Source: Mytilus galloprovincialis (Eukaryota > Mollusca > Bivalvia > Mytilida > Mytilidae). Taken from it: a stretch of DNA of 64,000 bases. The position numbers and the translations under genes were made by a program. Positions 1 through 64,000 of the stretch are shown here, in pieces. Positions within the stretch are counted from its first letter, which is position 1. Every line of letters begins with the position of its first letter. Where the stretch lies: the NCBI RefSeq assembly GCF_965363235.1, contig NC_134848.1, positions 59,420,181-59,484,180 of the forward strand. Reading direction: 5' to 3'. The notes under the pieces were generated by a model that was not told the origin of the DNA, made no database searches, and worked only from the letters and a program-made list of their open reading frames with translations.

Positions 1-391
1 TGTGGTCTAATGAACTTAAAATATTTTTTTTGCCTTTGACCAATTCACTATGCTGTTGAATATTAATCCTCTCAAAAAAATGTTTGAAGAAATTTTCTTT
101 TTATTTATGAAATCTGAAATGAGAAAAATTTAACACCCCCCCCTTTTTTTTTATTTCACTTCCCCCTTTCCCTTTTCCCAAAACTGATCTCAATTCAAAT
201 TTCTAATGGAGTTTGCAACAATAACTACTCTTTTAAATACATCATAAAATATTAAATGTAAAATAAAGTGCTTGTTATCACTGAATGGTAAAGATTGTTT
301 CAATTTATCAGTTGGTAGTAAAAGTGAATATACATTGTATATTGTATAAAACAATGATTTAAGTTGATTCAAATACTATTCTGGACAAAGA
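1..391. other. AT-rich intergenic sequence, no gene seen
   Basis: This stretch has homopolymer runs and no open frame resembling a known protein. The short frames present are the length expected by chance in AT-rich DNA. Confidence 0.6.
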
Positions 392-1535
392 AAGATAACT
401 CCAATTGAAAATTTCTTGCTATTGTACAATATTGTGCAATTAGATATTTCTTGCTATTGTGCAATACTGTGCAATTGAAAATATTTGCTATTGCACAATA
501 CTGTGCAATTGAAGATTTCTTGCTATTGCGCACTACTGTGCAATTGAAAATTTCTTGCTATTGCACAATACTGTGCAATTGAAGATTTCTTGCTATTGCT
601 GAATACTGTGCAATTGAAAATGTCTTGCTATTGCACAATACTTAATATAATAATTTTGGATCCTGATTTGAACCAACTTGAAAACTGGGCCCATAATCAA
701 AAATCTAAGTATATGTTTAGATTCAGCATATCAAAGAAGCCCAAGAATCCAATTTTTGTTAAAATCAAACTTAGTTTAATTCAAAGAACCCCAATTATTA
801 AATTTTTGATGAAATCAAACAAAGTTTAATTTTGGACCCTGATTTGGACCAACTTGAAAACTTGGCCAATAATCAAAAATCTAAGTACATTTTTAGATTC
901 AGCATATCAAAGAACCCCAAGGATTCAATTTTTGTTAAAATCAAACTAAGTTTAATTTTGGACCCTTTGGACCTTAATGTAGACCAATTTGAACGGGACC
1001 AAAAATTGAGAATCTACATACACAGTAAGATTCTGCATATCAAAGAACCCCAATTATTCAATTTTTGATGAAATCAAACAAAGTTCAAATTTGGACCCTT
1101 TGGGCCCCTTATTGCTAAACTGTTGGGACCAAAACTCCCAAAATCAAACCCAACCTTCCTTTTATGGTCATAAACCTTGTGTTTAAATTTCATTGATTTC
1201 TATTTACTTATACTAAAGTTATGGTGCCTAAACCAAGAATAATGCTTATATGGGCCCCTTTTTGGCCCCTAATTCCTAAACTGTTGGGACCACAACTCCC
1301 AAAATCAATCCCAACCTTCCTTTTGTGGTCATAAACCTTGTGTTAAAATTTCATAGATTTCTATTCACTTTTACTAAAGTTAGAGTGCGAAAACTAAAAG
1401 TATTCGGACGACGACGACACAGAAGACGATGCCAACGTGATACCAATATACGACCAAAAAATTTTCAATTTTTGCGGTTGTATAAAAAAAAAAAATTTCA
1501 ATTTTTGCGGTCGTATAAAAAAATTGTTAACCTAC
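392..1535 (-). repeat. Tandem-module interspersed element with terminal hairpin
   Basis: Three different tandem modules lie side by side. The first (about 392-650) is a unit of about 35 bp that includes the inverted pair TTGCACA-ATAC-TGTGCAA, repeated six to seven times. The second (about 650-1100) is a longer unit built around 'tttggaccctgatttggacc' and 'gcatatcaaagaacccca'. The third (about 1100-1390) is a unit with 'aaactgttgggacca' and 'cataaaccttgtgtt'. A short GAC run follows at about 1408, then a hairpin whose stems read ATACGACC and GGTCGTAT (about 1449-1519). Read on the minus strand the order is hairpin, GTC microsatellite, tandem units. I recognise this as a common mussel repeat. 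The 278-nt open frame inside it is not a credible gene. Confidence 0.7.
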
Positions 1536-3676
1536 TGCTTCCTAGATATGATGTCCATTGTTCATCTGAGAGAAAATTCCTGCATGCGTTAATGTTTGCA
1601 TAGCTTGATCTTTAATTCTACTAAATTTGAAGTGATTCAATAAAAGATAAAAAATTTCTGGACAGACAGACAGGCTGATTCCTTTAAACCCCCAGAATGT
1701 TGTAAGGGGAACAATCATTCCCTCAAAGGAATTGAATTTTAAGTTGATGATAGATTTACAGCAATGTTCCCTGTGGTGTTTCCAGCATCTGAAACGACTC
1801 TGTCAAGAATGCAATAAAATATATTGTCGCTGGGCTTCTAAAATGTCGTATATGACTTTTTTGGCTAAAAATACTTTTTGACACCAATGGTCTAGGCGGG
1901 AGGACATCTTTGGTATTACAAAATAGCATACAGTTAGACCAATCAAAATGTGTGAAATAAGACATATTACAAAATTGTCAATGTCAGTTGTTTGTAAAGT
2001 TTGCTTTCAAATGTTGTATGAAAACTTGAAAATCGTTGGAGAATGGCTTTGGGAAAAAAATAATTGTACATTTCTTTATTTCTGTGAAAATAATCTAAGT
2101 TCTTGGATAATCCAGAAATCTCAACGTTTTTATTTCACTGCTATTTACAAAAATGTTCAAGTTCACATACAACATTTTGGAAGCATGAATTTTGCCAAAA
2201 TTTTCAAAGCCTGTTTGTGAGAAATTTTTTTCTTGAAAAATTTGTAATTTACAACATTTCAGAAGCCCAGTGACATTATCTATTTCGCACAGAAACATCA
2301 TCAAAAACAATTTAGGGATTTGTACAGACGGACAAAGGTAAATCTTAAGGCCCCCTCTTTTAAGACAGGAGCATTATAAAACGTTATAGGTAAATGAAGA
2401 CCTTGTAAAGCTTGGAATGCTGAATGGTTTTTGCTCTTTGTTGAGGCTATGCATTGACCTATTGTTTTTATCTTCTACATTATTTGGTCTCTGTTGGAGT
2501 TGTGTCATTGGCAATCATAGTACCACATCTTCTTTTTTAGATAGAAATTCTTTCAGCATTCAAATTGATAATAGTGTGCTGGTAATTCATAAATAGGAAT
2601 GACAAAAAAAAAACCAGCAGAGTTCAACAGAACATATACACCCTGAACAAATGACTCCTCCAAAAAGAAGACATACAAAAAAGGATATACACATTGTACT
2701 GGAACAAAAATGTTGTGGGGTCAAACCAGTTTCAATGATATTTGCCTTTCTAAACATTGGTCAAAATACAAAAAAAAAACTGCTCAAAGCATTTAAAAAT
2801 CAAAGAAATACAAAAAAAAAATCTGATTTTAATTTACATATAACAATACATTATTTCAACAATTATGAAACATAATAAATTGTACAAATGTATAAATATA
2901 TTAATATCTTCCTAAATGGTAAACCAAGTGAAAATTAAATGAATATATGTTATTTAAACTGATACATATAATACACAAGCCTGACAACTTCCAAAGAAGT
3001 TATTCTAGATAATAAATATTATTTCTAAGTTTCATTCTGGAGTTACTACTAAATACAATAAAAATTCATATATTTTCATTTTCAAAAGACTGATTATTAT
3101 GTTAAAAGCAACATTTTATAAGGAGATTTATGAACTTTCTCAAGAATGATTCCAGTCTTAAAATGTTTTACACAAGAAAACATGTTTCATCTACAAAAGA
3201 CTGGAATCAAATAGGCCAAATTAAGAATTAAGAACAAAGCTTTTGACAAATGCAGCTAAGATAGTCGGGGTACTTTCATCAAATAAAATGATTTAATAAT
3301 CTCTTAAATTATTTTTTTTTTTATACCACTATAATAACTGATAAAATTTTTAATAAAAAAACATTTAGTTAGAAAGTTCACATATAATATGGTATATTTT
3401 TCAAGTCAAGACCACATCTTTTTCTTGATATCCAACTCATGATTTATTTTAATGGAAGGAAACCTTCATACAAATTTGAACAGATAATTAGTTATGAGCT
3501 ATCCTAACAAGAAATACAGTAGTGTAATTTCAGATAGGTTCATACAACAAAAAACATACATTTTGGTTTATGATAGCATTGTTTGCATGTAGCATTTCCT
3601 GAAATTGCAATAATAAATCTCCCATTTTTGTCCATTCAGGGCATTGTGCAACAATCTTAACAATAAATGCACACAA
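1536..3676. other. Intergenic, nothing recognisable
   Basis: AT-rich sequence with scattered poly-A and poly-T runs. No open frame here resembles a protein family, and the frames at 1948-2220 and 2651-2875 are low-complexity and unsupported. About 2340-2530 and 2580-2620 contain weak resemblances to mussel interspersed repeats. Confidence 0.5.
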
Positions 3677-3908
3677 AAATGTATGGGCTATTCCAGAAAA
3701 AAATGTATGGGCTATTCCAGAAAAAAATGTATGGGGGTTGGGGGGTTGGAAGGCACATTGTATTAACAATACATGGGTGATGGGTATCAGAGCAACTTTT
3801 CACACTATAATGCACTATAATACTCAATTACAATTGTCTGGGTGGCGGGTGCTGATAAAAACTGCCTTTCAACCCCCCCCCCCCATACATTTTTTTCTGG
3901 AATAGCCC
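3677..3908. mobile_element. MITE with G/C-run terminal inverted repeats; left end repeated three times
   Basis: The right end (about 3870-3908) reads CCCCCATACATTTTTTTCTGGAATAGCCC and is the reverse complement, in pieces of no more than 20 bases, of the left end (GGGCTATTCCAG, A-run, TGTATGGGGG). At the left the end module 'aaaatgtatgggctattccag' occurs three times in tandem (3677-3740), suggesting slippage or repeated end duplication. The core has no coding potential. Confidence 0.65.
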
Positions 3909-4060
3909 CATGCTATATAATTCATTATTTCACTTTACCTGTAATATAGGGAGAGGAAATTTAGATTGTTTTAAAGTTATGTTATAAAATGATAACATAC
4001 ATGTATGTGCTCAGTTGATACAAAGTTTCACAATCTTGATGCATATTCTGACTCACTATT

Positions 4061-4618
4061 GTCGCCGTCAGCTGAAATTCGTAGCGGTTATCGGTAAAAA
4101 TAATCTAAACTATCAATCGCGTTCACTCGAGATATAGTTTTTCACATTCCATTCATAAATCGCAAAAAGAAAAACCACTACTGACCTACCTTTTAAGTGA
4201 TCACACTGTAATAATCCTGACCTTCACTTTTTCATAGACGATTTTGAATGGTGGAATCAGCCATTGTTTTTACCGGAAGTGTTTCCGTGGAGTTCAATTT
4301 CATAAAATTTGCATAAAGCGCGGGAAACCTTATCACATCAATGAAAGGAACATTTCAGGAAACTGCGTACAGTGACGAATGTCATATGTAAACAAATGAT
4401 CCTCATAGAAACGAAGATGGCGGAATTACAATGGAAAATATTCTGGAAAATGTGAAGGTCAGGATTATTACAGTGTGATCACTTAAAAGGTAGGTCAGTA
4501 GTGGTTTTTCTTTTTGCGATTTATGAATGGAATGTGAAAAACTATATCTCGAGTGAACGCGATTGATAGTTTAGATTATTTTTACCGATAACCGCTACGA
4601 ATTTCAGCTGACGGCGAC
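4061..4618. mobile_element. Foldback element with 167-bp near-perfect inverted arms
   Basis: The left arm 4061-4227 and right arm 4452-4618 are the same length (167 bp) and near-perfect reverse complements, beginning and ending with GTCGCCGTCAGCTGAAATTC and its complement. The 224-bp centre (4228-4451) does not belong to the palindrome. It contains ACCGGAAGTG (ETS-like), GCGCGGGAAA (E2F-like) and AAGATGGCGG (YY1-like), all typical of housekeeping promoters. The ATG in the last motif opens a frame MAELQWKIFWKM that runs into the right arm. It is probably a non-autonomous DNA transposon; family not known to me. Confidence 0.8.
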
Positions 4619-4833
4619 TATAGTTTTGCATATATTGAGTCCAGACAGATTTTAATTAGCCACGAACTCATAAACTCTCCTCAGTAAGATCCCTTGGAAA
4701 TATCTCATTCACATGTTTAATGTATACAGCAACAATTTCTCAGTCTTCATTGGCATCATCCTTAATTACAAATTTGAGACAAAATGTTCTATACATGTAG
4801 GTTTGCAAAATTACAACCCAGCGTTCTGTAAAG

Positions 4834-4964
4834 CAGTGTTCTCCCCAGAGCCTTTTAGCATCATTGATTTTGTGATGCTATATTGATAGAATGTGATACT
4901 ATATTTTCTAGAAACAAGATGGTATGTCATAATTCCCTGGTTACCAAGTTTGAGGATAACACTG
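4834..4964. mobile_element. Short MITE-like element, imperfect termini
   Basis: The ends read CAGTGTTCTCCCCAG at the left and GGATAACACTG at the right, an imperfect inverted repeat around about 110 bp of AT-rich sequence with no coding potential. The ends resemble those of hAT-type non-autonomous elements, but no target-site duplication is clear. Confidence 0.4.
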
Positions 4965-5129
4965 ATTAATCTATAGATATACAATAAGTTAATAAATAGA
5001 TAAGCAAATTACACAAGGCAAGGAGTTTAAAATATCTAAAACAGATTTTTTTTTATACTTTACCATTTATTCTGGTGATAATTCAATTATAATCAGTTTT
5101 TAATGATTGTTAATCAAATTTAAGCACTA

Positions 5130-5698
5130 TTAAGGGGGCTCGCGGGTCTAAATCAATTTCTTTTATTTAAATCTTTCATTTAATATAGGATTTTGCTACA
5201 TTTTTCTATAAATGAACTTTATCTTAAACTTAATAGAAAAATGAAATAAAAAAATGTGGTCACTATTCATTTACGCTAACAATCTGCCTTCGAAAGAAGC
5301 ATACATTTTTGTTAATGTCCTTTTTCTCTGTTGAACTAATAGGAGAAAAACCGGTAATATCGAAATAAAAAAAGAACTAAATTACAGAAATCGCTTAAAT
5401 TTTACAATTATTTAGTTCATGTACAGCTTATTCGAAAATAACAATAAAAAATATAGATCATGGATGAGTTAAAAAAGATATTTCAATTTTAATGCCAAAA
5501 ACATGGCATTTTTGCACCATAGGGAGATAATTTGGAGCTTTTTCAATGATATCTACATTTTAAAGTCCCAACACGAATTGATTTTTTGGAATGATTTTTG
5601 TACCATATGATAAAGTAACAACTACTAAAGGTAATTAATAAAATTTGTAATGAAAAATAAATGTTTGATGAAAATCTAATACCCGTGAGCCTCCTTAA
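5130..5698. mobile_element. MITE, TTAAGG...CCTTAA termini
   Basis: The element is bounded by TTAAGGGGGCTCGCGGGT and ACCCGTGAGCCTCCTTAA, which are near-perfect inverted repeats. Both ends carry TTAA, so a TTAA target-site duplication (as used by piggyBac-type transposases) is possible but unproven. The roughly 530-bp AT-rich interior has no credible coding sequence; the minus-strand frame at 5543-5803 is taken as chance. Confidence 0.65.
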
Positions 5699-7238
5699 GG
5701 TCTTAATTTTGTAAAAGAAAGTTAAATTAGTTGAACAATTTGGCTTTAATTTCTTGGCACAAAACATAATTTCCCCTTTCTTAATGCATCTCCCCAATTC
5801 CATTACATTCCTGGAAATTCTGTTTATAAAACACTTTATGAAAAACTCTGATTAAATAACAATATGGTTTCATAGATCATAATTAATAATTAATTGTTAT
5901 CAATCAAAAATACTTGATGAGAATAGAAATCTCTTTATTAAAAGTATTATATGGTTGTTGTTCTTTTTTTATTTCAATCAACCCAATGTGGTCAGCACTC
6001 TAAATTCTGTTAATACTTAATCATTTCCATCCACAAACGGTGGTTAAAAAAATCTTTTTAACAGTCAGGGATATAACTCTTTAGGGCTATTAGAGAAAAT
6101 ATCTGTCATGTGTTATTACAGATACTTTAATGAGTTGTCTACTCTTTATTCCTTAAATTTTTTAAATCGACAGTAACATATGTTTGTTCTTCGTTAAATA
6201 AATGATAAATTTTCTAATTTTTTAGTGGGCATTTGGAAAATCTTGAAACTTTGTGTAGAAACTAAATACATAATTTTTAACAAATTAAATTAATGAGACA
6301 AGGCTTATAAAAGATACACCTACACGACCTAGCTGTCATAACTTGGCTTAGTTATTAAAGGCATGTAACTTATTATTTGACACACTTGGGAATTACTGGG
6401 AAGCTTGTGCAGAACCTTATTACATGTTCTGATCATAATTTCTTAGAATTAATCAAAATACATTGTGAATCTGTTTCTATTTTTAAATCAACCAATTTTA
6501 TTACAAAGTCAATAAAAAGTATTGACTCCAATTTTAGCATTACTAACTACATTTATGTGAAAAAAGATGTAGATTACTATTTCTATGTGTAATTAAGCTC
6601 ACACCACAAAATTCAAAAATAAATATCTTAGTATATACAAATATGTCTTTCCTGTATGTTTTGTGTGCAAACTTAAAAATATAAATAGTTTAAAATTTCT
6701 TATATATAATTGCATACTATTAAAAATAAAAGTCTACAAACACTTTTTGAATGAAATCTTTAATATAGACTGTATTGAAACTCATGACAATATGTAATAT
6801 TTGTGTTGTTTAACTTACAATCTTTTATTCTTTAAGGCAACAATAGACCTATTTACAAATAAAAAGGCAATATTGGTATTGACACTGTATTGAAAAGTAT
6901 TTAAGTTTATATTTTAGAATAAAATATAAAGTTGTGCAATTTTGAATTGCCCACCCTGAGTACCAATTGTTTTTGAAATATCCTTAAGTAAAATTCTTTG
7001 TTGATATGGTTAGGCAGCCTATATTAGCTGTTTTTCATTTACCTTGTTAACCAACAGCCTAGCTAGATTTTTTCCAGAAAGGGCATACATAACTTAACTA
7101 GTTAGGATATATGGGCTAGTTGTATAGTTGCATGTAAAAAATTGGTTTAGTATAATAATTAACAAATCTATAATAATGACAAAAACCTTACAATCCTTTC
7201 AACATGTTCAAATAAACAAACAAAATTCTTAAATAAAT
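5699..7238. other. Intergenic AT-rich sequence downstream of the carrier gene
   Basis: No open frame of note and no repeat that I recognise. Part of it may be the long 3' untranslated region of the minus-strand carrier gene, but no polyadenylation site can be chosen with confidence because AATAAA-like strings are frequent by composition. Confidence 0.45.
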
Positions 7239-7430
7239 CATTAATCTTTCAGACATAAAACTAAAATTATCATTAATCTTTCAGACATAAAACTAAAATT
7301 ATCATTAATCTTTCAGACATAAAACTAAAATTATCATTAATCTTTCAGACATAAAACTAAAATTATCATTAATCTTTCAGACATAAAACTAAAATTATCA
7401 TTAATCTTTCAGACATAAAACTAAAATTAA
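7239..7430. repeat. 32-bp minisatellite, six copies
   Basis: The unit, beginning 'cattaatctttcagacataa' and ending 'aactaaaattat', repeats with exactly 32-bp spacing from 7239, and copies are almost identical. The array starts 110 bp past the stop codon of the carrier gene, so it probably lies in its 3' untranslated region. Confidence 0.9.
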
Positions 7431-7539
7431 TCCTATCTTTCACATCTTCCACTCTGAAATCACTATCATCATCATCCTCTACAAACAATCATATATTCAC
7501 CCTGAATAAAACATCTAAATAACCTAAAAATCTCTATCA

Positions 7540-10500
7540 TCACCATCTTACATCAGCTTTGAACTCTTCCTTTAAACTAAAACGTTTAACTGATTCATAG
7601 CCAAAAGCAATCATCAAAGAGAATAAACAGCTGGTGGTCATTCTTGCAGAGATTCCCTTGGTCAGTATATTCCATCTCTCCTCTCGCCATAAAATCTTTA
7701 ATGTTTCATTATAACTCTCACCAAGTACCTGGAAAATACAGTTTAAATTAGTCTGATGGTTCACTTGTTTTCTAGAAGCATACATAGTGTTGACAAATAC
7801 ATTTTGTACCAATATGTAAAAAACAGAATATGCTTACCCTTCTGGAGCACCTGATATAACTCGAGTTTTTGGTGGGGTGCTTAATCTTTAGTTTTCTATG
7901 TTCTTATGTTGTACTGTTATACCACTGTCCCAGGTTAGGGGAGGGTTGGGATCCCGCTAGCATGTTTAACCCCGCCACATTATTTATGTATGTGCCTGTC
8001 CCAAGTCAGGAGCCTGTAATTCAGTGATTGTCGTTTGATTATGTGTTACATATTTTTTTTCTTTCATTTTTTTATATAAATAAGGCCATTAGTTTTCTCG
8101 TTTGAATTGTTTTACATAGTCTTATCAGGCCTTTTATAGCTGACTATGCGGTATGGGCTTTGCACATTGTTGAAGGCTGTACAGTGACCTATAGTTGTTA
8201 ATGTCTGTGTCATTTTGGTCTCTTGTGGACAGTTGTCTCATTGGCAATCATACCACATCTCCTTTTTTTATATAATATTCTTCTTAATGTCTAATAGGTA
8301 AGGTTTTTCAAAAGAGGAACAATGAGTTCAGCATGAATATAGTCCCAGGTTAGTGGAGGATTGAGTACAAACAAAAACATGTTAACCCCTCTCATTTCCA
8401 CATTCAGTATGTACCTGTCCCACATCAGGACCCTGTAATTCAATGGTTGCCATTAGTTGCTGTCGTTATATTTTTTTCCATTATTGTTTTGTAATAAATC
8501 AGGCTTTTTCCTTTGAAATGTTTCACATTTGGGCATGTCAGGCTTTTTATAGCTGACTATACAGTATGGGTATTGATCATTGTTGAAGGCTGTATGATGA
8601 CCTATCATTGCTAAAATCTATGTATTTGGATTCTCTTGAGGATAGTTGTCATATTGACAATCATACCTCTGTCATCTCCTTATTTTATATGGTACCTTTT
8701 AAGTCAAAATGGGACTTTGTTTTGAAAATTTGAAGCAGGGGTTCCAAATATCAAGTCTAATCTACTGTAAATTCAGAATGTGTGCACTTATTATTGCGAT
8801 TTTGTCATTTTAGACTAACATGCCATTTTAAAATTTGCGATATTGAGAAAATTCCTGTTTAATTCATATAGAAAATTTCTAAATGGGAGTTAAAATTATT
8901 GTGATTTTAACCCTGTCACATTTTTGTAATAATAAAAATGTTCATCACAATAATTTCTGAATTTACATTATCTCCTCTAAGTACATGTTATGATGTATAT
9001 TCACTCAATAAAATAAAATCATTGAAAAACGAAATTTTGTATGTCATATCCTGTCACTTGTAACATATCTTATCCCCATATTTAAACATCATAATGAATC
9101 AATTGAAGAAAAGTTTCTTTTATTTTTTCCCCAATAAATAAACATTTGTCGAATTTGAATTTTCTTTTTCAAGAATGTTAGAGTTATTTCCACTTACAGG
9201 TCTCCAAACTTTCTTTTAAATTTATACTAGATTTTCAACTTAAAAATGAAAGATGGTTTGAGCCTCTCGATTTATTAACTATTTATGTTATTATCTCCCA
9301 TGTAAAAAGTAAAATCACAACAAGAGTGCACACACTGAAATGTCTCGCCTTCTTTACTAATCATTGATATTATGTTGAAAGTCCTAAGTATAAAGCTTTA
9401 TTACAACTGTCACATAAACTTAACATTAACCAAGATAGCTAAACAAAGACCAATGAACCATGAAAATGAGGTCAAGGTCAGATGAACCATGCCAGACAGA
9501 CATGTACAGCTAACAAAGCTTCCATACAACAAATATAGTTGACCTATTACTTATAGTTTAAGAAAAATAGACCAAAACACAAAAACTTAACACTGTGCAA
9601 TGAACCGTGCAATTGAGGTCATGGTCAAATAAACCTGCGGGACTGACATATAGATCATAATATATTTCCATACACCAAATATAGCTGACCTTTGGCATAT
9701 AATATTAGATAAAAAGACCAAAACTTAAAAACTTAACTTTGACCACTGAACCATGAAAATGAGGTCAAGGTCACATGACATCTGCCCACTAGACATGCAC
9801 ACCTTACAATCATTCCATACAACAAATATAGTAGACCTATTGCATAAAGTATGAGAAAAACAGACCAAAACACAAAAACTTAACTATAACCACTGAACCA
9901 TGAAAATGAGGTCAAGGTCAGATGACACCTGCCAGTTGGACATGTACACCTTCCAGTCCTTCCATACACCAAATATACTAGCCCTATTGCTTATAGTATC
10001 TGAGATATGGACTTGACCACCAAAACTTAACCTTGTTCACTGATCCATGAAATGAGGTCGAGGTCAAGTGAAAACTGTCTGACGGGCATGAGGACCTTGC
10101 AAGGTACGCACATACCAAATATAGTTATCCTATTACTTATAATAAGAGAGAATTCAACATTACAAAAATTCTGAACTTTTTTTTCAAGTGGTCACTGAAC
10201 CATGAAAATGAGGTCAAGGACATTGGACATGTGACTGACGGAAACTTCGTAACATGAGGCATCTATATACAAAGTATGAAGCATCCAGGTCTTTCACCTT
10301 CTAAAATATAAACCTTTTAAGAAGTTAGCTAACGCCGCCGCCGTAGCCGCCGCCGTAGCCGCCGCCGCCGCCGTAGCCGCCGCCGCCGGATCACTATCCC
10401 TATGTCGAGCTTTCTGCAACAAAAGTTGCAGGCTCGACAAAAATACTGAACTTAGAGGAAAATCAAATCGGAAAGTCCATAATCACGTGGCAAAATCAAA

Positions 10501-12566
10501 TAACAAAACGCATCAAAAACGAATGAACAAGAACTGTCATATTCCTGACTTGGTACAGGCATTTTCAAATGTAGAAAATGGTGGATTAAACCTGGTTTTA
10601 TAGTGCTAACCCTCTCACTTTGATGACAGTCTCATCAAATTCCGTTATATTTACATTGATGAGTAAACTAAACAGACACAATAAATGAGGGGGGATAGGA
10701 CCTTTATCGGGACTCCGGGATCGGGTGTTTTTAAGCTCGAGATTTCGGGATTGACCCTTTTTGGGATCCGGGAATTCTTTTTTTCGAATTTCGGGACCTC
10801 GGGATTTCGTGTTTTGAAGCCCGGGATTTCGGGATCAGGTATTTTTTAGCCCGGGATTTCGGGATCAAGACCCCTCCTACCCCCTCTCATAAATAAAATA
10901 GTCAGAATATTGGTACATCAATCATCATTGTATAACAATTTTAAAAGGAACAATTTAACAGAACACAAAAACATATATCTACAAACACATTCATTGATTT
11001 CACTGATATATGTAAACCAATGGAAATGACAAGGTTAAGAGCCCTTGGATTGGTCAATACATAACATTCTTGAAATCTTGTTCTTTACACGTCAAAAGGA
11101 TTGGTGAAAACAAGACATACCTGAACTCTGATTCTCAAAATGTCATTGGTTAATACAGAACAGCAGTCTTCACAATATAAATTTGAATCTAAGTCTGAAT
11201 TTTCAGAAAATTTTAGTTGGATTTTATTGGTCAACTCAGATGAATTTTACAGGCCAGACAGACATTTTACAAGCCTGGACTGTGCAGGACTTACCTGAAC
11301 TCGTGTTCTAAATACATCTAATTGATTGGTCAACACAAATTAAACCATACCTGAACTCTGGTTCTTAACACATCAAATGGATTGGTCAATATAACAGAAC
11401 TGATTCCAGCCAAAGGAGCCGCAACCATTTTAAGTGCAAGTCTTGATGTAGATACTGGGAAAATTTCAATCATCCAAGCTACAAAATAGTATAATATTTA
11501 GGCAATCATCATTTTAACTCTGCATGGTTGCCCTTTCTTTGTTGATTGTTAGGCTTTTCTTTAGACAAACAAGAAGGACCATAAGAAGTAGAACTTAAAT
11601 AAACAGTCAATTTCAAATGCTTTTCCAAAAACAAAAGTATATATTAAATTCATGTGTGAAATTATTAATAATAAAGGGAAAGTTTTAACTAAGATCATAA
11701 ATAGACATTCACTTAAAATATTATTTATAAATTATGCTATTTTCCCAATAACTTTTCTTTCAAGAAAGTGTACCATTATACTAAAACTCAGTCGTAATTT
11801 TTTTTCCAAATTAAGCATTTAAGTTAACTGACCTAAAAATTGATGAAGTGTTAATTTGATGGACAGCTAGTTCTACAATAAACCCTCTATACATTGACTT
11901 ACTTCCATATAAATTATAGAACAGCCACCAAAATCCACTTCCTGCGGAGTAAACAGCTAAAGACACACCAGATCCTTTGTAGAAGCCACGTAAACCATCT
12001 GATTGCATTATCTCTCGACATATTGCCCTCACTGCACCAAACTTACTGTTTTTAATTTCATCGCTGATATGTATTTTTTGTAATTTCTGTAGTTTCTCCT
12101 CGATGCGTTTATTTGAAGCAGATTTTTTTCCTTCCATTAACATTAAATGTTGGGACACAATGTCTAAAGGAACTATAAAAAGTTGATTTACACATGACGC
12201 AGAGAATCCAGCCACCATTGAAGCAATGTGGGTGTTATTTAATCTTGCCGCCCAGTATTGTCTTACACTTTCATAAATAGTGATATAAATCACAGAAGAA
12301 GGGATCTGTATACAACTAACACCAAATCCTTGATAGAATGCACGGAATCCTTCACGTCTACCGATTTTAACGATGGCATCAAACATTCCTTTGTACACTG
12401 TTTTACCAGTCTGTGTTTGTAAACGAGTTCTTACCAGTGTGAGTGGATACAGTAAACCTCGGACACTTAAACTTGTCATTAAAGTTAATGGATAAAATTT
12501 AATTTTGTCCAGCATATGGAATTCAACCACATGAATTTCATTCTCTAGATCTCTGCTCAACTCCAT
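7540..12566 (-). CDS. SLC25A44: SLC25A44-type mitochondrial carrier (branched-chain amino acid carrier family)
   Basis: Three coding exons on the minus strand, join(12566-11903, 11478-11351, 7728-7540), give 326 aa; human SLC25A44 has 314. All junctions are GT-AG and in phase. The ATG at 12564-12566 is preferred because the protein then begins MELSRDLENE and aligns with the human start. Three carrier repeats are visible. Their signature motifs are YPLTLVRTRLQ (P41-R46), VPLDIVSQHL (P133-S138) and NPFDVLRTRVQ (P255-R260). The C-terminus, FGYESVKRFSLKEEF, matches the human FGYESLKKLSL-like end. The family sits in the inner mitochondrial membrane, and SLC25A44 is known for branched-chain amino acid import. 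Intron 1 is 424 bp; intron 2 is 3.6 kb and full of repeats. The substrate is inferred from family identity only. Confidence 0.93.
7828..8280 (+). repeat. Mussel interspersed repeat A, near full-length copy
   Basis: The sequence contains landmarks shared by many copies in this window: 'cttacccttctggagcacct', 'gtttaaccccgccacatt', 'cctgtcccaagtcaggagcc', 'ttttatagctgactatgcgg', 'ttgttgaaggctgtacagtg' and 'gtctcattggcaatcatacc', ending in a T-run with TATA. It lies in intron 2 of the carrier gene, antisense to it. No coding capacity is seen. Confidence 0.75.
8340..8691 (+). repeat. Mussel interspersed repeat A, older copy
   Basis: A diverged second copy of the repeat just upstream, with 'gtcccaggttagtggagg', 'cctgtcccacatcaggacc', 'ttttatagctgactatac' and 'gttgtcatattgacaatcat' in the same order. 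The higher divergence suggests an older insertion. Confidence 0.7.
8762..8968. mobile_element. MITE family 'TACTGTAAATTCAG', copy 1
   Basis: The ends read TACTGTAAATTCAG and TTTCTGAATTTACA, an inverted repeat. The interior has 'ttattattgcgattttgtca' and its partial complement. Three further copies lie at 25150-25298, 28955-29154 and 52476-52685. Confidence 0.75.
9319..10441 (-). mobile_element. Minisatellite-cored element, ~148-bp units (family 3)
   Basis: Read on the minus strand it starts with a hairpin (TCGAGC...GCTCGA enclosing TGCAAC-TTTT-GTTGCA, about 10404-10440). A GGC-rich triplet run follows (about 10333-10390), then six tandem units. The unit landmark 'ccatgaaaatgaggtcaagg' begins at 9458, 9605, 9751, 9899, 10045 and 10200, a spacing of 146-155 bp. 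It finishes with GGCGAGACA, a small hairpin AGTG-TGTG-CACT, and CTCTTGTT (9319-9330 region). It resembles the bivalve 'pearl' type of non-autonomous element. It lies in intron 2 of the carrier gene, in the gene's own orientation. Confidence 0.8.
10449..10668. repeat. Mussel interspersed repeat fragment
   Basis: Landmarks such as 'gcatcaaaaacgaatgaac', 'cctgacttggtacaggca' and 'gtggattaaacctggtttta' mark this as part of a common mussel repeat related in wording to the interspersed repeat at 7828-8280, read in the opposite direction. No coding content. Confidence 0.6.
10683..10890. mobile_element. 'Cgggatttcggg' MITE, copy 1
   Basis: The left end GGGGGGATAGGACC and right end GACCCCTCCTACCCCC form imperfect inverted repeats. 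The interior is a string of degenerate direct repeats of 'ccgggatttcgggatc'. A second copy is at 57013-57225 in the antizyme gene. Confidence 0.7.
11034..11340 (-). repeat. Decayed tandem copies of the 3' end of carrier exon 2
   Basis: Immediately downstream of the exon-2 donor, intron 2 holds several copies of the exon's final 35-45 bp plus donor. The clearest (11295-11339) still reads LTNQLDVFRTRVQ followed by a GTAAGT donor, against LTNPFDVLRTRVQ in the exon. The next (11121-11156) reads VLTNDILRIRVQ followed by GTATGT. Weaker copies lie at 11072-11114 (FTNPFDV then a stop), about 11223-11246 and about 11034-11065 (VLTNP). Reading through the true donor hits a stop after VWFNLC, so these do not extend the protein. 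Confidence 0.75.
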
Positions 12567-13839
12567 ATTTTCTTATTGTTTATATTTTGACTCTTGATTT
12601 GGTTTAAAGGCTTCAATTTGTTTTCCTGCTTATATTTTTTTATAATTTTGTTATGCTTTGATAATCCTTAGAGCCCTCTCCATATTGGTTCACTAAATAT
12701 ACTATGTCAGGGTTGAATAGTTTTCACTTTCTGCATAATTCTTTAAAAATGTGCTAAGCATTTTTTAAAACAGGTTATCATATCTACAAAAGATGAAATT
12801 TAAATGAAAGTCTTGCATATCTTTTAACAGCAAATAGTAAAAAAATCATTATACGTCTGAACAAGACATGTACAAATGTATGTGTTATGTTTTATTAGAA
12901 TCTGTAATTCTTATCTTATTGGTTGACAACAAACAATTATATATTTTACACTTTGTATAACATATAAAAACATGATAAAATACAGCAAATATGACTACTT
13001 GTGCTTCCTTGACAATGTAAATAAAATGCATAGAAAACAAAACAAATGAAGATTCCATGTTAAAAGCTGTTTGGTTATCAGTTGCAACATTAACTACAAA
13101 TAATGTACAGTTGGTGTTTGGTGAATAGTTGTCTCATTGACATTTTTACCTAATCTTTTTATTTTTATTTAATGTATGATAGTTGTTAAAAAGTGAAATG
13201 ATTTACATTGCAGTAACTTAGGTATTAACTTTATAAAAATAGTTTCACGCCATGAATCTATTTAGATGTAATTTAGTACTGTAGTAGTCGTTTGGTTGTT
13301 GCTGTTTTTCTTATTTGATTTTGAATATAAATCACGCCTTTATTTTTCTTATTTTAATTGTTTATGGTTGTTTCTGAAGCCCCTATAATTTTTTTTAACC
13401 AAATCAAGTTAACCGATCAAAAATATTACAGACTGGCATGTGAATGATTTAGTTCGCAATCGACTTGTATTTGTAATGTCAGAATGTTGTTCAACTTTGC
13501 TAGCTTCAGCTTCTTTTATTTGTTAAACAATCACATGTGAGAGGAAAAACTAATCTTGACTTTAGGCTAGCACAAAAACTGCACATCAGGCTTTATCGTG
13601 TTCCATTGTCAGAATAGCACAAACCATCACACTTGTAACATACCATAGCCCTTTAGCATAGACATGGTAGACTAGGGTTGGCAAAAACACAGTTTTTATG
13701 AGTATTATGCAGCCCAGTGGGAAATATTGGGAAAACCAGGGTTTTACCGAGTTTTATTGGGTAATACTGGGTAATTAATATAATTGAGTGGTTCAGATTT
13801 ACAAAAAGAACTGGAGCACACCTTGGGGAACCAATGGTT
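12567..13839. other. Upstream region of the carrier gene; no further gene seen
   Basis: AT-rich sequence in which no TATA box, CpG-rich patch or further exon of the carrier could be chosen. The strip at 13668-13790, with repeated 'ccagggttttaccgagtttt'-like phrases, looks like a worn MITE. The promoter presumably lies here but I cannot place it. Confidence 0.4.
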
Positions 13840-15800
13840 GCACCCCATTATTCCAACAGCCCATTAGTCGGACAGCCCATTAGTCCGACAACCCATTAGT
13901 CCGACAACCCAATAGTTCGACAACCCATTGCTCCAACAGTACAATACTCCGACAACCCATAAGTCAGACACTTATCAAATCAAGTATCAGGGTATCAGGG
14001 TAAAATAAAATTTGTCTGTCTGTATTATTACGTTTAGATACATGTATGTAATAACATATATTTTAAGAAATAACTCCATATATATATAACATAAGGCTAA
14101 GGTAGTTCGAATACTTTATATATACTCAATTCGAAATCTGTATATCATGTATATAGAATACATTTTGTATTTCATTTACCAAATTAAAGGATCTTTAAAG
14201 AGCATATAAATCAAGAACAACCATTGATGATGCGAGCTACTCATGATACCCCCGCCAAAATATTTCGGTAGACAGGAAGATTTTGAGTTGTGAATCTGAA
14301 AAAGCATCACACAGTATAACTGACTTATATAAACCTTGAAGTGAGCATTCGATTGAAAAATGACGCTCATCCTCAATTTTATCAGCTGTACAATACAATT
14401 TTTTGAGTACATGTATGTAGCATTTTCAATTCTTAATGTAATGGAAGGGCACCGATTCTGAATTAACATTTGAACTACCTTTCTTAAAATCAATGATATC
14501 TAAATATTTTTCTTCTTAAAAACAATCTTTAAATGAAAAATAAGTGTCAAGTTTCCCACAAAACACATATATATAATGTACTAAGTTTTTACAATTTGAC
14601 AAAGACACAAACGAGACAAGAATGTCTTAGATTTTTTAATGGTTTGTTATTGGCTTTTATATTGCACTCGTTCTATTTAAGCAGCCAAAATGTGTTGACT
14701 GTATATTTCTATGACATATATACAGTCACTGACCCGATATGAATATTTAGATAGAAGTTGCTGAAATATTCATGTCCGTCATATTTGTTTTTCGTAAAAA
14801 TAAGTTTTGTTGTAAATCATCAGTCCTGCATCTCCATCAACCATTATAAAAGAGGCATATTTTTCTAGATTTTAAAATAAGCACAGGATATAAAATTGGT
14901 ATCCCTACAAATGTATTGAGTGTCATCTCTCAGACTATGTCTGATCTATCGCTATTGGAAGTGCTATGTACTGTCTCCGTATTTTCGTGGATTCACATTC
15001 CTGAACATGATACCATATTCATAATTGGAATTGCTCATGCATCTTTTCTGAGCCAATATTTATTTATTTTTAAGGATCTGGGTATGTATTTGTCTCTTTG
15101 TTTTTCTTATTTTGACTGACGCTACATTAGTCCATTATTTTTGCGACTAAATTGATTTAAATAAAACTCAGATGAGTGATACAAGGAGGCAAAGTGTTGC
15201 GACCAAAGAGGACGGGTAGTGTTATCCAACTCTGATATATTTATTTATGTAGTCAATAGTGGGGAAACCTCATTCCCCTGATACGCGAAAAGGGGGAACC
15301 GAAGGTCTAGTAAAAGAAGGTAAATCAAGACACACATGCAAAAAACAGCAAACTAATAACACAGCACAGACTTAATAGTCGACACACACACAATGAAATA
15401 TAAAGATAAATGAAGTACCTAGACATGTAAAACGAAATAGGGACGAGGGTAAGGACTGAGCAGTTGCTATAAGCATGTGTATCAACTCCAATATACTGAG
15501 AAAAATTTCCCAAATGGAAGGAATAATTGGAATCAAAACGGACAACCACAAATATCATATAGAGAAAGGAGTTGGTCTTTTTAGAGAAAATTTACCTATA
15601 CATGTAAGAAAAAAGGATTGTCCGAATAATGGGCTGTCGGAGTAATGGGTTGTCGGAATAATGGGCTGTTGGAGTAATGGGCTGTCAGAGTAATGGGTTG
15701 TCGGAATAATGGGCTGTCGGAGTAATGGGCTGTCAGAATAGTGGGCTGTCCGAGTAATGGGCTGTCGGAATAATGGTTGTCGGACTTATGGGATGTCACC
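13840..15800. repeat. Pair of inverted 16-bp minisatellite arrays flanking ~1.6 kb
   Basis: The left array (about 13845-13970) has about eight copies of CCCATTAGTCCGACAA-like units. The right array (about 15617-15795) has about eleven copies of the complement, TTGTCGGACTAATGGG-like. Units vary at a few bases. The arrays face each other like the arms of a foldback element. The enclosed 1.6 kb has no recognised gene, although it includes short frames at 14176-14493 and 14916-15119 with no family resemblance. Confidence 0.75.
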
Positions 15801-16262
15801 AAACAAATCATCAAAATCTCTCTGAACAATGTCTCTCTAAGGGATTTATATGTCTCTTATGTAACTCTTCCCTGTATGATCCTGTATCTGACTGTAACTT
15901 GACATGTTTTTGTGACAGTTTTGTACAAGCACCTTTGTTGATATCAGTGGACAGCCTTAGATTTACAAACTATAACAGAAGTATCATATGTGTTACTATA
16001 TAACAAGGTTTACTTTTCTTTGTGGTATATTCTGTGTGCATTAAAAACAAACGTGTAGCCTGTAATAGCATACTATTTATGCAATCTGACCCTGAGATTG
16101 TGATAGCAGACAACTTTCCACAACGGAAGTTTAAGTCTGAATAAAGGACGGATTTTATCTAGGCGCTTTAAACTGGATTGTGCTAAAATGAGAAACGAAA
16201 TTGAAACGCAATAAACGAAACGAAACTTAACGAACAAAATGAAACGGAATAAATCGAAATAC

Positions 16263-16306
16263 CAAGGATTTGTATAGTAATCAATGTTTACTATACAAAT
16301 CCTAGG
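16263..16306. repeat. Short hairpin repeat, copy 1
   Basis: The arms AGGATTTGTATAGTAA and TTTACTATACAAATCCT pair around a loop of a few bases and are preceded by GAAATACCA. The same hairpin with the same flank recurs at about 46715-46755 in inverse orientation. Confidence 0.7.
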
Positions 16307-16623
16307 AATTACGAAGTATGATTGACTGAGGCTATAAAAAATAATTCATTGCAGTTTTCGGTATTCATATTTTTTTCTTTATTCATTTTTTAATTATAAA
16401 TAGCTTTTAATTATGTGACTCTTGAAAAATGTGAATGGATCTTAGTATGTGTACATATTTTATAATCTCATTAAACATGTTAAGCTTGCGTTGTTTTACT
16501 TCATATATTTACAATTATTTTATCTGGTTTGATTTCAAATGCCATACATATATATTTTGTATATAATCATATTTTTCCAATATCCATGCAGTTTTACGAC
16601 TTCTATCAATATCGATAATTTGA

Positions 16624-17100
16624 CAATGTTTGAGCGCTCGGCTCCGAGGCGCTCGGTAAGGCGGTTATATGGGTATCGGTATCGTTCGCCCTGATTACAT
16701 GTTGCCCTAGGTTCGTTCGCACTGAGTTTGTTCGCCCTGATAGTTCGTTCGCCCTGGGTTCGTTCGCCCTATATTCATTTATGATACATGTATGTATATG
16801 TTACATTCATGAACGAAATATATACATGTATATATATATTGATATTTATGTATATCTATTAAAAGTTAAATACAGAATATTTACCAAATTTATATTAATT
16901 AAATAAAATTCTTTGCTGCATCGTTACACTTTATTTTATAATTACTTTTAATTACTGTTGATTGAATTTTGATTGCTGATAAGGTATCATTTGAAATCTT
17001 CGGTCCTACTAAAAAGCGCCCGGGAGCGCCCGAGAGCGCAAGGGAAAAGAAAAAGCGCCCGGGGAAGGAAAATTAGCGCCCGGGAGAATACAATAATAAG
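16624..17100. repeat. Two GC-containing minisatellites in AT-rich DNA
   Basis: At about 16680-16770 a GTTCGCCCTG-like unit repeats about six times with spacers. At about 17015-17092 an AGCGCCCGGGAG-like unit repeats four times with purine spacers. A palindromic GAGCGCTCGG-type stretch is at 16630-16655. These islands stand out sharply from the AT-rich surroundings, and no gene is attached. Confidence 0.6.
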
Positions 17101-17889
17101 ATTTTATAACAATAATTTTTTTCCTAAAAAAAATTAATCATTGATTGTTTTGTCCTTAATATAAATGGGGATATGCACGATGCTACCGAGGATGCTACAT
17201 CTAAAGTGTTATTGCATTTTTACATTTTAGATTTCAAAATTGTATATAAGTAAGTCAATAAATATAAATAAAAATATATATAGACAATCATGAACGATAT
17301 TGTCCTTGATTAAAACGTATATTTTGTTATTTAAAAATAAATCTTCCGCATAAACTGTGATCCATTATTATCTGTCTTTCGAAATAGTATTCATATATTA
17401 TTGTTTAAATTGAAACATTCATACTTGTTTTTGTGCTTAAATACAAATGTATAATATCTAAATTTGCAAGTGACTTGTTTAAAATTAGAGTAAAAAATCA
17501 ATATGCAATAGTTATTTCAATGACACAAAGTTGTCTCATGCCAATAAATTATCTATAAATTTTTCTATAAATACTATATGTCTCTGCTGTCACGCAGGCA
17601 ACAGGGGATACAACCTTTACTCAAACCGTCGACTTATTTTCAGAAGAAAGTAAACAGAGTGCATTACTAGACAAATAATATTGTATTTATTATTAACAAC
17701 CGGTGAAGAGCTTAATAAATCTAACCAAGCATTGGTCTAGCGGCAGAACATATCAAATATGAACAGATCAGAAATAGAAAATCGTATACTACTTTTAAAG
17801 GTAAAGGGGTTCTGTGCAGGGGGATAATCATAAAATCGAAGTGTATTTAAAAAATTTGTTAAAAGAGACAATGAATCAAAATTGACCAA
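17101..17889. other. Intergenic AT-rich sequence, nothing recognised
   Basis: No credible open frame and no repeat that I can name. It lies just downstream, in the retroelement's sense, of the 3' tail of the minus-strand retroelement fragment. Confidence 0.4.
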
Positions 17890-18722
17890 AACATTAAGAC
17901 ATTATAACATGTATAAAAAAAGAGGGACGAAAGATACCAAAGGGACAGTCAAACTCATAAATCTAAAACAAACTGACAACGCCATGGCTAAAAATAAAAA
18001 AGACAAACAGAAAAACAATAGTACACACGACACAACATAGAAAACTAAAGAATAAACAACACGAACCCCACCAAAAACTAGGGGTGATCTCAGGTGCTCC
18101 GGAAGGGTAAGCAGATCCTGCTCCACATGTGGCACCCGTCGTGTTGCTTAAGTGATTACAAATCCGGTAAATAGTCTAATTCGGTAGGTCATATTCATGA
18201 AAGGGAAGGGGATTGTAGTTACGACGTAAGGAACATATCCGATATCATTTGTGAAACGGTTATTCCATAACGGTCAACCAACTCGTGATGGCGTCCGTAA
18301 AATTTACGAAGGGATGATTTCAACTTCACCATTTGGAACTCTTGGTTTAATAGCTTCCTTGTGAGCAGCAAACCTCTATCAAGAAAATCATGATAGGAAA
18401 TGCAAGCACGGGAATATCGTATCAATTGGGAGATATATACCCCGTATGCAGGTGCTGCTGGAATGTTGCTACTTAGAAATGGAAAGTTCACAATTGGAAA
18501 GCTGAAATCATCTCTTTTGTCGTAAAGTTTTGTTTTCAACCGACCCTCATTGTCAATTTCTAGATGTAAGTCAAGATATGAAGCCGACTTAACTGTATCT
18601 GTAGTATCCTTTATCTCTAGTTCGATTGGATAGATGCGTTCCACATAGTCACCAAATTTTGAATTGTTTAGTGAAAGAACATCATCTATATAGGGTATAT
18701 ATACCATGTCAATTTCAGACAA
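17890..18722 (-). mobile_element. Retroelement fragment: reverse transcriptase end plus 3' tail
   Basis: An open stretch of 167 aa (18219-18722) carries a YIDD-type reverse transcriptase active-site motif (PYIDDVLSLNN). The sequence that follows it is characteristic of a very abundant bivalve retroelement (for example SASYLDLHLEIDNEGRL and SPAYGVYISQLIRYSRAC-like wording). It continues into a tail (17890-18218) with the phrases 'cacatgtggagcaggatctg' and 'ccatggcgttgtcagtttg' in antisense. Only the C-terminal part of the polymerase is present. The element class (non-LTR or Penelope-like) cannot be settled from this piece. It is a fossil fragment, apparently 5'-truncated. Confidence 0.75.
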
Positions 18723-19056
18723 TATGATGAAAACGTCTGGATTAGGTACTGTTGTATACTAGAGTAAATATTGTCTCTCAAGTGGGCGATTTCAAAGATA
18801 CTCTAGTCCTGCCAGAGAACATAGGTTGCATACTATTTAGGCTTTTGATTGATATTTGGATTGTTTAAAGTTTCACAAATCTATCTGAAATAAAAAAAAA
18901 GAAGATACGGGTATATGTACTGAAACATGCTGTCGTCAAAAAACATTTGAAGCTCTAAATCGTCCTTATTCTAGGAGAGTTGTGAATTGAATTTACAGAG
19001 AATAGAATAGAAATAACGCATGTTTGCATTGCATTCGTCTTGTCATTGAACATATA

Positions 19057-19205
19057 AAAAAGAAGATGTCGGGTATGATTGCCAATGAGACAACTCTTCA
19101 CAAGAAACCAAATTGACACAGAAATTAACAACCATATGTCACCGTACGGCCTTCAACAATGAGCAAAGCCCATAACGCATAATCGGCTATAAAAGGCCCC
19201 GAAAT
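19057..19205 (-). repeat. Mussel interspersed repeat A, inverted copy
   Basis: Contains 'gattgccaatgagacaact', 'ccttcaacaatgagcaaagc' and 'ggctataaaaggcc', the complements of the landmarks in the copy at 7828-8280. A run of about twenty G follows at 19261. Confidence 0.75.
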
Positions 19206-19364
19206 GAAAAATGTTAAACAGAAAAACTAACGACCTAAGGCAGCAACCATTTGATTTTCTGGGGGGGGGGGGGGGGGGGGATACATGCTCTCCGGTTACA
19301 CATATAGCACTAAACTCAAATTAATCAATGAATCATTAAAACAATTCCTCAATCGATTAAGTAA

Positions 19365-19650
19365 AAGAGGGGCAAAAGATACCAGAGCGACATTCATCTT
19401 ATCGGGGCCTTTTATAGCTGACTATGCGGTATGGGCTTTGCTCATTGTTGAAGGCCGTACGGTGACCTATAGTTGTTAATGTCTGTGTCATTTTGGTCTT
19501 TTGTGGATAGTTGTCTCATTGGCAATCATACCACATCTTCTTTTTTATATACTCATAAATAGAAAATAAACTGACAATGCATTGTTTTAAAAAAAACCGG
19601 GACAAACCCACAAACACTAGTACACAAAACACAACATAAAAAAAGACTAA
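19365..19650. repeat. Interspersed repeat A inserted into a retroelement-tail copy (nested)
   Basis: The outer sequence (19365-19398 and 19548-19640) is the retroelement tail also seen at 17890-18170: 'agaggggcaaaagatacca', later 'actcataaatagaaaataaa'. It is interrupted by a compact copy of repeat A (about 19399-19547), which runs from 'ggggccttttatagctgact' to 'ccacatcttcttttttata'. The order of insertion is therefore clear. Confidence 0.7.
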
Positions 19651-19653
19651 GTA

Positions 19654-19699
<46 letters not shown>

Positions 19700-19700
19700 C
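19654..19700. repeat. GATT tetranucleotide microsatellite
   Basis: About eleven tandem GATT units, followed by degenerate CAATCAAC-type repeats to about 19810. Confidence 0.9.
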
Positions 19701-19999
19701 AACAAACCAACCAAGAAATCAATCAACCATTATCAAATCAATCAGTCATCAACACAATTAGTCATCAAGTTACTCAACCAATCAATCAGTTAATCAATCA
19801 ACCAATCAATCATAAAGTTGTAAAAGTTTGAACTGGGAAAACGCATTCAGTAGAATAAATATAGTGTTGAATTGAAAATCTAAATTTCATCCCGTTTATT
19901 CTGTAAAATTTATTTCATAATTTATTAGCTTTTAGATCCTTTTACACTTTCGTCATTTTTTTTATTTTTGGTTTTTGTACCTACCATTCTCAAAATAGA

Positions 20000-20067
20000 A
20001 TTTGATAAAAAGAAATCTTGCGTTTATTCATTTGACATTGTCACACGTGACGGAAGCAAAAGTGAAA
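20000..20067 (+). promoter_or_regulatory. Candidate promoter / 5' UTR of the iron regulatory protein gene
   Basis: Within 25 bp before the start codon lie CACGTG (20044-20049, E-box) and CGGAAG (20051-20056, ETS core). The start codon itself sits in AAAATGGCGACC, which matches the YY1-type motif common at housekeeping transcription starts. No TATA box is seen. A palindromic CRE, TGACGTCA, lies in intron 1 at 20615-20622. Confidence 0.5.
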
Positions 20068-20083
20068 ATGGCGACCACAACAG
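20068..20083 (+). CDS. ACO1: Coding exon 1 of the iron regulatory protein gene (5 codons + 1 nt)
   Basis: ATGGCGACCACAACAG is followed by an intronic GT at 20084. Exon 2 opens with two bases that complete the codon, giving MATTTENPFQRL, where human IRP1 begins MSNPFAHL. The phase therefore fits exactly. The donor (CAG/gttttaaa) is weak beyond GT. The alternative, a start upstream of exon 2 at 23083, would read through the strong acceptor tttttcttcag and is less likely. Confidence 0.65.
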
Positions 20084-23000
20084 GTTTTAAAATTTGCTAT
20101 ATTTCTGCCATTCTTTATAAAGAAAACATTAGACTATTCCTTTTTAGTAGACACAGTAGTTCATCTTATCCACATTTAGATTCCCACGTATTTTTGTATA
20201 TATTCATATCACTTGTCAACCCATATTTCCTTAGATCCTGTTATAACAATCGCAAGGTCATAAAATAGGTCGTCTTTAAAATTTACAAGATTGGGAGATA
20301 TGATCATATCGACTTAAATAAGAATAAAATCATACACAGTTAATTGTTTTAATATTTCATGATGTGAGTCTCTCATCTCTACATGTTACATCATAACTGT
20401 AGAAATAATACATGTTGCTATAGTGTCAGCTTTCCTATTTAATATGAGACAGGCATTACCTGTGAATGGGACTGGGAGCGAAGTCTGTATGAATTATTTT
20501 TTTTGTAACTTACATATTTGTTAAAAAAAAAAAGAAACGGAAATACCGTAACGTTTCTGATTTTGGTTCTGTTGTTCAGTTGTTGGGGATTTTAATGTGA
20601 CGTTATTTAAGTTATGACGTCATGTTCAATGTAAACAAAGAAACGCAATACATCAGGTAACGTTAATTCATATCATAGACAAAGAATAAAAAAAATGAAA
20701 TATTGGTAGTGTGTTCCTTAAGTTCCTATATTTTACTAGACTACTCAAAGTCTCACGACAACGAGACCAGAAGAAGGAAGTAGATTTCTACATTCTGCGC
20801 AAATACATGAAATGCAGGAATTAAAAAAAGCGACAACAAAAATTTGAATGATTTTGAGTTCATTCATTCATTAGTACAATGAAAATTTGGGATTTTCACG
20901 ATTGATTTTTTTTGATTTTTTGATTGCTTTTTCTACTGTAATAGGGGACTTCGTCCCCATATTAAAGTTGTGGTGATGCTTCTTATATAATTATATGTAA
21001 ACTCCATTTAGGATGAATGTATACAGTGGCTAAATCTCCAAAGGAATTCAGGAAAGAATCCTGTTTGGTGGATTTGTAATGTTCGAAGTTGAATCATGTT
21101 CTCCCTAGTCAAAATTGGGTCCAATAGTCCATTTGCCAGTTATCAATTCGATTCTGTTATTACACACATTTTAAACAAATAAATTCCCTTTGCCGATTGA
21201 AGAGTGGTTCTATACTGGACAGAATTGTACCCTGGTCATTGCATTTGTAATTTTGGAAGTGAAATCACATACTCTAGTTAATACACATTCTCTTTTAGCA
21301 TGTTTAAGGTCATAATTTGTTCTTTTAACATAAGTATTAAAAAGATGTGGTATGACCGTATGATTGTCAATGATACAACTCTTCACAGGAGACCATATGA
21401 CACAGAAATTTACAACTATAGGTCACCATACAGCCTTCAACAATGAGCAAATCCCATGCCGTATAGTAAGCTATAAAAAAAAACCTCAAATAACAAATGT
21501 AAAGCAAACGAGAAAACTAATGGCCTAATTAATGTACCCCAAAAAATCATGAAAAACTAAATATGTAACTCAGCAACAGATTTGTTTTTAAAATGGATGC
21601 AATGATTCCAGGTAAATTTACACTTAATAATATTAATCCACAAGCTAGCCTGAAGCTCAATTTACTGAACATTTTAGTGGGATTCAGTTGGCTTGTAGAG
21701 ATGAACTGTACAAGCCTGTGATGTTCTTGATGATAAATACAACAAAATTACAAAATGTCAATTTAAGCATAAAGCCATTGTGATTGTTTTCAATATTTTA
21801 CAAAATGTTTTAGTACAGTACTACATGTAGTGTATTACAAACACAGTAGCAGATTGGTTTATACATGTATTGGTGACCCATTGATTTTATTTGAATACAA
21901 ATTAAACAGATATTTACATGTTATCATGGTACATGTAACAAAATATCAATTTTTACATGTATTAGGAAAAATCTATGTATATCAGTCAGGGGACTTACTT
22001 AATAAAAATCACTTATTAAAGTACAAATTCAAAGTTCTGTCACAAATTGTGATTTTGTAGTTTTACCAAAATTTTAAACACATTTTAAATAATATCTTTT
22101 CATTAGTAAAATTGAAAAAAAAATGACCTTTTTGCTTCTTTTCAGTGGCAAGGTTTATGCCTTTAATGCTATCATTTAGCTGCAAATTCTATTTTAGTTG
22201 AAAAAATGCTATAATAATGGCTTTACATAATGAACTGATACTTTTTTAACAGATTTTTCCCAGCAGTGGGAGTATTTTTCCTGTGAAGTTCAAGGTTTCA
22301 TCTTTCAGATTATGTAATAAAATTCTACTGTTTGCGATAAAAATTTCACTGTTCAGGGGTGTTGAAATTAGTGGGGGTTATTAAAATAATGATACTTAAA
22401 GAAGTGATTTTTGGGAAGGAAATATAGGTATGATACTTAACATACCCGTAGTCAGGGGGGTTCGGGGGGTTTAGACGACCCCCCCTCCCTTTGAAAACAA
22501 ATAATGACTGTTAAAGTCAACGTTCGAATTGTGACTGTTAAAGTCGAGTTTTTGAGGCCAACGAACCCCCCTTTGGAAATTCCTGGCTACGGGCCTGCTT
22601 AAACAAGTGATTTTTATGTCATTATCCTAGATTCAGTACAAGGTCATCACCTGAAATGACCTGGTCATCCTATCAACACAGATGTTGGTTCTGATAATTT
22701 TAGAAACATAATTAGTCCCTGGATCATTAGTATTCTATATTTAAAGCTACAATAAAATTAAATCACTTCTTCTAGTGATTAATTTGTACTACTTAAATAG
22801 GTGATTATTAAAGAAAGATAACTCTAACTTCCAACCTTTGTGGAAATATTGTTACTTAAATGAGTGATTTTCTAAATCACTTATTTTAGTAAGTCCCCTG
22901 ACTGTATATGATCGATGATTTAATGTTTAAGGACAGTTTTAGCATTTTATGAATGTTTTTCATTTTGCCTGCTTTCTATTCAAAGTGAAAAATGTTCTGT

Positions 23001-26000
23001 CTATTGAGATATAATCAAATTTAAGAAAAAATGAAAAGACTAAGAAAAGTCATTATTTTGTGATAGTTCATACTGCAGTTGTATGCAAAATCTAATTAAT
23101 ATCTTTGATAAGTTTATGTTCAAAATAAACTGTAAACCAACGAATGTTTATCATGTTTATCAGCGATTAATTTTGCGACTTCATGGATCAGAACAATATC
23201 CCAACTCAAAAGTGGTTTCAAGCCTGTCAAATAAATACATAACATATCCATATCGTTTAATTTTTTCTTCAGAAAACCCCTTCCAGCGTTTGGTGCAAAC
23301 AGCTAATATTGGAGGCAAAGACTACAAATTCTTCAATCTGTCAGCATTAAATGATCCGAGATATCGTGAGTATAATTTAATGTTGCAACAATATTACGTA
23401 CAATGACATAAAAAACCTTGAACATTTTATTTCTGTCATTGTCAGCACAGAGTTTGTAGTAGGTGAGTTTAGTGTTGCACCAAAGCCTCCATGATGTCTA
23501 TTGTAAGTAAGTCCTACAAGGTACGGAGGATTCATTTACAGGTATTTTCAAGACTAAAGAAAAAATGTATTTTCCTGTATATTTGGTCTCATGGTTTTGC
23601 TAAAATCTACATACAAACCTATAGCAAAATTATTCATCATGAAGATTTTAATTATAAGTTCACCAATAATCATGAAAATTGGTTTACCCCTAATAATTAT
23701 GAATCTGCAATATTATTAGACTAAAATGAGTGTATTTTTTAAGATAGTTAAAATGCATTGAATTTGAATTACAAACCTCAAAGACATTTTTGAAATACAC
23801 AAATGTATTGCATGTATTGTGTGTACTTAAAATTGAGAATCAAAATGCCTAATGTATCAAAGAGACAACAACACAACCAAAGAGCAGATAAGAACAGCCG
23901 AAGGCCACCAATGGGTCTTCAATAATGTATTCTGCTGTGAGATCAAAGTCTTAAACATGTTAAAGGGAGGAAGAGGTTACTGCATCAAAAGTTCTGTTCA
24001 ATTATGAAAGATATCCTTCAAATCAATTTCTGAATGTTCTGAGTTGAAGGAAACACTAATGTGATGATGATATTTAATTTCTTAAATTTTTCAGAAAAGC
24101 TTCCTTATTCCATCAGAGTACTACTGGAGTCAGCCATCAGGAACTGTGATGATTTCCAGGTACTACAGAAAGATGTGGAACATATTCTGGACTGGGAGAA
24201 AAATCAGACAAAAAATGTGGAAATTCCATTTAAACCAGCCAGGGTCATCTTACAGGATTTCACGTAAGTAAAGGAAGAATATGCAATGGTTCTACAAACA
24301 AAATTTCAGTTTCTAGTGGTCTAAGTAGCTCAGCTACAGTATCACTAGCCAGTCAACCCTGAGTCTGAGATTGTGAGTTGTAACCCTGCACCTGGAAGTT
24401 TGTTGTGGTTTACTTCAATCAGAATTGACTAGGATTGTCAGTTTTCTTGGTAAAGATTGGGGGTTTTCTGAACGGCAATCCAGCTTCGTCCACCAATATA
24501 AACTGACTGAGACGGTATAGGCCTAGAGTGTTGAAAGTATTGTCAACCACTAACAATAAATCTATATATCTGATATGAACCTCAAATTTCAAACATGTAC
24601 CACACATTCTTTAACAACTTAAAACAGACTTTGAAATGTAAAACCACTGAAAATTAATGACTCCACAGCACATTTATTTAAAATGATGAGTGGGAACCAT
24701 TCAATATTTTTAATGTAAAATTTGTTCATTATATTTACAGTGGTGTACCAGCAGTAGTTGATTTTGCTGCTATGAGAGATGCTGTGAAAAGGCTTGGAGG
24801 TGATCCACAGAAAATCAACCCAGTGTGTCCAGCTGACCTAGTTATTGACCACTCTATACAGGTGGATGTCTCAAGGAGGTATACATTTTATAATTAGGCT
24901 AGTACAGTCAATCAATATTTTATAATGCATAGTTACCCATCCCAAATATTCCTATCTATAAATATAACCAGTTTATCACCTATAGTTACAATATTCATCG
25001 TTTCAGAATCCAAAGGGTTTTGGGTAATTTCGTTGTTCGTAACCAATAATGTAAATAATGTCATTGTTTGAATTTCCATTGTTTAAGAGGTTTCTTAGGA
25101 GGTGAATTCATTTGAAAATATTACCAAAAATGCATAAGATTCTAAATCACTCTAAATTCAGCAATTATTGCGTGCATTTATTATTACGATTTTGTCATTT
25201 TAAACTAAAATGTGGTTTTAATTTTTGCTATATTGAGAAAAATCATTTTTCACAATAATAAAAACATTACAATATTAATAGTTTCTGAATTTACAGTACT
25301 TACTCAATTGAATTGCACCTTTGTCCTCATTACCATGATTACAGTACCGGTACTTTTTTGTAAAAAAAAAAAATGTATTTCCTTAAAAAAGTTTATTACT
25401 TGGTAAAATTTTAATTTCTGACTCAATGAAAAAAGGTGTTGTTCTGAAAAGTACATCTGTCAACATGAGAAAATTCTTTATGGAAGCAAGAATATCCAAA
25501 CATGTAGTTCAGATTAAGTATGCTATTGATCTAAGTTTGTGATATACATGATATAGTTCATTAATCAATTTGAAAGACTATAATACATTAAATTATAAGT
25601 TTTAATTGAGGTTCTGCTTCTAATTTTTGACAAGATTTGGTTGCATTTTGAACAAAAAATCATATTGAAGACAAAAAAACTTATGTTGATTATCATTGAT
25701 TATCTGAATTAAAATGGTCAAAATATGAAATTTTTTTTGTAAATCCAATTTTGTATTTTTTTCATTTCTGATTTAAATTCCCACCTGCACAGTTAACCAG
25801 TTCTTGCATGTTTTATCTCTTAATAAATTGTCCTATATAATGATTATTTCATGTAAATCAGGTGCTTGGGTAGGTGAGATTGTTTTGTCCATAAATGGAC
25901 AAATATATATTCCCCCCCCTTTTTTTTTCTTTTTTTAAAATATTCGTATACATGTATAGTCAGCTGCTGATAATAACTTTAAAAAAATGATCTCCTCATT

Positions 26001-29000
26001 TAATTCGCCCTCAGCAACTTAACAACCTAACATCTTCATTTGAAAAAAAATCAATTTGCTTAAAAGTGACCTTGTGATCTAAGGCAATTATTAAATGTGA
26101 CCTAAGGGGAGTAACCTAGTAGAGCCCCACATAGTAACATCACCTTAGGTAGACCCTCTTAGTGTCGTTACTAACTGTGATTAAGCCTTTTTTTTAAATT
26201 TGATCATGATCATCTAACACAGCTTTTTTAAATATATTTATGCCGATTTTTTGTAAAAACAATAATAAAAAAAAGCAAGACATTACAATTAGTATAATTA
26301 TGATGCTTAGTTTCTGAAACTCTTTAAAATATGATAAATTTATATCATGAATATTGAATATTGATATGCAGTATTGGAAAAATGTTGTGTATTAAATGAT
26401 TTTATAGGAGCTAAATAATCATGATAATATCAATAAATATTTAAGATTTTATTATGTGCGGATGTGAGTGAAAAAGAATTAATTTTGTAAAATTCAAGAT
26501 TTTTTTTCTCCTTACAGTACTTTGAGATTCTCCCCAAATCCTGGAGGAGGTCAGCCCAAATGTTTGAACTGTGAAGGTCCTTGCTCTGATAAAATTTGTC
26601 CATTTCATGGCCACAAAACATCTAGGTTGGTAGCCATAGTTACAAGGTGTTTGATTGTTGTTTTATTTTTTTTTCAATTTTCTTTTACATAATATTTAAT
26701 ATAATGTGGGGAAATATCTTCATAAAAGATAATAGTTTGGTATTCTTAATGCCAGGAAGATTTTTAAATAAATGTAGAGGAAAACTTCTGGCAATAGATT
26801 TATTTAGCTAAAGTTAGTAACAAAACTGCTATCAAAATACACAATTGTTTTAAATTTTTTTACTCAGAAGTATTCCATAATTCTGAAATTTTCTATCATC
26901 GTTGAAGATGTTTCCCCACTGTTTACATTGTATTCAGGCTTTCATTCTGATATTTGAAGTGATCATATGATATAGGAATTGGCCGTTCCAGAATCTAAAG
27001 CATCATGGGTAATTCCATTGTTCGTGCCCCAAAATGAAAATAACATCACATCATTGGTTAAATTTCCATTGGTTATGACATTTTTAACCAATCAGGACGT
27101 TTTGGTGTACGCTTTTGAAAATATTACCTAGGATGCAATAGATTCTGAAACGACGAATTGTCTTCCCATTGTTATGATAAACAGAATGTCTTTAAATCAC
27201 AATGACATTTATATATATATCTGTTTATGTCCTGCTTGATCTGGTAAAATTTATTTAGTAACATGAACTTAGACTTGGTCAAGTAGAAATTATGAATTTA
27301 TGATACATGTACATGTGTTTCTTCATAAGTCTAAACATGCTAAAAAGAAATAATATGCTGTTTGATGGGCTAATTTATTCCTTTTGCCTCTTACATCATG
27401 CAGTTTTTTCAAATTTATTGTCATTTCATTATTACTTCTTTGGTGTTCTTAAATTTTAACATCCTCTTTCAAGAAGTAAATTTTTTTTGATTAATTAAAC
27501 TTGTAAAACAAATTTTTTAATAAAAATATTTTAAAATGAAAAATGTTTAAACAATATTAAAAAATACCTTTTTTATCCACACTGTTAATTGGTAATAATT
27601 TAATTTTGGATGCAACGCTTCTTCGATTGGCTGACGTTATTTTGTTATTAGCCCATAGATATAATTTAGTCATGTGACCGTGACGTTTTTTCATGGTTTT
27701 CTATAGTTTAAAATGGAATTTAGAATTAAATTATAAGAAATGACTGTAATATTTTTTCTGTCTATTCGAAATAACATAAAAACTGTGGTGCACACTGTTA
27801 AATAACCCGCTACGCGCGTTATTCAGTGTGCACCAAATTTTTTATGTTATTTCTTCATAGACAGAAAAAATATTACAGTCATTCCTTAAATGTTTTTTTT
27901 TTTTATTTTTATTATTTATAACTTCCAATTTACAACATAATATACACAAATATAATAGCAATATATAATATATAAATCTATAGATATTATCTTATCAATG
28001 CATCTTTCTATTAGGAAGCAATTTTTTTTTTTTTTAAATATACAAATATAAGATAAAGAGTAAAGCAGTTTGAACACCGGAGAGAGAGAGATAGAAAGAG
28101 AAAGAGAGTGAGAGAGAATAGTGTGGTGAGTTTTCAATATAATTCATCTAGAAATTGAATTCTATTTTAGTATAGTAAATACAGCATTTTCATTTATAAC
28201 ATGTATATACATTTTTGTACTTAACTAAGCATGCTAAGTAATATATCAAAGGCATTCCATTCTCGGAGAAACTGATGTTCACATTGGTTTTTCATAGCAA
28301 TATTTTTGTCCATTGCATACACATATTTTATCTTTTCTTTTACTGAGTTTATTGTCAGTTTTTTTTTAAAACATCTGGAATTATAAATATATTGCTTTAT
28401 GGTAAGAAAAAGAGTATTTTCTGCATTGCCTTTTGATATTTTTGCAGTGTTACCAAACAAAAAAGCTTCTTTTGTAAAAAGTACACTAATTCCATTGGTT
28501 AGAAACCAATTTTCAATCTGTTCTAATAATAATTGTGTATGTTCACATTCCCAAAATAAATGTTCTAATGTTTCAATTTCTCTATTACAAAATGTACAAT
28601 TTGGATTATCATAAATCTTAATTTTTCCTTAAATGTTAATGAAATGTTGGTAATGTATGAAATGTCACCTTATTATGATCTATATTGACACCAATTTTGT
28701 TGCTTCATTACAGTGCTGATGCTTTAGAACAAAATCAGGAATTAGAATTTACAAGAAATAAAGAAAGATTTGTATTTTTGAAGGTTGGTAGAAATTTAAG
28801 GTTGTCAGGGGAACAGTAGTTGAGTTTAGATAAGAAAAAAATTAAGAAAAGAAATATGTTCATAAAGGAATGAAAAATTAACAAAACACTAGCAAATTAC
28901 TTTATTTGATAAACAAACAATTCCTTTCAAAGGATCATTTCTTTAATATATATGTACTATAAGTTCAGAAATTTTTGTATGCATATATTATTGGGATTGT

Positions 29001-32000
29001 GTCGCTTTTTTTACTGATGCGATATTTAGAAGAAAAAAAAATGTTCTATTTCTATTAAAAATTTAAAATGCGAGTTATGATTATTGTGATTATAACCCTG
29101 TCGCATTATTTCGCAATAAAAAAAAACATCGCTATAATTTCTGAATTTACAGTAAAAGTTTTATCAAGTATGGTCATGTGATATTTATATTTTTTATAGA
29201 ATATGCTGTTGCTCCATAATGTTTTGTGGAGTACCAACTCTCATGGATATAATTAAACCACAAATTTATAGATTTAAATGCTTACTTGTTTAAACAAGAA
29301 ATTAAGTATCCACGACAACACTAATCTTTCCAATTCTACAAAATTTGGTTCCATGAAATCAAACATGTTAAATGAATCCACAGATCAACTGCAATTTGCT
29401 AAATGTTCAGGTTTTTTTATGCCCCACCTACGATAGTAGAGGGGCATTATGTTTTCTGGTCTGTGCGTCCGTTCGTCCGTCCGTCTGTTCGTTCGTTCGT
29501 CCGTTCGTCCGTCTGTCCCGCTTTAGGTTAAAGTTTTTGGTCAAAGTAGTTTTTGATGAAGTTGAAGTCCAATCGACTTCAAACTTAGTTTACATGTTCC
29601 CTATGATATGATCTTTCTAATTTTAATGCCAAATTAGAGGGTTTACCCCAATTTCACGGTCCACTGAACATAGAAAATGATAGTGCGAGTGGGGCATTCA
29701 TGTACTGGGGACACATTCTTGTTTGCAAATATTTCATTCCTATCTAGAACAAGAACAAATGAAAAATAAATACTATAATACTGGTATGATTTTGCATGGT
29801 CAGTAAGTTATGACCGTTCTAAGGACAGTTTAAGTTATAGGAACCATTTGAAGAAGAATTTTTTATGGTTAAAGGTAGAAATGCTACGAGTCTTTTAAAG
29901 AAACAAGTGTTGTTATTGGAATCTACCAATTTTCATGCCCGACAAAGGTATGGAAAAAGCTAATAAACTGCCTTGTAAAAATGTAGTTATTAAATATCCA
30001 AGATGTTTTATTAGTCGAAATAATAAACATTGACACATGTGTGTTTGTCACTTACATAAACATGATAAAAGTATAATAAAATTGAGAATGGAAATGGGGA
30101 ATGTGCCAAAGAGACAACAACCCGACCATAGAAAAAAACAACAGCAGAAGGTCACCAACAGGTCTTCAATGTAGCGAAAAATTCCCGCACCCGGAGGCGT
30201 CCTTCAACTGGCCCCTAAACAAATATATACTAGTTCAGTGATAATGAACGCCATACTAATTTCCAAATTGTACACAAGAAACTAAAATTAAAATAATACA
30301 AGACTAACAAAGGCTAGAGGCTCCTGACTTGGGACAGGCGCAAAAATGTGGCGGGGTTAAACATGTTTGTTTTACTTTTCAGTGGGGAGCAAGAGCTTTG
30401 AAGAATATGTTGATTGTACCTCCAGGATCAGGGATAGTTCATCAGGTCAACTTAGAATTCCTTGCCAGAGTTGTATTTAATGATAATGGGACATTGTATC
30501 CAGACAGCTTAGTGGGAACTGATTCTCATACAACCATGATCAATGGTTTAGGAGTTGTTGGCTGGGGTAAGCAATTCCTTTTTAAATTGAATTTGAATTA
30601 GGCTGCGATGTTTCTATTAGAATAAGAATATATGGTATGATTGCCAATGAGACAACTCTCCACAAAATAACATAAGTCTGACAACTGTGACTATTGATTT
30701 CAAAGAATGAATGTGCAGTTTGGGGGGCACCAGATGGCAATGTTTGATTTTCATTTGTTTTAAATTTAGTCAAGGGGAAGTAGGAAGTCATGTAACATGC
30801 CAGTCTGAATGTACTTTCATCCTTTTGATTTGTATGCAGTCATAAAATATGTCAGTAAAACTGTACTATCAACTATTTTATTTTTATGCAATTATGCCAG
30901 TCTGATTATACATTCAGATCATTTTTTATGCATTCATGTATAATTAACTAGTCTAATTGTATGTTCATGGTTTTTATTTTTATGCAGTCATGCTAAGCCA
31001 TTTTTGTAGTTTTAAAGCCATTTTATTTTGTAGGTGTTGGAGGGATTGAGGCAGAAGCTGTTATGTTAGGCCAGTCCATTAGTATGGTGCTTCCTCAAGT
31101 TGTTGGTTACAAATTGACCGGAGAAGTTGACCAAATGACCACATCAACCGATGTTGTCTTAACAATAACAAAGGTAAAATGTTCAAACAAAATGGCGGAT
31201 GACACCACTTGATGAGAATGCCTACATGAAACAAAAATATGTTAGAAACAGAGGGACTCATATAATGCATTTTATAAGAAAAGTAAAGGGCCCAAATGGT
31301 GTATCGTCTTATCTTATGTCTACTAGTGTTACAGAAGGTGTGTATCTGCCTTCCTGTTTTGTGATCTGTGTTAGCAGTCACTACGCAAAGAACATTTTTA
31401 TGTTTATGCTTTAAAATATTTTTCCAAAAACTGAATTTTTAATGCTAGAAAACTTATTCCATGCATCAGTAAAATAAGGAGCAATAAAACTTTTAAAAAA
31501 ATCTTTTTATAATAATATTATTTTAATAAGAGTATTTATAGCAAATGTCTGCTTCTCAATATTTTGTATTTTGATACCATTATTTTTGAAACTTTCAGGT
31601 TTAAATGATACATGCATATGGTTGAGATCCACAAAACATGTATGCCCTCCCCACATTTGATCAAAAGAATGTTGTCTTTTTTTTTAGCACTTAAGGCAGA
31701 TTGGTGTGGTTGGAAAGTTTGTTGAATTCTTTGGACCTGGTGTTTCTAAGCTTTCCATTGCTGACAGAGCCACGATCTCAAACATGTGTCCAGAATATGG
31801 TGCTACTGTAGGATACTTCCCTATTGATAATAAAAGTCTGGAATATTTATTACAAACAGGTTAGTTTTACATTTATATTATTATACCCCCGCTTTAAAAA
31901 AGGGGGGGTATACTGTTTTACCTCTGTCTGTCAGTCCGTCCGTCCGTCCGTCAGTCAGTCCGTCAGTCAGTCCGTCAGTCAGTCCGTCCCATGAAACTTT

Positions 32001-35000
32001 CGTCACATTTTTCTCAGGAACTACACATCCACCCTTTCTGTAATTTGGTATCAACATTTATATATGTTAGCCATACCGTGTGATGCGTTTTCAGATTCAT
32101 CACTTGACAACTTCCTGTTTACCGAACACTTGTATGATTTTACACATGATAGCCAAGTTGAAAATTTTCGTCACATTTTTCTCAGGAACTACACATCCAC
32201 CCTTTCTGTAATTTGGTATCAACATTTATATATGTTAGCCATACCGTGTGATGCGTTTTCAGATTCATCACTTGACAACTTCCTGTTTACCGAACACTTG
32301 TATGATTTTACACATGATAGCCAAGTTGAAAATTTTCGTCACATTTTTCTCAGCAACTACAATACAAAGATTTCTGAAATTTGGTTTCAGGATTTATACA
32401 AGTCAGCTATACCGTGTGATGCGTTTTCAGATTCATCACTCGACAACTTCCTGTTTACCGAACACTTGTATGATTTTACACATGATAGCCAAGTTGAAAA
32501 TTTTCGTCACATTTTTCTCAGAAACTACAATACAAGGATTTCTGAAATTTGGTTTCAGGATTTATATAAGTCAGCTATACCGTGTGATGCGTTTTCAGAT
32601 TCATCATTCGACAACTTCCTGTTTACCGAACACTTGCATATTTTTACACTATCAATATTATCCACTTGCGGCGGGGGTATCATCAGTGAGCAGTAGCTCG
32701 CAGTTTCACTTGTTATGAATTAGAATTCACAAAAACTTTTGAAACCTACAATTATACATTTTTAAATCCTTTGAGAGCATCAAAACCAAAAAGTCTCCAA
32801 ATAGAAAGGCAAAAACTGTCTTAAGACCAACTTTGCTAGAGGCAGCTGCAACCAATAGTTTATAAAAGCACAATTACTGTAAAAATTGTTAATTCAGAAA
32901 ATTCACAATGGACAAAAATACAGGCTCAGTGATATCCTAAAAAGTACACACATTGACACAAACAGAGCATGAAAGATTTAAATGCTGCTTTTTCATTTTG
33001 CAATACCTTTACAGTTTCAATTTTTACTAATGATAAATAAAAGTAAAGTTTATGACACTAAATATATGTTAATTTATCCTGTCAGGGAGAAGCAATGAAC
33101 AGATCCAGTTTATAGAGCAATATCTACGATCTATTACTATGTTCAGAAACTATAATGATCAAAATGAAGATCCTGTGTTCTCAGAGGTATTACATTAAAT
33201 TAATAAGTAGCACAAATCTACCCCCTTTAGAACTTGGAAAAGAGAGGCGAAAAATACCAGAGGAACATTTAAACTCATAATTTGAAAATAAACTGTCAAC
33301 ATCATGGCTAAAAAAGAAAAAGACAAACAGACAAACAACAGTACATAGAGTCAACTCATATTTACTTGAAAACAAGTTTTGAAATTTTTCTTTTCTTTTT
33401 TATTTTATGAATATGTTGTGCATTATTTAGTGCAATATTTTTATATTATACGACAACTACCATAATTTTACAATTTATTTTTTTTGCACACATATTATTT
33501 ATATTTGATATGTGGAAAGGAAATGATATTTTTATACCCCCGCTTTAAAAAAGGGGGGGTATACTGTTTTACCTCTGTCTGTCCGTCCGTCAGTCCGTCC
33601 ATCAGTCCGTCCATCAGTCCGTCAGTCCGTCCGTCAGTCAGTCCGTCCCATGAAACTTTCGTCACATTTTTCTCAGGAACTACACATCCACCCTTTCTGT
33701 AATTTGGTATCAACATTTATATATGTCAGCCATACCGTGTGATGCGTTTTCAGATTCATCACTTGACAACTTCCTGTTTACCGAACACTTGTCTGATTTT
33801 ACACATGATAGCCAAGTTGAAAATTTTCGTCACATTTTTCTCAGGAACTACAATACAAGGATTTCTGAAATTTGGTTTCAGGATTTGTGTAAGTCAGCTA
33901 TACCGTGTGATGTGTTTTCAGATTCATCACTCGACAACTTCCTGTTTACCGAACACTTGTATGATTTTACACATGATAGCCAAGTTGAAAATTTCCGTCA
34001 CATTTTTCTCAGGAACTACAATACAAGGATTTCTGAAATTTGGTTTCAGGATTTATATAAGTCAGCTATACCGTGTGATGCGTTTTCAGATTCATCACTC
34101 GACAACTTCCTGTTTACCGAACACTTGTATGATTTTACACATGATAGCCAAGTTGAAAATTTTCGTCACATTTTTCTCAGGAACTACAATACAAGGATTT
34201 CTGAAATTTGGTTTCAGGATTTATGTAAGTCAGCTATACCGTGTGATGCGTTTTCAGATTCATCACTCGACAACTTCCTGTTTACCGAACACTTGTATGA
34301 TTTTACACATGATAGCCAAGTTGAAAATTTTCGTCACATTTTTCTCAGGAACTACAATACAAGGATTTCTGAAATTTGGTTTCAGGATTTATATAAGTCA
34401 GCTATACCGTGTGATGCGTTTTCAGATTCATCACTCGACAACTTCCTGTTTACCGAACACTTGTATGATTTTACACATGATAGCCAAGTTGAAAATTTTC
34501 GTCACATTTTTCTCAGGAACTACAATACAAGGATTTCTGAAATTTGGTTTCAGGATTTTTATAAGTCAGCTATACCGTGTGATGCGTTTTCAGATTCATC
34601 ACTCGACAACTTCCTGTTTACCGAACACTTGCATATTTTTACACTATTAATATTATCCACTTGCGGCGGGGGTATCATCAGTGAGCAGTAGCTCGCAGTT
34701 TCACTTGTTGGGACTATTTTTACAGGTACACTGACGTAGAACTCACGATTCTATATTAATATTTTTAATACAATTTTCAACTTTAAAAAATATATATATA
34801 TAGCTGAAATTTAAAAAAAAATACATTAGTTAAAAGATCATTAAATGTATAATCTATTGGTGTTTTTTTTTAAAGATATATGAACTAGACTTGTCAACAG
34901 TGAGGGCCTGCTGTTCTGGACCAAAGAGACCTCAGGATAAAGTGGCTGTCACAGACATGAAGTCTGATTTTACACAATGTCTCAACAATAAAGTTAGCTT

Positions 35001-38000
35001 TAAGGTAAAATCAACAGAACAAGAGTTAGTGTGATGAAATATTTACAAGTCATATTTAGTTTCCTTGTAGGGTCTTAGAAGGGGCAGATAAATCTATGCT
35101 GTCTTCTTTGGTCATGTGTCACAACCTTGAATTATGCATTAAAATTGACAGTGAAATGTTTTTGTAGGATTAATTTCATGGTTGAATGCCTTCTGTGAAC
35201 ATAGCAATTAATAAGACCAACACGAAAAAAATCCTGATATATGGTATAGCAGAAAAGAGAACATGTGTATAAACTTAACCAAATGACCTAGCAGACAAGA
35301 TAATTGTTAAAAAAAAAAAAGATTTTGAAAAAAACATAAGATGATATCCTGGAAAGAAAAAAAAACAGTGCTAAAGACTACAAAGATTTCAGCATGACTA
35401 TGTTTCTTACAAAAAAATAATCAGCAAATTTAGCCTGATATCACGGAAGAAAGTCTTAGCAACAGATGTAGCACTTGTATCTTGTATCGTTTTATTATTT
35501 ATAGATTTTCTTTTGATCCTAATGTCTTTTTCCTGACCTCAGTTTTATATGTGAACTCATAAACAATTGATTGATTGTTGTTAAAATACTAAACCATCAG
35601 TGGAAAATATTTTATATAAAATTAAGAAGGTGTGGTTTGATTGCCAATGAGTCAAAAAAATATCTAGATACGTAAAAACATTTAATGGAATATGCTTTTA
35701 AAATTTGAGTTCACACGTAAATAAAAACTCAACCGTGAAAACTGTAAGGAGTGAAAATTGTTACTAGTACAAAACACATTACACGAGGATATATAGGTCA
35801 CCATAGGGCTTTCAACAATGAGCAAATCCTGTACCGCAAAATCAGCTATAAAAGACCCTGATATGCATATTCTAGAGGAAATATTTTATGTATCAGGTTT
35901 TAAAGATATGTATTAGGTTATGCCATGTCTAAGTTTAATACTAAATAATAAATATGAAAATCAAACAATTTGATAATTTGATAACTGTTTGAAACATGTA
36001 TCTTCATTGAGACGATGACCTAAAAAAAAAGTTTTTTGTTTCAGGGCTTTGCAATACCGTCAGATAAACAATCCACTACTGTACCAATTGTTTTTGAAAA
36101 CAAAGAGTACACATTGTCACATGGTTCTGTTGTCATAGCAGCCATCACTAGTTGTACAAATACCAGTAATCCATCAGTCATGTTAGGAGCAGGTGAGTAA
36201 CCTCCCTTTGTAGAGAATATATATAAATGTTCGACATGGTCAGACAACAAAGTTATTTCTACAAAAGAATAAGCATAACATGCCAATGGGACAAAATACA
36301 TTTATTTCTTTTTTTGTGACAAGCAAGATTCACCTGTATTTGTGTTGTCTAGATACATCTAGTGTTTCAAGTGCATGAAGTTTCTCAAGCAATTTCTACA
36401 TTCAAAGTGAAATCCTAAGTACATAGCAATAAGCAGAAAAACACAACCTAGATTTAAAATTGATTGATTGATTGGTGTTAACTGGCACTTTCAACGTTAT
36501 TGTGCTGTTTTTGTGCGATCTGTTTTAATTGATGTAGGAAGCTGGAGTGCCAACAGAGAACCACAACCTTTTGAATGAAAACTGACAATCCTAGTCAATT
36601 AGAGAAATTAAAAATTTGGAGTGGAAATGCACCTTCCAAATTCAAGATTCAAACTCACAACCTCTGTCTGGCCACTAAGGCCCTACATATATCTATAATG
36701 TATTTTGTCTGTTCTTGGTTTTAATGAAAAAAGATATGTTCTAGATATATTTGTTTTATTTTATTTTTAGGACTTCTAGCAAAGAATGCAATAGAAGCAG
36801 GACTGTCTGTGAAGCCATACATCAAAACTAGTCTGTCACCTGGCAGTGGTGTTGTGACCTTTTACCTCAGAGATAGTGGTGTAACTCCATATCTGGAAAA
36901 ACTAGGGTGAGTACACAAATGAGTCTGTCCTCTGATATGTGTCTCATTGGCAGTCATCACTTTCAATCAAAACAGGTTCTACTGCTATGAAAAATAAAAG
37001 ATAGACTATTAACAAATTTGCTACAAAAGATATCTGAAAAATTTAATATCAGATATAGTCATATACAGGTATTGTGTATTTCAGGAGAATAAGGACGTAA
37101 GCAATTATAGGTCAATGTACAGTCTGCAACAATGACCAAAACCAATTCCTTATAGTCAGCTATAAAAGGCCCTACAATTACAAAATATTAAATTGTTTAA
37201 ATGAGAAAAACCAACAGCTTGATAATTCTAGCTTGTTAATTACACAAGGAAAATGTTGGTTTTTTTTTTTTGTCATATAAATTTTTGTCTAAACTTTACT
37301 GTTTTCTAGAAATTAGGTATCATTTTCATCAATTAAGAACTAACTCTGCATGCTTTTAAAGTTTGACACAAAATGGTTTATACTTATGTTACCGAAAACA
37401 TACCAAAAATAAGTGGATATGGTATAATTGCCAATGAGACAAATATCCACCATAGACCTGCATGTTAACCATACATCCTTAAACAGTTTTTATCAAACAT
37501 GATACATCATTGCCTAGTATAAAACAATGACACAATGTACTAATTATTTGTATTTTAGGTTTTCAGTGGTAGGTTATGGTTGTATGACTTGTATTGGTAA
37601 CAGTGGACCATTACCAGAACAGGTTGGGGAAGCCATAGAGAAGGTTAGTTCAACTGTATCTGTATCAGTATCTCTCTACTTTGTTGTCATCTCTCAGTCT
37701 ATCTTTCACTAAGAAGATAACCTTGGAAAAGGGACAAAATCCCAGACCTATGAAGTCAAATTTTCCGGTTTTTTTTAAAACTATTATTTTTTTTTATGCC
37801 CCACCTACGATAGTAGAGGGGCATTATGTTTTCTGGTCTGTGCGTCCGTTGGTCCGTCCGTCTGTCTGTCTGTTCGTTCGTCCGTCTGTCCCGCTTAAGG
37901 TTAAATTTTTTGGTCAAGGTAGTTTTTGATGAAGCTGAAGTCCAATCAACTTCAAACTTAGCATACATGTTCCTTATGATATGATCTTTCTAATTTTACA

Positions 38001-41000
38001 GCCGAATTAAACTTTTGACCCCAATTTCACGGTCCACTGAACATAGAAAATGAAAGTGTGAGTTTCAGGTTAAAGTTTTTGGTCAAGGTAGTTTCTGATG
38101 AAGCTGAAGTCCAATCAACTTGAAACTTAGTACACATGTTCCTTATGAAATGATCTTTCTAATTTTACAGTCAAGTTAAATTGTTGACCCCAATTTCACG
38201 GTCCACTAAACATAGAAAATGAAAGTGTGAGTTTCAGGTTAAAGTTTTTGGTCAAGGTAGTTTTTGATGAAGTTGAAGTCCAATCAACTTGAAACTTAGT
38301 ACACATGTTCCCTATGGTGTGATCTTTATAATTTAATGCCAAATTAGATTTTTTACCCAATTTCACGGTCCATTGAACATGTAAAATAATAATGCGGGTG
38401 GGGCATCCGTGTACTTTGGACACATTCTTGTTTTAATTTATGTTTCTTTTTTCATCCCTTCAGCATTTCACATACTTATTTATTGGAGAAATTGTTGTAT
38501 AGTTTCTCAACTGTTCTAGAAAACTCATTAGTGTATCAAATTATTGTTTTGACATTGTATTGGATGAGATCAAGAAAACTAATCTGTTTAAAATAATTTT
38601 TTTACATTTTTCAGGGAGATTTGGTGACATGTGGTGTCCTCTCAGGTAACAGGAACTTTGAAGGGAGAATCCATCCACTGACAAGAGCTAATTATTTAGC
38701 CTCACCTCCATTAGTAATAGCATATGCATTAGCTGGAACTGTTCTTATAGACTTCGAAACAGAACCTCTAGGTATGTCATAAACAGGGAATAACAATAGT
38801 GAGAAACTCAAATCTTTGTAAATTAAGAGTGCAATTAAAATTTGATGGGTGATTTTAGAAAGATAACCAGAAAACTTATAGGAAATAATCAATTAAATGT
38901 TTATGTGGGATTTTTTTTCAGATTTCTTTAATTTTATTGTTCATGTTTATCTCTAGCTGAATTTATGTCCATTACCATGATTATTCTCTAATCTTTATAT
39001 TTAGTCCAAATTATTCTCAATTCTTTTCTTTTTTTTTTACTATTTTTCTTGATTGTTTTTATGTTTTTTGACATTTATTTTGCAATTTTCCCACACTTTT
39101 CTCTAAACTCTATCCACACTTTTGTTTATACATGTTTTTCAATGTCAGTGTGAAGAAAGATTATATATTTCATAAATTGATATATTTATTGCAGGAACAA
39201 ATTCTGAAGGCAAACCCATATTTTTGCAAGATATCTGGCCAACAAGGAGTCAGATACAGGAAGTAGAAAAGGCAGTAGTGGTGCCATCTATGTTTAATGA
39301 TGTATATTCTAGAATACAGGTAAATAACAACTGCAAAAACAAAAACTTCAAACCTAGGAATATATACTTTCCAAACTTCCAATGAAGCATTGTCTTACCC
39401 CAAAAAATGTAAAAAACCAAAATAAAAAAACAGTGATTGATAAATAAAAAATTTCATAGCTGTGTGAAATGCATTTAAATGGGCATTGGTATTTTATGTG
39501 GGATAATTTTGGTAGTAAAATGTCTTCAGTGAACATCCTTAAAATAGAAACACAAGTCAAAACACCCTGACATTTGCATTTGTTCTTCTTTAAGTTACTC
39601 ATTCTCAAATAGACCAAATTGTTACCTTATTTTCTACTTATTTTGAATTTTGAGCTTGAATGTCGGTTTGGTATCTTTCGTCTCTCTTTTATATAATACA
39701 TATGAGCTATATATAAATTTGACCTCTTAACCCATTAAGAACCTTGTACATAGTTTGTAAATTTATTCATTTTATTATTACAGAAAGGGAACACCAGATG
39801 GAATAGTCTAGAGGCTCCCGAGGGGATGATTTATCCATGGGATGATAAATCTACCTATATCAAATCACCACCGTTCTTTGAAACAATGGTAAGTCAGTTA
39901 CTAAATAACTATTTCTAAATCTAATGCATTCTGGGTAAATCTGGGTGGATCAATTTATGACCTATACTCACAGTACCTCAATTTTCATCAATGTACTAGA
40001 TAAGTATACCTTCGTTTTAAAAAGGGGGGTATACTGTTTTACCTCTGTGTCCATCCATCCTTCCGTCACTCCGTCCATCCCATGAATATTTTTTGTAGCA
40101 TTTTTCTCTGCATACAAGGATTTCTGAAATTTGGTTTCAGGGTTTATATAAGCCTGCTTTACCGTTTGATGCGTTTTCAGATTCATCACTTGACAACTTC
40201 CTGTTTACCTAACGCTTGTATGATTTTACACATGATAGCGAAGTTGAAAATTTTCGTCACATTTTTCTCGGGAACTACAATTCAAGAATTTCTGAAATAT
40301 GGTTTCAGGGTTCATATAAGTCAGCTATACTGTGTGATGCGTTTTGAGGTTCATCACTGGACAACTTCATGCTTACCGAACACTTGTATGATTCACATGA
40401 TAGCCAAGTTGAAAATTTTCATCACATTTTTCTCAGGAACTACAATACAAGGATTTCTGAAATTTGGTTTCAGGGTTTATATAAGTCAGCTATACTGTGT
40501 GATGCATTTTCAGAGTCATCACTCGACAACTTCATGTTTACCGAACACTTGCAAATTTTACAATATTAATATTATCCACTTGCGGCGGGGGTATCATCAG
40601 TGAGCAGTAGTTCGCAGTTTCACTTGTTTCATCTAGGAGATAATATTTTATGTATGGTTTATTTTGTTGTAAAATGTTGTAAGCGATTTTGCAGACTACA
40701 CGAAATACGTCGGACCGTCGGACAAATCCGGTGAATAATGGATTGGTCTGGTAAAATTTTGTTGAATTCCGGTCCGAATGTCCGGTGTTTTTTTTTCATG
40801 GAACATTCTAGCAAAATTGCCAATCGATCTCAAATTCATTTTCATCTTTATTATTCATCACAGCGATGTTTATTTTATTCAACCGCTAGCTTTATGCCGA
40901 ACATCGACAACCAGTAATGTGTAAATCCGGGTAAAAACATATCTGACTGTCAAAAACAACAATGGATGCCATCATTGGCACAACCGGAAATGTAAATAAA

Positions 41001-44000
41001 ACCGGATCAGATTCTGGGAACGGATAAGGATAATTCCGGGTTTGCCGATTTAAATACAATAAATGAATAAAAATCCAAGCAGATCACAAATTTTGGCTAT
41101 GAAATATAACCACAAGAATTGAAAACCAAAAGATATATGAAAAAGAAAGAAGAAACAGGAAATAATATTTTATACAGAAACTCTAAATTATGTTTAGCTC
41201 ACAAACATTGTCAAAATCCAATAAAATGGGACATTACTTTTCACTGAAATGCATTCAAGCAATTGTGCACAACTTTCATAACAATATCCCCTCTTGTTAC
41301 ATCATTTTGTTTTAATTTGTGCAATTTGTGGAGGAGTAGGGCACAACAAAGTCATATGTTTGTTGTTTTTTGTCGGATAATATACAATTAGATGTAAAAA
41401 AAAAATTGGTCTGGTAAAATTTCATTCGGTCCGAATGTCCTGTAATAATAAAATTCATTCGCGTAGTCTGTGATTTTGTTGATGATTGACTATGGGTTCT
41501 TTGGATGAATGATTTATTTATATAATACAGATACATTTTGTACTTCAATTTCATTGGCATGTTTTAAAACCACCATACTTTTTTCAGCCAAAATTGATTT
41601 TTTTCCCTAATTGGTAAAATACTTGTACACAATGATATATTTCCATCTGATTGGCAAGAAAATATTTCTTTTAAATTACAGGGGAAAGATCTTCCTGTAG
41701 TTGAAGGTGTAAAGGATGCTTGTGTTCTATTAAATTTTGGTGATTCTGTCACAACAGACCATATCTCGCCTGCTGGTAGTATAGCTAGGAACAGTCCAGC
41801 TGCCAGATACCTAGGATCGAAAGGGTTAGTAATGTTACAGATCTAAAGGTAAATGTAGCTGTAAAATGACTGTTGACTCATTATACCACTAAATAAGACA
41901 ATAAATAAATTATACGTAATACTGAAATGATGTGAGTTTGTGGTCGAGTGGTTAAGACTGCTGGCTACATTGCTGAAGGTCCCAGTTCGATTCTCACTTG
42001 GGGTGCAAAAATATCAGTACATCAGAAGGGTAATTTTCACTCTCTCACAAACATCTCTGGTATCCAGACCAGAGTTTAAACAAGAATGATACTTTGGGGT
42101 CTTGGTTGGTTTGACCTGGAGATCAATCTGCTGATATTTGTCTGGTTTGTCTGTTTCCACCGAGTGACCCGGTGGTTTTCTCCAAGCACTATGGCTTCCT
42201 CCTCCATAATAACAGATACTGCCTGGTTCCTTAACACTCCCTGGTGTAGGTTGGGGCATATTTTCTATCTTAGGAATATTATTGAATGTTAGACACCTTG
42301 AAACTGAATTATAAGAATATATAGTAGGGTACAATCTCCAATCATCTGAACCTAGAATTATGAAATTTAAAAATATTTGTATATGATTTGATTATTGTTT
42401 GTTTTTCTTCTTCAGATTAACAGCTAGAGAATTCAATTCCTACGGTTCCAGGCGTGGTAATGATGATGTTATGGCCAGAGGGACATTTGCAAATATTAGA
42501 TTAGTTAATAAATTTGTTGGTAAACCTGGAGCTAGGACAGTCCATTTACCATCAGGACAAGAGGTAAATAAACATACACATAAATAAGTTCAAGCTGTTC
42601 CAGAAAAAAAGTTACATTATTCTTTGGGGCACTGTTAGTCCTTGTCAACAGTAGAAATTTTAAAATAAAATGATAATGCGTTTTATGCCCCCAATATAGC
42701 AGAGGGTCATTAAGTTTTACTCTTGTCTGTGTGTACATCCGTCAGTATGTCCTGAAATTGGGTTCTTTTCTCCAACTTATGTTTGTCTCAACTAATTGTT
42801 ATGAATACACAATGCTGATTACCACAAAACATAGATCAAGTTCTATTTTTGGTGGTATCTCTTTTATTGTTCTTGAGTTATGCACCTTTACATATGGAAA
42901 TTATAGCTGCATTTTATGTTTTCATTTTCTTATTTAAGTTTGCCTCAACCAAATGTTAATAAACTTATACACAATGCTTACTTTCACAAAACTCATCAAG
43001 TATGAATTTGGATTGCATCACTCTTACTATCTTGAGTTATTTCCCTTTATAAAGTTATATGGTCACATGGACACAGTCCCTATATATTTAACATCTGATT
43101 AGCAATAAAGTATGGCTTAGGAACATGTAAATCTTAGATCTTCTCTTATTTTTATACCCCCGCTTTAAAAAAGGGGGGGTATACTGTTTTACCTCTGTCT
43201 GTCAGTCCGTCCGTCCGTCCGTCCATCAGTCCGTCAGTCCGTCAGTCCGTCAGTCAGTCCGTCCCATGAAACTTTCGTCACATTTTTCTCAGGAACTACA
43301 CATCCACCCTTTCTGTAATTTGGTATCAACATTTATATATGTCAGCCATACCGTGTGATGCGTTTTCAGATTCATCACTTGACAACTTCCTGTTTACCGA
43401 ACACTTGTCTGATTTTACACATGATAGCCAAGTTGAAAATTTTCGTCACATTTTTCTCAGGAACTACAATACAAGGATTTCTGAAATTTGGTTTCAGGAT
43501 TTATATAAGTCAGCTATACCGTGTGATGCGTTTTCAGATTCATCACTCGACAACTTCCTGTTTACCGAACACTTGTATGATTTTACACATGATAGCCAAG
43601 TTGAAAATTTTCGTCACATTTTTCTCAGGAACTACAATACAAGGATTTCTGAAATTTGGTTTCAGGATTTATATAAGTCAGCTATACCGTGTGATGCGTT
43701 TTCAGATTCATCACTCGACAACTTCCTGTTTACCGAACACTTGTATGATTTTACACATGATAACCAAGTAAAAAATTTTCGTCACATTTTTCTCAGGAAC
43801 TACAATACAAGGATTTCTGAAATTTGGTTTCAGGATTTTTATAAGTCAGCTATACCGTGTGATGCATTTTCAGATTCATCACTCGACAACTTCCTGTTTA
43901 CCGAACACTTGCATATTTTTACACTATTAATATTATCCACTTGCGGCGGGGGTATCATCAGTGAGCAGTAGCTCGCAGTTTCACTTGTTTTTTCTGGCCT

Positions 44001-47000
44001 TAGAAAATTGTGTAGAAAAGTTTCACAATTTTATTTATGTATTCTTACTTGACTTGTAGAATAAAACTTGAGGTAAAGGTGTAATACCACCATTGATTTT
44101 CTACTATTAGTCTTTGTTAAATTGGCACTTTTAAAAAAATTGTACAGTATTTACCTTTATTTCAACCAAAGAAATACTTTGCATGTATAAAGTTTAATTC
44201 TTTCCAGTGCTAAAATAAAAAAAATCACACTACATTTCATTGCATATAAAAAAGTAGCCATCACCGGAAGTAAACAACCCAATTTTTACACTGTTATTTA
44301 CTGGTTACCTACTTTGGTAACTATGTAACCTTAACTTTCCAAAATATTTTAAAGACCATCAAATCAAGAAGGAATGATGCTTTCAGACACCCAACATACA
44401 TGTTTATTTAAGTGCATTGAAATGCAGGGTTAATTTTCTACAACTGTCAAATTCAAGGGAATATTTTTTTAGACCTACTTTTGTATACAACCGGATGTGA
44501 CGTACCATGATTTGGTGATATTACACCTAAATGTCTTTGTATAGAAACATAAGTCAAAATGTTTTTTTTATGATGTTTTTTTTTCTGTACAAAATTTGGT
44601 GACCATTTATTGTTCCTTATGATAGTGACTACTCATATTGTTTCTTAATATAAGTACTGAACCTCATTTTTTGTTGGGGTTTGTGTTGCCCAGTTTTCTA
44701 AGTTAAGTTTTGTATAAGATTATTCGTCCAAATGGGTTTTTTTTTCTTCAGTTTTGCCATGACGTCTTTTCTTTTTTAAACTTGTTATTTGTACCTTTCT
44801 TATCTTTTTCCTCTTTTTTTTTCATTATTAATGAAATGTTTTGATACATGTTTTCAAATAAAGTGATTTGTATCAACATACTATTTTCAGATGGACATCT
44901 TTGATGCAGCTCAAAGATACAAGACTGAAAATAAAACTGTGATAATTTTGGCGGGAAAAGAATATGGTTCAGGATCGTCCAGAGACTGGGCAGCCAAAGG
45001 TCCATGGATTCTCGTAAGTGTAACAGTAACGTTGATTTAGGAAAAGTCTGTTTATATTGAAGCATGGATTCAAGGATTTGATTAATTCTGCAAATATGTA
45101 TACATGAACTTGTATCTTGCTACACATCAACCATTTTTTCAACATAAGTGCATCAAACCGACTAAAAACAAAAAAAAACATGAATATATTAAATCCACAG
45201 TAATTGTTATTTTATTTGAAGGCAAAATATAAAGCAAAACTATACCTAGGCCACACCAATTTAATTTCTTGTTCTGCGGATTTTTGGACTCCAAAAATTG
45301 GGGCGAGCAAGCGATTTGAAAATTTTAATAAAAAAATATTTATTTAGCAAATTTTTGAGGCGAAGCTTGAAAAGTAAAGGCGAGCGATTATATTTTTTTT
45401 TTTGTAAACATAAAATAGTAGGTTTTGACAATATTAAAACTTGATTTATCACTTGTACTTTGACATTTCTTTAATTTATGAAGTATCTTTCCCTGTTCAC
45501 CAATAAATAATTGAATAATTAGATTTGGTATATGTATGTGTGCCAATTAATGAGACAATTCTCCATCCAAGTCATAATCAGGTTGGGAACAACCCCTCAG
45601 TTTTATAAATATCCTTTTTATGAGGGGCCAATACAGAGATGCAAACAGTTTTTTTTTTCCTGTCAGACAATGGGGCCTACAGGGTACCAAGTTTTGCCAG
45701 ACCCATCAAATTTCTGCCAGACCCATATTTTCACTCAAAAATCAAATGAAATTATGCTATTGAACAAACGTTAATTTTGATTTTGTTGATATTATTATTA
45801 TTTTAAAATAACCTGTGATTCATAACAATTGTAGTTTATTGAATAATACATTACATAATATTGATCTGATTAAAAGTTATTCTTCACAAGAGTACTTGGA
45901 AACAAGATAGTCATTGGTAGTTTCATTCTGTTCAAATTCAAAATCTGACTCATAGTCGTACAAAGACCGCTTTACAGCTTTATCAACTTGAATAGGTGAC
46001 TGGTTTGGTCTTTTACCGGGTTTCGACCCACTTACAAATTTTATCGGCCATGACATATTTCCTGAACTTATCAACTATGCTTAATAGACCTCCTTCCTAG
46101 AGAGCGAATTTCTAAAACAAAAAACATGACGGAAATACGGAGAATTGTTCGGGGCGAGATGGACAAGGTACGAAAGACTATTACTGGGCGGAAATACTGG
46201 TTCCCGGAGTTAGAAAATGCGGGGGAACAGGACATTTACTTTTATTAAAGATGATCGCAATTTTATAAACAAAATACTCTGCCGGGGCCGACGGGGATTT
46301 CAGTTTTGGCGGACCCAAGCGGACTTAAATATTGCCGGCCATCAGGTCCTGCACAGCTACGAGTTTTGCCGGACCTGCATAAATTCTGCCCCTTAGGTCC
46401 GACGGGTCCAACGATTAGTTGCATCTCTGCAATATAAGTTACAATATATTATTTTGTAAATAAAACTTTTTAGTACAAAAGAGCTCATATTTTCCCAAAG
46501 AACTATATATCTATCTGGTATTAAATGGTCAAAACATGCCCAAGAATTTTGTAATATTCCTTGGACTTAGGCCATGTTAACACATTTACTTTAATATTAT
46601 TCAAAATAAATAATATCATAAATAATTCTCTTTAAGAATATAGTAATGTTGTTTAAAATTATTTAAATATGATGTATTTCTCCTCTCATTTAGTTAATTT
46701 TTTTAAGTTCTTCAAAGGATTTGTATAGTAACACTATGCAAATCCTTGGTATTTCTTCAAGTTTCTTTTTTACAACAGTAAAATGACCCCATATGTGCCC
46801 TTCTGAGGGATAATAGCAAATACAGGTCATCTGGTCATAGTACGTATGGCAGAGCTTTGACCCAGACCAAACAGCAAGCTATAAGGGACCCCAAAAATAT
46901 ATGTACACAATTCGAACAGGAAAACCAACGATCTAATTTATATATATACAAACGGGAAAATACCAAATAATATTTATGAACATCAACAAACGATATCTAA

Positions 47001-48586
47001 CTGCTGAACGACAGGCCCCTGAATCAATCAGGACAGGTGCATAAACATGCAGGGGGTATGGATAGTTTTGTATCGCCAACATATTGCAGTTGAAGGCATT
47101 TCTTTCCGAAGTTCTTTGAAGTTTATTTCTAACAACGAACATATTTTAATAGGGAATCTAAGTAAGGGGGAAGGAAACCAATGTTTTGTTCTGTACAGGT
47201 ATTTTCTTCTGTTTTCTATTTACATCGGAGCACTCCCATTTGGGATAAATGGGTTTCATGCTGAATCAAATATTATCACAGACATTGACATAGTGCAGTG
47301 GCGGATCCAAGGGGGGGGGGGGGGGGGGGGGGGGGGTTCCGGGGGTTGGAACCCCCCCTTTTTTTGGCCGATCAATGCATTTGAATGGGAGCATATAGTT
47401 GGAACCCCCCCTTTACTCTGGGTTTGGAACCCCCCCTTTTTAAAATGGCTGGATCCGCCACTGCAGTGTACTTGGGTGCTTATATGTTTATAATCGTTAT
47501 AAATGCATGTTAGATTGTGATTATAAAAACAAGTGCAAATATCTGTTTATAATATTTACAAAAAACAAAAAAAAACGGTGCGGGAAATTGACACGATAAC
47601 ATTTCCGGATGCGGGAAGCGGGAATATAAAAAAAATTCTGCTTTGAAAAAAATAGGTGCGGGCGGGTCTGTCGAACAAGGAATTAAATTGGTGTGGCCCT
47701 ATCATAAAAATCCCATACTTTTTGGTAATGAAATATTGCAAATTTGTAATTCCAGGGTATAAGAGCTGTGATTGCTGAGAGTTACGAGAGAATCCATCGT
47801 AGTAACTTGGTAGGAATGGGTATCATACCATGTCAGTATTTAGAGGGCCAGGATGCTACTTCACTAGGATTAACAGGGAAAGAGTCGTACACAATAGAAA
47901 TACCATCAGATATACAACCTGGACAAGTTACTAATGTTAAGGTTTGTACTTATAGGCCAAGGACCAGTATTTTAGAGGGCATAATCTTAGAAAAAGGCCA
48001 TTTTGTGTGTAGCCTTTTTTACAACAGATAATTCTTTTACAATCATTTCAAAATTTTATGTAAATAGTCCCATTTTCTGGGGTTTTTTCAATACCCAAAA
48101 TCAACTTCCTTATTGTAAAGATAGGTGAGTTTCCTATGCTTCAAAAAAACCACTTGAATTTTCAAGGTTTGAAAAAATTTTTTTATATCAAGTTATACTT
48201 TAGATGGTAAATTATCACAAAAAAAATTGATAAAGATAGGAATAGATAAGAATTATGAAAAAAACCACCAAAAACCAAAATATTTACTGTATGCATCTGA
48301 AGGGTGTTAGTAGGGTTATCTTATTACTCATGTAAACTGAATGGGGTCCAGTTGGGAAATAGATATATATTATATATAAATCTATAGACATCAAGCCATT
48401 AAAACCATAGAACCAAAAGTTAAAATCCATGCATATTTTAATATTAATTATTAAATGTAATTATTTTATTTTCAGCTAAGTGATGGCAGAACATTCCAAG
48501 TTAAAGTACGTTTTGACACGGAGGTAGAACTGGTGTATTTCCGTAATGGTGGAATCCTAAACTACATGGTCCGTCAAATGTTATAA
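20068..48586 (+). CDS. ACO1: Iron regulatory protein / cytosolic aconitase with IRP2-like cysteine-rich insert
   Basis: Twenty-two coding exons: 20068-20083, 23273-23365, 24095-24263, 24741-24878, 26518-26625, 28714-28783, 30383-30566, 31034-31173, 31688-31859, 33086-33186, 34876-35004, 36045-36192, 36771-36906, 37559-37643, 38615-38771, 39195-39319, 39784-39888, 41682-41824, 42416-42563, 44891-45013, 47756-47941, 48476-48586. They total 2787 nt (928 aa), or 892 aa without exon 5; human IRP1 has 889. All junctions are GT-AG and in phase. The [4Fe-4S] ligands are present: C477 ([15 protein letters not shown]), C543 and C546 ([12 protein letters not shown]). So are the IRP-type [14 protein letters not shown] and aconitase [19 protein letters not shown] and [13 protein letters not shown]. 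Family members switch between cytosolic aconitase and binding of mRNA iron-responsive elements. Close identity to IRP1 is by eye. The first exon is the least certain part. Confidence 0.95.
21330..21550 (-). repeat. Mussel interspersed repeat A, inverted copy in intron 1
   Basis: Carries 'gatgtggtatgaccgtatg', 'ccttcaacaatgagcaaatc' and 'taagctataaaa', the complement of the repeat A landmarks. Confidence 0.65.
22445..22593. mobile_element. MITE with CCCGTAG.CAGG termini in intron 1
   Basis: The ends are CCCGTAGTCAGG and CCTGGCTACGGG. G- and C-runs sit just inside the ends, and the centre has a doubled 'gactgttaaagtc' phrase. No coding content. Confidence 0.65.
23838..23930. repeat. Diverged mussel interspersed repeat in intron 2
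   Basis: The phrases 'aaagagacaacaacacaacc' and 'aaggccaccaatgggtcttc' match the better copy at 30075-30371. Confidence 0.5.
24310..24600 (+). mobile_element. tRNA-derived SINE-like element in intron 3
   Basis: The head 'agtggtctaagtagctcagc' followed by 'gagattgtgagttgtaaccc' resembles worn A and B boxes. The body phrase 'attgactaggattgtcagtt' recurs in the opposite-strand copy at 36520-36690, showing that both are dispersed copies of one family. Confidence 0.45.
24999..25146. mobile_element. MITE 'CGTTTCAGAATC', copy 1 (intron 4)
   Basis: Begins CGTTTCAGAATCC and ends with a worn AAGATTCT. It shares its interior with the longer copy at 26984-27152 ('gggtaatttcgttgttcg', 'tttgaaaatattacc'). 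Confidence 0.55.
25150..25298. mobile_element. MITE family 'TACTGTAAATTCAG', copy 2 (intron 4)
   Basis: The ends CTCTAAATTCAGCAATT and GTTTCTGAATTTACAG enclose 'tattattacgattttgtca', as in the copies at 8762, 28955 and 52476. It abuts the preceding MITE. Confidence 0.65.
26518..26625 (+). CDS. ACO1: Cassette exon 5: IRP2-like cysteine-rich, heme-motif insert
   Basis: The 108-nt exon has a good acceptor (ctccttacag) and a GT donor (tctag/gttggt), and both junctions split a codon after its second base. It encodes residues 139-174, starting [15 protein letters not shown] and continuing [16 protein letters not shown] then GHKTS. The cysteines are C154, C157, C161 and C166, with H169 and H171. 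From family knowledge, human IRP2 differs from IRP1 by a 73-residue insert at this point. That insert begins near PNPGGG, contains Cys168, Cys174 and Cys178 (CRGSC), and ends near Cys201-Pro-Phe-His204, a heme regulatory motif. The mussel insert has a counterpart for each of these, with the middle linker much shorter. Function in redox, heme or zinc sensing is inference. Confidence 0.88.
26984..27152. mobile_element. MITE 'CGTTTCAGAATC', copy 2 (intron 5)
   Basis: CGTTCCAGAATCTAAAG at the left is the imperfect complement of GATTCTGAAACG at the right; the interior is related to 24999-25146. Confidence 0.6.
27737..27885. mobile_element. Foldback MITE (~149 bp) in intron 5
   Basis: The outer arms GAAATGACTGTAATATTTTT and its complement AAATATTACAGTCATTCC, and the inner arms around 'tggtgcacactg', make most of the element self-complementary about a GC-rich centre, CCCGCTACGCGCG. 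A LINE copy is inserted directly at its right edge. Confidence 0.75.
27884..28637 (-). mobile_element. 5'-truncated LINE with target-site duplication (intron 5)
   Basis: The minus strand reads as the C-terminal end of a LINE ORF2 (28221-28620). It has a zinc-binding motif, [20 protein letters not shown] (C-x2-C...H-x4-C), typical of LINE polymerase C-termini, and runs to a stop at 28221. The 3' UTR includes a purine/pyrimidine microsatellite (28080-28115), ending in an A-rich tail (27895-27915 as T on the plus strand). Identical 11-bp CCTTAAATGTT copies flank it at 27884-27894 and 28627-28637. The uninterrupted frame and perfect duplication point to a fairly recent insertion. It is antisense to the host gene. 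Confidence 0.85.
28955..29154. mobile_element. MITE family 'TACTGTAAATTCAG', copy 3 (intron 6)
   Basis: TACTATAAGTTCAGAAATTT at the left pairs with AATTTCTGAATTTACAGTA at the right; the interior contains 'aaccctgtcgcattatttcg', as in copy 1. Confidence 0.7.
29417..29723 (+). mobile_element. Minisatellite-type element family 2, single-unit copy (intron 6)
   Basis: Starts TTATGCCCCACCTACGATAG with the hairpin ATGCCCC...GGGGCAT, continues into a TCCG/TTCG microsatellite (29467-29520), one core unit, then GTGGGGCAT, a small hairpin and the end CACATTCTTGTTT. It shares its layout with families 1 and 3. The open frame at 29372-29611 is repeat sequence. Confidence 0.8.
30075..30371 (-). repeat. Mussel interspersed repeat reaching into the exon-7 splice acceptor
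   Basis: Landmarks are 'gccaaagagacaacaacccg', 'aggtcttcaatgtagcg', 'cccgcacccggaggcgtcc' and 'ctcctgacttgggacaggcg', ending 'gcggggttaaacatgtttg'. Only about a dozen bases (ttttacttttcag) separate the repeat from exon 7 at 30383. The branch point, and part of the pyrimidine tract, therefore lie in or next to repeat-derived DNA. Confidence 0.75.
31882..32714 (+). mobile_element. 168-bp-unit element family 1, four units (intron 9)
   Basis: Begins TATACCCCCGC followed by A/G runs forming a hairpin with GGGGGTATA, then a GTCC/GTCAGTCC microsatellite and tandem units. Unit landmarks 'gatgcgttttcagattcatc' are 168 bp apart. It ends GCGGCGGGGGTATC, a GAGC-AGTA-GCTC hairpin and CACTTGTT. The unit length is a multiple of three, so a long open frame (210 aa) of repeated peptide results; I treat this as non-coding. 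Confidence 0.85.
33225..33360. repeat. Retroelement-tail fragment in intron 10
   Basis: The phrases 'gaggcgaaaaataccagagg', 'aaactcataatttgaaaata' and 'catcatggctaaaaaag' match the tail of the retroelement at 17890-18170, same orientation. Confidence 0.6.
33533..34709 (+). mobile_element. 168-bp-unit element family 1, six units (intron 10)
   Basis: The largest copy. Successive 'agctataccgtgtgatg' landmarks fall at 33896, 34064, 34232, 34400 and 34568, exactly 168 bp apart. Units are nearly identical, implying recent array expansion. Same head hairpin, microsatellite and CACTTGTT end as the other copies. Two overlapping frames are open for about 300 codons, both purely repetitive. Confidence 0.9.
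35625..35870 (-). repeat. Mussel interspersed repeat A, diverged inverted copy (intron 11)
   Basis: Contains 'gtgtggtttgattgccaatg', 'gggctttcaacaatgagca' and 'cagctataaaagaccc'. Confidence 0.6.
36520..36690 (-). mobile_element. SINE-like element, antisense, intron 12
   Basis: On the minus strand it has a B-box-like GAGTTTGAATC preceded by 'gccttagtggccagacag', and the body 'attgactaggattgtcagtt' shared with 24310-24600. No coding content. Confidence 0.45.
37080..37480 (-). repeat. Two worn fragments of repeat A (intron 13)
   Basis: 'cagtctgcaacaatgaccaa' and 'cagctataaaaggccc' at 37119-37175, and 'tggtataattgccaatgag' at 37418-37437, are inverted repeat A landmarks separated by about 240 bp of unrecognised sequence. 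Confidence 0.5.
37794..38433 (+). mobile_element. Minisatellite-type element family 2, three-unit copy (intron 14)
   Basis: Same head (ATGCCCCACC hairpin), TCCG/TCTG microsatellite and terminal CACATTCTTGTTT as 29417-29723, but with three core units. The landmarks 'ggttaaa' fall at 37898, 38067 and 38236, a period of 169 bp. Confidence 0.85.
40005..40628 (+). mobile_element. 168-bp-unit element family 1, three diverged units (intron 17)
   Basis: TATACCTTCG head, short microsatellite and three units with more substitutions and small indels than the other copies; the tail GCGGCGGGGGTATC and CACTTGTT are intact. This is the oldest-looking of the four copies. Confidence 0.85.
40692..41470. mobile_element. 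Non-autonomous hAT-like element (intron 17)
   Basis: The ends CAGACTACACGAA and TTCGCGTAGTCTG are inverted repeats, and subterminal GGTCCGAATGTCC-type phrases occur at both ends. The flanks CGATTTTG (40684-40691) and TGATTTTG (41471-41478) match at seven of eight bases, the duplication length expected of hAT. No transposase is present. Confidence 0.65.
41933..42300 (+). mobile_element. tRNA-derived SINE (intron 18)
   Basis: The head has an A box (TGGTCGAGTGG), a B box (AGTTCGATTCT) and terminal GTGAG/CTCAC that can pair like an acceptor stem. The body contains 'ccgagtgacccggtggtttt' and 'tatggcttcctcc', wording I associate with the conserved central domain of a widespread animal SINE superfamily; that assignment is tentative. 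The long frames on either strand are not genes. Confidence 0.7.
42684..43090 (+). repeat. Worn two-unit element resembling family 2 (intron 19)
   Basis: Head 'ttttatgcccccaatatagc', a short GT/TCCG-type stretch and two related units ('tatgtttgtctcaactaatt' and 'aagtttgcctcaaccaaatg'). No clear 3' terminus. Confidence 0.45.
43153..43988 (+). mobile_element. 168-bp-unit element family 1, four units (intron 19)
   Basis: Nearly identical in head, first unit and tail to the six-unit copy at 33533-34709, with four units (landmarks at 43359, 43527, 43695 and 43863). Ends CACTTGTT at 43988. Confidence 0.9.
45634..46429. mobile_element. Nested element with CAGAGATGC termini
   Basis: Ends CAGAGATGCAAAC and TTGCATCTCTG. 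CAATA sits immediately outside both ends. The interior repeats 'tttgccggacc'-like phrases on both strands. A 65-aa minus-strand frame (45877-46074) may be a remnant of coding sequence but has no recognised family. Confidence 0.55.
46715..46755. repeat. Short hairpin repeat, copy 2
   Basis: AAGGATTTGTATAGT, a short loop, and ACTATGCAAATCCTT followed by GGTATTTC; inverted relative to the copy at 16263-16306 and sharing its flank. Confidence 0.65.
46800..47060 (-). repeat. Mussel interspersed repeat copy, nested
   Basis: The phrases 'gcaagctataagggacccc', 'aacaggaaaaccaacgatc' and 'caatcaggacaggtgcataa' follow the order of inverted repeat A. Confidence 0.55.
47296..47463. mobile_element. MITE with CAGTGGCGGATCC termini and poly-G run, nested
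   Basis: CAGTGGCGGATCC at the left and GGATCCGCCACTG at the right are a perfect inverted repeat. A run of about 26 G follows the left end, and 'ggaaccccccc' recurs three times inside. The plus-strand frame across it is an artefact of the repeats. Confidence 0.85.
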
Positions 48587-50520
48587 CAGCCACTAAAAAT
48601 AGAACATTGTTACAAAAATAGAACTTGGGGAAAATTTATTGTTGACTTATTAATAAATGTTTATGTCTGATTCTTTGATAGAAGAGGATTTTTTTTTGTG
48701 GATGCTACCTTTATTATTTGATTACCGTAAATGTATTAGTTATATTGTTTAAAGATGAAAAACTTACTAAATAACAAAATTAATTTGTTTAATGAACTTA
48801 TTCTGTAACAAACATCAACTACATTGGTCAGATTCTAAATTTTGATAGACGAAAATTCTTTTTCTGTATTTAAAGATATTTTCAGTTGTTGACATCCATG
48901 ACAATTAGAACCTTTTTGGTAGCCCTCAATGAAATAAAAAAATAATTTTTCTTTTAGGTATAATCACTAATCATTGCTATATTAGCAATATTTACACTAT
49001 TATAGTTTTCTTTTTGAAATAATCCAAAGATTGTCCTAACATACTAATTGGTGTAAGGATTTAGGCTAAAATATGTTGGATCAGGGAACTATTTTTTTGT
49101 CACTTCAATCAGTTATGTTAAATTATTGAACATATTATTTTACCAGAGCTTGAGGTTTCCCAGAGGTTTGCAAATTGTAATTTGTCCATGAAAAAGAAGC
49201 GATTATTAACCTGATTTTGAACCATTTTATTACAACAATAATTTAGTTTAAGGTTTTGATTAATATTGAATCCTTTGGTTACCTAAACTAGTCCATTGTT
49301 GAAAAAAGTCAAGTCAGACCTCAAAATCAAAAAACATTAAAAGATGCTTACTTGGCCTTAGCAAATATGTGTTACTTGAATAATAATTGTTGACTGTTAG
49401 GGATGTATCTGTTGAATGTTAGATGAAATTAGAAGTATGTTAGAAGCTGGGCTTGATTGGCCAATTAGAAATAGTCACATGATAAAACTTCTAAAAATAC
49501 ATAATTGATTGTTCTACATCAGTTCGTTATTTTTTAAAGTTTAGGGATAGATAAACACTAGAAGACCTGTCAGATTTCTTTAACATGTTTAAAGCAACAC
49601 AAAACCTGGTTCACAATGCCCAACAACCTATATCTTAATCAGTTCAACTTTCTCTGAAGACCTGATACTATTCAAATTTTGTTAAGGCTGATGGTCCCAA
49701 ACATATAAATTATTGAAAATATAATTTTTATCCAATACATGTTGTATAATTACAGTGTTTGTGTATGTGTGATAATTTAGTTGGCCCCACCCACATTTCC
49801 CCCATTTACATTAATTTTAAAATACAAAAGTATGAAGGATGATGCATAATAATGGATGTCCTGAGACGGGATGATATTTACATACATGTTTCAATAGTTA
49901 TTTGATATTAAAAAGAACATTAGCAATCATTTTTATTTCTTCAGTTATAGTGCATTTAAGTGATTGTTAAAAATTAGTAAGAAATGATAATTTTATGTTG
50001 TTGTAAATTGGGCATTTTCATATTGAGAAAAATTCATGGATTGTGAATAAATTTTTACAATTATTCAGATTGGTCTTATGTGAATGAAAAGTAAGCAAAC
50101 ACCACATATATATAGTACATGTAATTAGGTCAATAGGTTAAAATCATTAATTTAATAAATGACTTGACAAAATGTGAATGATTTATTATAGTCGGATTGA
50201 CTTAAGCTTCACAATGAGTTATTCAATCAGAAATTTTATATTGTAATTCATTTGTGTCATAATTTATAATAAAATTTATATCAAATTTATTCTTGCTGTT
50301 GTCTTGACTTTTGTTTCCAAAACTCATGAACTAAACAGCGATGATCTGTGCCTGCTTCCTTTACCATCACTAGCCTAGTTAATATGTTTTCTATTGCTTA
50401 GTAAAATGCTTAAATTCATCAGTAACTTTTGTTAGATCTAAGGTAAGATGATCATAATTGTTAACTTTAGATGTGCAAGCACACAAGTTTTTGCATCTTT
50501 TCTGCTGTTAGTATTCCGAT
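48587..50520 (+). other. Probable 3' UTR then intergenic sequence of the iron regulatory protein gene
   Basis: AT-rich with no credible coding sequence. AATAAA strings follow the stop at about 48651 and again at about 50267; which one is used cannot be decided here. No repeat I recognise. Confidence 0.45.
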
Positions 50521-50801
50521 TTAAGGTGGTACCTAACACTACAGGGAGATAACTCTGTAAAGTCAGCTAAACGTTTTAATTACGTTGTGTTGTAAAAGGA
50601 ATATTAAGCTTCTCAATGATCAAAATTGGTGTTAGTCAAATTGCTATATAACCAGTGTAATTTTTCTGACAAAAAGGTTGGTTCAAAAAAAATTTAATTT
50701 TTATATTTTTATTTAAGGCTCAAAGTAAATACTTTTACAAAATTGTATGAAAATTAAACGAGCCAAATTAATTTTAGTGAAAGTTTTGGGTACCACCTTA
50801 A
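50521..50801. mobile_element. MITE, TTAAGGTGGTACC termini
   Basis: TTAAGGTGGTACC at the left and GGTACCACCTTAA at the right are perfect inverted repeats including TTAA, as in the element at 5130-5698. Interior AT-rich, no coding content. Confidence 0.8.
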
Positions 50802-51059
50802 TCTTAATCATGAAGGTCAAAAGGACAATCATCTTCTAACAATAAGTAATCTGAATACAAGATACAGAATATTTATATATTATCCAGCTCTCAAACATTT
50901 GGTTTACAGGAACAAAACATTGTAATGGCCGCTTAATGACTCCTCCTGAAACATTCATTATATGTAGCAGGCCATACAATAAATGAGATGTCATGATAGT
51001 AGATACTAATTTGTTTCTTCCAATTTTTTTATACTGACAACCACAGCACCAATACAAAA

Positions 51060-51270
51060 CTTAGATGTGGTTTGATTGCAAATGAGACAGAAATGAATAA
51101 ACCAAGTAACAAGGGTGGAAACAACTACTAGTGCCCATGTAGCTTTAACAAGGACCAAAACTTATCATTAAGTTCACCTCATTTTAGTTGAGGTTTGTGT
51201 TGTGTGAAGTGTTTAGTAAATCCTGTCAGGGGTTTTTAGCCATGGTGTTGTCAGACCTTCTTTATTCTGA
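51060..51270. repeat. Fragments of mussel retroelement tail / repeat A
   Basis: 'tgtggtttgattgcaaatg' near 51066 and 'tttttagccatggtgttgtc' at 51233-51252 match known landmarks of the repeat A and retroelement-tail families. The sequence between is degraded. Confidence 0.5.
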
Positions 51271-51432
51271 AGAAGGATGACTGCTGAAACTCCAAATTAA
51301 ATGCATTTTTAGGACATCACATAAATATAAAACTTGCTTTTTACTAAACCGACGCTCAGTCAGATTTTTAATTGCTAGTTCACAAACTATCAGTCCATAG
51401 GACGATATATCACACTAACCAGACACATTATT

Positions 51433-51699
51433 ACAGCAGATTTCATTGAGTGTATCCAAAGGTAATATCGTTGGTTAGCTTGCTTGTTAGCTGAACCGTG
51501 AAGTCATTGTTAGGTCAGGTAAACTACCCTCCTTTAAGAGTAAACTAGTCCGGCAGATAACCAATCTATCTGTCTGTTGGATTAGGCTACTTCGAATGAA
51601 GGGTAGTATACCTGACCTGATAATGAATTCACGGTTCAGCTAACAAGCAAGCTAACCAAAGATACAACCTTTGGCTACATACTCAATGAAATCTGCTGT
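51433..51699. mobile_element. Foldback MITE, 267 bp
   Basis: ACAGCAGATTTCATTGAGT and its complement at the two ends, then 'ggttagcttgcttgttagct' and 'cctgacct' arms inside, make roughly 100-bp imperfect inverted arms around a loop of about 55 bp. Confidence 0.8.
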
Positions 51700-52244
51700 A
51701 AAACTTGGGAGTCAACCAACATTGCTTGTTTATGCCATGTGCTTAACAGAGATACAGCAAATACACATTTTTCAAGTCCTAGGTTTGAACCCAATAACTC
51801 AAATTTTTTATTGTATTTTCTATTTTATTAAGATATGCATCACACTATCATCAGAAGCAGCAGCATCATTTGTAAGGCATAGTAGATGCAAACAAAAGCT
51901 TTGACTATGCCAATCTGATTTGTAAAATTTATCATGTAACAAACAGGAATGTTCATGTTATTGTGCTTAGTGTTCACCCATCATAATTTAAAGTAGCAGA
52001 CAACAGAAAGTAGTCATCAATCCCAATCATTCTCCATAGCTGATCTGCTGACCAAATATGCATTTTTTCTGTTTGGTTGTATTAGAGAAGTGTGTGATTC
52101 AAAGTTTTGGTTCATTCAACATGTTGAAAAATCCAATGTATCTACTAGACTGAAAAGCTCATGCTGATACATACTACAACTCATCACTGTATCAATGCTG
52201 GCCTAATATCATGAAGTGGTCTCATTGGTATAATTCTGAAAACA

Positions 52245-52470
52245 AGAATGTGTCCATAGTACATGGATTCCCTCCCCACTTTTACCATCATTTTGTATAT
52301 TCTGTTGACCTTCAAATCATGTCAATCTCTAATTTGGCATTCAAATTAAAAAGATCATATCATAGGGAACATATATACTAAGTTTCAAGTTGATAGGACT
52401 TAACTATCAAAAATTACCTCGACTAAAAACTTGGAACCTGAAGAAAGACAGACTGAGAAACAAAATGCCC
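52245..52470 (-). repeat. Worn antisense copy of element family 2
   Basis: Starts AACAAGAATGTGTCC (complement of the family's terminal CACATTCTTGTT) and includes 'gatcatatcatagggaacat' and 'actaagtttcaagttgat', all landmarks of the family-2 unit in reverse, ending in 'caaaatgcccc'. Confidence 0.7.
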
Positions 52471-52475
52471 CATAC

Positions 52476-52685
52476 TACTGTAAATTCAGAAATTAATGTG
52501 AGGTTTTTATTATTGCGAAAAATGCGACAGAGTTGTAAACGCAATAATTTAAACTCGCATTGTGAAATATTTTATATGAATTAAACAGGATTTTTCTCAA
52601 AATCGTAAAAATTAAAATCGCATTAAAGTCTAAAATGACAAAATCGCAATAATAAATGCAAGCAATAATTTCTGAATTTACAGTA
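52476..52685. mobile_element. MITE family 'TACTGTAAATTCAG', copy 4
   Basis: The best copy: TACTGTAAATTCAGAAATTA at the left and TAATTTCTGAATTTACAGTA at the right (perfect inverted repeat), with 'aatgacaaaatcgcaataat' inside. Confidence 0.85.
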
Positions 52686-54393
52686 TTCAAATGTACCAAA
52701 TTCTAATTTGTCTTGAATATATCCTTTGGTATGGTCAATGATAACATAAATAGTCATTCAGGCTTTCTTTAAACCAGAGAATATTGTAATCTTGGCTGCC
52801 TTAGCCAGTAAATATAACTAAAACTACAAATAATTCTTAGATGAAATTTATTACCAGAAAAGTTCAATAAATGTAAGGTTAGGGAGTTAAAAAATGTAAA
52901 ATTGTCTAAAGTCTAATGGAAAAATTCAAACTGTGAAAATTATTGAGAATGCTTGGCACATTATATATACTAACCTGTAATAATACAAATCAAATGAAAA
53001 TAATTAAAATATTGATTATATATCTGTATTTCATCAAAATGTGTTATCAAGATTTTCAGTTCTAACTTTTGCCATATAGGTTTCATATAGAACATTTAAT
53101 AATCAATGTTTACATGGTCTAGATTGCATTTCCTTATTGAAGCAACAATTATTTAATAACAGAAAACTGTCACCTTATAGTTTTAACTATTTGTTCATAG
53201 TATGTCACTTTTCACAATAAATGGCAATTTTTCTTGTACACATTTTGCTGAAATTCAGATTTAGATTTGGAAAAGCATTTGGTCGTTTAAAAGCCATTGT
53301 TATGGAATGGATTATATCCGATATGATTATCAACAATTCTTTGATATTATTGCTGCAAAACAAAATAACAATTCACAATCTGACCTTGTTTTTCTATATA
53401 CAACATTATCACAGATTTGTTCGTATGGTATATTGGGTCTCAGATCTTTTAAGAGTTTAGAATGTAAATTTGATTTCTTCTTGTTTCTGTACTTTGTATT
53501 ACACCTCCTCAAACTTCAGGGATTTTAATAAAACTTAATCTCAACCATCATAAAGACATTTCACAATGTCATTTTTTACCAAGAGAATGTTAGCATACAG
53601 TGTAAAAAGTTTGTTACAAACTTGTATATTTACACAATTTTTATCAAATCACATAAACCTCTGCCTTTGTTCTCGTTTGATACAACTTTTCTGAGTACAA
53701 AATGTTTCCACATATGATTTTCTTTAAAACAAGGACAGATCGTGGCTTTTAAAAAATTATAACTGAAACCAAAAAAAAATACAATAAAACAAAAAAGTAC
53801 AATAAAAAAAAAATATCCATGCCTGCTTTACAAAGTAGTCTTCATATGTTGCCATGTTTTTGTATTTTTTAACTTTTACATTTTTTTTATATTTTTTTCT
53901 CCTAAGATTTTCTATACTTATTATAGTGTGTCTAATCAGTGACAGAGAACATAAATGGGATTTAAATAAATAATCATGTCGTTCATGGAATCATTAACAA
54001 TGAGAAAAATATTTTTTTTTAATATCAAACAATTGTGTGTTATTTCCTTAATATTCTTTTTTGGAGTTAAAAATGTTGACTGCTTAAGTACTATTTAGCT
54101 ATCTTAATTGATAATCAAATTTAGCTATTTTACTTTTTGGGGACAAAAGAAACAAATATTTTCTGTCCAAATTCAAAACTTTTTCCTGCAATATTTTGAA
54201 ATTTACAAAAATTTACTTTTTGTTAAAATGAAATTTACCCCCAAAAAATTCAAATGACATGATTATATATTCACAAGTGAAAAAAATGTTTTGTTCAATA
54301 TATACAAACAACATCAAATAATGAATCTGACAGGCGGTGCTAAATATATGCTAAAAGTTAATTCATTGAAATCAGACGTTAATCCCCAAGCTG
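52686..54393. other. Intergenic AT-rich sequence between the two genes' 3' ends
   Basis: Only short chance frames. Part of the right side should be the 3' UTR of the antizyme gene. The iron regulatory protein and antizyme genes are convergent, so both 3' ends face this region. Confidence 0.45.
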
Positions 54394-56571
54394 TTAATCA
54401 TCAAAGTCGCCGGGGTCAATATTGTAGACCATGAACATCACATCGGCACTACCAATTGAATTATTTCCTCCTGGTGGCGCTAATGTGAATCCCATGAACA
54501 TGAAGGTCCTTATCAAGGAAGCTGAAATAGAAAATTGAAAATTACATTAAATTGTTTAAAATTTAGGTCAGTCTGTAGGATGTTTCAGTGGCAGTTACAG
54601 AAATTTTCAAATTGGGGGGGTCCACTGATTGCCTAAGAGGGGACCCTCTCCAGTTATGCTTTAGTGTATCCCTATGTAATCAACATTTACATTTTTTTCT
54701 TACAAAAGGGGCCTGTCCCCCCTCTCAATCTGTCCTTGTGTTAATCAAACTGTCACATGACATGTACATGATGTAGGGCAACACACTGCTTACATGTACA
54801 TATACTCTTTCAGAGCACCTGAGATTATTGGTTTTAAGTTTGGGTCATGTGTCTTAGTCATAAGTTTGGGTCATGTGTCTTAGTCATAAGTTTCTATGTA
54901 TTCAGGGTTCTCGCTAAGGATTTTTGAAGGTGAGTCCAGGGACTCATCATTTTTAGGTATGATGTGTCCAACAGCAAGAAGAAAATATTTTATTGCAATA
55001 TAAAGTAATATTTTAGTCTCCATTTCCTAACAGGGCAATGAAATGAAATCAAATTCAGATCACTTTTAAACTTTTGCTATAAAATGATGATATTTGTGTT
55101 GAACTGTGTTCAGTTTATACAAAATATTTCAATCTTGATGCATCTGTGGACTCACCAGTTTTGAAAATGGTGAGTCCAGACAGATTTAGATGAGTCCAGG
55201 ACTCATGGACTCGTCTTAGTGAGAACCCTGGTATTATTTTTTTAGTTATAGTGTTTGATGCTTTATTCATATACCAATTTGTCCTCTAAAGTTGAAAACA
55301 ATCTTGAACACTAATATCCTCAAAAAGTACATATGTATACCAATAATATCACTGTACATGTATATAGTCTGTGCCAAATGGTTTTATGGCTTGCCTGAAC
55401 AGAAAGAAATTGACTATATTTTCAAATAAAAAATCTAAAAAATTTCTATCTGTATAATTTTTTGTCTGACATTTTGTCAGTCATACAGTGTTTGGTACAC
55501 ACTGATGTATGTAGTTTTGTTTTATTAAAATGTACATTTAGTTCACTTACCTTGGTCAGACCGATTCTTCTTAAAACAGATGACCACATCATCACATCCT
55601 AAGACTTCTTCAGCATATTCTAACAATCTGACCAAACTAATAATAAAAAAAATTCAAGGTCATGAACATGATGAAGGTGTGCTATTAACTACTTTTTACA
55701 ATAGAAAATGTACAACTATTTTTTTCCAATAATCTGATTGGAAATAGCGAGTTTATGTATTGCTATACTGCTTGACTGAACCTGTTTCATAAAGCATTTA
55801 CAATGTTAATGTTTTCACAACCTTTGAAACCACAACAACTAACATATATAGTTAATATGGAAATTTTTTCAAGGGAACATTTGCTATGATCAATTTCTAA
55901 AGCAGGATTCACAGATTAAAGAATGTATAAAAAATAAAGTAAACAGTCCATACATGTACAATGTACATTCTTAAGCAGCAGAAGTTGGAATTCATTTATG
56001 AAAAGTGACTTAATTTGAAAATAAGCTAAAACTAGTTTATTTATTTATTTTAAGTTTTTTAAAAGTTTCTGTTTAAAGAAAATAACTGGACATATATCTG
56101 ACAATTTATACCTTTCTTTAGATCCTTCAGGCAAGATTCCATTTGGGACTTCAACGTACAACCTCTTATCCACCAAGACGGTCTCCCAACAAACTTTTAT
56201 GGAATCGGCCAAAACTATTTTGAAGCACAAGTTCGAGGCTACCTGGGCTCCTACCAAAAGACTGATGCTGATCTTTCGATCAGCATTCTGGAACATCTGA
56301 TTATCAGTGAACTGACTTTTAGCATTGACAGGGGGCTCTGTTGAAACCCCCACACCGCTGCCCTCTGTCACGAATGACACACTGGCGGCATGGGGAACAT
56401 CAGGAACACGACAGAGGCCCTGGGCCCAGTGATATACTGTACCGCTGACTGGACATGCTGAAATGAAAAATAGTTTATTATCAATACTGTACCGCTGACC
56501 TTTGCTGAAATGAAAAATAGTTTATTATCAATACTGTAAAATAAGAATGATTTTAATTGTTTTGATTTTAG

Positions 56572-56605
<34 letters not shown>

Positions 56606-58121
56606 TACGTCTGAGTCAGTGACAACTCTACAACAGATGTATCCATCGGATCGCCATCAATGATGGTGATACATGGCTGTGTACATAATGTATATACAAC
56701 TCGTCTAAACATCAACCCAACAATGTTAGATCTGTAAATAGAGCCCAGGTGGTCGTGTGGTCTAGCGGGACGGCTGCAGTGCAGGCGATTTGGTGTCACG
56801 ATATCACAGTAGCATGGGTTCGAATCCCGGCGAGGGAAGAACCAAAAATTTGCGAAAGCAAATTTACAGATCTAACATTGTTGGGTTGATGTTTAGACGA
56901 GTTGTATATATATATATATATATATATATGCCAGTATATATATATGTAGATAATAACATATATATATATATATATCATATATATATATATATATATATCA
57001 TGGATATATACAGAGGGGGGATAGGACCTTTATCGGGACTCCGGGATCAGGCGTTTTTAAGCTCTGGATTTCGGGAATTACACCTTCGGGATCTGGGAAT
57101 TCTTTTTTTCAAATTTCGGGATCCGGGATTTAACTTTATTTAACATGTTTAAATTCAGGACATTGGGATTTCGTGTTTTTAAGCTTGGGACTTCGGGATC
57201 AAGACCCCTCCTCCCCCCTTCTATACAGCTCTAGATATTAATGTTCTCTATAAAATATATCTATTTTAATAATCATTTTAATGTCCAACTTGACAAGGCA
57301 TCAGATTCAGTCTTCAAGCTGAATGGCAGCCCTAGCTTGTAAAATTGCTCTCGGGTCTGTAAAAATATATCTACAGGCCAACAGAATCTAACTAAAAATT
57401 TTCAAAAATTGAGCTTCGGGTCTGTAGATTTAACAGTTCATTGTGAACACTGTTCAGACAGATTATTCCTGTTTAATTAAACCTTTAATTATCTAAATGA
57501 CCTCCCCTTGATAGGCATGATAAAAAACATTTTAAAATCAAAAATATTTAAATTTACTATTTTAAAACATTTATAGTAATGACCTTGACCCCAAAATCAT
57601 GGATTTCAATATTCTTCCTCCTCCTTCTTCACCTATCTCAAATAAATTTTATAACGCACAATTCCAATTAATCAAAGGACATCTTCATTTAATAATTTGA
57701 GTAATAAAATATGTAACATACACTCACATATGTACTGTCAATGACCTCGAAAATTAGTCAATAATGATCAGCTGATAGTCATTTGATCACAAAATCGGAT
57801 TGATTAACGACAACGCTAAACACAACGAATGCATCTTAAAAGAAAATGATTTGACGTTTAAAAAAGTTAGCATGTGTGACAATGAATATTAAAAAGTGAA
57901 AGTCTAATTTTATTTTAGAAAATTTCCATTGTAAACAAATATCCGCCATGACAGTGACACCCTTTTTGTTTTTCGTTTTTATTTGAAAGAAATGACTGTA
58001 TGATCTTATGACAAATATCTTACATCTGAGTACTGTGTAAAGCAGGCATCTTCTCCCTTTCTTCTTTCGCTTTCGGGCCAAAGTTTTCGTCAATAACGAT
58101 TGCCTCAGCGGCCCTTAACAT
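54394..58121 (-). CDS. OAZ: Ornithine decarboxylase antizyme (programmed +1 frameshift)
   Basis: Four coding exons: 58121-58024, 56457-56112, 55636-55551 and 54521-54394, all GT-AG. ORF1 (51 aa) starts MLRAAEAIVIDENFG and ends SLGPGPLSCS at a TGA in the string TCC-TGA-T. Shifting +1 there continues DVPHAASVSFVTEG and gives 218 aa in all; human OAZ1 has 228. The ORF2 landmarks are KRLYVEVPNGILPEGSKE, LLEYAEEVLGCDDVVICFKKNR and TFMFMGFTL, the conserved antizyme core that binds ornithine decarboxylase. Antizymes send ornithine decarboxylase to the proteasome without ubiquitin and limit polyamine uptake, and polyamines raise the frameshift rate. The exon 1-2 junction (AT + C) restores ORF1 phase exactly, which supports the start chosen. 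A second ATG (codon 25) is in frame, as in vertebrate antizymes. Confidence 0.94.
54903..55230. mobile_element. MITE with CAGGGTTCTCGCTAAG termini (antizyme intron 3)
   Basis: CAGGGTTCTCGCTAAG at the left and CTTAGTGAGAACCCTG at the right are near-perfect inverted repeats, with 'gtgagtccag' motifs in both halves. GTATT lies outside each end. hAT-like in appearance; no transposase. Confidence 0.8.
56348..56405 (-). promoter_or_regulatory. OAZ: Antizyme frameshift signal: UCC-UGA-U site and 3' RNA stem
   Basis: The slip site TCCTGAT occupies 56405-56399, with the ORF1 stop TGA at 56402-56400. Four bases later CCCCATGCCGC (56395-56385) can pair over all 11 positions (two G-U) with GCGGTGTGGGG (56358-56348). 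The intervening loop holds a TGTCA-TTCG-TGACA hairpin, and ACAGAGGGC in the loop could pair with GCCCCCTGT further 3' (56336-56328) to form a pseudoknot. Invertebrate antizyme mRNAs are known to use such 3' structures. Confidence 0.8.
56577..57002. repeat. tRNA-derived SINE with inverted tail segment, between TA microsatellites (antizyme intron 1)
   Basis: The plus strand at about 56744-56905 shows an A box (TGGTCTAGCGGG), a B box (GGTTCGAATCC) and a tail 'atttacagatctaacattg' to 'gatgtttagacgagttg'. The complement of that tail (about 56697-56740) precedes the tRNA-like head, so the tail sequence flanks the head as an inverted repeat. Runs of TA lie at 56577-56602 and at 56906-57002. The open frames across it are not genes. 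Confidence 0.7.
57013..57225. mobile_element. 'Cgggatttcggg' MITE, copy 2 (antizyme intron 1)
   Basis: GGGGGGATAGGACC to GACCCCTCCTCCCCCC with interior 'tatcgggactccgggatcag', closely matching 10683-10890. Confidence 0.75.
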
Positions 58122-58353
58122 ACTCTGATAATTCTCGCAGCTTCCTACGAGCAACGAAATATTTTTTACTAAACCACGTCGGAAGATCTCGTCTATTTAT
58201 ATCAAATCTTTACGTCATCTGTAATATTTTTACAAATCTTGGAAAAAACGAACTTCAAATTATGTCGTGCTGAATAAAACGATAACGGAAACGTGTTACA
58301 CATATGATCACGTACGTAGGATTGGTCGTAGTATTGAACAGTCCAAGCACGTG
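58122..58353 (-). promoter_or_regulatory. Antizyme promoter and short 5' UTR
   Basis: Reading toward the gene: an E-box CACGTG (58353-58348), a CCAAT box (near 58320), a CRE/ATF-like TGACGTAA (58217-58210) and a TATA box TATAAATAG (58201-58193). Transcription would then start near 58165-58170 and leave a 5' UTR of roughly 45 nt before the ATG at 58121. The spacing is right for a TATA-driven gene. Confidence 0.6.
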
Positions 58354-58449
58354 TTAATTCATTGACCAGAAAAGGCTTAAATCTGTAACGTTTACACAAA
58401 TACTTATAGAAAAAAAGCATTATGACTGCAGTTAGTGTTTTCAAAAGAT

Positions 58450-60090
58450 AAAACCATTATATATCATACTGATAGTCGGTTCATAGTCGCTTATTGAGAC
58501 CAGAGACATCATATGTCTCTGTTGAGACTGATGGACACACTTTTCCCCTTTTTTGGGTAGAAAATTCAAAATATTAGATTTTCTACTGGGATCAATAATA
58601 TCAGTATATATCAAAACATGTAAATTACAGTATACGTACGTAATGAGATTATTAACATGCCAGTAGATAAATTATATTAAATGTATATGTTCCAGACCGT
58701 ATGTGTATTTGGACCATCTGGACTGTATCCGTACGGTCTGGACTGTATGCGTACTTTTTCAAAATACTCATGCGGTACGGTCTGACTAATATTAAGAAGT
58801 TGGACAAGTTTATTAGATACAAATGCACATAACAGATCAACATAGCATAACTGTCAAATTAGTATTAAAAAACTTCAATTTTAAGGAAGCTGGCTTGTCA
58901 TGTTTTGGATTTTTTGTCAGATTTTCGGAATCCTCTGGTTTTATCCATTTAAATGCCTTGAAAAATTTTGACCGGTGACCCCCATTTTTCTTTTTGAAAA
59001 TCTTTTACATGTTTAATAAAAACCATCTGTAAAAGGCTTATAAAATATTAATTACTTTTTAATAGGTTTTAAGAACATAGACTTGTCAATGATAAAGCTA
59101 TGAAAAGTCAAGAGAGAATATTTTCCCGCCAAAATTTCAATGGCTAATATCTCGAAAACAAACACGGTGACCTATATATTTTTTCGGTTCTTTGGATTCC
59201 TTTTTTAATTCCCTATCAATATAAACTAGTGTTTTGAAAAGTTAATTACCTTGAATTCAATGAAATAAAAACTTTATATTTTAACTATTTTTAAAAATCT
59301 GACGGTTATTGAATCTGTTAATCTCTTGTATTTAGCATGTCGATCAGTACTACAATTTAATAGAATTATGATAACTTAAATTGAAGATATCGGAAGTAAA
59401 CATGATGTGGGAGGACAATTTTTTTAGAATATTTAGCAACTTTTACAAAATAAACGCAAATGCAAAGGAACATGCATGCCGTGATGAACTGCAAACATGT
59501 ATAAATGCAAAAAATATTACGTTACTTGGGCGAGAGTACCAAAATAGGATTCAGATATACAATTTAACAAATGTTTAATTTAAATTGTTCGTTTGTACAT
59601 TTTATCCATCTAGTTGCAATAATAACAATTTGTAAAACTAAAAATATTTATATGTACACTAATTTATGAATCTTTGTTTAATAGTATATGCTTACAATTA
59701 TAAAGAGAGTCGGTGGTGACCAGGCTTCACTCATTTATCAAGTTTCAATCAGTCGGTGAGTTAGATGACACGCAGCTGAGAGACATGTATACAAAAAATT
59801 AGAGACAAAACTTGCATTTTACCTCTATGTTCAATTTTAGCAATGTCAGCCATCTTGGTTGGTAGGCAGGGTCATCTGACACAATTCTTTAACTATATAT
59901 ACCCTAATAATGATTGTGGTCAAGTTTGGTAAAATTTGTCTAGGTAGTTTCAGAGGAGAAGATTTTTGCAAAAATTGCCAAAAATTGACTATGAAAGGCT
60001 ATACCGCCTGTAAGGGGTGATTGGTCATTTTGGTCATGTTGTCTAATTTGAAGATCGTACTTTGCTGATCAATTTTTCTGTTTACATTTT
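58450..60090. other. Intergenic, no gene seen
   Basis: Contains a small degenerate tandem 'gtacggtctggactgtatgc' cluster at about 58690-58790; otherwise AT-rich with no supported frame. Confidence 0.45.
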
Positions 60091-60094
60091 GTCT

Positions 60095-61337
60095 TTATCT
60101 ATTATCTATAATACTAAAATAACGAGGTCCAATTTGCCAGCCGTCATCACGTAAAAACGATGAATCAAAGAATTCAACTTTTTATATAACTAATATAGTA
60201 CAATAGTGTTGATTAAAAATTACACTAGTCAAGGCCCCTTTGTTTTCCACGTAATTAATATTGCTAATAATTCAAGAAGTTCCGGATCGAGTCCGACACC
60301 GATACCAATAGTATATTCACCTGTTACCTATTATAGTCCGTTTGACTTCTATAAATCTTCAAAAAATAATTCTTAAAATTTCATTTTTAAAGATAAATAT
60401 TTTTTTTCTTCATGTATGTTAATGTATGATATATACGAACTCTGACTATGAATATCATAATTTTAAACCTATAATCGAAAAAGTTACTCATTAGGTCTCT
60501 ATGTTACTTCAATTTATTTTAATATAAAATACTCAATGGAGTACGTATGAGTAGTGTAACAGCCTTCCATTCAAAACAAAAACATTAGACATGTGCTCTA
60601 AACCTGTTTTATTGTACCATGTGACTTTACTCATTTAAATAACTCTGGTCATGTGATTACTGAGCTTTCTGTATTCAATGAGAAATACAAAAGCATGCAC
60701 ACATGACCAGAGTTATTTAAATGAGTAAAGTCACATGGTACAATGAAACAGGTTAAGAGCACATGTCTAATGTTTTTGTTTTGAATGGAAGGCTGTTACA
60801 CTACTCATACGTACTCCATTGAGTATTTTATATTAAAATAAATTGAAGTAACATAGAGACCTAATGAGTAACTTTCTTGATTATAGGTTTAAAATTATGA
60901 TATTCATAGTCAGAGTTCGTATATATCATACATTAACATACATGAAGAAAAAAAATATTTATCTTTAAAAATGAAATTTTAAGAATTATTTTTTGAAGAT
61001 TTATAGAAGTCAAACGGACTATACCTTATCTGTACGTTCCGCATCTGACAGGCGCACCACCAAACGGTGTATTTAGAATTTTGCTGTATACTGTTGAGTA
61101 AAAAATACTCCATTCCAGGCCCTTTTGTTTTTCCAAATTATTAATATTACGAATAATTGATAGGTTCCAGCTCGACGGGCTCAAACAGAAAGATTTTGAA
61201 AGCAGAGAAAACTGTGCATCTTATAATCGGCACTGACTTTATCAGATGACAATATCAATACTAAAATAAGGCATACGCATAGTTATATACTTTAATTCAG
61301 TCACGGACCCGCGATATCACGGGTGTGTTCTAGTAAT
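60095..61337. repeat. Bivalve interspersed element interrupted by a large palindrome
   Basis: The left part, from 'attatctataatactaaaat' with 'cgaggtccaatttgccagcc', and the right part, ending 'gacccgcgatatcacgggtg', look like the two ends of one dispersed element. The two halves share related phrases near 60234 and 61118 ('aggcccctttgttttcc' and 'aggcccttttgtttttcc'). The palindrome 60332-61023 lies inside. Confidence 0.5.
60332..61023. mobile_element. Foldback element with 324-bp arms
   Basis: The left arm 60332-60655 and right arm 60700-61023 have the same length (324 bp) and are almost perfect complements, with a 44-bp loop. The ends read TATAGTCCGTTTGAC and its complement, compatible with a TA target duplication outside TAGTCCGTTTGAC. 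Only a handful of mismatches were noticed, so the element is young or kept similar by conversion. Confidence 0.9.
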
Positions 61338-62169
61338 ATATAAGATACTAACCAAAAAAAGGTACATGTAGATAGATCTAGACTTGATGATAATTTACCC
61401 CTTGTCAGATTTACTCTAAATGCTTTAGTTTCAGAGAAACAAGATAAACACTGCATTTTTGCAATGACGGCCATCCTGTTTGATGAGCGGATCGATCATT
61501 GAAGACACATATCATGATGAGAAAAGCTCACTTGCCTCTTTTGAACCAGGTAATCTAAAACACTTGCCTCTTTTGAACCAGGTAAGCTAAAACGGATATA
61601 GTTAATAAAAACTATATATAAATCTAACGTTATCGACCAGTGGAATAAGTGAAAAACAACTGTTATATAATTGACTTGGTACAGTAATTTACCCAAAAAA
61701 CTCGTTTTAATTCACTTCAATGAAAATTCCCCATCGAAACTTACCAAGAAAGATAACCTGCAGGATAATTGTAGGTCTGTTGTTTTGGAATTCACCCAAA
61801 AATGAAAAACCAAATCTTCCGTCCCCAAATTACATAACTGTGCTTACAAATAATATTATGATATAGTTTTTTTGGTTTTATTTTTTGATGTTTGTTTGTT
61901 TGTTTGTTTGGTTTTTTTTTTGGGGGGGGGGGGCAGTGCTTCACGAAACCTTTACTATTTATCAATTAATAACACCAGTCTTATCATCAATGATAGTTGA
62001 GATACAAAGTCTTTTCAGCAAACAATCGACATTCCCATGTGAGGCAACTGTGCTCTTCTTCTTGCTGACTTGTTCTTTCATACAGCCGAGGCTGACTTAA
62101 TAAACATGATAAAGGAGCCTCTTTGGAAAAATATTTCACATAACGGTACATGTACAAGATGCATATGTC
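61338..62169. other. Intergenic; short local duplication, T/G runs
   Basis: A 31-bp direct duplication 'cttgcctcttttgaaccagg' occurs at 61531 and 61562. A TTTG microsatellite with long T and G runs lies at 61888-61934. No gene. Confidence 0.5.
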
Positions 62170-62490
62170 CTCTCACTTAATCATTTAAAATTTATTGAAC
62201 GCATCTATCCCATCGAACTCGAAATAATGGATACAGCAGATACAGTTTAAAGTCTGCTTCATAACTTGATCCATATCTAGAAATTGACAACGAGGGTCTG
62301 TTAAAGGAGATGATTTGTATATTTGATCAGCTTATCAATTGAGAAATTTCCATCTTTATGTTGCCACATTACAATCTCTCGGCTGATACGATACTAGTAT
62401 TCCGGAGTTTGCATTTCCTTTCGGGACTTTCGTTAATAGAGGACTGCTCACAAGGAAACTGTTATATTCCATTATATTAATGCAGGAATC
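62170..62490 (+). mobile_element. Decayed reverse transcriptase relic
   Basis: A plus-strand match in wording to the retroelement at 18219-18722 (FIERIYPIELEIMDTADT against YVERIYPIELEIKDTTDT, then LIRY), clearly broken and older. Only a fossil fragment of the polymerase remains. Confidence 0.65.
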
Positions 62491-62859
62491 TTATCATGGG
62501 TACGTACGGCATTACATGTGACTACACAACTTACAATTTCTATTTGTTCTTATTGACAAAAATGCGTTAGCAAAACAAACAGACATAATAGGTAAAAATA
62601 TCAAAATTTGGGCTACAGCAGTCAACACTATGCTATTGTCTTAATGATTAATAAAAACCACTATCAACTATGTCAACAAAGAAAAAACAAAATGTTTACG
62701 ATAATAATAATTACTACAAATGATAGCGTTTGCAAGGTGTGATGACAGGAGCAAAGAGCGATGAATATGGGCTGTCACTGGAAGGTGAGGATATGTTCGA
62801 TAGAGATAAACAGCTAGTCTGCCCTGCGACAAACCACATATGGGTCCCGGCCTATTATA

Positions 62860-62873
62860 GTTGCCAAGGCAAC
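62860..62873. promoter_or_regulatory. Perfect palindromic X-box (RFX-type site)
   Basis: GTTGCCAAGGCAAC is a full two-half-site RFX consensus. The surrounding 62730-63000 is more CpG-rich than its neighbours and contains ACACGC and CACATGACGTG strings, so this may be a promoter or enhancer of a gene outside the window. No exon is recognised nearby. Confidence 0.5.
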
Positions 62874-63355
62874 TCACATATTTGCGTGCGTTACACGCTT
62901 TTTCAACGGTTTACACGCATGCATTTTGTCACATGACGTGTACACGTATTTCGCCACCATACACTTCATTGCACGATTTTTCGTGGATTTGGATTTTTTA
63001 GTCATTATAACTATATCGCTAGTCTCGGTTTTTTACCTAAGAAGATGATAAATCTCAAAAAACTCGGAGTAATTGTTGGGACGTAGATTCCCTCAAATAG
63101 AAGTTGTTATTCTTCGTTAACCTGCAGTGTCGTGGCTAAAGTAAATCCTTTTCGATATGCAATTTTTGTCCAAATTTCATGCCCTGCATAGCCCTGGCCA
63201 AACATAATTCAATTGAAACCTATTCCTTTTGCGTTTGTGCAAATTATACATGAACTATTTGTCATTGGACTTTCAACAACACACAACAAGGAATCAACAA
63301 AGAAAGACAAGATGAATGAACCATCAAAGCTTCAACTATCACAGTGACTATTATA

Positions 63356-63569
63356 TAGGGCTCATCACGGTTAGTTCGGCCATATTGGAAAGGGGGCAGA
63401 TTTTCATAATGGAGGTAAAAATGGTGTGAAAAATACAAGAACACATCATTAAAACAGAGCAGTTTCTTAGAAACATGCATAGGATTTCCCACACTTTCAT
63501 ACTATTTCCACCTTTTTCAATAAAATCTGCCCCAATCCAATATGGCCGAATTAACCGTGAAGAGCCCTA
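63356..63569. mobile_element. MITE with TAGGGCTCATCACGGTTA termini
   Basis: TAGGGCTCATCACGGTTA at the left pairs with TTAACCGTGAAGAGCCCTA at the right (one-base offset). Inner complementary pieces are 'ttcggccatattgga' and 'ggggcagatttt'. No coding content. Confidence 0.8.
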
Positions 63570-64000
63570 TTCAATACGACAAGATTAAGTTATGCTTTTA
63601 ATTATATTGCAGAGAAAATATACATGGAACATTGTTGAATAAATATGTAAATAATTTTGGCACAATACACTATCACAGTCTTTAGATACACATGATACGC
63701 CAATCAGTTCAATAACACATTCAAACTTTATTAAAACATATATCTTTCAATCAACACTTACTTTGCAATTAAAATTAAACATAGTTGAAATATTAGGCAA
63801 ATGACTGTTAAATTCGAATTCGTTAACTCAAACGACCATAAAATATTTATCAAATAACCACAAACTCTTACATGGGAGACGCCACTTGCAGAGACAAGCG
63901 CACATTTTATTATAAATATGAGTATAATATTGTGGAAAGTTCATATAAATACACAGGTATTAAGCAGCTTGTACATGTACTGGTTTACCCATACTAGTTT
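63570..64000. other. Right edge, nothing recognised
   Basis: AT-rich sequence without a credible frame or repeat up to the window end. Confidence 0.4.

What the first reader, a model, noticed from the sequence alone, without database searches (positions are those of the whole stretch)
26518..26625. Invertebrate IRP1-like gene carries the IRP2 cysteine-rich insert with its heme motif
Exon 5 encodes PNPGGG, then C-x2-C-x3-C-x4-C-P-F-H, between VDVSR and [12 protein letters not shown]. Human IRP2 has its 73-residue iron-dependent degradation insert at exactly this point. It opens near PNPGGG, holds Cys168/174/178 (CRGSC; mussel CEGPC) and closes with Cys201-Pro-Phe-His204, reported as a heme regulatory motif. 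I recalled the human sequence from memory, and the residue numbers agree with the published cysteine positions. The rest of the mussel protein is IRP1-like with all three cluster cysteines. This implies the insert predates the vertebrate IRP1/IRP2 split and was lost from IRP1, or was kept in molluscs as a combined aconitase/IRP2-type sensor.
Basis: partly seen in the sequence, partly recalled or inferred. Interest (0 to 1): 0.92.

Follow-up and report, generated by a model that had tools for sequence, protein, structure and literature searches.

The report
IRP2 insert in a mussel IRP1
A mussel's only cytosolic iron-sensor gene carries, as a skippable exon, the small protein segment that in vertebrates marks the second iron regulatory protein, and the same segment turns up from corals to lampreys, so it is far older than the vertebrate gene pair and was probably once switched in and out by splicing.

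Summary
Window 26518-26625 is coding exon 5 of 22 in a Mytilus cytosolic aconitase/IRP1 gene (928 aa), the only such locus found in the 1.38 Gb assembly. Its 36 residues (PNPGGG ... CPFH) sit exactly where human IRP1 has nothing and human IRP2 has its 73-residue insert. Of 104 relatives retrieved, 47 carry an insert with CP[F/Y]H at this point: molluscs, an annelid, arthropods, echinoderms, amphioxus, lamprey and cnidarians. Insert length varies about 28-441 residues, yet CPxH always lies 19 residues before the RNxER helix, in human IRP2 too. In Nematostella and Amphiura, annotated isoforms differ only by this segment, so it looks like an alternatively spliced cassette. Trees place the vertebrate IRP1/IRP2 duplication after the split from invertebrates, so the insert predates it and IRP1 lost it. 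The mussel protein is not an IRP2 orthologue. Function (heme/redox loop through CPxH) is inferred, not shown. Ten searches of an open-access library listed no paper making this link.

The parts
26518..26625 (+). Coding exon 5: the IRP2-type insert, 36 residues (139-174, the first and the residue after the last split by introns), phase 2-2, skippable in frame
   Evidence: Sequence and splice sites; homology at both ends to human IRP2; 47 relatives
26534..26551 (+). PNPGGG (residues 145-150), left motif of the insert
   Evidence: PGG in 42 of 47 inserts, PNPGGG in 30 of 47; human IRP2 143-148, counted on the sequence
26561..26584 (+). C-x2-C-x3-C (residues 154, 157, 161), cysteine cluster of the insert
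   Evidence: C-x2-C in 36 of 47; C-x2-C-x3-C in 4 of 47
26597..26608 (+). CPFH (residues 166-169), the motif that in human IRP2 is Cys201-His204
   Evidence: C, P and H in 47 of 47 rows (which were chosen by CP[FY]H), 19 residues before RNxER in 47 of 47 and in human IRP2
20068..20083 (+). Coding exon 1 (MATTT plus the first base of the next codon)
   Evidence: Pattern from the P0001 N-terminus plus GT, 0 mismatches; 0.17 matches expected with up to 2 mismatches, 16 of 100 shuffles have one; model of 928 aa
24741..24878 (+). Exon 4, ends VDVSR (AG of the split codon); holds [10 protein letters not shown], named an RNA-binding segment in PMC8947174
28714..28783 (+). Exon 6, starts [13 protein letters not shown]; follows exon 5 or exon 4 in the same frame
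   Evidence: skip model of 892 aa without internal stops
23273..48586 (+). Span of exons 2-22 of the cytosolic aconitase/IRP1 gene (exon list in the Full report section)
   Evidence: All introns GT-AG; TIGR01341 AcnA 1314.5 bits; one locus in the assembly

Best explanation
Exon 5 is a homologue of the vertebrate IRP2 insert, retained in the single, IRP1-type (aconitase-competent by sequence) iron regulatory protein of a mussel. It encodes an optional, probably disordered loop set between two segments named as RNA-binding. Ancestrally one animal IRP gene made two proteins by including or skipping this cassette: an insert-free IRP1-like form and an insert-bearing form. After the vertebrate duplication the insert was fixed in IRP2 and lost from IRP1. 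Mechanism I think most likely: the CPxH motif, held at a fixed distance from the folded core, is the working part and acts as a heme- or redox-responsive site that tunes stability or RNA binding of the insert-bearing form, the variable stretch between PNPGGG and CPxH being a tether. Shown here: homology, position, distribution, fixed spacing, annotated isoform pairs in two relatives, gene tree, one locus in the assembly. Inferred: inclusion and skipping in the mussel itself, heme/redox role, effect on the protein. My confidence is about 0.93 for homology, 0.85 for an ancient cassette, 0.35 for the heme/redox role.
For: Exact exon with symmetric phase. Both ends align to the human IRP2 insert and human IRP1 lacks it. 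The insert-only profile ranks human IRP2 first of 177,635 PDB sequences, though with E 0.26; human insert above 19,999 of 20,000 shuffles. 47 of 104 relatives carry CP[FY]H inserts: 14 mollusc, 1 annelid, 20 arthropod, 6 echinoderm, 1 amphioxus, 1 lamprey, 2 cnidarian, 2 unnamed. CPxH-to-RNxER spacing 19 in 47 of 47 and in human IRP2, against insert lengths of about 28-441. Amphiura X3/X4 and Nematostella X1/X2 identical (139/139 and 754/754; 138/138 and 754/754) apart from clean 51- and 28-residue insertions. Tree: vertebrate IRP1+IRP2 100/100; IRP2+molluscs rejected, p-AU 7e-6; all insert bearers as one clade rejected, p-AU 1.4e-4. All 21 matches of P0001 in the 1.38 Gb assembly lie on this locus. 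The ark-clam recombinant IRP1, from a 942-aa cDNA with a segment Ser138-Gly189 absent from vertebrate IRP1s, binds the ferritin IRE in gel shift, and knock-down of the gene raises ferritin protein (PMC8947174).
Against: The insert-only match to human IRP2 is not significant as a blind database search (E 0.26); the lamprey insert alone is weak (639 of 20,000 shuffles reach it). The 47 were defined by having CP[FY]H and came from searches aimed at the insert, so 47 of 104 is no frequency and the presence of the motif in all is partly by construction (the spacing is not); the crab P0098 has the left motif but no CPxH, and the snail model P0094 has only the left half. An insert-free lamprey protein (P0052) falls weakly (80/65) on the IRP2 side of the vertebrate clade, so loss is not confined to IRP1. 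Isoforms are annotation models, not read counts, and no mussel transcript was examined; P0019 (M. edulis, no insert) is a poor model. 10 of 47 have no C-x2,3-C pair, which speaks against a conserved multi-cysteine metal site. [quoted passage not shown]
Confidence: 0.75

Rival explanations
1. The insert is homologous to that of IRP2 but is a tolerated, nearly neutral disordered loop; the isoforms are splicing noise.
For: AlphaFold gives residues 130-171 and 173-176 pLDDT under 50 (several conserved active-site loops score as low, so this is weak); the length varies about 28-441 residues; deletion of the human insert leaves iron-dependent decay intact (PMC2267205, PMC2854138; passages).
Against: C, P and H of CPxH with a fixed spacing of 19 in 47 of 47 rows and in human, from cnidarians to vertebrates, and PGG in 42 of 47, are hard to keep without selection; deletion of the human insert abolished the tumour-growth effect of IRP2 (PMC2854138).
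Confidence: 0.17
2. The insert is the iron-dependent degradation domain: iron binding or oxidation at the cysteines marks the mussel protein for proteasomal decay.
For: Models for human C168/C174/C178 (iron) and C168 or C201 (heme) described in PMC2267205; the mussel insert has four cysteines.
Against: Several laboratories found the cysteines and the whole insert dispensable in cells, though one opposing report exists (PMC2267205, PMC2854138); the cysteine pair is missing in 10 of 47 inserts, both cnidarians included. No hemerythrin-domain (FBXL5-type) match was found in the assembly, but that exon-by-exon search is weak.
Confidence: 0.06
3. The mussel gene is an IRP2 orthologue that kept the insert from an old IRP1/IRP2 pair.
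For: Shared insert.
Against: 68.9% identity to human IRP1 against 59.3% to IRP2 outside the insert; IRP2+molluscs rejected, p-AU 7e-6; one IRP locus found; IRP1-type active-site segments NRNFEGR and GSGSSRDW where IRP2 has NKNFEGR and GSGNSRDW.
Confidence: 0.01
4. Independent gains: unrelated exons landed at one intron and converged on PGGG and CPFH.
For: The middle of the insert cannot be aligned with confidence between phyla; blind-search E 0.26; the lamprey insert alone scores no better than 639 of 20,000 shuffles.
Against: Same junction, same order of motifs, same 19-residue spacing, and shuffles of human, Porites, Nematostella and tick inserts reach the real score in only 1, 1, 22 and 0 of 20,000.
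Confidence: 0.02

Closest known systems
Vertebrate IRP2 (IREB2) and its 73-residue insert
   Same: Same junction in the protein, PNPGGG near the start, cysteine cluster, CPFH 19 residues before the RNxER helix.
   Different: 36 instead of 73 residues; sits in an IRP1-type protein with IRP1-type active-site segments; not an IRP2 orthologue; optional in annotated isoforms of two relatives.
Vertebrate IRP1 / cytosolic aconitase (ACO1)
   Same: 68.9% identity to human IRP1 outside the insert, three cluster cysteines, AcnA equivalog match.
   Different: Human and rabbit IRP1 lack the insert.
Ark clam SbIRP-1 (PMC8947174; passages, section 3.1)
   Same: Bivalve IRP1 with an extra segment Ser138-Gly189 noted as absent from vertebrate IRP1s; it has the 52-residue length of the insert of the ark clam Tegillarca P0004; binds the ferritin IRE.
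   Different: What I read of the paper does not connect the segment with IRP2; its discussion says IRP2 is missing from the ark clam genome.
Heme regulatory motifs (CP motifs) of ALAS1, PER2 and IRP2
   Same: Cys-Pro with a nearby His, as in the HRM list that includes human IRP2 in PMC3904948 (passages).
   Different: Heme binding of the mussel protein is untested.

Membership tests
IRP1 / cytosolic aconitase | Full-length AcnA-type aconitase sequence | tested here: met
   TIGR01341 1314.5 bits, cut-off 945
IRP1 / cytosolic aconitase | Three 4Fe-4S cysteines | tested here: met
   SCTNTS and CMTC motifs aligned to human IRP1
IRP1 / cytosolic aconitase | No insert after the DHSxQV segment | tested here: not met
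   36-residue exon 5; an in-frame skip form of 892 aa is possible but not shown in the mussel
IRP1 / cytosolic aconitase | Binds IREs when the cluster is lost | not testable with these tools
   IRE binding shown for ark clam IRP1 by gel shift in PMC8947174, not for this protein
Vertebrate IRP2 | Orthology to vertebrate IRP2 | tested here: not met
   p-AU 7e-6 against IRP2+molluscs; vertebrate IRP1+IRP2 one clade 100/100
Vertebrate IRP2 | Insert homologous to the 73-residue insert | tested here: met
Vertebrate IRP2 | Changed aconitase active site (human IRP2: NKNFEGR, GSGNSRDW) | tested here: not met
   Mussel has the IRP1-type NRNFEGR and GSGSSRDW
Vertebrate IRP2 | Iron-dependent ubiquitination by FBXL5 | not testable with these tools
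   A hemerythrin search of the assembly found nothing, which proves little for a split, divergent domain; the FBXL5 search did not complete
Heme regulatory (CP) motif protein | Cys-Pro dipeptide with a candidate axial His | tested here: met
   CPFH, residues 166-169; C, P, H in 47 of 47
Heme regulatory (CP) motif protein | Binds heme with a functional consequence | not testable with these tools
   Needs protein
Alternatively spliced cassette exon | Symmetric phase, so skipping keeps frame | tested here: met
   Phase 2-2; the skip gives 892 aa with no internal stop; six other internal exons are also multiples of three
Alternatively spliced cassette exon | Transcripts with and without it from one gene | tested here: inconclusive
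   Met at the level of annotated isoforms in Amphiura and Nematostella; no Mytilus transcripts seen

The most novel reading that the evidence does not exclude
In the common ancestor of cnidarians and bilaterians one IRP gene already made two iron sensors by splicing a CPxH heme/redox loop in or out. Vertebrate IRP1 and IRP2 are those two splice forms frozen into two genes after duplication, and animals such as mussels still choose between them at the RNA level.
Probability: 0.5. Interest if true: 0.85.

Novelty: new variant of a known kind. Interest (0 to 1): 0.72.

Why it matters
In the passages seen, the IRP2 insert is described as unique to IRP2 (PMC2854138, PMC2267205) and of largely unknown function (PMC2854138). 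Finding it in single-gene animals from cnidarians to molluscs, and optional in two of them, changes its age, would explain the IRP1/IRP2 pair as an old splice choice split between two genes, and gives a direct handle on function: the part kept unchanged is CPxH at a fixed distance from the core (with PGG at the other end), while the C168/C174/C178-type cysteines are not universal. One can now compare insert-plus and insert-minus forms of the same protein in animals without a second IRP.

Tried and rejected
IRP2 orthology of the mussel gene: rejected by tree and identity. Convergence: judged very unlikely from position, spacing and shuffles. IRE in the window: no Rfam match at gathering score and no IRE family among the 14 weak matches up to E 5; the IRE family search of the assembly rang in no control and scored only 82 of 517,879 candidates, so it says nothing. 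FBXL5: the hemerythrin family search was negative but weak for intron-split domains (it rings in 7 of 14 control genomes); the search with a C-terminal FBXL5 piece did not complete. Splice-site strength: the exon 5 donor GTTGGT is off consensus, but exon 6 has the same donor, so it proves nothing. A residue-by-residue match of mussel CEGPC to human CRGSC: left open, C-x2-C-x3-C in 4 of 47. 22 of 104 proteins were set aside as 'other' before the 47/35 count: 19 vertebrate IRP1-like models with unrelated extra stretches at the same junction, P0050 (anchor not found), P0094 (partial insert) and P0098 (insert without CPxH). Those 19 look like intron read-through and suggest that vertebrate IRP1 still has an intron at this point; this is inferred, since no vertebrate DNA was read. 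Literature: ten searches (two searches returned nothing, the lists were cut at 15 of 18, 10 of 538 and 12 of 290) listed no paper that, by title, start of abstract or the passages I looked at in six papers, links an invertebrate IRP to the IRP2 insert. The library is open-access PMC only; a look-up by a DOI that I recalled as Piccinelli and Samuelsson 2007 was not held, and the review PMC4056636 was not seen because my look-up failed.
Full report
OBSERVATION. The window holds a Mytilus cytosolic aconitase/IRP1 gene on the + strand. Its 22 coding exons are 20068-20083, 23273-23365, 24095-24263, 24741-24878, 26518-26625, 28714-28783, 30383-30566, 31034-31173, 31688-31859, 33086-33186, 34876-35004, 36045-36192, 36771-36906, 37559-37643, 38615-38771, 39195-39319, 39784-39888, 41682-41824, 42416-42563, 44891-45013, 47756-47941 and 48476-48586. 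All introns are GT-AG. The product is 928 aa and agrees with the M. californianus protein P0001 at 910 of 928 positions. It is an AcnA equivalog (1314.5 bits, cut-off 945). In the 1,384,861,812-base assembly all 21 matches of P0001 fall on this locus (best candidates only); the Pfam aconitase model also finds a second place on contig C9, presumably the mitochondrial enzyme (identity not tested).

Both its ends are phase 2, so leaving it out joins VDVSR-S-ADALEQ in frame and gives an 892-aa protein without internal stops. Six other internal exons are also multiples of three, so symmetry alone is weak evidence for skipping.

IS IT THE IRP2 INSERT? In phmmer the mussel protein aligns to human IRP1 as two blocks that abut in IRP1 (ending at 133, starting at 134) and leave out the exon. 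Against human IRP2 the first block runs on through PNPGGG and the second starts just before CPFH. A profile of 19 invertebrate inserts alone (PNPGGG, then C-x2-C, then LPxLDxxCPFH) ranks human IRP2 first among 177,635 PDB sequences, over its residues 139-207. Its E-value of 0.26 is not significant as a blind search, and short matches to tau and a catalase follow close behind. For the narrower question, shuffled versions of each held-out insert were scored: 1 of 20,000 reached the real score for human IRP2, 1 for Porites, 22 for Nematostella, 0 for a tick, but 639 for lamprey. With the shared position this makes homology close to certain for human and good for the cnidarians; the lamprey insert rests on position and on LCPFHLQPLP, which resembles human LCPFHLQPVP.

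DISTRIBUTION. Three region searches, aimed at the insert and so not a census, returned 104 proteins. 47 carry a CP[FY]H insert at this junction, 35 carry none, 22 were set aside. By the names the 47 are 14 molluscs, 20 arthropods (chelicerates and crustaceans), 6 echinoderms, 2 cnidarians, 1 annelid, 1 amphioxus, 1 lamprey and 2 unnamed. The five named insects returned (Phaedon, Timema, Vespa, Fopius, Melitaea) lack it, as do human, rabbit and Ascaphus IRP1. The insert length is about 28 to 441 residues. CPxH is followed by exactly 19 residues before RNxER in 47 of 47, and in human IRP2. PGG occurs in 42 of 47, C-x2,3-C in 37 of 47; both cnidarians have DPGG...CPFH without the cysteine pair. 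Across the 104 proteins CP[FY]H occurs nowhere else (47 occurrences in 98,514 residues). Because the 47 were defined by CP[FY]H, its presence in all is partly circular; the fixed spacing is not. Exceptions: crab P0098 has the PGGG and CxxC part but no CPxH, and P0094 (Batillaria) ends half-way. No sponge, ctenophore, placozoan or choanoflagellate name appears in the three lists, but these groups were not searched for specifically.

ISOFORMS. Amphiura filiformis X3 and X4 are identical at 139 of 139 residues before and 754 of 754 after a clean 51-residue insertion; Nematostella vectensis X1 and X2 at 138 of 138 and 754 of 754 around a clean 28-residue insertion. These are database models of one gene with the cassette in or out, at the junction of mussel exon 5. 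Several further 'isoform X2' entries lack the insert (Mercenaria, Dreissena, Physella, Argopecten, Mya, Pecten), but their partners were not retrieved.

TREE. With the insert columns removed, vertebrate IRP1 and IRP2 form one clade (100/100), the insert-bearing lamprey protein joins human IRP2 (100/98), and all invertebrates in the set lie outside (LG+G4, 34 and 21 rows). Holding IRP2 with molluscs costs 122 log units (p-AU 7e-6); holding all insert bearers together costs 83 (p-AU 1.4e-4); these groups were named after the quick tree had been seen. The deep order of the animal groups is unresolved. An insert-free lamprey protein (P0052) falls weakly (80/65) on the IRP2 side and is unplaced, so absence of the insert is not confined to IRP1. 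The simplest reading is that the insert is older than the vertebrate duplication and was lost in IRP1. Only two IRP2 sequences, human and lamprey, were available.

HOW IT PROBABLY WORKS. The protein keeps the cluster cysteines and IRP1-type active-site segments, so it should be a working aconitase/IRE switch. AlphaFold2 (39-row alignment, mean pLDDT 77.8) leaves residues 130-171 and 173-176 under 50, as expected for a disordered loop, but several conserved loops (for example 540-549) score as low, so this is weak evidence. The loop follows [10 protein letters not shown] and precedes [12 protein letters not shown], both named RNA-binding segments in the ark clam paper (section 3.1 read). In the ark clam, recombinant IRP1 from a cDNA with a Ser138-Gly189 segment absent from vertebrate IRP1s binds the ferritin IRE, and knock-down raises ferritin protein (and passages), so the insert, if that segment is it, does not block RNA binding. 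The constant element is CPxH; in human IRP2 its cysteine, C201, is one of two proposed heme sites, the other being C168 (PMC2267205, passages). I therefore favour a heme- or redox-responsive site on a tether, present only in the inclusion form. Against it: in mammalian cells the insert is dispensable for iron-dependent decay, heme binding was seen only in a cleaved form, and the one effect assigned to the insert in the passages seen is on tumour growth (PMC2854138). The mechanism stays a hypothesis at about 0.35.

LITERATURE AND NOVELTY. Ten searches listed no paper that identifies the IRP2 insert in invertebrates or describes it as a spliced cassette, as far as listings and passages show; some lists were cut. 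The ark clam paper saw the segment but, in what I read, not the link; the razor clam paper (PMC12896564, passages) does not mention it in the passages seen; nor does the chiton genome paper (PMC7850002, passages); PMC3904948 (passages) surveys heme motifs in heme-synthesis enzymes. Subscription papers could not be searched. I rate this a new variant of a known kind.

Noticed in passing
window 31994-32649, 33653-34644, 40112-40562, 43269-43924: Arrays of a 165-168-base tandem repeat (2.7-5.9 copies, 86-96% matches) inside four introns of the IRP gene, each of the three 168-base arrays preceded by a GTCC-type microsatellite. One array is open as a 345-codon frame with matches to four unrelated Pfam families, which I take to be spurious.
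   Followed up: partly
window 11811-12572 (-): Mitochondrial carrier family protein (PF00153, E 1.7e-29) in one long open frame, on the opposite strand upstream of the IRP gene.
   Followed up: no
window 28221-28628 (-): Open frame with a zf-RVT match (E 8e-5, 23.6 bits against a cut-off of 27.5), probably a decayed retroelement in the intron between exons 5 and 6.
   Followed up: no
P0082-P0090, P0093, P0095-P0097, P0099-P0104 (vertebrate IRP1-like models): 19 vertebrate IRP1-like database models carry unrelated extra stretches at exactly the insert junction, as if an intron there had been read through; a possible footprint of the lost cassette.
   Followed up: partly
P0014, P0016, P0017, P0064, P0066-P0070, P0072, P0073, P0075, P0076: In crustaceans (and the sea slug Elysia, P0016) the insert has grown to about 170-440 residues, while CPFH keeps its place.
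   Followed up: partly
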